Below the pieces are notes generated by a model. That model searched no databases, was not told the origin of the DNA, and was given only the letters and a program-made list of their open reading frames with translations. A DNA stretch of 34,492 nt. It comes from Candidatus Zixiibacteriota bacterium. GTDB taxonomy: Bacteria; Zixibacteria; MSB-5A5; GN15; PGXB01. The stretch is from assembly GCA_040753495.1 (NCBI GenBank), contig JBFMEF010000115.1, forward strand, positions 1-34,492. The letters run 5' to 3'. The position numbers and the translations under genes were made by a program. This document shows, piece by piece, positions 1 to 34,492 of the stretch. How positions within the stretch are numbered: the stretch's first letter is position 1; every line of letters starts with the position of its first letter.

Positions 1-171
1 AAAAGCATCCTCAAATACTATCACTCGGGCCCGCTGGTACGTGCCATCCTGAACCTTCTTCGATTCTGTTATCATCAGGTACTTGTTTCCATTTGCCGCC
101 TGCTTGACATCGAAGAAATAGGTTTTCCCTTTGACACTGGCCCGTTCGTTGAAAAGCCCTTCTCCTGCCAT
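1..171 (-). CDS. PUR/DUF3276-like nucleic-acid-binding protein, 5' part only
   Basis: This is the first 57 codons of a minus-strand gene that runs off the left edge. It starts with MAGEGLFNERASVKGKTYFF and continues with a DVKQAANGNKYLMITESKK segment. The pattern of an N-terminal strand with YFFDVK, then a short turn, then YL-x-ITESKK is what I know from the DUF3276/PUR-alpha-like family of small single-strand DNA/RNA-binding proteins common in Bacteroidetes and relatives. The start is well supported: an AGGAGG ribosome site lies at 175-180, four to nine bases before the ATG. A longer overlapping frame covering the same DNA is a shadow and does not match any family. Without the rest of the gene, total length and the second half of the fold cannot be checked. 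Confidence 0.75.
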   Translation of the reverse strand, partial: MAGEGLFNERASVKGKTYFFDVKQAANGNKYLMITESKKVQDGTYQRARVIVFEDAF

Positions 172-360
172 AAATCCTCCTTGGTAAGGTTTCAATTCGG
201 GTTTTCATTCTTGAGTTCAATTGACATGTTTCAGGTTGCCGCTTATCTCTAAATTTATTAATAGGTTGGGAGACTGACATCTGATGTCAGGGAAAATTGT
301 CATCGGCCGATTTTCTGTTGGAGTGCAAAAGGAAGAAGGGTCTTGATGTCGGGAGACAGT

Positions 361-394
361 AAAATAAAACGGACGAGTCATTACGACCCGCCCG
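361..394 (-). terminator. Rho-independent terminator after the lipoprotein gene
   Basis: Read on the minus strand, a ten-pair stem (385-394 with 370-379, two G-U pairs) closes a five-base loop and is followed by TTTTATTTT (361-369). It lies 56 bases past the TAA at 450-452 where the lipoprotein frame would end if its internal TAG were read through. Confidence 0.85.
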
Positions 395-449
395 CTTTTC
401 GCAACCTCTCCTGTTTAAGAGGACTTTGAGAGATTTGCCGACAGCGAAG

Positions 450-509
450 TTATTCAACCATATGCATTTCGCAGACTTTAAGGGTATCGCCGCTGTAAGG
501 GATTCCCTA
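450..509 (-). other. In-frame TAG followed by 18 sensible codons of the lipoprotein gene
   Basis: The lipoprotein frame stops at TAG (507-509) right after GDLVAV. The same frame continues for 18 residues, GIPYSGDTLKVCEMHMVE, to TAA at 450-452. The continuation completes the pattern of the two earlier repeats of this protein (GDSVHV followed by about 19 residues ending in RIRVHC, and GDIVEV followed by residues ending in VKIKIA). So the TAG probably replaces one sense codon. It could be a genuine nonsense mutation, a suppressed codon or a base error. TAG is used as the normal stop elsewhere here (1621-1623), so wholesale recoding is unlikely. Confidence 0.7.
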
Positions 510-1427
510 GACTGCCACGAGGTCGCCGGCGGAGAAATCAGCCAGAGTCAAGGTTCCGCCGGTGGCGTCAGTCAGCAATGTGCCTTTGCATACCAAGCCA
601 ATCCATGACAGCCCCTCGAAAGTAACTATTTTGGCATCAACATCGACCGAAGCCAATGTCGCCTCAAAATTCTCGCAGCGGCTATAGTCGTAGCTGTAAT
701 TGGAGGCGATCTTGATTTTTACCGCCAGAAGCGTATTCTCGTCGATGATTTTGGCTTTGACTTCGACGATATCTCCGAGGCTCAGGTCGGCAAAAGTATA
801 GACGGTATCGTTGCTGGAGCCGGCCCGGTTCCAAATCATTTTGGAAGTAGAGCCGGAGTTATCGCCGTCACCGATATGCCCTTCATTGTCGATGTTGTTC
901 GGAATAACTCCCCAGATGACTGTGTTTTCATCGGTGATGATGGTTTCATTGCGGCCGACCACCGTGAAGGAGCCGGCATTATAGTCGATGGTGATGATAG
1001 TATCGCGGAAGGCGATATCGTAGTTTCCGGGGCAGGTGTCGCAATGAACCCTGATGCGATGAGCATAGATATAATTATTCTGCTGCTTGACGCCGGAAAC
1101 ATGAACAGAGTCACCCGGCTTTATGTCCGAGAACGGTATGGGGGAATCATTGACATTATTCAGGCGCACGATTTCGCAGTTCTGCAGCGCTATAACCGTC
1201 TCCGGCTTTTCATAAAAGGTCAGCATCCGGCTGTTCTGGTCAGTGGTCATGACGCGTGCCGCAAAGCCGGTGGAATCGCCAGTCACGGCATCGGCGCTGG
1301 GTAATGTCCCATATCCCTGGGAGGATACCGCCAGCGGATTGGATGAGTTCTGGTTAGAGCATCCGATAAGAGCGATAAACGACCCAACAAGAAAGGTTGC
1401 GATAAGGATGGCAAGGACTTTCTTCAT
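507..1427 (-). CDS. Lipoprotein with DUF5666-like repeats
   Basis: The 306-residue product has a lipoprotein signal: a charged MKK start, a hydrophobic stretch and a lipobox LIGC with Cys23. Ser24 follows the cysteine, which normally sends lipoproteins to the outer membrane. The mature part consists of about three beta-rich repeats, each with a segment like PFSDIKPGDSVHVSG, ADLSLGDIVEVKA or ADFSAGDLVAV, which is the style of DUF5666 (small OB-like barrels of unknown role). The start is supported by AAGGAGG at 1434-1440. The last repeat is cut by an in-frame TAG, and the frame resumes for 18 residues to position 450. It stands alone between two minus-strand terminators, so it is likely monocistronic. 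The ligand or partner is unknown. Confidence 0.8.
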   Translation of the reverse strand: MKKVLAILIATFLVGSFIALIGCSNQNSSNPLAVSSQGYGTLPSADAVTGDSTGFAARVMTTDQNSRMLTFYEKPETVIALQNCEIVRLNNVNDSPIPFSDIKPGDSVHVSGVKQQNNYIYAHRIRVHCDTCPGNYDIAFRDTIITIDYNAGSFTVVGRNETIITDENTVIWGVIPNNIDNEGHIGDGDNSGSTSKMIWNRAGSSNDTVYTFADLSLGDIVEVKAKIIDENTLLAVKIKIASNYSYDYSRCENFEATLASVDVDAKIVTFEGLSWIGLVCKGTLLTDATGGTLTLADFSAGDLVAV

Positions 1428-1562
1428 TTAAAACCTCCTTCATTTCTTGTTAGAAGTCTCTTTTCCGTCTCTGTCATACAGAGAAGAAGAGAACCGTTTT
1501 CGTTCAGCCCGGAAGGGTCGAAATTAGATATTTTTATCCTCGTTATCGGGCTGTTCAGGGTG

Positions 1563-1596
1563 AAAAAAAGACCGCCGGGTGTTCAATCCGGCGGTC
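1563..1596 (-). terminator. Rho-independent terminator after the first subtilase gene
   Basis: On the minus strand a perfect nine-pair GC-rich stem (1588-1596 with 1570-1578, loop of nine) is followed by seven T (1563-1569). It lies 24 bases beyond the subtilase stop codon. Confidence 0.92.
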
Positions 1597-1620
1597 ATTG
1601 TGACTGCTATCCCTGAGGTA

Positions 1621-3432
1621 CTATTTGAGTAGCGTCATTTTACGGGACATGGCGCCGTTATCGGTGGTCATCCGGTAGATATAGGTACCGGTAGCCACAA
1701 CATCCCCTCTGACATTGGTGCCGTCCCAGGTAATGGCATGGGAGCCGGCTTCCAGTTCATCGGCGAGGAGGGTTTTGACTGTGGCGCCGAGGATATTATA
1801 AATGGTGATATTGACCTTGCTTTTTTCCGGCAGATAGAAGCTGATGGTGGTTCCAAGGTTGAAGGGATTAGGGTAATTCTGGTAGAGATGGAACTCCGCC
1901 GGTAGAAGCGGCATTTCACTGGTTTCCTTGGGAGCGGGGGTTCCGCCCAGGGCACGGCAGGCATTGATACGCCCGGTGCCAAGCAACCCCGCGTAGCTCG
2001 GATTGAGGGCATCAATGTTGTCGGTGGTAGTCTTAATGCGATTATAGACGTCGGCCCAGCCATAAGACGGGTACTGCGATTTCACCAATCCGGCCAGCCC
2101 GGCGACATATGGTGTTGCCATGGAGGTGCCGCTCATGACCGCAAAATAGTCGGGAGTCGGGTCGGCGGAATTGTGATAGGTGCTCACGATGTCCACGCCG
2201 GCGGCAGAAACATCAACCCAGGTGCCGTAACTGGAGAAGGAGGCTTTGAGGTCGTTCTTGTCGGTGGCGGCGACATTGATGACATCGGTGCGCGTTCCGA
2301 GATAATCGGCGGTGCTGTTATTGCTGTTGCCGGCGGCATGAACAACGGTCACGCCATGCGCTATGGCATAGTCCACGGCGGCGCCCAGACCGCTGGTATT
2401 GGAGGAACCCCAGCTGCAGCTGGCGACATGGGCGCCGTTATTGGCGGCATAATAGAACGCCTGCGCCGCAAAATCCATCCGGACATAGCCCATACCGCTG
2501 GTGGCGGTCCAACCTATCCTGAGGCACATGATTTTCACGCCGTTTCCGACCGAAGTGGAGGTACCATTTCCCCATCCTCCGGCGGTTCCGGCAACGCCGA
2601 TAGCGTTATTGGTCATCGCTCCGACTATGCCGGCGCAATGGGTGCCATGACCGCCAAAATCCCGCGGGTCATTGTCGGCCGTAGTGCAGTCTTCACCTTT
2701 CTTGCAACGGGTCACGCCGGTAACGAAATCCCAGCCAATCCAGTCATCCACAAAGCCGTTGCCGTCATCATCAATTCCGTTGCCGTTAATTTCATCCAGA
2801 TTTTTCCAGATATTGCCGCTGGTAGTGGGCCAGGAGGCGCCGCCCAGATCTTTATGATAATAGCGGACTCCGCCGTCAAGGACAGCCACCACCGTATTTG
2901 TGCTGCCGGCGTTAATTTGCCAGGCGCAGGGGGCATCCATATCATGGTCGGCGGCATTGGAGAGCCCATACTGGTTCCAGGGGTCGGCCTGCCCGGCAAA
3001 ATAGTAATCATTGGGAACCAGGTCATAGACCGGATGCATCGCTATCGGCTCGGCGCTCTCAACATTGGGGTCGGCGGCATAAGCGCTGATTACCTCTTCC
3101 AGCGACTGAGAGCCTCGATAGGTGATGATGCGGTATCCGGTCAGGTCGGGATATCCTGATTTGGCAACGGCGCCGGGAAATTCCTCCTCGATTGCCACCA
3201 CGCCAAAGCGACGCGACAGCTGGTCGACAGAGGGAATGCCGGTCATCACTTCTCCCTTGGCGGCGAGAGGAATATGGTTGCCGGTAATGCTGCGGAATTT
3301 AACCACGAACTGGTCGGGGACGTAGAGAACCTCATCTGATGTCTCTTCAAACGGGACATAAATCTGCTTCTCAGCCGCGGCTGTGAGGGATAGAAGCAGA
3401 GTAAGGACCAGCAACAGTAGAAGTTGCTTCAT
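1621..3432 (-). CDS. Exported subtilisin-like (S8) protease with sorting tail
   Basis: The product is a 603-residue secreted serine protease. It has a signal peptide (MKQ, then a Leu-rich core, end near residue 20), an I9-like prodomain (about 35-135) and a peptidase S8 domain with Asp186 in VAVLDGG, His262 in GGHGTHCAG, oxyanion Asn369 in HAAGNS and Ser437 in SGTSMATP. All catalytic positions are intact. Between Asp and His there is a calcium-loop-like insert rich in Asp/Asn/Gly (about 213-232). The C-terminus (about 515-603) begins YQNYPNPFN and ends RKMTLLK, a FlgD-Ig-like sorting domain as used for type IX secretion. GGAGG precedes the ATG by about eight bases. A terminator follows. Its substrate is unknown; it is probably released or attached outside the cell. 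Confidence 0.93.
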   Translation of the reverse strand: MKQLLLLLVLTLLLSLTAAAEKQIYVPFEETSDEVLYVPDQFVVKFRSITGNHIPLAAKGEVMTGIPSVDQLSRRFGVVAIEEEFPGAVAKSGYPDLTGYRIITYRGSQSLEEVISAYAADPNVESAEPIAMHPVYDLVPNDYYFAGQADPWNQYGLSNAADHDMDAPCAWQINAGSTNTVVAVLDGGVRYYHKDLGGASWPTTSGNIWKNLDEINGNGIDDDGNGFVDDWIGWDFVTGVTRCKKGEDCTTADNDPRDFGGHGTHCAGIVGAMTNNAIGVAGTAGGWGNGTSTSVGNGVKIMCLRIGWTATSGMGYVRMDFAAQAFYYAANNGAHVASCSWGSSNTSGLGAAVDYAIAHGVTVVHAAGNSNNSTADYLGTRTDVINVAATDKNDLKASFSSYGTWVDVSAAGVDIVSTYHNSADPTPDYFAVMSGTSMATPYVAGLAGLVKSQYPSYGWADVYNRIKTTTDNIDALNPSYAGLLGTGRINACRALGGTPAPKETSEMPLLPAEFHLYQNYPNPFNLGTTISFYLPEKSKVNITIYNILGATVKTLLADELEAGSHAITWDGTNVRGDVVATGTYIYRMTTDNGAMSRKMTLLK

Positions 3433-3678
3433 AAGTCATCCTCCGATGAAACGAACGAAGTTTGGGGGTAAAAAATTACTCAAACTGACCTAAAAGTAGC
3501 TCTATGCTTACCTCCTTTCCCTAAAAGTAAGAGGCGGGGAGAACTCTTTTCACCCCGCCCCCGACACGCTAACCCTTCTGTCAGAATGTCAGTCAATACC
3601 AATTTTTATTCCATTTTAACGCTTGATAAACAGAGCAGCGGGAGTCTCGCTGTCGTTCAAAAAAACTGAGAGAAATCG
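3433..3678. other. Upstream region of the first subtilase gene, no gene seen
   Basis: About 245 bases without a credible gene. The only structure I see is a GC-rich inverted repeat (3533-3539 with 3553-3559, seven pairs, 13-base loop) that would fall in the 5' leader of the subtilase transcript. It has no T-run on the minus strand, so it is not a good terminator. No convincing promoter was found. Confidence 0.5.
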
Positions 3679-3710
3679 AAAAAAAACCGCTGTTGAACAG
3701 ACAGCGGTTT
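3679..3710 (-). terminator. Rho-independent terminator closing the sigma/CHAT/subtilase operon
   Basis: On the minus strand a perfect ten-pair stem (3701-3710 with 3684-3693, loop of seven) runs into eight T (3679-3686, partly shared with the stem foot). It lies 32 bases past the stop of the dockerin subtilase and would end the whole module A transcript. Confidence 0.92.
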
Positions 3711-3742
3711 AATGTTAGTATTCTCTAACAGAAATTCTGAAT

Positions 3743-5152
3743 TTATTGAGCTGGCGGCGGTCCGGTCTTGTACAGGTATGCCAGCAGATAGGTAGTATCC
3801 AGAATTGTGATTTTGCCGTCATTGTTGGTATCGGCTATCTGCAGCGGATATGGCTGGGGACCATCCTTGTATAGATAGCTGATGATATAAATGGCATCCA
3901 GTATATTGACCAGCAGGTCGCCGTTGGCATCGCCATAAATGGTGGTCCCGGTCTGGCCGAGGGCGGCAAGAAAGTCGATTAAGCCATGACCCAGAAGTCC
4001 CTCGTAACCGATGTTAAGGGAGTCAATATTGACGGCGGTTTGACTCAAGACGGTGTCAACTTCGCTCGCCAGGAGCGCCTGATTGCGGCTAATCAGAAGC
4101 GCCGCCAGGCCGCTGACAAACGGAGCGGCAAAGCTGGTTCCTTCCCACCAGGCATAGGCTGTATCAAGGTATGCCGAATAGATGGCTGTCCCGGGCGCGC
4201 AGAGGTCTATCTTATCGCCAAAATTGGAGAACCCGGCTTTAAGATTGAGAGAGTCAAGGGCGGCGACAGCGAGGCAATAGCCCCGGTCAGCCGGAAACGG
4301 AAAGACCAGCGGGCTATCGGTTGAGTCGTTGCCGGCGGCAGCGACAAGATTTACGCCGGACGATTTGGCAAATCGAAGAGCGTCATCAAGGGCGTTATGA
4401 ATTCCCGTCATGCCAAAACTCAGATTTATGACACGACAGCTATCTTCGACAGCCATCAATACCGCTGATGCCAGACTGAATCCATCCCCAATACCGCCGG
4501 TATCGAGCGCTCTATAGACCAGAATTTCTGCCCCGGGGGCAGTTAGATTGAGAATACCGGCAATAAAGGTGCCATGGCCGGAACCGGTACCGCCCGGTTC
4601 GTCAGAGGCATCGGAATCATTATTCACAAAATCCCAGCGGGAAACGAGTATTGCCGCGGTTGAGTCAAAGAGAGGGTGCAGGAAATTCACGCCGCCGTCG
4701 ATATGGGCGATTTTAACTCCCAGGCCGGTGGAAAGGGTTTGCGCTTCGGAGAGCTCCAGGTTGACCGCGGCCGACTGCAGAGTTATAGAACCGATACCTT
4801 CGACATCAAGAAACGGCTGGCTTCTCTGGAGTGACTCGGGAGTCATCAGGAGGTAATTAAGGCGACAATAAGCGACATCGGGACGGGCATCGATAACAGT
4901 CGCAAGGCTTTCGGCATCCTGTCCCTCGGGGACAGAAAGCAGGAAACAGCCAGTTTGTTGCTGGTGTCCTTTTACCCCGGTTCCGTAGGTGGAGTTGATG
5001 ATATTTATGCTATACCCGACCTCCATCTTACAGATTATTTCCCCTTCACGGTACCCTCCGAATCCCTGCTGGGCATAAGACGAAAGCGAGGGGGCAATGA
5101 GAATGATTAGAAAACAAAGGAAATATCTGAAGGCGGAAAACTTACCTGTCAT
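3743..5152 (-). CDS. Exported subtilisin-like (S8) protease with C-terminal dockerin repeats
   Basis: The product is a 469-residue exported serine protease. Residue numbers below count from an upstream GTG two codons earlier. A signal peptide ends near SSYAQQ (about 30). A prodomain occupies about 35-105. The S8 domain has Asp154 in HIDGG, His195 in SGHGTF, Asn277 in AAAGN and Ser342 in EGTSFAAP, so it should be active. The last 65 residues form two dockerin-like calcium loops (GDANGDLLVNILDAIYIISY and a second ADTNNDGKITILDTTYL). The ATG at 5152 is preferred because GGGAGG lies at the right distance; the GTG at 5158 overlaps that site. The gene overlaps the end of the CHAT gene by 11 bases, so the two are probably translationally coupled. 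A cytosolic CHAT protein paired with an exported subtilase is unusual. Confidence 0.92.
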   Translation of the reverse strand: MTGKFSAFRYFLCFLIILIAPSLSSYAQQGFGGYREGEIICKMEVGYSINIINSTYGTGVKGHQQQTGCFLLSVPEGQDAESLATVIDARPDVAYCRLNYLLMTPESLQRSQPFLDVEGIGSITLQSAAVNLELSEAQTLSTGLGVKIAHIDGGVNFLHPLFDSTAAILVSRWDFVNNDSDASDEPGGTGSGHGTFIAGILNLTAPGAEILVYRALDTGGIGDGFSLASAVLMAVEDSCRVINLSFGMTGIHNALDDALRFAKSSGVNLVAAAGNDSTDSPLVFPFPADRGYCLAVAALDSLNLKAGFSNFGDKIDLCAPGTAIYSAYLDTAYAWWEGTSFAAPFVSGLAALLISRNQALLASEVDTVLSQTAVNIDSLNIGYEGLLGHGLIDFLAALGQTGTTIYGDANGDLLVNILDAIYIISYLYKDGPQPYPLQIADTNNDGKITILDTTYLLAYLYKTGPPPAQ

Positions 5153-7895
5153 AGGCACCTCCCATATCGCCCGCTCCGAATACGGAGAACGCTGCCCAGT
5201 GATAAGCTGAAGGGAACCGTTCCCTCACTTTGCCGGCAGCCCAGCGGGCGGACTCAAGAATAGAGTTATTCTCTCTCAATTTATTATAATAAGAAATCAT
5301 CCAAAAGGAAGCAGATTCATCAGAAAGTGGCCAAAGCGCAGCGATTATGTTTCGGGCTCCCATTTCCAGCAGTGACCGCACCAAACCGGTGGCTTCATCT
5401 CCGGGGAGCACAAGCTGTTCGCCGGAACGGCAGCCGGCCAGGGTAACCAGATTGACGCGGCATCTTTTGGCGCGAAGGTCGGCCGCAAACAGCGGTCCAT
5501 CCTCAAGTGCCAAATACGAATAGAAAGGATTATCGGTGCAGAATTGGGCATGCCCGGAATAGTGCCAGACCGCCGCTTCCGGGGCATCAATTATATCTTT
5601 GCGGCGACAGGGCGCCGAGAGGGCGGCGTTACCGCTGATTTGAGCCAACAACGACTCTAACTCGTCAGACACATGGGGAATATTTGCCGCTGCCCCCTGG
5701 AAGAGATGCCAGCGGGATGAGGCTGAATATACTTTTCGGGCATTTATATAATGCCTCAAACTGGGGGCGATGACAAAATTGAAGCGGTCGGCAAGATACC
5801 CCTCATTGTCATAGAGAGCGGCCCAGGGGATATTGCTCAGTTCCCCTTCAGGTATAATCAGAATTCGATGATAGGACTCATCCAGCCGAAGCGGCGCCCA
5901 GAGCATATCCCCTAATTCGGAAAGAAGCGACCGCTCCGATTGAAAATTTCTCAGGGAAGTCAGATAACCTGTAAGAAGTTCCGACTCAAGCAGAAAACGC
6001 CAGCGCAAAAGAATCTCCTGCAGATGAATTCTTCCTTTTTCAAGCCGATGGGTTTCTACCGTCCCCTGTCGGTGAAGAAATATAATAATATCATCGTCCT
6101 GCAGATGAAACTGCACCACCGGATGCTCGGAGGAGACATGGCGGAAGTTCGCCGCCAGTTGTTCCGGCGCATAGGAAGAACCGGCTTTATCCGGTTCACA
6201 GGCAAGCATTGACTCACGGATTTCGCGGCGCAGATGTTGAAGCGCCGCCTGATGAGTCGCTGCCGTAAAGCCGCGCTTCCCGTTCCCTTCATAAATCTGA
6301 TGAGACAGGGCGGCGACCTGACGAGCCAATAAGCCGAGGTTCCTTTGAATTTTTGTCATATCGGTGGCATTCTCGGATTCCGATATCAGCGGCGCCCAGA
6401 TACCTGCGGTTTTAAACCGCTCCGACCAAACCGCGGCGCGCATCGGGCTGTCTTTCAGCTCCATGTCAATCAGTTTGCGATGCGGCGAATTCTGGGCGCG
6501 GGCAAAAGCGGAGCGCAGGTCGAGAGGGGGAAGCTGGGCGCGAAGCAGGTCAAGGGTTTCGGCCGCGGTTTCCCAGTGATTTCGCGCGGCGGCAAGGTCC
6601 CCTTGCGCCTGTTTCAGTTCACCCAGGCGGGTCTGCCAGGCAATAGACAGATGGGGCATCTCCCGCAGAGCGCGATTCCGTTTGAGACGTTTCACCGCCA
6701 CACTGGATAATGATTTTTCATAGCTGAGCCGCAGGTCGCAGATTGCTTCCCAGAGGGGAAGCTGTGCTCGCGAGAACTGCTTGCGGGCGGCGTTAAGATA
6801 TCTGGTTCTCTTTGAAGAATCGGATTTGGCGCGAACCAAATCCGCCGCTGTCAGTTGGCTGACACCGAGAAACCCCCCGTTTTTCTCTCGGGAAAATCCT
6901 TTTAGCGCCTGGACAACAGCTTTTTCGGCTTCGGTTTTCCGCCCAATTCTAAGCGCCGCCTGCGCCCGAAAGAGCGAGGCTTTGCTCCGTTCATATTGCA
7001 GACCGAGAACGGCGAATCTCTTTTCGGCAAGGGCGGAGATATCGAAGGCATCATGATTCAGCCCCAGACCCAGATAAACTTCAGCCCGGTCCAGGGCGCA
7101 GAGGGCCTCTCCCCGATGGTCTCCCCCGTCACGATATATTTTTTCGCAGGCGGCAAGTTGCAGGAGGGCCTGATGGAATTTACCGGTCAGCATCCACAAC
7201 CAAGCCAGGCCATAACGGGCATCGTTAGCATCAAGCGTGCAGCCGGCTTCAGCATAAATCTTCTCCGAATCCCGGTAGAGCCTTTCGGCGGCGGCGATAT
7301 CGAATAACTGGAGAAGGACATTGGCGCGGTTATAGTAACATCTCGCCAGCGCCAGGCGGTTGCCGCTTGCGTCAAAATAGTCTGCCGCCTGGTGATAGAT
7401 TTTTTCCGCTTCGCGATGCCGGTCCTGACGATGGAGTATATTGGCGTAGTTTACTCTTGCCTGAATCCAGTCATTATCCGCTTTTAAAGCTTTGAATGCG
7501 GCCATAGCCCGGCGGGCCGATTGTTTCGCTTTGTCATAGTCGCCCAGATAGAGATATACATCAGCAAGCGCCCGGTCAATCCGGGCACGGACAAGGGGTG
7601 ATCTTTCGGAAAGGCGGCGAGCGCTAAGATAGGCGCGCCGGGCATCACGATGGCGACCGCTCATATGAGAGAGTCGTCCCACCGCCCGGGCGGCAGTCAG
7701 CCGCATCTCGGGTGAATGATGACGGGAGACAGCGGCAAATCGGCGCGCCAGTTTGAGAGCCTCATTAAGAGAGGTCCGTGAGGCTTTCTGAATTAAATTC
7801 TCGCAGCCCCGCGCTAATTCCAGCTCAGAAATGTCGACCGCTTCTCCAGTCCGAAGAAACAGCCGCGCCGCTATCTGGGATTGCTCTTCGTCCAT
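5142..7895 (-). CDS. TPR-CHAT protein, caspase-like protease
   Basis: The product is about 917 residues (942 from the alternative upstream ATG at 7970, which would overlap the preceding gene by 100 bases). Using the 942 numbering, residues 60-480 are helical and contain tetratricopeptide-type repeats (for example the helix pairs around YLYLGDYDKAKQSARRAMAA). From about 610 to the end is a CHAT domain, a clan CD (caspase-related) peptidase. The His/Cys pair is present: His807 in HYSGHAQF and Cys847 in TLAGCRSG, followed by the usual DEATGLVRSLLEMGAR and AALWPLSD segments. There is no signal peptide or membrane span, so it should be cytoplasmic. In known TPR-CHAT proteins the repeats sense a partner and gate the protease. 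It sits between a zinc-motif protein and an exported subtilase in one operon. The target is unknown; start choice is moderately sure. Confidence 0.92.
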   Translation of the reverse strand: MDEEQSQIAARLFLRTGEAVDISELELARGCENLIQKASRTSLNEALKLARRFAAVSRHHSPEMRLTAARAVGRLSHMSGRHRDARRAYLSARRLSERSPLVRARIDRALADVYLYLGDYDKAKQSARRAMAAFKALKADNDWIQARVNYANILHRQDRHREAEKIYHQAADYFDASGNRLALARCYYNRANVLLQLFDIAAAERLYRDSEKIYAEAGCTLDANDARYGLAWLWMLTGKFHQALLQLAACEKIYRDGGDHRGEALCALDRAEVYLGLGLNHDAFDISALAEKRFAVLGLQYERSKASLFRAQAALRIGRKTEAEKAVVQALKGFSREKNGGFLGVSQLTAADLVRAKSDSSKRTRYLNAARKQFSRAQLPLWEAICDLRLSYEKSLSSVAVKRLKRNRALREMPHLSIAWQTRLGELKQAQGDLAAARNHWETAAETLDLLRAQLPPLDLRSAFARAQNSPHRKLIDMELKDSPMRAAVWSERFKTAGIWAPLISESENATDMTKIQRNLGLLARQVAALSHQIYEGNGKRGFTAATHQAALQHLRREIRESMLACEPDKAGSSYAPEQLAANFRHVSSEHPVVQFHLQDDDIIIFLHRQGTVETHRLEKGRIHLQEILLRWRFLLESELLTGYLTSLRNFQSERSLLSELGDMLWAPLRLDESYHRILIIPEGELSNIPWAALYDNEGYLADRFNFVIAPSLRHYINARKVYSASSRWHLFQGAAANIPHVSDELESLLAQISGNAALSAPCRRKDIIDAPEAAVWHYSGHAQFCTDNPFYSYLALEDGPLFAADLRAKRCRVNLVTLAGCRSGEQLVLPGDEATGLVRSLLEMGARNIIAALWPLSDESASFWMISYYNKLRENNSILESARWAAGKVRERFPSAYHWAAFSVFGAGDMGGAYDR

Positions 7896-8461
7896 TTGAT
7901 TTTGGGCAGTTTGATAGATTTCTCGCCCGCCTGCAGAGAGAGAGCCCCGGGTGGAGTCTTGCTCGACCATTGATAAAAACCGTGACGGTCGGGATGAACG
8001 GTTTTCTTCCCTACATTCAGGTCGGCCTCGCCCATTTCGGCTCCGCTGACCTGGCCGATAAATACCCAGCCCTCATCAGTATGCTCCGCACGAATATCAA
8101 TATTAATGTTCTCGGCTTCAAAGCGAAGGCGCCGCTGGTCCAGAAGAGATTCTCCTCGAACTCCCACCGGCTGAGGAATTTTCCAGGAATCAAAGGTCAA
8201 CTCTGCCACCAGAGTCTTGAGCGTTCCAAGAACCCCTGTCCTCTTGCCGAGCGCCACCGCTTTTTCAATCCATCCTGTAGGGGCATCAGGAAGCGGCAGT
8301 TGACCCGCAAGCGGAAAGGCTTTCAGCAGTTCCAGTTCCTGACGGCATTCCGGGCAATCTTTAAGGTGCCGGGGCCGTTTTTTATCTTTATCCCGCGCCA
8401 TTTCTATCAACTCTTCTCTTGTAAAGTGCATATCTTTCATATGTTTCTTCACCGGTCTCAT
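7871..8461 (-). CDS. Soluble zinc-motif protein, putative anti-sigma factor
   Basis: The product is 196 residues with an HxxxCxxC motif at His32, Cys36, Cys39 (RHLKDCPECRQELELL). This is the ZAS/zf-HC2 signature of zinc-binding anti-sigma factors. It lies 13 bases after the sigma-factor stop codon, the usual place for a cognate anti-sigma gene. There is no transmembrane helix, so it would be a cytoplasmic anti-sigma, unlike the common membrane form. The C-terminal 100 residues look like a beta-sandwich (GWVFIGQVSG through KSIKLPKIKW), similar in style to a carboxypeptidase-regulatory or Ig-like fold. Alternative ATGs exist at residues 8 and 11, and none has a strong ribosome site. It overlaps the CHAT frame by 25 bases. 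Its anti-sigma role is inferred from motif and position. Confidence 0.8.
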   Translation of the reverse strand: MRPVKKHMKDMHFTREELIEMARDKDKKRPRHLKDCPECRQELELLKAFPLAGQLPLPDAPTGWIEKAVALGKRTGVLGTLKTLVAELTFDSWKIPQPVGVRGESLLDQRRLRFEAENINIDIRAEHTDEGWVFIGQVSGAEMGEADLNVGKKTVHPDRHGFYQWSSKTPPGALSLQAGEKSIKLPKIKWTKSNPR

Positions 8462-8474
8462 AATACAGAGTGGT

Positions 8475-9047
8475 TCAATCGGTTTTTCGTTCTCTTAGAT
8501 ATCCGTTGCTGATAAGAATCTCTTTTAATTTCTCCAAACATCGCCTTCGGATGGGTCCTAAACTGTTGGGGGCAAGCCCCAGTTTCCGGGCGATTTCTTC
8601 ATATGACTCCTCTTCCGCAGCGTAAAAAAACTCTTCGAGGATTCTGCGGCAACGGGGGTCAATCTGCTTGAGGGCGAGTTCAAGATGTATCTGGCATTCG
8701 AGACGCTCTAAGGCGACGTCAGGTAGCGGTGACGGGTCCGGTTCCTCGGGATTGACATCACCGCCGGAGTCTTTTTCGGCAAGACGGCTCAGCCGCATCG
8801 CCTCGCGCTTGGCGGTGGTAACCAGCCAGGCGGAAATACGGGAGGGGTCTTTTAGTTTGCGGCGATTCTGGTAAAGAAGCACCCAGGTTTGCTGGAAACA
8901 ATCGGCGGCATCGGCAAGCGACAGCCCGGAGCGGGTGGCGACGGCGTAAACCAATCGTTGATAACGGCTTACCAATTCTTTCCAGGACTCGGGACGATTA
9001 TGGAGAATCTCCTCCCAGAGTTCGATGTCGGTTTTGTGAACGGCCAT
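8475..9047 (-). CDS. ECF-like RNA polymerase sigma factor
   Basis: The product is a small sigma-70 family protein of about 190 residues. Region 2 is visible as ELVSRYQRLVYAVA, then DAADCFQQTWVLLYQN and ISAWLVTTAKREAMRLSR. Region 4 appears as LKQIDPRCRRILEEFFY and the helix-turn-helix SYEEIARKLGLAPNSLGPIR. Regions 1.1 and 3 are absent, as in extracytoplasmic-function sigmas. I chose the ATG at 9047 because a promoter-like TTGACT/TATCTA pair at 9068-9095 would put the transcript start after the alternative ATG at 9077, which would give 200 residues. It is the first gene of the sigma, zinc-motif, CHAT, subtilase series, all tightly packed. It probably directs transcription of its own operon and perhaps others, but no second matching promoter has been shown. 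Confidence 0.88.
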   Translation of the reverse strand: MAVHKTDIELWEEILHNRPESWKELVSRYQRLVYAVATRSGLSLADAADCFQQTWVLLYQNRRKLKDPSRISAWLVTTAKREAMRLSRLAEKDSGGDVNPEEPDPSPLPDVALERLECQIHLELALKQIDPRCRRILEEFFYAAEEESYEEIARKLGLAPNSLGPIRRRCLEKLKEILISNGYLRERKTD

Positions 9048-9060
9048 ATTGGATTTCTCT

Positions 9061-9084
9061 GCCGATATAGATACCATTATCGGC
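9061..9084. repeat. Inverted repeat overlapping the sigma-gene promoter
   Basis: GCCGATA (9061-9067) and TATCGGC (9078-9084) are perfect inverted arms separated by ten bases. They cover the putative -10 element and the alternative start codon of the sigma gene. Spacing and position would suit an operator, but chance cannot be excluded. Confidence 0.4.
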
Positions 9085-9095
9085 AGTTAAGTCAA
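9068..9095 (-). promoter_or_regulatory. Putative promoter of the sigma/CHAT/subtilase operon
   Basis: On the minus strand TTGACT (9090-9095) and TATCTA (9068-9073) are separated by 16 bases, close to the housekeeping sigma-70 consensus. Transcription would begin near 9061, a short distance upstream of the ATG at 9047. Confidence 0.5.
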
Positions 9096-9399
9096 TAGAT
9101 AATAATGGGTGTATGACGTTTGGAATCTACTTTTCCAGATGAAGTACCGGAAGCGAAGATAGAGTTGCGGGAGTGGAGTACTTGTAATGATGAAATGAAA
9201 AAGCCCGGCGGAGAGAGCACGGACTCCGCCGGGTTTGGACGTTCAGCCCGCTGAGCCGGGCTGGCCTCCCCTTAAAATTGCGGAGCGGCGGATGTGACGG
9301 CGCCGAACTTGAGAGCGCTGAGTACAAATTATGTCATAATGTGTAACTGCTGATTCCAATCATGCTCACCACAAATAGAAGTCCGATCTCTATATTGTA
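9096..9399. other. Intergenic region between sigma operon and dockerin gene
   Basis: About 300 bases without a credible gene. It holds one clear minus-strand terminator (listed separately) and a second, smaller GC hairpin made of agcccg (9247-9252) and cgggct (9259-9264). A 66-codon frame here crosses the terminator and has no ribosome site. Confidence 0.6.
9198..9233 (-). terminator. Rho-independent terminator after the dockerin gene at 9400
   Basis: On the minus strand a perfect ten-pair stem (9224-9233 with 9204-9213, loop of ten) is followed by CTTTTTC. It lies about 165 bases past the preceding stop codon and separates that gene from the sigma operon. Confidence 0.85.
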
Positions 9400-10902
9400 T
9401 CAGTAAGGGCCTATCCATGGAGGACAAATAGGAGCATTACCATCTTTATATAAATAAGCCAACAGATAAGTCACGTCTAAAATATTAACAGTGCCGTTAC
9501 CATTTGCGTCACCCGATTCCAATGGAATAGGCGCCGGTCCACCTTTATAGAGATAAGAAATGAGATAGGTCACATCGAGGATATTGACAATGCAGTTTGC
9601 ATTCGCGTCGCCACAAAGATAGTAAACACTGAATGGACCAGTTGAATCGAGCACCGGAACCATATACCAATCAGTACCTTCTATTCTCAGATAGAAAGTG
9701 CATCCGAGTATGTTCGGGACCATCCAATCGTAACTATTTATAATTATGTTGCTATCGATCGGAACCCAAGAGGACATGTTGTCGATTGAATATGAAAGGT
9801 CTAGCCGCTGAAAACAATCCTCCGCTAATCCATGCGGACAATCAACTTCAAAGTCCATTGAGAGAAGTGATCCGATATGTACTGAATCACTTTGATTAAT
9901 GGGGATTATTCTAGTTTTGCAGGGCGGTTGATTCAGAGTGACCGTTTCAATGACCTGAAGCAGGTCGCGCGCGACTCCCTCCACTAGCAACATCACGGTT
10001 ATGGTATCAACAGCACCCACAGGAGGATAGCACAGGCCTTCAGTATAAGCCACAAAAGTAACTGGTATCGAATCATGTGCTGGAACAGTACAAATTTCAC
10101 TGTAACTACAGTCGACAGAATACGGTATGAACGGCGTGTGCTCCAGGTAACAGTCAATTGGAAAATCGGAATTATTCTTCAAGTAAATGGTAGTGTCGTA
10201 ATCGTGTCCTGCAGGCCTTGAAAAATTAAGGCTGTCTAAACTGAATTCAATGCTAGTATCTGTGGAAAGTGCTTCAAAACAGACATCATCAAAGTAGGTA
10301 AAATTGCCATCCTCACAGGATTGTAGTACGATTGTACCGGGTGCCATAATTGGAGAAGGGTCGAGATAATTCAGGGAGTCTCCGCTTCCGTCTGGCATTC
10401 TGTAGCCATATGTGATGATATTGGGTGCCTCTCTTCTTATGAAAACCTGAAACCATTGATACGATTGAAGTATGACAGGTATGGAGCTGACTGGGGTGAT
10501 ACCCTTCTGGAGAATAAATGTAGTCCCCGGTACAAATCGTACTCTGTAGCCGCCATCTGTCATGCCGATAGGTACCTGGATGGCAAATTCGTTATCCGTG
10601 GAGCCAGTCTGATGATTTGCCCACACACTATATTCTCCATATATGGCTGAAAAATCATTGCGATAAATCTTTCCCCAGCAAAAGAATTGTGCTTCTCTAG
10701 ACAGGCCAATACTCTTCGCTCCAGAATGTACTGGAGTGGTTGCAACGACGACTCCACCTTCAGTGTTGGTCCAATTGGAACTCCAGTCATTCTCAAACCC
10801 ATCACAAAATGATAATTGTGCATATGTTCCAGGATGAATTAACATCACAAATGACAGAGGCAATACCAACAGGGCTCCTCTCCATGACATTTCTACGTTC
10901 AT
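9400..10902 (-). CDS. Exported dockerin-repeat protein, function unknown
   Basis: The product is 500 residues. A signal peptide (hydrophobic 9-27, cleavage near TYAQ) is followed by a lectin/laminin-G-like beta region (about 33-215, starting CDGFENDWSSNW), then an Ig-like segment (about 220-330) resembling the choice-of-anchor/BACON style, then two C-terminal dockerin loops (about 430-495, CGDANANCIVNILDVTYLIS and GDANGNGTVNILDVTYLLAY). GGAGG lies four bases before the ATG. No catalytic motif is visible, so it is more likely a binding or structural surface protein. The gene is visibly lower in GC than the CHAT and Lon-like genes on either side, and it separates modules A and B. It has its own terminator and is probably an independent unit. 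Confidence 0.85.
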   Translation of the reverse strand: MNVEMSWRGALLVLPLSFVMLIHPGTYAQLSFCDGFENDWSSNWTNTEGGVVVATTPVHSGAKSIGLSREAQFFCWGKIYRNDFSAIYGEYSVWANHQTGSTDNEFAIQVPIGMTDGGYRVRFVPGTTFILQKGITPVSSIPVILQSYQWFQVFIRREAPNIITYGYRMPDGSGDSLNYLDPSPIMAPGTIVLQSCEDGNFTYFDDVCFEALSTDTSIEFSLDSLNFSRPAGHDYDTTIYLKNNSDFPIDCYLEHTPFIPYSVDCSYSEICTVPAHDSIPVTFVAYTEGLCYPPVGAVDTITVMLLVEGVARDLLQVIETVTLNQPPCKTRIIPINQSDSVHIGSLLSMDFEVDCPHGLAEDCFQRLDLSYSIDNMSSWVPIDSNIIINSYDWMVPNILGCTFYLRIEGTDWYMVPVLDSTGPFSVYYLCGDANANCIVNILDVTYLISYLYKGGPAPIPLESGDANGNGTVNILDVTYLLAYLYKDGNAPICPPWIGPY

Positions 10903-11089
10903 AATACCTCCAATAGCGACAGATTATGTATTTTCTAATAATTCGATCTAACCTAATGAGCTTGCCTTTCGGAAGCCTCTTCCAGAATGAAACATCACTT
11001 GCAGTCACAGCATTTTGAAGCTGCGACAGCCTGAACTATTCCTAAATCCTAATAGAGACATAGTGGCAGACAGAGAACTCTGCCGGAGG

Positions 11090-13264
11090 TTATTTTGAGA
11101 TTTTTGAAGATTTTTTCAGATTTTCGGCCGCCCGAAGCTGCCCCTCGGTTACCCAGCCAGAATCGGTCCAGTAGGTGACGGTGTCAAGAAGATGCGCGAC
11201 ATATCGCTCATACGGAATATTAGGCAACTGTCCTTCACTTACCCCTCTATCACGGAGTTTCCGAAAGGGGTCATTGAGAACCGGCTGGACGACCCGGAGT
11301 CGGGCATCCAAAGGGTACAAAATATCGTAGGCGCCATATTTGGCATCACCATGCTCTCTAATATTCACGGCATAACCGTTGTCGGTTTTCCAGATTCCGG
11401 CGCCTCCTGGCTGATTATAGGGAAGGGCCGAGAAAGCTTTGCTGAGATCAGTCTGCGGGAAAAGAACATATGCCAACTGCGTACCGCGTTTAAGCCATGA
11501 ACGGTCTCGAAATTCGTTCTTTGTGTATGGAGGCGAGCAGCCCCACGCCGAATCGGGGTCAATTACCGCAAGAGCGGCACAGCCCATCGGGTTATTGTAG
11601 CTGAGAAAGAAGACCTCCAAGTCGCCGTCAGAGTCGAAATCGTCGGCGAAACAGGGCCAGCTGGCGCCGGCATTTATGTACCAGCCGAGTGAATCGCCAT
11701 AAACCGTCCAGAAGGTAGCATGGGAACCGGCCGGTGTCTGGGTGCATACTGTGGTAACAATGATTTTTTCATCGTCAAATTCAAATACCCTAATATGCTC
11801 GGCGTCAACAGTATATGGAGTATCAACGATATATTCATTCGGAATCATACAGGACCGCTTGAAAAGCAATTCACCGTCAAAAGAGTAGCAGAAAAAGCAG
11901 GCATATTCGGGAGTGCGCTCCAATGCTTCCGGTAGAATCAAGACCTCATTTCTGCCATCGTCATCCAGATCATACAAAATCATATTTGACGCCTGAACAT
12001 GGTCGGCAGGGATAGTCCAGGGAAACTCCAGCGTCCAGAGCAATGTATCGCCGGAGTTGAAGAATTCAATGGCTTTGTTATCGGTGTCGACATGGAACCT
12101 CACCGGGTTGTCGTTTTCAATGGGAGTGAATAACTTCACGGAGAAAAAGGCAAGAAGCGACAACATCACCACTAACATGGGAATCTCGAACTTCGGATTG
12201 CGGACCGTTTGAACTGTTTTCCGCGCCCGATACGCCACCGGGCTGACTTTGCTTCTGGTCACAAAGCGGGGGTCGGAGAGCACGCTCGGCAGTTCCTCCA
12301 CCCCGTACAACTCCAGTTTGCGGCGGGGATAAGGCGACTCCAGCTCTTTGAGATAGCCCCAGCAGTCATCGATATGCTCCCGCGGTATTACCAGATATTT
12401 CAAGCCGGAATGGAAGGCGCGGAAGATTTTCAATTTCAGCCCCTGGGCGTCAATCGGCAGGATTTTACCCTCGGCAGATAACGCTCCCGAAAAGACGGCG
12501 TCGGGGGCGACACTGATTTTCTCCCGCAAGACTTCAAGCCTGGCAATCGCCGCCACGGCTCCGACAGCGAAGGCGACCCCGAGCGAATCGCCGGTAAAAC
12601 GGGCGCCGGTATGGTCCACATGAAAGTTTATCCGATAGCGACGTCGCGACGGCAGATTATGGCTCTGCTCCAGATATTTTCGGGCCGCCGCCGCCGAATC
12701 GCGCGCCTGTTTCAGAAAAGAGTCGTTTGATTTGAGAAGGGGATTGCGGATATCGACATCATCAGTCTCATTCCGGGGTGATATTCTCTCGGCCGAGACC
12801 CGGAGTGTCAGGATTCTCCCTCTGGGGTCAAGACCGAGTTCCGGGAAATGCTCAACAAACAGGGCTTTAAGAGATACTCCGTTTCCTTTTTCATCTGATT
12901 CCGCGATTAATTCGCCATTATGCACGGCGCGCAAGTAATCAGAAATCTTCCGATGCAAAGTCTGCAGATGCTCCAGGTCATCGCCGGAGCAGATTCCGGC
13001 AGGAAGCCCGCCGAGAAACTCCAGCAGTCCTGAAAGCTGCACGGCATCAGCCGGAAGAAATTCACGCGGGTCGGCTTTCTGTGAGGCGACGGTCAGTTTC
13101 GGAATAAATTCCTTAAAGTACGGTTCGACAAGTTCGGGGAGTTCATCTTTCAAACCGGAAAAGAACTTCAAAATGCAAACAGTTTCCAGTTCCGGCGACG
13201 GCGCCAGCCGCAACGCCTGACGCAGACGTTCGCTCTCGGATTCAATTTGCAGGAAATTGGGCAT
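11090..13264 (-). CDS. Membrane-anchored Lon-type (S16) protease with FG-GAP-like outer domain
   Basis: The product is 724 residues. Residues 1-190 are mostly helical and of unknown fold. Residues about 205-330 match the proteolytic domain of Lon: FTGDSLGVAFAVGAVAAI corresponds to the Lon GPSAG block with nucleophile Ser227, and GKILPIDAQGLKLKIFRA corresponds to the LPIGGLKEK block with Lys279, followed by YLVIPREH. The Ser-Lys dyad is therefore present. There is no AAA+ domain. A single hydrophobic helix (361-379, MLVVMLSLLAFFSVKLF) follows, and the rest lies outside with calcium-loop signatures such as YDLDDDGRNEV and DDFDSDGDLEVF, as in FG-GAP/VCBS propellers. It could transmit an external signal to an internal protease. 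It starts four bases after the zinc-motif gene and is surely co-transcribed with it. I know no described family with this full architecture. Confidence 0.85.
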   Translation of the reverse strand: MPNFLQIESESERLRQALRLAPSPELETVCILKFFSGLKDELPELVEPYFKEFIPKLTVASQKADPREFLPADAVQLSGLLEFLGGLPAGICSGDDLEHLQTLHRKISDYLRAVHNGELIAESDEKGNGVSLKALFVEHFPELGLDPRGRILTLRVSAERISPRNETDDVDIRNPLLKSNDSFLKQARDSAAAARKYLEQSHNLPSRRRYRINFHVDHTGARFTGDSLGVAFAVGAVAAIARLEVLREKISVAPDAVFSGALSAEGKILPIDAQGLKLKIFRAFHSGLKYLVIPREHIDDCWGYLKELESPYPRRKLELYGVEELPSVLSDPRFVTRSKVSPVAYRARKTVQTVRNPKFEIPMLVVMLSLLAFFSVKLFTPIENDNPVRFHVDTDNKAIEFFNSGDTLLWTLEFPWTIPADHVQASNMILYDLDDDGRNEVLILPEALERTPEYACFFCYSFDGELLFKRSCMIPNEYIVDTPYTVDAEHIRVFEFDDEKIIVTTVCTQTPAGSHATFWTVYGDSLGWYINAGASWPCFADDFDSDGDLEVFFLSYNNPMGCAALAVIDPDSAWGCSPPYTKNEFRDRSWLKRGTQLAYVLFPQTDLSKAFSALPYNQPGGAGIWKTDNGYAVNIREHGDAKYGAYDILYPLDARLRVVQPVLNDPFRKLRDRGVSEGQLPNIPYERYVAHLLDTVTYWTDSGWVTEGQLRAAENLKKSSKISK

Positions 13265-13268
13265 AGCC

Positions 13269-14078
13269 TCAGGTGAAGAGGTAGATTTCGATAGTATCGC
13301 GGCTGTCTATTCGGGGCAATTCCAGTTGGTCGGTCAGGTCCGATTTAATCATCACAAGTTCCCTGGAGCCCTTTTCGCGGACAGCAATTTTCAGGGGAGC
13401 GGCCGGAACGCCGGTTTCTTTCGGCATAATTTCAAGTCGCAGCGCCTTGCCGGCGCCGGTGTCCTGGAGTGATATTCTGACCTGGTCGCCATCCGGGCTG
13501 GATAGAATAATTGTCCCTTCCGGTTGTGGAATATCTTTGAAAGGAACAAGGCAAAAACGGGCGCGGGCAACGCGGACTTCAGCGGTGAGTTTCTCCGAAT
13601 CAGGCCAGGGGATTCGACCGAGGTTGACCCGCCCTTTCTCATCGGTCATACATTCACTTCCGCCAAAAGGGCTCACCAGGACGTTTTGATAGAGCGAAGG
13701 GTCATCAGATATGAGATATAGCCAGACCTCGCGGGTATGGGAATCGCGCACCGCTTTCAGCATGATGCGCTGGTCAGTGGAAAGCAAAGTAGTCGATTCG
13801 GAGCCGACCTCCAGTTTCAGCCCTTCGGCGGCAATCGCCGGCATTCCGACCTCAGTCAGCAGAGCGCCGCGCCACTGATAGAGATAGAAAAGGCGGGGCG
13901 AATCCGGTTGCGACCAGCGGCGGGAATAATGTTGCAGTTCCTCCCGTCTTTTCTCCACCAGAAAACGGCAAAGATGACAGCTCTCCAGGTGTCGCTCCAG
14001 CGCGGCGCGCTCTATCGAATCCGATCCCAGTATAAACAGGTCCCATTCATTAGCCCCGGGACACGGGACTGAAGTCAT
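13269..14078 (-). CDS. Soluble zinc-motif protein, putative anti-sigma/adaptor
   Basis: The product is 269 residues. Near the N-terminus it has HxxxCxxC at His30, Cys34, Cys37 (RHLESCHLCRFLVEKR), the same ZAS-type zinc motif as the protein before the CHAT gene. The rest (about 75-269) is predicted beta-rich, with a segment GRVNLGRIPWPDSEKLTAEV that looks like the end of a carboxypeptidase-regulatory/Ig-type sandwich. No signal peptide or membrane helix is seen. The start is strongly supported by AAGGAGGAG just before the ATG. It is followed after four bases by the Lon-type protease gene. No classical sigma gene precedes it. The gene before it encodes an unknown 358-residue protein which might fill that place. 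The anti-sigma role is inference. Confidence 0.78.
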   Translation of the reverse strand: MTSVPCPGANEWDLFILGSDSIERAALERHLESCHLCRFLVEKRREELQHYSRRWSQPDSPRLFYLYQWRGALLTEVGMPAIAAEGLKLEVGSESTTLLSTDQRIMLKAVRDSHTREVWLYLISDDPSLYQNVLVSPFGGSECMTDEKGRVNLGRIPWPDSEKLTAEVRVARARFCLVPFKDIPQPEGTIILSSPDGDQVRISLQDTGAGKALRLEIMPKETGVPAAPLKIAVREKGSRELVMIKSDLTDQLELPRIDSRDTIEIYLFT

Positions 14079-14206
14079 ACTCCTCCTTCGGGCAATATAT
14101 GACGTATCTTACCAATACGCAGACAACCTAACATAACTGCTATCCCAAAATACGCATCCCTTCCCCGTCTACAATTCCTATTAGTGGCACAGGGAAATAA
14201 ATGCCG

Positions 14207-15283
14207 TCAATTCCCATACTTTTTTCTAAAATAATCATTAAAACGCTGCCGGGCATGATATGCCAGGGTGTCGAATTGGCGGTACTCTTCGCGATAGACA
14301 TTGCCGCTCACCCCGCCTTTAATATAAGGCTCTAAATACTGCCAATAATACATTGTATCGTAATAAGATACGAGGTCGTCGGTCAAATTGAGCAGGGCTT
14401 TTTGAAAAACCTCAGCCAGCGGCTCGGACAGCATCCCTTTCGACACCCAGTCATCAATAATCTCCTTGACATCCTCCAGCGCCGCAAGGCAAGCCTGGTT
14501 CGCATCTATCTTGTGATGGGGGTTTACCACAGGTACGGGTGGAGGCTGTTCTAACTGTTCCTTGAAATACTCCGCGAGCAAGTCAAACAGTTCTTCAATC
14601 GACACTACCGGTGAGCGTGAGCCGATTATATTGACCTCTTCTAACAGCGCCTCAATAATGTCTCCCAGGCTTTTCTTATAGGTCGGGATACGATGAAGAA
14701 TGTTATTCAATTCGTCGCGGCTGCACAGGGGAGTTCCTTCGCGCAGATTACTGATGTCCGACAGTACTATCCAGCGAGGGGCATCATCCGGAAAACGACG
14801 GAACCGTTTGTCCCTTCTTAATGTCACATAATAGTTGCGATGAAGTTTCGGTATTACCGGGTTATGCTCAGCCCAGCGATGGAAGAGTTGCTGCAAGGCT
14901 TCACGATAAATGACCCTTTCATACACCAGGAAGAGCTCGGCATCGGGCAGCTCTGTTGCCCAGCATACCGATTTGCGGAAATATCGTTCTCGGTCTTTAT
15001 CTGAAAAGATGTTTCCAAGCAGGGTTAGCGCCATCTCCTCCGGGGTGCAATCGGCCGATTTGACGGCGGCGCGGAGACGGTACTCCAGGCACCCTGCTCG
15101 AGTAGCGACCATATAAGCGCCCATCTGGATAAGACGATTGAGGTCATGACTTGATATTGTGCCGTCACAGAGACGGCGAATCAGTCGCGCAATTTCGATG
15201 ACAAACGGTCGGAGTTCTTTCACGTCCTGATAAATGCAAAGGGATGGGTCGGTTGATAGAATTATGGAACTAATATACGGCAT
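14207..15283 (-). CDS. Uncharacterised 358-residue protein upstream of the zinc-motif/Lon pair
   Basis: I do not recognise this protein with confidence. It is predicted mostly helical and has no signal peptide or membrane span. The first half has charged helices and the pattern YRLRAAVKSADCTPEEMALT, LGNIFSDKDRERYF, RVIYREALQQLFHRWAEHNP and KLHRNYYVTLRRDKRF. This recalls a group of uncharacterised proteins with remote sigma region 2-like character, but that is an impression, not a match. The C-terminal third is again helical (about 265-358). A short AAAGG precedes the ATG. It sits 128 bases upstream of the HxxxCxxC gene on the same strand, the place a sigma factor would occupy by analogy with module A. 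It could equally be unrelated. Confidence 0.75.
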   Translation of the reverse strand: MPYISSIILSTDPSLCIYQDVKELRPFVIEIARLIRRLCDGTISSHDLNRLIQMGAYMVATRAGCLEYRLRAAVKSADCTPEEMALTLLGNIFSDKDRERYFRKSVCWATELPDAELFLVYERVIYREALQQLFHRWAEHNPVIPKLHRNYYVTLRRDKRFRRFPDDAPRWIVLSDISNLREGTPLCSRDELNNILHRIPTYKKSLGDIIEALLEEVNIIGSRSPVVSIEELFDLLAEYFKEQLEQPPPVPVVNPHHKIDANQACLAALEDVKEIIDDWVSKGMLSEPLAEVFQKALLNLTDDLVSYYDTMYYWQYLEPYIKGGVSGNVYREEYRQFDTLAYHARQRFNDYFRKKYGN

Positions 15284-15399
15284 TGCGCCTTTTCGTCAAT
15301 GCCAAAGTAGGTGATGAATTCCTTTCCGCCTATATTTCAATTTAAGGCGCAAGCCGGTATCAATGTCATTGCGCGAAGCCCGCGCCGCAAGAGAATACC

Positions 15400-16665
15400 T
15401 TACTCAACTTTCAGAATTTGAATCATGGTGTCGGTATGAGATTCTCCGGTTTGCGGGTCGAGCCAGGGGTTGGCGACAGCGATTCTCACCGAGTTGCCAT
15501 CTGCATCCAAACCGAAGAGGGCGCTGGTTTCATCCTCACCAAGGACCGAAAGAGTAGTCTGTTTCTGATAAAAGGTTACAACTTCTTTTATATTGTCGCC
15601 GGTTCTGTAACAATAAATCTCTTGCCCCATCACTTCCCTGGCGTATTTGGTTTGAGCGGCATCAAGTTTCGCCCCGGGATAAATCTCCACATCGAATTGC
15701 GTTTCGTTCTTTTTGACGGCAGTAGCGCCGGATGTTGCCTTGCCGGTTTTGACCAGTTCTACTCTCCGGTTTTTGGCGCGTCCTTCCTCCGTGCCATTAT
15801 CGGCAACCGGTTTGTCCTCGCCATATCCGACCGTGGAGAGTCGAGCTTCGTCGATTTTCTCAGCAACAATCGCCTCCTTGACTGCTTTCGCCCGGTTTTC
15901 CGAAAGAAGAATATTGGCGGCGGAATCGCCAACATTATCGGTATGCCCTTCAACACCAAGCATAAGTTCCGGGTTGGTCTTCATCATCTGGACTATCTGC
16001 TCTATGATTGGTCTGGAGTCAGGGCGAATAGTCGCTTTCCCGAAATCGAAGTTGATATATAAAGTCACTTTTCCGTCACGGTTGAGAGCCTCAAACATTC
16101 CGCTGGCGGTGACATCCTGTTTCATCGCTTCCTTGACAATAAGAGTCAAATAATATTCAAAGCCGTCATTGAAGGTCACGATTTCGACCCAGAGTTCATT
16201 ATCGCCTTTAAGAACCTTGCCGGTCAGCATGCGGTAGCCGCAGTTTATGGCGCAGTTGGCGCCCTCGCAGATGCCGTCAAAGATGACCGTTCCGCCCATA
16301 TTCCGGATGGCGCTTTCGTAGTTGCGAATAATCTGTAATTCGCTCGCCTGTTCACTCTCCTCACCCATCATATACGACCGGAACATTTTTCGGCCTTCAA
16401 TGGTGGTGCAGTCATTGCCGTTGTAAAAATGGTACTCGTCAAACTCCCGGTCACCGGTGTCAATGATCTTATACTTCGGCATTCCGGAAAAGTACGGCGT
16501 GTCTTTAAGTTGCGGTTCCTCGGCTGCTTCTTCCGTTTCTTCTGTGACCGTTTCTTCCGTGACGGCTTCTTCCTCCCCTTCTTCCTCCTGCGCTACCGCC
16601 GGCAGGGATAATAGGAAGAGAGGAAGTATCAGCGCTGTGACCGTCAGAAATCTTTTAAGGTACAT
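15400..16665 (-). CDS. OmpA-family envelope protein
   Basis: The product is 421 residues. A signal peptide ends near PAVAQ (26), followed by a Glu/Thr-rich acidic linker (27-52), a domain of about 140 residues with four cysteines (85-200), a canonical OmpA-type peptidoglycan-binding domain (201-306), and a C-terminal domain (323-421). In the OmpA domain the two residues that hold diaminopimelate are present at the expected spacing: Asp243 in EGHTDNVGD and Arg258 in SENRAKAV, with the AKNRRVEL ending. The C-terminal domain recurs in the next gene upstream. AGGGAG precedes the ATG. It is the last gene of a three-gene envelope operon and follows its neighbour by 18 bases. It probably anchors an envelope complex to peptidoglycan. 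Confidence 0.92.
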   Translation of the reverse strand: MYLKRFLTVTALILPLFLLSLPAVAQEEEGEEEAVTEETVTEETEEAAEEPQLKDTPYFSGMPKYKIIDTGDREFDEYHFYNGNDCTTIEGRKMFRSYMMGEESEQASELQIIRNYESAIRNMGGTVIFDGICEGANCAINCGYRMLTGKVLKGDNELWVEIVTFNDGFEYYLTLIVKEAMKQDVTASGMFEALNRDGKVTLYINFDFGKATIRPDSRPIIEQIVQMMKTNPELMLGVEGHTDNVGDSAANILLSENRAKAVKEAIVAEKIDEARLSTVGYGEDKPVADNGTEEGRAKNRRVELVKTGKATSGATAVKKNETQFDVEIYPGAKLDAAQTKYAREVMGQEIYCYRTGDNIKEVVTFYQKQTTLSVLGEDETSALFGLDADGNSVRIAVANPWLDPQTGESHTDTMIQILKVE

Positions 16666-16683
16666 AGCTACTCCCTTTCGATA

Positions 16684-17478
16684 TCAGTTAGATTTTGTAA
16701 TCATAATCTGTGTGTCGTTGCGGGTCTTACCCGTATAACTATCCAGCCAGGGACTGGAAATGGAGATTATCAGGATGACGTCATCGGCGCTTCTCATATA
16801 TGAAACAACGGTTTCGTCGCCGTAAAGCGGCATGAACCCCGCTAATCTTGCCGTTATATTATCATAGAAGGTCTTGACCTTATCGAGTTCCGCGGAGGAC
16901 ACAAAACAATAGCCGTCAATACCCAGGATGTTTCGAGAAAATCGGGTCAGTTCTTCGTAAAGCGCAGCCCCGGGGAAGATATCGATGCCAAAAGGGTTTG
17001 AGATGGTAGCCAGTGAGACTCCGGATGAATCAAGGGCGGAGACTACTACCAGGTTAATTCCGCTTTGAGTATTACCGGATTTAGCCGATATCTCCAGTCC
17101 GACAGGTTTGATGCGGAGACGGCTCGAATCGATGCCCTTTGCCACGATGGCATCTTTGAGCTCTTTGGCGCGCTCACTCGCGAGAGATTCCGACTTTTCG
17201 CCGACGCCGGCATAAGATTCAATTATCAGGTTCAACGCCGGGTCAACATTCATAACTTGAACAAGTTCCTCAACGAATTTTTGTGATTCTGATTGGAGTG
17301 TGGCGCTCCCGTTTTGGAAGGAAACGTCTAAGGTTACGCGACCATTGAAGTACAACTTATCCAGCAGAGTCAATTGGCGGGTTTCGGTAGAATCAGACTC
17401 CTGAGGTACTGATTGATTAGATAACAGCGCCCAGATGATTATAAATATTACATAATAGAAATTCTTCTCTGCCTTCAT
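16684..17478 (-). CDS. Degenerate OmpA-like paralogue with shared C-terminal domain
   Basis: The product is 264 residues with an N-terminal hydrophobic segment (8-20) that could be a signal peptide or anchor. Residues about 45-150 follow the OmpA pattern (VTLDVSFQNGSATLQSES, then SERAKELKDAIVAKGID) but the GHTDNVG block is replaced by SYAGVGEK. The arginine is kept (Arg103) and the aspartate is lost, so peptidoglycan binding is doubtful. Residues about 163-264 align with the C-terminal domain of the next OmpA protein: IFPGAALYEE, GYCFVSSAELDKVKTFYDN, SSPWLDSYTGK and DTQIMITK match IYPGAKLDAA, YCYRTGDNIKEVVTFYQ, ANPWLDPQTGE and DTMIQILK. A strong GGAGGAG site precedes the ATG. It is probably a tandem duplicate that has specialised. 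Confidence 0.85.
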   Translation of the reverse strand: MKAEKNFYYVIFIIIWALLSNQSVPQESDSTETRQLTLLDKLYFNGRVTLDVSFQNGSATLQSESQKFVEELVQVMNVDPALNLIIESYAGVGEKSESLASERAKELKDAIVAKGIDSSRLRIKPVGLEISAKSGNTQSGINLVVVSALDSSGVSLATISNPFGIDIFPGAALYEELTRFSRNILGIDGYCFVSSAELDKVKTFYDNITARLAGFMPLYGDETVVSYMRSADDVILIISISSPWLDSYTGKTRNDTQIMITKSN

Positions 17479-17527
17479 AGCTCCTCCATGACATTCTCAC
17501 ATCAATTCAGTTACCCCATTTCGAGAG

Positions 17528-19936
17528 TTACTGCTTCAACTCGGGGACAGCCGCGCCCTGCACCATCGCTTCGCTCAATTTCTGACCGGCATTTGAGCAG
17601 CCCTGGGATGTTTCAGAAAAACTCTGGATAGCCTCTCCAAAAGCGGTGAATTCCGACTTCATTCCAGAGATGCGAGGAAGAAAACCTTTGAAAATCTCGC
17701 CCCACTCGCTTTGCGGGAGGGTCAGGGCTTGTTCAATTTCATTGAATAATTGCTCACCGGAGTCGTTAACAGCCTGAAACGGTTTAATGGTGCCATTCAT
17801 GAACTGGTCCAGGCAGTTCACCAATTGCTCGATGCTATTGTTGACCTGGCTCAGCTCAATTGTGGAAGCGGATGAGCGGTCCAACTTATCGCATTCGCAG
17901 TTGAGCGGTATGCCGCCGGAACCGCGCGGGGTCTGCGGCGGAGGCGGCGGGGGCGGTGGCGGTTCCTCACCAGAGTTGTCATCAGATGGAGAGTCATCGG
18001 CAGGGGTATCTGATGGCTCACCGGGCGGCTGCTCGTCGGGCGGTTCGGTAGGCGGTTTCGGCTCGGGGGGCTGGGGAGGAGGTGGCTCCTTAGGTTCAGG
18101 GGGCTTGTCGTCGGGGGGTTGGTCCGATGGCGGCTCTTTCGGTCCCGGTTTACCGGGTTGACCGGTCTCGCCGCCGTAGTCCTTGCAGAGGTCCATCAGA
18201 CGGTTATCTATCTCATTATATTCGTCGCGAATTTGATTGGCTTCGCGCCTCAGATTCTGGAGTTCCTGTACAATCTGTGTCATTTTGGCGAGGGCATCCT
18301 GCGCCGCAAACCAGGCCTCACCGTATTCAAAGACATCTCCGGCAATCCCGAGAGTGAACTTCTTGAAGGTACTAATCTGCATCGTCTTGTACATTTCCCA
18401 GAGCGACCAGTCTCCCTCCCAGGTTCCCTTTTCTGTGGCTTCAAAGGCGGCATCAAGATAGTCCACAAAATTATCGAGGTCTTTCCAGCTTGCGGATGCC
18501 CCCGAGGCCGCCGAGCCAATCGCCCCGAGACAAGACCCGGCTATCGACATAAGTTTCTCAAAGGCTTTGGTCAGGTTTCTATCAACCTCTTTATGCGCCC
18601 GCTGAAAACTCGGGTCATTCAGTTTTTCTTTCAGTTCCGCCGTCTTCTCGTTGAGCCGCTCTTTTATCTCTTTCAATTTGTCTCTCAATTTCTGCTTGGT
18701 ATCTTCATCGCAGTTGACGACTTCGATGTTGATAATATGCTCATCCTGGTCGCCGCAGTCAGTCGTGCCCCGTGCCGCGGTAACCCCCTCTTTATTTCCC
18801 TGAATTACCAGCGAAGTGCCGAGGTTCTGGACAGTGGCGATGGCGTCATCAGCGACAGGAAAATCGAGAAGTTCTCCATCCGGAGGGTCTTGTATGATAG
18901 GGACCTGAACCGGCGGTTTTTTCGCAGCGTTTTCATCATAGATGCCTATCACCGGAATTTCAGCGCCGCCATTGACCGAAAGAAGTTCAACGACGGTTCC
19001 TGAAATCTTCCCCTCGACTTTTTTTCCTTTCTTGGGCTGAAATTCAGCTCTTATGGTGGCGCGTCCGGCTTTATTGCCGGTCGCCGTGGCGGTCTTTCCG
19101 GAGCCGGAGATGGTGAAGACGTCAGAGGGGTCAGAAATCCAGGTGTAGGTGCCTTCGGTTTCAGGCTCAACAGTCGCCGTCAGTTCGGCGCCGACACCAA
19201 TCATGATATTGGCGCAACCGTCAATGGTCACTTTGGTTTTTTCGGGAGGTCTTGCTCGCAAATTGATTCGGCCTTTCATGATATCCGGACAGTAGGTCAC
19301 ACTGCTTTGTTCCTCCCAGATAAAGGTCTTGTCAAAATCCTCAGTGAGGTCTTCCTGAGACAAAAATATCGGGGGTGATGTCGTGGGGACTTCCGGGTCA
19401 TCGAGATTTCCAAGATAGATACTGTAATCGAGATTCGATTCGGTCTTTTCGTACCCCTTGTCCCCATAGCCATATCCATAGCTCGTATTTATGCATGTGG
19501 CCAGGTCCCAAGTCGCAAGGTGAAATTCGCTGGTTTTCTTGGCCGTATTCATCCTGAGTTCGACCGATACCCGGGCGTGAGGATTGGTGCGACAGGAAAA
19601 ATCAATGACCAGTTCATTATAGACTTCATCATATCGCCGGCATGGTTCGGTGTTGAAGCTAAACGTGAGTTCATCGGCATAATACTCCAAAATATCCGGG
19701 TCGTCATTCTCCACCGGCTCCAGGTACCCCGAAACTCGAAAGGAGATTCCGCCCCCGCGATAGCTGGCGTTGGAGGGGTCGCGGTCCAGCTGTCCTGTAA
19801 TATCCAACTCCAGCCAAATGCGCTCGTCGTCTCGGGCAGAGGATTGTCCGACCTGAGACCGAGCGGAACCGGCGCTGACCACTATGAATAACAGGATGAT
19901 TGCAGAAAGGAGGTATCGGCAACGGTAAAGGACCAT
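17528..19936 (-). CDS. Large exported protein with Big_2-like domain, coiled coil and proline-rich linker
   Basis: The product is 802 residues. A signal peptide (hydrophobic 9-22, cleavage near ARSQ) is followed by a beta-rich region (30-225), a Big_2-like Ig domain (about 234-300, with TYTWISDPSDVFTISGSG and TGNKAGRATIRAEF), another beta region (300-405), a helical coiled-coil stretch (about 405-465, KQKLRDKLKEIKERLNEKTA), a further helical part (465-585), a Pro/Glu/Asp-rich linker (about 586-670) and a helical C-terminus. I see no enzyme motif. It is the first gene of the operon with the two OmpA-like genes, 49 bases ahead of the next. AAGGA lies just before the ATG, and a good promoter sits about 110 bases upstream. 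A scaffold in an envelope complex is plausible but unproven. Confidence 0.82.
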   Translation of the reverse strand: MVLYRCRYLLSAIILLFIVVSAGSARSQVGQSSARDDERIWLELDITGQLDRDPSNASYRGGGISFRVSGYLEPVENDDPDILEYYADELTFSFNTEPCRRYDEVYNELVIDFSCRTNPHARVSVELRMNTAKKTSEFHLATWDLATCINTSYGYGYGDKGYEKTESNLDYSIYLGNLDDPEVPTTSPPIFLSQEDLTEDFDKTFIWEEQSSVTYCPDIMKGRINLRARPPEKTKVTIDGCANIMIGVGAELTATVEPETEGTYTWISDPSDVFTISGSGKTATATGNKAGRATIRAEFQPKKGKKVEGKISGTVVELLSVNGGAEIPVIGIYDENAAKKPPVQVPIIQDPPDGELLDFPVADDAIATVQNLGTSLVIQGNKEGVTAARGTTDCGDQDEHIINIEVVNCDEDTKQKLRDKLKEIKERLNEKTAELKEKLNDPSFQRAHKEVDRNLTKAFEKLMSIAGSCLGAIGSAASGASASWKDLDNFVDYLDAAFEATEKGTWEGDWSLWEMYKTMQISTFKKFTLGIAGDVFEYGEAWFAAQDALAKMTQIVQELQNLRREANQIRDEYNEIDNRLMDLCKDYGGETGQPGKPGPKEPPSDQPPDDKPPEPKEPPPPQPPEPKPPTEPPDEQPPGEPSDTPADDSPSDDNSGEEPPPPPPPPPQTPRGSGGIPLNCECDKLDRSSASTIELSQVNNSIEQLVNCLDQFMNGTIKPFQAVNDSGEQLFNEIEQALTLPQSEWGEIFKGFLPRISGMKSEFTAFGEAIQSFSETSQGCSNAGQKLSEAMVQGAAVPELKQ

Positions 19937-20046
19937 GGGATCCTTCCAATCTATAATAGATTCAATTTGCTAACTTGAAAAAAGCGCCCGCTTCAATAAA
20001 CCGGCAATCCGTTTTTTGAAGATGTCGCTTAAGAAATACCACCAAA

Positions 20047-20075
20047 ATAGTACAATTAATAGTGGTATAAGTCAA
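20047..20075 (-). promoter_or_regulatory. Promoter of the Big_2/OmpA operon
   Basis: On the minus strand TTGACT (20070-20075) and TACTAT (20047-20052) are separated by exactly 17 bases, a near-consensus sigma-70 promoter. The leader before the ATG at 19936 would be about 100 bases. Confidence 0.65.
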
Positions 20076-20373
20076 TAAATATATCTAAGATTTGATAAAA
20101 CAGTTGGATTCCCTCGGAATCTTACTCCGCAAGCAGACGATGGTCAATCACGATAGGAGCAGGGATAATTGGGAAACAAAGACTTCGGGATAAGATTAAA
20201 TTTTCCGGGATTGTCGTCTGTAATTGTCAGTCGTGCAAGGCATTATAAGGTTCGACAGTTAAATCGCCTAATCCGAATTCGGCGTGACAGATTTTTTGCC
20301 TGAATAGATCTTGCCTGATTTAGCCGGCGTTGGGCAACGAATGGTACAGAATGAATATGACCGTTGTATCGAC

Positions 20374-20562
20374 TTATCTATAATTTTCGCCGCTTGTTGC
20401 GCCACGTTTTGAGGTGGTTCTAATTCCACTTGGCTCTAATAGATACATGAGTAATATGCGCGAAGACCTGAAAGCCTCAATTTCGCCCTGGTATGAGGGT
20501 AGGACGGTCGGCACACTTTCTCTAAGCTGCAAAAGTGTCGGTGGGATGGTTAATTTTGACAT
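20374..20562 (-). CDS. Possible small protein of 62 residues
   Basis: This small frame starts MSKLTIPPTLLQLRESVPTV and ends RTTSKRGATSGENYR. It has a fair ribosome site (AAAGGA, six bases before the ATG) and a TATAAT-like box upstream on the same strand. It matches no family I know. The 27 bases before its start recur at 23475-23501, where no such start exists, so this may be a remnant family. It could also be chance. A longer version from an ATG at 20619 lacks a ribosome site. Confidence 0.3.
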   Translation of the reverse strand: MSKLTIPPTLLQLRESVPTVLPSYQGEIEAFRSSRILLMYLLEPSGIRTTSKRGATSGENYR

Positions 20563-20589
20563 ATCAGGTCCTTTTTCACTTGCATAATA
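20563..20589. repeat. 27-base repeat, copy 1
   Basis: It is 26/27 identical to 23475-23501 in the same orientation. The one difference changes AAAGGA to AAATGA on the minus strand, which removes the ribosome-site-like core in copy 2. Copy 1 directly precedes the possible small gene. Confidence 0.7.
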
Positions 20590-20897
20590 TTTATTATAGA
20601 CTATAATTGCAGTGTTCACAGTGCGCTGACTTTTCCAAGGTGCTCAAGTATCTTCGCATTGAGAGCAATCGTAAGACCTTACTTCTGACGAATAGTTTTG
20701 TGGCTCTCCTGATAAAGTACGAGAAAGAGCGCACCTGTAGAAGCCGGAATGAGTAAAAATTTTCCCAAGTATCGATTTATGCATTTGAAATATCCGTTGG
20801 TGAGCAAGTAACCAACTCAATCAAAATAATCGGTAATAGATAGAGATTCCTCGAACTTCATGCAGAAGAAGTAAACATTGGGTCACGAGAGGCAGCC

Positions 20898-22787
20898 ATG
20901 AAAACCGTATATGCGCTTATTTCGTTATTGTTATTGTCCGCCGCGGCAATGGCGCAGTCGGTCGATTCCGTGTGGGTCAAGAGATTCAACAGCCCGTTAT
21001 CAGGAGCCGACCAGTATCCCAAGATTGCCGTTGATGACTCGGGAAACGTCATTATCACCGGGCGAAGTTATCAAGGGGCGGGTGTCGGCACCGGCTATGA
21101 TTGGATGACGGTTAAGTACAACAGCGGCGGTGATACGCTCTGGGCAAGAAAGTACACCGGTTTTTCCAACGGGCAGGATTGGCCGCGCGAAATTGTCGCA
21201 GACCCGGGCGGGAATATTTATGTAGCCGGCTCAAGCGAAGCCAGCGGCGCGAATACTGGCGGGGTAATTATCAAATATAATTCAGACGGAGATTCGCTCT
21301 GGGTTGAACGATTCGATGGCGAGGCCGCTCTTTATGATGCTTTCTATGATGTTTTCACGGATATAAACGGTTTTGTCTACGTGGCAGGAGTAAGCGAAAG
21401 CACCACCAACTATTGGAATTATCTGACAGTGAAGTACGACTCTCTGGGGAATCAAGAGTGGGCAAGAATATACAGCGGCGCCGGGTATGGAACAGATTGG
21501 GCGCACGCCGTTGCCGTTGATGCCAATGGAAATGTTTACGTCACCGGAGAAAGTCAACAGTCGAGCACGGACATTGTCACGGTAAAGTACCTCCCCAATG
21601 GTTCGCAGGACTGGGTCAGTATTTATGATGGCCCTGTCGGCGGTTTCGATGGAGGGTTTGACATTCTGATTGACGGCAATAATTTCGTGTATGTCTGCGG
21701 TTCCAGCGATGGAAGCGGGTCATCAAGGGACATAATACTTTTAAAATATCAACCTGACGGTGATACCGTCTGGACCAGACGATGGAACGGTGTCGGCAAT
21801 GGGCAGGACAACTGTTACAGTATGGCGATCACCGGAACGACCGGTCCGGTTACCCTGGCAGGTGTCAGTTACGGCGGTGTCGGGACGCAGAATGATATAG
21901 TAGCCATCAGGTATAATTCTCTTGGGCAGACTGTTTATGAGAAGCTGGTTAACGGTTCAGACAATCTCAACGACGCCGGAATTTCGGTCGCCGCTGACAA
22001 TGATGGTAACGCCTATGTTGTCGGGGAAATATCGCACGCGCCGTATGTCGATAACTATGCGATGAAAATCAGCCCGGTCGGGATGACGGGATGGGCACGG
22101 GCGTATGACGGCGAATCTTTTAATGATTATGGCAGTGATGTTGCATGTGACAATTGGGGCAATGTTTATACGGTCGGATATTCCCTGTTCAGCGGAACCG
22201 ATTACGACTTTGTCTTGCAGCGATTCTCAATACTGGGACCTCTGGTGATTTATGCCTATTCTCCCGTTAATCTGAAAGTCACCGACCCGGCGGGATATTT
22301 CATTGGGAAGGATGAATTTGGTGTTTTGAGTCAGACGCTCTTTCCGGCCGATTACTACGAAGAGCCCCCTGATTTCATCGATTCCGTGGTTATTTACTAT
22401 CCGATTGTTGGGACTTACATTATTGAAATTATACCCGAACAGGATGCTCCCCCGGGGTCAACCTATTCTGTCGGAATCAGAATTGACGGTTCGGTGCAAT
22501 CAGTGATGATTCAGGATGAAGCGGTTCCCGCCACCGGAACCACCGATACCTATTATTATACTGCCGGAGAAGAGGAGCATTTTATCAATGGTGACGCCAA
22601 CGGAAACAAGGTTGTCAATATTCTCGATGTGACATATATTCTTGCCTACCTGTATAAACATGGCCCGGAGCCGGTACCGCTGGTATCTGCCGATGCGCAA
22701 TGCAACGGGGTGGTCAATATTCTGGACGCGACTTACCTGATAAGCAGCCTCTATAAAGGCGGACCTGACCCCTGCCAGGGACCGTAA
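20898..22787 (+). CDS. Exported SBBP beta-propeller protein with dockerin repeats
   Basis: The product is 629 residues. A signal peptide ends near AAAMAQ (20). Residues about 25-445 are a run of about seven SBBP-type propeller repeats, each of the form AVAVDANGNVYVTGES plus DIVTVKYLPNGSQDW. Residues about 450-560 form a beta-sandwich (SPVNLKVTDPAGYFIG to TDTYYYTAGEEE) that also precedes the dockerin of the giant protein downstream. The C-terminus (564-629) has two dockerin-like loops (GDANGNKVVNILDVTYILAY and QCNGVVNILDATYLISSLYK). GAGAGG stands six bases before the ATG, and a strong terminator follows. No catalytic residues are seen, so a surface or matrix binding role is likely. It is flanked by long noncoding DNA and is probably monocistronic. 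Confidence 0.9.
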   Translation: MKTVYALISLLLLSAAAMAQSVDSVWVKRFNSPLSGADQYPKIAVDDSGNVIITGRSYQGAGVGTGYDWMTVKYNSGGDTLWARKYTGFSNGQDWPREIVADPGGNIYVAGSSEASGANTGGVIIKYNSDGDSLWVERFDGEAALYDAFYDVFTDINGFVYVAGVSESTTNYWNYLTVKYDSLGNQEWARIYSGAGYGTDWAHAVAVDANGNVYVTGESQQSSTDIVTVKYLPNGSQDWVSIYDGPVGGFDGGFDILIDGNNFVYVCGSSDGSGSSRDIILLKYQPDGDTVWTRRWNGVGNGQDNCYSMAITGTTGPVTLAGVSYGGVGTQNDIVAIRYNSLGQTVYEKLVNGSDNLNDAGISVAADNDGNAYVVGEISHAPYVDNYAMKISPVGMTGWARAYDGESFNDYGSDVACDNWGNVYTVGYSLFSGTDYDFVLQRFSILGPLVIYAYSPVNLKVTDPAGYFIGKDEFGVLSQTLFPADYYEEPPDFIDSVVIYYPIVGTYIIEIIPEQDAPPGSTYSVGIRIDGSVQSVMIQDEAVPATGTTDTYYYTAGEEEHFINGDANGNKVVNILDVTYILAYLYKHGPEPVPLVSADAQCNGVVNILDATYLISSLYKGGPDPCQGP

Positions 22788-22815
22788 GATTGTTATCACT
22801 GTTGAAGAAGTTGTT

Positions 22816-22844
22816 AAGGACGGCCTAAGGGCTGTCCTTTTTTT
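22816..22844 (+). terminator. Rho-independent terminator after the propeller-dockerin gene
   Basis: A ten-pair stem (22816-22825 with 22830-22839, one G-U pair, loop taag) runs into seven T. It lies 28 bases past the stop codon. Confidence 0.92.
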
Positions 22845-23928
22845 ATCTGCCGGCATTTGCACGGAGGTCCCCGACTGGGGACTTAACCTGATATGTTGCT
22901 TGCAGAACAGGTCGGGGCGTCATGCGGTCTACGAAGAGCAGCTAAAGCATGTAGGAAATTGGAAACCTGCTTCAGAACAAATTCATCCCATAAACCAGCA
23001 AAAAGCGGAGAGGCTGGGATTCTCCGGGGCGGGATTTTGTAAGCATCTGTTATACAAATAATTATGGGCTTATGTAAATAGATTACATTAAGATAAGGCT
23101 TTTATATCCTTTTATATAGTTTTGGCGAAATTTCTCTGATTTTGCAGGCGGCGGACACAAGTTGGACACAAAATGTGACCTTAGTATGATTTCATGAGAT
23201 TACTCTTGATGTGCTGAGTGGCATGGAACGGTGGGCTTAGGTATCTTGATAAATTCAGAAGAATATCCGATGATAAAATAGGTAGTTCATTGTATCTGAC
23301 CTGGCCCCAAAGGTCGGTCATGCTCCTGCCATAATTCGTCCGCTCCTTATTATTAATTGAATCAGAACGTATGACAATTTGAAATCGTCAACTTGGTGAC
23401 GGCCGACAGCGAGGGCAATCGGCACGACAGCCTTAAATTGAGTCTATGAAAGTGTATGGCGGGAAATATTACTAATCAGGTCATTTTTCACTTGCATAAT
23501 AGAGTTCTCTGACTATATTTATGGCATCCACAGAGCACAGCCCGTTCTTGGGTGTGGAGTAGTTTTCTCGACAAATCAAACACTTTAGCCGAGCCAACGC
23601 TTGGAATTGAGCATGTCATCTGCTCGTTGCGACAGCGGCGTTTATTACTTTTTCAGTTCCATTCCACTTCTCACTTGTGGACGGTCCTCTCCATCATACT
23701 TTCTAATAAGGAACCACCATACCACCTGCCCGCAAGCACCCTCTCCCCTTCCCGATTCATCTGACATTCTGACCCGACAGTCCGTTGTGAGGCATTTGCA
23801 TGCCAATTAAAGAGTCGTATCGCGCCTGAGATTAATAATCGTGGACGAAAGCGTTGTTGTCAAGAATGGCGCCATTTAGAAATCAGCTTGATTGAAACGG
23901 GAATCATGACTAGAAAGTGAGGCATAAG
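22845..23928. other. Long noncoding region
   Basis: More than 1 kb without a credible gene. Small frames at 23552-23810 lack ribosome sites and family resemblance. It contains the second copy of the 27-base repeat (23475-23501) and two adjacent short hairpins (23386-23390 with 23397-23401; 23402-23406 with 23419-23423). The promoter of the following large gene must lie at its right end but I could not place it. Confidence 0.5.
23475..23501. repeat. 27-base repeat, copy 2
   Basis: It is 26/27 identical to 20563-20589. On the minus strand it is followed by sequence weakly resembling the small gene at 20374-20562 but without its start codon and with a stop, which suggests a decayed copy. Confidence 0.65.
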
Positions 23929-26769
23929 ATGAAATCGTTAAGAACTGCCATCATAGTATTGTTGATGGCTCTGCCAATGACGGGTACTGTAATCGGGGGC
24001 AATCATCCGGAAGAGTGGCCTGCCTTAAGAAACCGTGAGCTTATCGAAAATGAATTGCCTGGCAGCAATAATGTAATTACAAACAGCAATTCTCCAGTCT
24101 ATGACCCGCATTGTTACGACGACTTTTCTCCCGGGTTCGATATCAGAATAAATGATGATACAGTTTCCAGTACCCAGCCGCAAAGAAGACCGTCAATTGC
24201 TGCTAACAAGGGGGGCGGTTTCATAGTACTTTGGGAAGATGCCCGTTATGTCTATTTTTATCAATTCTATATTCAGGCGTATGATTCGGAGGGGACACCA
24301 ATAGAATGTAATCGTCCTTTGCCGATTCCGGCGTATGGCGATACTTATAACGCGTATGGACGCAGTCCAATAGCCTCAGACAAAGATGGCAATTTTGCAG
24401 TAACGACGGTATTTAGCGGATATGTAATCGCCCAATGGTATTTCTCAGATGGCACGCCGCGCGGACCCATTACAATCGTAAATGATGTTTACTATGGAGA
24501 CCGATATAATTCCAGCATAGTTATGGCTCCCGATGGACGTTCCGTCATTGTCTGGGAAGATGAACGAAACAGTCTATATGATGACATCTACGGACAGATG
24601 TTTGATCCGGACGGAAACCCGGTCGGTACTAATTTTCGGATTAATGATGATACCGGCATCTGTGACCAATGGTCATCGGCCGTCGCCATGGATGAAAACG
24701 GCGGATTTTCAGTAGTCTGGCAAGACGGTCGCAATGACTATCTTGAAATTGGAGTGGATAGATATAACGACAGCACGGAGGTATTCTTTCAGCGATTTGA
24801 CGCCAGTGGTAGTCCCGTTGGCTCAAACGTTAAGGTCAATGATGAGGGGACTTCTATACTGCAACGCTTCGCCAGCATTGACTCTGATTCCACCGGCAAT
24901 GTGACTGTAGTCTGGGAGGATAGCAGATTCGGCCTTCGGAGAATTTACGCCCAACATTTTGACGCAGATGGTGATAAGGTCGGAGCGAATATGGCATTAG
25001 ATTCAATGTCCACTTCAGGTTCCTGGGGAATGCCCAGAGTTATATTGCAGGAAAATCGAGAGTTCGTCGTGGTTGCTCAATCAAGTATCAGTTATCCAAA
25101 TATGATTGACCTCGGCTTACTCTTCTTCGATTCTTCAGGCTTAAGTCTTGGTTCATGTATTATTCCCCATGACAGCGTCTATCTTGATCAGCAGTATGCG
25201 GATATTGCAGAAAGCAATGATGGCAATATATTATTGGTTTGGGAGGACCATTGCTTTGGGTCCTTTAGAAATAACGGAGACATTGTTCTCCAGCGGTTCA
25301 CTCAATATGGGTGGAAACTGGGGTCCAATCAGCGAGTGAACAATGATGATGCGCCGCAATTTTGGCCTTCCGTTGCGGCAAACGACGATGGACTGGTCAT
25401 AGTCTCATGGGATGATGAGCGATACCGAGATTTTCCTGAAAATCGGGAGAAAATTTGTGTACAGAGAAGCAGTAATGGCACTCTGGATGGTGACAATATT
25501 GACGTTAGCGGCCCGGACAGATCCGGTTTCAGTCAGGCGGTTGCCGTCAACCAAGCGGGCAGTGCAGTTGTGATATGGTCAAGTATCGCTGACACATCGG
25601 GATTTCATAGATTTTATAGATATCTTGATGAGCAAGGCAGAATAAGTGACTCCGTCTCAAGACTTGATGATTACACAGGATATGTAGGCGGTAGTTTGAG
25701 ACGGGAGAACAAGGCTGCGGCTTCCGGGAGCAGTTTCTTTTTAGTCTGGACTGAATTTCGCGAGCCCTTGTTTCATGTTTACGGGCAGATTATAGACTCA
25801 ACCGGTAATCGAGTCGGACAGAACATTAGAGTTGACCACGGAATCGATGCCGGTTCTCAGAAGGTCCAATCGGTATGCGGAAGTGTCAATAACTCCTTTG
25901 TTACTGTTTGGTCGGGAATCGGTTTGGACGGAACCGGACTCTATCTCCGTCGATTCGATTCACTGGGACTTCCCAAAAGTGATGGCATCAAGTTTACCGG
26001 CTCCGGTACTTATGCTGACTGCGACGCCTATTCAGATGGTGGAGTGCTTGCGGCATGGATATATAATTCGGGCGGCGATACGGCGATATTTACTCAAAGG
26101 ATTTCGCCTTCCGACCAGTTGATTGGAAACGTCATAAGGGTGAGTCCAGCGGGGGCGTCAGTATCTACCTATGCTCCACCCTCGGTTGCCATTCTTGACA
26201 ATGGAACGGCTCTTGTGACCTGGCAGGTAGTGGACCCTGTTACATCTAATGAACATATTTTTGGCAGACTTCTTGATTCGAGCGGGAATTTCAAAGGTGA
26301 CGAATTTATATTCACCGACACGATGTTTGCCGGAAAAAGAATGCAGAGTCCGGATGTAGCGTCAACGGGCCAGGGCTTCTTTGCCGCCTGGATGGATGCC
26401 CGTCGCGATATGGGTTGGGACATTTATGGCCGCTATATAGACATGACTCCCACAGATGTCGCGGATGAGCCCTCGGGTGGAATTATACCCGGAGAGTATT
26501 CTCTGCTGCAGAACTACCCCAATCCCTTTAACCCGACCACAGTTGTCGAATATGGTCTGTCAAAACGCGGCAATGTGAATATCGAGATATTTAATACGCT
26601 TGGACAAAAGGTCAGAACCCTGGTAAATGAAGTCAAGTCTGCGGGGTCATTTAGAATTGTATGGGATGGCACTGATGACAGGGGAACGCTGGTTGCCAGT
26701 GGAGTCTATCTCTATCGACTCGCTGTTGATGGAGCGGTGCAGTCAAAGAAGATGATACTGGTGAAGTGA
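23929..26769 (+). CDS. Large exported repeat protein with type IX-style sorting tail
   Basis: The product is 946 residues. The ATG at 23929 is preferred over a GTG at 23917 because GTGAGG lies six bases before it. A signal peptide occupies about 1-25. The body consists of repeats of about 50-60 residues with a core like VIVWEDERNSLYDDIYGQMF plus DPDGNPVGTNFRINDD. They recur at least eight times with W-x-D-x-R and DIY-x-Q-x-FD signatures and probably form one or more beta-propellers. The C-terminus (about 858-946) starts YSLLQNYPNPFNPTT and ends SKKMILVK, a sorting domain of the Por/type IX style. No enzyme motif is visible. It is followed, about 135 bases on, by another giant exported protein; whether they share a transcript is not clear. 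Confidence 0.88.
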   Translation: MKSLRTAIIVLLMALPMTGTVIGGNHPEEWPALRNRELIENELPGSNNVITNSNSPVYDPHCYDDFSPGFDIRINDDTVSSTQPQRRPSIAANKGGGFIVLWEDARYVYFYQFYIQAYDSEGTPIECNRPLPIPAYGDTYNAYGRSPIASDKDGNFAVTTVFSGYVIAQWYFSDGTPRGPITIVNDVYYGDRYNSSIVMAPDGRSVIVWEDERNSLYDDIYGQMFDPDGNPVGTNFRINDDTGICDQWSSAVAMDENGGFSVVWQDGRNDYLEIGVDRYNDSTEVFFQRFDASGSPVGSNVKVNDEGTSILQRFASIDSDSTGNVTVVWEDSRFGLRRIYAQHFDADGDKVGANMALDSMSTSGSWGMPRVILQENREFVVVAQSSISYPNMIDLGLLFFDSSGLSLGSCIIPHDSVYLDQQYADIAESNDGNILLVWEDHCFGSFRNNGDIVLQRFTQYGWKLGSNQRVNNDDAPQFWPSVAANDDGLVIVSWDDERYRDFPENREKICVQRSSNGTLDGDNIDVSGPDRSGFSQAVAVNQAGSAVVIWSSIADTSGFHRFYRYLDEQGRISDSVSRLDDYTGYVGGSLRRENKAAASGSSFFLVWTEFREPLFHVYGQIIDSTGNRVGQNIRVDHGIDAGSQKVQSVCGSVNNSFVTVWSGIGLDGTGLYLRRFDSLGLPKSDGIKFTGSGTYADCDAYSDGGVLAAWIYNSGGDTAIFTQRISPSDQLIGNVIRVSPAGASVSTYAPPSVAILDNGTALVTWQVVDPVTSNEHIFGRLLDSSGNFKGDEFIFTDTMFAGKRMQSPDVASTGQGFFAAWMDARRDMGWDIYGRYIDMTPTDVADEPSGGIIPGEYSLLQNYPNPFNPTTVVEYGLSKRGNVNIEIFNTLGQKVRTLVNEVKSAGSFRIVWDGTDDRGTLVASGVYLYRLAVDGAVQSKKMILVK

Positions 26770-26905
26770 AGAATAGATAGAATGTCGGCGGCGCGATACA
26801 GTGCGCATTATTGTCGAGGCGGCGGAGAATACTATGTAACACGGCTGCGAGTTCTTCGAATTAGACAAAACAGAATTTCTCATAACATTCATCCTGGAGG
26901 AGACT

Positions 26906-27277
26906 ATGAAACGCACCATTCTTATGACATTGTTACTGCTATCAGTTTCAGCAGGGATTCAGGCGCAATTCAACCAGCTGCCTGTTCTCAGTCCAATTGG
27001 CAATCAATCTGTCAATGAAGGGTACAATCTAAGTTTTACCATCTCTGCGACGGACGCGGAATCAACGCCGGACTTACTGGCTACAGGACTACATTACGGA
27101 ATGAGTTTCACGGATAGCGGTAATGGTACCGGATTCTTCAACTGGACACCGTGTTTCCTATGTTCGGGCGCTCACCAGATCATTTTCAAAGCAGTTGATG
27201 ATTCGGGGTCGGTGGATTCGGAAATTGTGACGATAACTGTCAATGAAATTGGAAATCCACCACAGATTCTTTCATAA
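26906..27277 (+). CDS. N-terminal part of a giant exported protein, cut by an in-frame TAA
   Basis: This 123-codon piece has a strong start: GGAGGAG just before the ATG and a clear signal peptide ending at IQAQ (21). Residues about 25-117 are a cadherin/Ig-like putative domain (LPVLSPIGNQSVNEGYNLSF and FKAVDDSGSVDSEIVTITV). The frame stops at TAA (27275-27277) after NPPQILS. The very same frame continues with SPAMNAQSVDDSSAVSVTF, and together the two pieces make the standard beginning of an SbsA/Big_5-like Ig domain. So this is the secretion signal and first domain of the next listed gene. Full length would be 1,951 residues. A nonsense mutation, readthrough or a base error could explain it. 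Confidence 0.8.
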   Translation: MKRTILMTLLLLSVSAGIQAQFNQLPVLSPIGNQSVNEGYNLSFTISATDAESTPDLLATGLHYGMSFTDSGNGTGFFNWTPCFLCSGAHQIIFKAVDDSGSVDSEIVTITVNEIGNPPQILS

Positions 27278-27286
27278 TCGCCGGCG

Positions 27287-30200
27287 ATGAATGCTCAGAG
27301 TGTAGATGACAGCAGTGCTGTTTCTGTTACTTTTGATTCGGACATGAATGTGGCATCGATCAGCGACGCCGTGTTCCTGGTCTCATCAGGTTTTCTGGGA
27401 AAACTTGATGGCACGATAACCTATGACAGTGCCTCGCGGACAGCCTCATTTATCCCCTCCAGTGAATTTGTTCCAGGCGATCTCATTTCAGTTACATTGA
27501 CGAAGGGTATCGAATCGGCGGTGGCGATTCCCCTATTTGACGGCTATGTCTGGCGATTTACTGTCGAAGCGGACAGCGGCCACGGAGTATTCAGCGTTGA
27601 TAGTGCATATGATTGTGGAGACCAGCCCCGGGGGCTTGTCGCGGCAGATTTTGACGGTGACTTGGATATCGACCTGGCCGTTGCCAATCTTACCTTAGAT
27701 AGAGTCACAATTCTACTTGGAAATGGCGATGGCACTTTTACCAACGGACCATATTATTCAGTAGGTGACGGCCCGGCCTCCTTGACTGCGGTCGATTTCG
27801 ACAATGACCTCGATGTAGATATAGTGACGGCAAATGTTATTGAAGGCAGTATCTCCGTGCTCACAAATGATGGAAGTGGTTCATTTGTCTTGACTCTGAC
27901 GGAAATGCTCAGCTCCGGCGCCGGTCCATATTATATCGTTAACGCTGACTATAACTGTGACGGTTATAGTGATCTTGCGGCGGCGGACATGGACCGGATG
28001 AAATATGTTATCTTGTATAATAGCGGTGCCGGGTTTATTTCATCACAAACGGAAGGTTCTGTGGGTGGGTCTCCCTGGGCGATACACGCAGCAGACCTGG
28101 ATTTTGACGGGAAGATGGACTTAGTCACGGCCAACCCGGAGGCGAATAATATCTCCATCGTGTTCCAGCAGGCGAACAACACATTTGCTGGCAGTGACAA
28201 TCTAACGGTTGGGGGGAGCCCGATGGGAATAACATCCGCTGATATCACTGGAGACGGCTTTCTTGACCTGGTAATGTCCAGCGCCGATTCAGACTATGTT
28301 TCCTATTTAGCAATGACCTATCCGCCGGGAACTCCTTTTGGTGAACGGATAATACTTGGCGCTACCGGAGATTATCCCATTGCCGTAACTATCGGAGACA
28401 TTATGGCTGATGGAAGCCTCGACCTGATAACCGCGAATTTCAGTGCTGATAATATCAGCACGTTCGTGCACAACATTGGCGATTCTACTTTCTCAGGACC
28501 GATTAATTACACGGTCGGGGACGGTCCTTCGCGTCTCTGCGTTGCCGACTTCGATAACGACGGTGACCTGGATATTGCAGTGGCGAATCGAGGCACGGAC
28601 AATATTTCTATTCTCAAGAATGGGATGGGTACACCCACAACGTACATTGTTACCAGATTGGCGGATGATGAGAACGAGGGGTCGCTGAGGTGGGCATTTA
28701 ATCAGGCAAACAGTGCCACTCCATATCAGATGGATACGGTCAAGTGGGACCAAGCCCTAAGCGGCACGATTTACCTTACAGATACATTGCCAACTTTGAA
28801 TGACCCTATGGGAATAGTACTTCTCGGCGATTCGCTTGAGCCGCGTCGAGTAATAATAAGTGGTACAAATCTCCCTCAATTAAAAACCAGCACGGCATAT
28901 GACGCGTACGTAATCAAAATAGATCAGAACAGGAATTTTCAAGTGTGGGATTACGAAGTCTGGGACAGTTACGAGTATGGCTTCTTAATATTGAATTCCA
29001 ACCATGGTTACATTAAATCCTGTTATATGCAAAATTGTACATATGGCATTCGACTGTTCAAGTGTACAGATGTTGATGTCGGGGCCGGATATTATTTGAC
29101 GGAAGAAAATGATGTTGCAGGGAACCACATTGTGGAATGCGCTTACGGAATATCGTATGAGTTATCAAAAGAAATTCGTATACTTGGAAATACTCTAGAC
29201 AACTGTGTCACTGGAATCGAACAGATAAATTCTTGGGGATGTTCCATAGGATCTGTGTTGAATTCGCCTAATCCTTCTTCTTATGAATATGCGAATGATA
29301 TTAACTATGATGTGTGGCATCATGTCAACATTAGGGCAATCTATGTTTCTGGCGTTCTGCCTTATTTCAATCAGACTCAGCAAAGTCAACTGTGGATAGC
29401 AACGATTCATAATAATACTATCAGTGCAGCCTATTCAATTTCTACAATGGGTATATTGGTAGAAGGCTGCGATGTATTCAACCCTTTTTCCGCAAACAAT
29501 TTCAATTTGCTAATTGCTGATAATGAGATAAGTGGATTTGTGAACGGAATATATTTAGATGGGTCTGAACGCGTCCTTGTTGGAGGCAACAAACTCATCT
29601 CGAACGAGAAAAGCATAGCCGTATATGGAGACCAGAATGACATATCCAGCAACGAGATCCCCCCTTATGAGAATGCGTATGATAGCCCTTATTCTGGTTC
29701 GCAATGGGGCATTATGATAAATGGTAATGACAATTCCGTCGCTCGCAATCATATCTATTATAATACGATTGCGATCGAAATGTCCATTTCATCTTCTTTG
29801 AATCATATTTATGAAAATTACCTAGGATGGGTTTATGCGGGCGGTGGCCCTTTCCCTAATGAGCGCGGCATCATTGACAGAACTGGAAACGAGATTAATA
29901 CTAATGAGATTTATAGCGGTGTAGTGGGGATAGACGAATATCTTGGCGCTAATCAAAGTTCCTCGCATATATGGGCTAACCACATTGCTGAAAGTGATTA
30001 TGGAATACGTATCCATGGCATGGGGGCCGTCGGGCTGGTTAACGAATTACCTGTGGCAGCGGAGACTCATGCAAAAATGAACATGGAAAAAACTGAGAAC
30101 GATGCTCCGACGGAAGGAGCGAACTGGGATATTCATGGCAATGATATCTACTATACGAATCTCCATGGTATCTATTTGGAAAATGTAGCTGGTATGTATA

Positions 30201-32761
30201 TTCATAATAACGATATTCATGGTAACCAAGGTAATGGAATCACTATTGTTGGCGAGCCAACTGCTCGAGGCAACAGAGTCTCGCAAAACTCGATTCGGAA
30301 TAATTATGGGCTTGCTTTTGACCTTGGCGACGACGGTGTTACGGATAACGATCAGAGCGATGCAGATACTGGGCCCAATGACTTACTCAACTTCCCTGTA
30401 TTACAAGCACAAGTGGCCACCAGCAACCCGCTTCTTTTTGACCTAACAGGAAGCGCTTGCGATGGATGTACAGTCGAACTATTTAAGGCAATCAGCGGAG
30501 ACTATCCGTATTTTACTTATGCGGCCGATCCCTCCGGACATGGTGAAGCGCCGGAGTATGTCGCTTCAGCAACAGCGTCAGGGGGCCAGTTTACTTTTGC
30601 CGATTTGCCTGCCGGCCTTTATACTACCACAGCCATTGACGCGGAAGGTAACACTTCAGAATTCTCTGAGAATTTCTGGATTCGCGGACCCTTTTATGTC
30701 AGTAACTATGCCTCCAGTGGTGAAAACACGCTAAGGGATAAAATACTTGAAGCCAATTCCTATCCGTACAGCGCTATAATAAAATTCCAGGGAACACCCC
30801 AGAGGATAATGCTGGACGAGGAACTTCCGCCTCTAACCAATCCCGACGGAATATTCATCGACGGCTGCTCTGCTCCAGGCGGTCCTGGTTCCCTGATAAT
30901 CGATGGCAGCCAGCTCAGCGGCACACCGTTTCACGACTACCTGAGCGGCCTTACGATAGAATCGGACATGAACGAAGTCTGCGGGTTGACCATCGTAGAT
31001 TGCGAAGTGGGGTTAACAGTATATGGAGGCTCTGAGAACAGAATTTACAACAATTACCTGGGCGTTGAAAGTGACGGAGTGACTGTAAATGGCAATGGCA
31101 TGGGCATCAGAGTCCTTGACCAGTCAGCCAATAACTATATCGGCAGTGACGGAGCGAATGTCATTTCCGGCAACTTAATGGACGGTATTTTATGTGCAGG
31201 TAATAGCGGTGATGTTAACGGCACCACGGTGCATGGCAACAAAATCGGAACGAGTGCTGATGGAACGATTCCCTTGCCAAACGGAGGTTTCGGGATAAAG
31301 GTGAGCGACAATGGAAAGGTCTTTATCTCGAATAACCTCGTTTCTGCAAGTCAAGATTATGGAATCTATGCAAGCAATAGCTATGCGATTATTACGGATA
31401 ATGTCATAGGAGCAGCAGATGGGGTCAATCTCAATATGGGGAATGATGACGGCGGGATTATGATTTCCGGAAGCGATCATATTCGTATTGACGGCAACAC
31501 AATTGCCACTAATCGTGGTAATGGGATTGACATCTATGATTGCCCTGTGGTTCTCGGCGGAATCGGAGCTTTGTCGGAGCCGAACAGTATTAAGAACAAT
31601 GACGGCGTGGGAGTAGCGATTAGACAGAGCTCGGAAGTGCATTTGACTAACAATACGATTTCTGGAAACGATACCGGAATATATATATCTGAAAACAGTC
31701 ATGATTGCCAAGTTTCAAAATGTACAATAAAGGATAATGGCGTCAGTGTTGTCTTACGTGGCTCGGGGACGATACATAATCGGCTGACGCAAAATGTAAT
31801 CTACGGGTGTACTTATGGACCGGACATAGACTTATACCCACCGGGCATAACGAACTTCAACCAGTGGACAACGGAAAGCCCCAATGAGATGTTGAATCGC
31901 CCCGTTCTTGACTGGGTAGGGGCTACGAATGGAGGAACAGTAAATGTAAGCGCGCCTCCAACGAGTATAGTTGAATTATATGCCGTGATTGATACCGCAA
32001 AGCCCTATACTAACGCAAGCTTTTGCATAAATGGTGAGTGTTTTGGGGGTGCAGCCATCTTTCTGGATTCCGTGGGACCGTGCGACGACTTTTGGCAATG
32101 TGGAACACTCACTTTTATTGGTGACTTTGGGGATTGGATGCTAACCGGATTAGCACACTATGAAAACGGCAGCACGTCAGAGTTTGCCCAGAACTGCTGG
32201 GTTCATCCGCGACTCTTTCGGGCATTCTGTCCAGTGACAGTTGAGATTACTGACCCAAATGGTAGAAGTATTGGGGAAGGATTAAACGAAATCCCCGGCG
32301 CATCTTACGATGGCATTACTGATTATGATGGCGATGGGGAACCGGATGTTGCCATTTCACTCTCCAGCCAGATTCTGGGCGATTATCTTATCAAGGTTTT
32401 GCCAAAGCCAGACGCCGAACCGACCGATACGTATTCAATTTTCTTTGTGAATGAAAATAGTGATACAACTTACATAGTGCGCGATTCCGTTGTCCCGCCA
32501 CAAGGTGGATATCATGAATTTGAATATACCCCGTCTCCAGATTACACATGCTGCAACCTGGCGGGAGATGCCAATGACAATAGCGTTGTCAATATACTTG
32601 ATGTCACCTATATCTTAGCCTATCGATTCAAGAGCGGTCCGCCGCCTCCGTGTCTGCAGGAGGCTGATGCCAATGGTAATGGTATCATTAATATTCTAGA
32701 CGCTACCTATATAATCGCCTATCGCTTCAAGGGTGGCCCGGCGCCGGTCTGCGGACCGTAG
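27287..32761 (+). CDS. Giant FG-GAP, beta-helix and dockerin protein (main body)
   Basis: The main body is 1,824 codons from the first ATG after the in-frame TAA. That ATG has no ribosome site and no signal peptide, so it is unlikely to be a true start. Domain order: SbsA/Big_5-like Ig (to about 100), FG-GAP/VCBS repeats (about 105-440, for example AADFDGDLDIDLAVANL and VADFDNDGDLDIAVANRGTD), a CSLREA-like segment (about 452, RLADDENEGSLRWAFNQANS) with a first right-handed beta-helix array (PbH1/NosD style), a second similar start (about 1136, ASSGENTLRDKILEANS) with a second array, a pre-dockerin sandwich (about 1646-1755), and two dockerin loops with YRFKSG/YRFKGG in place of the usual YLYKGG. 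It is probably a surface polysaccharide-binding or adhesive protein. Confidence 0.88.
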   Translation: MNAQSVDDSSAVSVTFDSDMNVASISDAVFLVSSGFLGKLDGTITYDSASRTASFIPSSEFVPGDLISVTLTKGIESAVAIPLFDGYVWRFTVEADSGHGVFSVDSAYDCGDQPRGLVAADFDGDLDIDLAVANLTLDRVTILLGNGDGTFTNGPYYSVGDGPASLTAVDFDNDLDVDIVTANVIEGSISVLTNDGSGSFVLTLTEMLSSGAGPYYIVNADYNCDGYSDLAAADMDRMKYVILYNSGAGFISSQTEGSVGGSPWAIHAADLDFDGKMDLVTANPEANNISIVFQQANNTFAGSDNLTVGGSPMGITSADITGDGFLDLVMSSADSDYVSYLAMTYPPGTPFGERIILGATGDYPIAVTIGDIMADGSLDLITANFSADNISTFVHNIGDSTFSGPINYTVGDGPSRLCVADFDNDGDLDIAVANRGTDNISILKNGMGTPTTYIVTRLADDENEGSLRWAFNQANSATPYQMDTVKWDQALSGTIYLTDTLPTLNDPMGIVLLGDSLEPRRVIISGTNLPQLKTSTAYDAYVIKIDQNRNFQVWDYEVWDSYEYGFLILNSNHGYIKSCYMQNCTYGIRLFKCTDVDVGAGYYLTEENDVAGNHIVECAYGISYELSKEIRILGNTLDNCVTGIEQINSWGCSIGSVLNSPNPSSYEYANDINYDVWHHVNIRAIYVSGVLPYFNQTQQSQLWIATIHNNTISAAYSISTMGILVEGCDVFNPFSANNFNLLIADNEISGFVNGIYLDGSERVLVGGNKLISNEKSIAVYGDQNDISSNEIPPYENAYDSPYSGSQWGIMINGNDNSVARNHIYYNTIAIEMSISSSLNHIYENYLGWVYAGGGPFPNERGIIDRTGNEINTNEIYSGVVGIDEYLGANQSSSHIWANHIAESDYGIRIHGMGAVGLVNELPVAAETHAKMNMEKTENDAPTEGANWDIHGNDIYYTNLHGIYLENVAGMYIHNNDIHGNQGNGITIVGEPTARGNRVSQNSIRNNYGLAFDLGDDGVTDNDQSDADTGPNDLLNFPVLQAQVATSNPLLFDLTGSACDGCTVELFKAISGDYPYFTYAADPSGHGEAPEYVASATASGGQFTFADLPAGLYTTTAIDAEGNTSEFSENFWIRGPFYVSNYASSGENTLRDKILEANSYPYSAIIKFQGTPQRIMLDEELPPLTNPDGIFIDGCSAPGGPGSLIIDGSQLSGTPFHDYLSGLTIESDMNEVCGLTIVDCEVGLTVYGGSENRIYNNYLGVESDGVTVNGNGMGIRVLDQSANNYIGSDGANVISGNLMDGILCAGNSGDVNGTTVHGNKIGTSADGTIPLPNGGFGIKVSDNGKVFISNNLVSASQDYGIYASNSYAIITDNVIGAADGVNLNMGNDDGGIMISGSDHIRIDGNTIATNRGNGIDIYDCPVVLGGIGALSEPNSIKNNDGVGVAIRQSSEVHLTNNTISGNDTGIYISENSHDCQVSKCTIKDNGVSVVLRGSGTIHNRLTQNVIYGCTYGPDIDLYPPGITNFNQWTTESPNEMLNRPVLDWVGATNGGTVNVSAPPTSIVELYAVIDTAKPYTNASFCINGECFGGAAIFLDSVGPCDDFWQCGTLTFIGDFGDWMLTGLAHYENGSTSEFAQNCWVHPRLFRAFCPVTVEITDPNGRSIGEGLNEIPGASYDGITDYDGDGEPDVAISLSSQILGDYLIKVLPKPDAEPTDTYSIFFVNENSDTTYIVRDSVVPPQGGYHEFEYTPSPDYTCCNLAGDANDNSVVNILDVTYILAYRFKSGPPPPCLQEADANGNGIINILDATYIIAYRFKGGPAPVCGP

Positions 32762-32789
32762 GCCCAGTGATAAAAGCGCTATTATAAAG

Positions 32790-32814
32790 GGGACGGTCGA
32801 GAGGCCGTCCCTTT
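32790..32814 (+). terminator. Probable terminator after the giant dockerin gene
   Basis: A nine-pair stem (32790-32798 with 32803-32811, one G-U pair, loop gaga) is followed by TTTAA. The stem is strong but the T-run is short. It lies 28 bases past the stop. Confidence 0.7.
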
Positions 32815-33044
32815 AACTCACAGTGCCGAAATCTTTAGTCGCATTAGCCGTCATCGACCTCTGCAGAGTTTTCGATTGCCGCACAGTCCGAGAATATTAT
32901 ATCACTGGAGGAGTAGCGGTTTGTAGAAAAAGAAAGAAATGAATACCCTACTTAACCTCGTAATCCCCCAGACCCATAGTGGTGGATTTGCCAATGCCAG
33001 TGAAAAATCTATGGATTGGGAAATACGCAGGGATCTTTTGAGAA

Positions 33045-34289
33045 TCAGAGAAAGTCAAAATCTGATTTCTTCGCTCTCGCATCAAGAATTTTTGGTTTTG
33101 CTTTATTGCCTATTAGGAATTGGTCATGTCTCACCACGGAAAATGAACCGGACTGTTCAAGTTGAATCAAGCGGTCCAAGGCAGGCAGGGAGTTACCATC
33201 GATTGTGCTCAAGTACACCCATTTAGTAGCCCTCGTGATGCCGACAAACAAAAGCTTCTCCACCCTCGCTTCTGAAAACCTTTCGAAACTTTGGGAAAGC
33301 AATCGAGGCATAAAAACTGCATCAAAAGTAAGACCTTTTGCCCCGAAATATGTCATCAGTTTCGGTAAAGAACTGCTGAAATTAAGCCCATTCTCGTTTC
33401 GGCTACGGTATTTCCTCGGAATCTCAACATCGAGACCATGTTCTTTCATTCCCATAGCGAAACCATATAATTGCCGGTTGGTCGGGAACAGGACTACAAT
33501 TCGGTCATTCTTCAGGAGCCTCTCACCTATTTTCGAAACAAGCATCTCTCTTTCGTTTTCGAAATCTCTGGCCAAATAGAACATCGGGGTTTCTTTTTCA
33601 ACCTGCGGCAAACGATTCTGATGCTCGAACGCCTCCCTCTCGCTCTTTGTGGGGATGAAGTGAGAAGCGAGTTTCACTATATAAGGACAAACCCGAAAGG
33701 CCTCAATGAAACTGATATTGGTTCTTCTTATTCCCAGGGCGGATATGATTTCAGATGAGGAGATTCCGGTTTCATATATCTGCTGTTTATCGTCCATGCA
33801 GACAGTGACGTGAGCGGCCAAGCGGCTGATAATCTGAAATGCATCTTTGTCGAGGTCCTGACCTTCATCGACCATCAGAAAATCGTATATTGGAAGGTCT
33901 ATTCTGCCGCTCAGAATATAGTCTTTGACATTTAGTTGCGTCAGCCTGAAATCAGGCACGTTTTCACTTTTGTTCCAAGGTACCCGCCCGATATACTTTT
34001 CATGGAAAAGATGACACCAGTTGGCGAAAACCAACACGTTATCCTCAGGAAGGTCAAGCAAGTTGAGAGCTGATTTTATATAGTCTTTCAAAATATTCGT
34101 ATAGACCAATATGCGGTAGCGGGCCGGGCTTGTTTTGTATTTCTTGCTGAGGAATTGAGCCCGGTAAACTAAAACCATAGTCTTTCCGGAGCCGGGACCT
34201 CCGGTAATAGCAATGTTATTGAGAGGGCTTAATTCAATAGCCCTCTGTTGATCGGGGGTAAGTTCGTTTGGCGGCACTAACCAGTTCAT
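33045..34289 (-). CDS. Compact UvrD/Rep-like superfamily 1 helicase
   Basis: The product is 414 residues, much shorter than UvrD, Rep or PcrA (about 650-720). All core motifs are visible: a Q-like LTPDQQRAIE (10-19), Walker A GGPGSGKT (30-37), Walker B LMVDEGQDL (138-146), motif III MDDKQQIYE (165-173), FRVCP (198-202), motif V FGAKGLTFDAVF (315-326) and motif VI LLFVGITRATKWVYL (346-360). The large 1B/2B insertions are missing, so it is an ATPase of the small SF1 type seen in various accessory and defence loci (GajB-like in size). There is no nuclease motif. It begins six bases after the upstream gene's stop and is thus in an operon with it. DNA or RNA as substrate cannot be told. Confidence 0.9.
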   Translation of the reverse strand: MNWLVPPNELTPDQQRAIELSPLNNIAITGGPGSGKTMVLVYRAQFLSKKYKTSPARYRILVYTNILKDYIKSALNLLDLPEDNVLVFANWCHLFHEKYIGRVPWNKSENVPDFRLTQLNVKDYILSGRIDLPIYDFLMVDEGQDLDKDAFQIISRLAAHVTVCMDDKQQIYETGISSSEIISALGIRRTNISFIEAFRVCPYIVKLASHFIPTKSEREAFEHQNRLPQVEKETPMFYLARDFENEREMLVSKIGERLLKNDRIVVLFPTNRQLYGFAMGMKEHGLDVEIPRKYRSRNENGLNFSSSLPKLMTYFGAKGLTFDAVFMPRLLSQSFERFSEARVEKLLFVGITRATKWVYLSTIDGNSLPALDRLIQLEQSGSFSVVRHDQFLIGNKAKPKILDARAKKSDFDFL

Positions 34290-34295
34290 TGATGT

Positions 34296-34492
34296 CTACT
34301 TTGGCAATAGGTCCGGCAATTCACCGTGGGACTCCCAGGTTCTTGTCCCGGAGGAGCGTTTCTTCAGTTCTGCTTGAGCTTCTTCGGCCAGTTCTTTTTC
34401 TCCCGCCATTTCAGCGGCAGTCAGCATCCAACCCAACTCCCACTCCTCGGCGTCCGATACAGGGGCGAATAGCTCAAGCGCCTGAGCCAGAT
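34296..34492 (-). CDS. 3' end of an unknown gene upstream of the helicase
   Basis: The last 64 codons of a minus-strand gene that enters from the right edge. They read through a helical, Ala/Glu-rich segment (LAQALELFAPVSDAEEWELG, then WMLTAAEMAGEKELAEEAQ) and end HGELPDLLPK before TAG at 34296-34298. The helix pair looks TPR-like. I do not recognise the family. The six-base gap to the helicase start indicates one operon, so this protein is likely the functional partner of the helicase. Confidence 0.75.
   Translation of the reverse strand, partial: LAQALELFAPVSDAEEWELGWMLTAAEMAGEKELAEEAQAELKKRSSGTRTWESHGELPDLLPK

Follow-up and report, generated by a model that had tools for sequence, protein, structure and literature searches.

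A Lon-type protease domain joined to a membrane helix and an FG-GAP-like outer part in a conserved gene unit of Zixibacteria: a putative receptor-protease

A Lon-type (S16) protease domain without AAA+ module is joined, in a single 724-aa protein of Candidatus Zixiibacteriota bacterium, to one predicted transmembrane helix and a beta-rich outer part, and its gene is the third of a conserved unit that also encodes an orphan helical protein and a protein with an anti-sigma-type zinc finger. The S16 fold of this protein (gene 3), recognized in a structural model, and its aligned and invariant Ser-Lys dyad are demonstrated, and peptidase activity is inferred. The term receptor is likewise an inference from architecture, with neither ligand nor assay behind it. 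It is proposed, with a probability of about 0.52, that the gene 3 receptor-protease cuts the product of gene 2 and thereby frees that of gene 1; the proteolytic activity, the substrate, the role of gene 1, the ligand and the target genes are all inferred. The stretch of DNA analysed, hereafter the window, comprises 34,492 nt (assembly GCA_040753495.1, contig JBFMEF010000115.1, positions 1–34,492, forward strand), and the window coordinates given below refer to features on the minus strand unless noted otherwise.

Gene 3 (11090–13264, ATG start) was modelled with AlphaFold2 from 20 homologues, with pLDDT 86 and pTM 0.50. The model presented helices at residues 2–115, an alpha/beta domain at 128–340, a helix at 357–379 and a beta-rich region at 389–706, and the arrangement of these domains remains uncertain because of the pTM of 0.50. 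The N-terminal helical domain (residues 2–115; 12920–13261), delimited by AlphaFold secondary structure and homologue alignment, is longer in most homologues, where the alignment gives it the look of a helical repeat. It is followed by the S16 proteolytic domain (residues 128–340; 12245–12883), supported by Pfam, phmmer, AlphaFold and Foldseek.

Sequence and structural comparisons converged on this assignment. The Pfam Lon_C model matched residues 206–329 with 21.8 bits, just above its cut-off of 21.1, and the phmmer search of the PDB retrieved the Archaeoglobus fulgidus LonB 1z0b with an E-value of 6e-6 (1e-6 with the domain alone). In the LonB alignment, the catalytic positions were occupied by Ser227 (codon 12584–12586), within the GDSLG motif of residues 225–229, and by Lys279 (codon 12428–12430), the second lysine of QGLKLK at residues 274–279, which aligns with the Lon catalytic lysine. 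Both residues, together with G225, G229, G266 and R282, were invariant across 34 aligned homologues. Moreover, the best 50 Foldseek matches of the gene 3 model were all Lon proteases (E 5e-11), and the isolated protease domain of E. coli Lon (1rr9) was superposed with a TM-score of 0.82 and an rmsd of 2.8 over 204 columns. As for the ATPase, a pattern search of 41 gene 3 proteins found the Walker A P-loop in none of their cytoplasmic portions, its only match lying in the outer part of one protein (locus L037); as a control, four of six resident Lon ORFs showed the motif (GPPGVGKT). Only about 125 residues precede the protease domain, and gene 3 does not meet the AAA+ module criterion for membership in the ATP-dependent LonA or LonB groups.

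The best hydrophobic stretch of gene 3 spans residues 361–379, within the single transmembrane helix of the model (residues 357–379; 12128–12196). In the homologue family, the 20 residues flanking this helix contain on average 5.5 K/R before it and 1.5 after it, and, given this bias, the positive-inside rule predicts that the protease side lies in the cytoplasm and the beta side outside. The outer, envelope-side domain (residues 389–706; 11147–12100) is beta-rich and carries a conserved C-terminal YWTDSGWVTEGxLR motif. It includes two FG-GAP/calcium-type loops of the DxDxDGxxE/D form: DLDDDGRNEV (residues 432–441; 11942–11971), in which D432 and E440 are nearly invariant, and DFDSDGDLEV (residues 542–551; 11612–11641), missing from some homologues. 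FG-GAP_3 scored 17.1 in this copy, below the Pfam cut-off of 26.9, and was matched in six of 20 family members. The family profile of the outer domain matched the calcium-loop beta-propellers of the rhamnogalacturonan lyases YesW and YesX (E 1e-5), and a whole propeller has not been established. The extended C-terminal sequence YWTDSGWVTEGxLRAAE (11147–11200 and homologues) ranks with the most strongly conserved stretches of this domain and has no known function.

Several features of gene 3 had already been claimed in a first-pass annotation made from the sequence alone. Its open reading frame at 11090–13264, its assignment of Ser227 and Lys279 to the Lon dyad, its single helix near residue 370, its two calcium loops placed outside (here by charge bias) and its absence of AAA+ all held. 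An S16 fold had been claimed for residues 200–335; the fold was confirmed and its limits were corrected, since the domain starts near residue 128. The main part of the check set beforehand, namely a predicted structure with the S16 fold, was satisfied by the match to 1rr9, with the dyad supported by alignment and not by a measured Ser-Lys distance. The FG-GAP-like nature of the outer part is supported by the family profile and not by the single sequence, and the description as a one-protein receptor-protease is supported insofar as the receptor role is read from architecture. The homologue search that it had suggested, carried out on 60 relatives, yielded about 20 true homologues in the same order.

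What that annotation had missed was the conserved unit of gene 1, gene 2, protease and exported protein, which constitutes the main evidence for function. In all 36 loci in which the three genes were visible, they lay on one strand, with gene 1 first, gene 2 second and the protease gene third, and the spacing between gene 2 and gene 3 was often 0 to –4 nt, so that these genes usually touch or overlap by 4 nt. A scan of genome contigs with a single protein gave no matches, and the alignment-based scan gave 16 loci, mostly from Candidatus Zixiibacteriota, plus one from Abyssobacteria SURF_17. When 132 genomes of the phylum were searched with the gene 2 profile, about 35 contained full-length relatives, with a maximum of four copies per genome. 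Within the genomes searched, the gene 3 system is nearly confined to Zixibacteria, its spread outside the phylum not having been followed. One genome (G051) presented runs of N within the protease gene (L099:5625–6797 and L045:8313–9983), whose N- and C-terminal parts lie far apart on one chromosome, probably because the assembly is chimeric or a stretch was masked.

Gene 2 (13269–14078) encodes an acidic soluble protein of 269 aa, ends 4 nt before gene 3 in this window and is the proposed substrate. The median pI of the family is 4.9, and no clear membrane helix was found in its copies, except in one with an odd C-terminus (L104). Its N-terminal domain is shown by sequence to be of the zf-HC2 anti-sigma type, with sigma binding and inhibition being inferred: the finger, of the form HxxxCxxC, has H30, C34 and C37 invariant, and the gene 2 profile retrieved only anti-sigma factors from the PDB (RsiW, E 1e-3; the RslA-type 3hug, 0.008; DdvA, 0.1). 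The zf-HC2 model was matched at E ≤ 0.1 in six of 14 members, and the copy of the window alone reached E 0.16. The finger profile also matched small proteins adjoining canonical sigma genes (G007:C1 873908/874440, G002:C73 and G018:C29).

A parallel operon is found directly downstream of the gene 3 unit in the same window. It is composed of a sigma-70 factor (8475–9077), a 196-aa zinc-finger protein (7871–8461) and a TPR-CHAT protease (5142–7970). In 30 Zixibacteria loci containing this finger protein, including that of the window, the sigma gene was upstream in 29 and the TPR-CHAT gene downstream in all 30. The gene 2 finger was aligned by hhalign to that of the 196-aa protein with a probability of 96.9, against at most 0.2 in column-shuffled controls. 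A kinship of the whole of gene 2 with the CHAT-operon protein was considered and rejected, as cutting the alignment restricted it to the zinc finger. Both units share a three-gene plan in which the second gene encodes a homologous finger and the third a protease, whereas the CHAT operon starts with a true sigma factor, has CHAT instead of Lon and shows no recognized outer sensor. Because the fingers are homologous and the layouts parallel, gene 2 is interpreted as the anti-sigma-type protein occupying the equivalent slot, where Lon stands for CHAT and gene 1 for the sigma factor.

Gene 1 (14207–15283) encodes an orphan helical protein that occupies the sigma-factor position. Its listed ATG falls within the spacer of a housekeeping-type promoter, TTGACG-N16-TATATT (15272–15299); for this reason, and as the copy of a sister genome of the same genus starts there, the GTG at 15221–15223 is likely the true start, giving a protein of 338 aa. 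Family members have about 340–365 residues and are almost wholly helical (model pLDDT 88). Gene 1 had no Pfam or NCBIfam match, and the PDB sequence search was negative. The comparison of its profile with 20 resident sigma proteins by hhalign gave a probability of 0.5, and Foldseek against the PDB and viral sets was negative, the best matches being sigma-70 structures with E 0.35 and TM 0.13. Gene 1 was thus not recognizable as a member of the sigma-70 family, given that the sequence, profile and fold tests were all negative and the weak matches to MyD88 and sigma-70 were not significant. The search for an autoregulated promoter upstream of gene 1 found only TTGAC-N16-18-TATA enriched, and since this motif is of the housekeeping type, nothing points to autoregulation through an alternative sigma factor. 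Enriched words in front of gene 4 were also discarded as a promoter motif, as they in fact encode the conserved C-terminus of gene 3. Two genes for OmpA-family proteins (15400–17478) lie immediately upstream of gene 1; the sister genome (L032) has this pair as well, and it was not seen in the other loci read.

The fourth gene of the unit (9400–10902) encodes an exported protein of 500 aa with a dockerin. Its position behind the unit is kept and its content varies by locus, comprising FG-GAP, lectin, propeller, dockerin or T9SS tail. Among 31 loci with room for it, 27 presented a same-strand gene behind gene 3, of which 26 look exported and one encodes a transporter, and four had none. T9SS tails were found in 15 of 20 gene 4 proteins examined and dockerins in three more. 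Against a background of 44 ORFs with T9SS tails in a whole 3.08-Mb genome, this frequency has a binomial probability of 2e-23 if about 2,700 genes are assumed.

Two experimentally studied cascades offer precedents for the proposed mechanism. CalpL, in which an AAA+-less Lon protease is coupled to a SAVED sensor, forms oligomers upon binding cA4 and cleaves the anti-sigma factor CalpT, releasing the ECF sigma factor CalpS (PMC11417357, PMC12751052), and the TPR-CHAT protease Csx29 cuts Csx30, an inhibitor of CASP-sigma (PMC10028731). It is on account of these precedents, the gene order and the anti-sigma-type finger that cutting of gene 2 and release of gene 1 are proposed. In this view, the outer FG-GAP-like domain would face the periplasm and probably sense the state of the envelope or surface, the signal perhaps being the exported gene 4 product or a shared ligand. 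The signal would cross the single helix, most simply through a change in oligomeric state, and switch on the cytoplasmic ATP-independent Lon domain, which would then make a specific cut in the soluble anti-sigma-type zinc-finger protein of gene 2. Gene 1, the proposed transcription regulator, would be freed by this cut and might be an extremely divergent sigma factor or another DNA-binding or regulatory protein. The main weaknesses of this mechanism are the lack of sigma homology in gene 1 and the housekeeping-type promoter. It also counts against it that gene 2 outside its finger shows no detectable kinship with the CHAT-operon protein, that the domain arrangement of gene 3 is uncertain, and that no cleavage site, ligand or activity is known. 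A bolder reading, held with rather less confidence and less likely than not, is that gene 3 represents a new class of transmembrane receptor whose outer domain directly controls an inner Lon, which frees an unknown type of transcription regulator, gene 1, from the anti-sigma-type protein of gene 2, in an outside-in cascade without kinase, second messenger or intramembrane proteolysis.

The most serious rival, which remains possible, holds that gene 2 serves the protease as adaptor or inhibits it, gene 1 being the substrate or another effector, so that the outer domain would tune the destruction of gene 1 or other cytoplasmic proteins and the unit would be a module of regulated degradation instead of anti-sigma release. 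It is favoured by the absence of detectable sigma homology in gene 1, by the fact that gene order alone does not tell which partner is cut, and by the example of YlbL, a membrane Lon without AAA+ that clears the regulator YneA and does not release one (PMC6051672). Against it stand the anti-sigma type of the gene 2 finger and the cutting of the inhibitor in both experimental parallels, CalpL/CalpT/CalpS and Csx29/Csx30/CASP-sigma. An export or assembly checkpoint is unlikely. In such a scheme the outer domain would bind periplasmic T9SS/dockerin cargo, such as the gene 4 product, and expression of envelope genes would be adjusted by the inner protease, the mechanism remaining unchanged and the signal being cargo stress and not an outside ligand. 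The exported protein directly behind gene 3 in 26/31 loci, the T9SS tail in 15/20 and the FG-GAP repeats that gene 4 proteins often carry themselves speak for it; however, the main domains of gene 4 vary completely between loci, these genomes encode many exported proteins (one has 44 T9SS tails), and four loci have no such same-strand gene.

Two further explanations carry very little weight. A defence or cell-suicide module, in which attack from outside would activate the protease to destroy cell proteins, could be suspected from the defence effectors among CalpL and TPR-CHAT relatives and from the patchy presence of the system (full-length gene 2 in about 35/132 phylum genomes), but none of the three proteins gave a useful PADLOC match, and the loci read showed no obvious defence-island context, their constant neighbour being an exported surface gene. 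Similarly, a dead protease serving as scaffold has known counterparts, as the Lon-like domains of RadA and ComM do so, and it would agree with the low identity to active Lon (about 18–20%) and with a serine motif, GDSxG, unlike the GPSAG of LonA. Nevertheless, GDS is also found in the best-matching LonB-type chains, and neither Ser227 nor Lys279 varies in any of 34 divergent homologues; this invariance of the dyad makes a dead protease improbable.

The receptor-protease reading may be placed beside systems already described. CalpL shares with gene 3 an AAA+-less Lon and a sensor in one chain, an anti-sigma-type neighbour and a third partner, and the likeness extends to the cutting of an inhibitor only as a proposal for gene 3, drawn from gene order and the finger. 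CalpL differs in its cytoplasmic SAVED domain, its cA4 ligand and its type III CRISPR context, while the putative sensor of gene 3 is an outer FG-GAP-like domain past a membrane helix, and CalpS is an ECF sigma factor, which gene 1 cannot be recognized to be. No SAVED or CARF match was obtained in the C-terminal part of gene 3, no CRISPR gene was recognized among the genes of the window, and CalpL was absent from the PDB sequence matches of the protease domain up to E 10. The PDZ-Lon (S16) protein YlbL of Bacillus subtilis has a single helix, a Lon domain with Ser-Lys dyad and no AAA+ (PMC6051672), but its helix is N-terminal with Lon and PDZ after it, whereas the Lon domain of gene 3 precedes the helix and is predicted inside. 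That the Lon and PDZ parts of YlbL lie outside is inferred from its mostly extracellular substrate YneA. No PDZ match was found in gene 3, and the YlbL-type layout is not met. LonC of Meiothermus taiwanensis is also an ATP-independent Lon proteolytic domain (PMC3391209), although it is a hexamer with a large AAA-like N-terminal part that degrades unfolded proteins and lacks an outer sensor or receptor architecture. Archaeal LonB (A. fulgidus 1z0b, Thermococcus onnurineus 3k1j) gives the best sequence match to the protease domain and shares the GDS motif and membrane association; LonB differs in lacking an outer domain and in possessing an AAA+ module, into which membrane segments are inserted. 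The DegS/RseA/RpoE and RsiW-type cascades likewise lead from an envelope signal to a sigma factor by the cutting of an anti-sigma factor. In these, the anti-sigma factor spans the membrane and is first cut from outside, whereas gene 2 is soluble and the gene 3 protease itself is membrane-spanning.

The S16 domain, Lon without AAA+ (CalpL, YlbL and LonC) and the logic of a protease acting on an anti-sigma factor were therefore known already, and the first-pass statement that a Lon domain without ATPase but with an outer sensor would be unusual was overstated as regards the missing AAA+. In the literature searched, no paper was found on a Lon and FG-GAP fusion or on this Zixibacteria system. A 2008 survey of S16 architectures (PMC2605481) reported Lon_C fusions including PDZ-Lon, Mg_chelatase-Lon, Sigma54-Lon and DnaB-Lon, and in its relevant sections no FG-GAP fusion was listed. 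As far as this literature shows, the novelty resides in the membrane receptor architecture and in the three-gene unit with an orphan partner. If the proposed reading is true, the protease-cuts-anti-sigma logic of CRISPR systems (CalpL, Csx29) would also serve envelope receptors, Lon and CHAT proteases would occupy the same slot of parallel operons, and a bacterial receptor would have a protease as its inner enzyme in place of a kinase or cyclase. The conserved unit of four genes would also gain a function, in a phylum whose regulation has hardly been studied, and a compact outside-in switch would become available for engineering.

The neighbourhood of the unit presents some additional features. 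The CHAT operon (5142–9077) resembles a CRISPR-free cousin of the CASP-sigma/Csx30/Csx29 cascade. Directly behind its CHAT gene are two secreted subtilases (1621–5158), one with a dockerin and the other with a type IX tail; the sister genome retains at least the first of them, and both might be outputs or partners of this operon. Finally, on the plus strand, positions 27287–32761 encode a large surface protein of 1824 residues with FG-GAP repeats, right-handed beta helix/NosD repeats and a dockerin.
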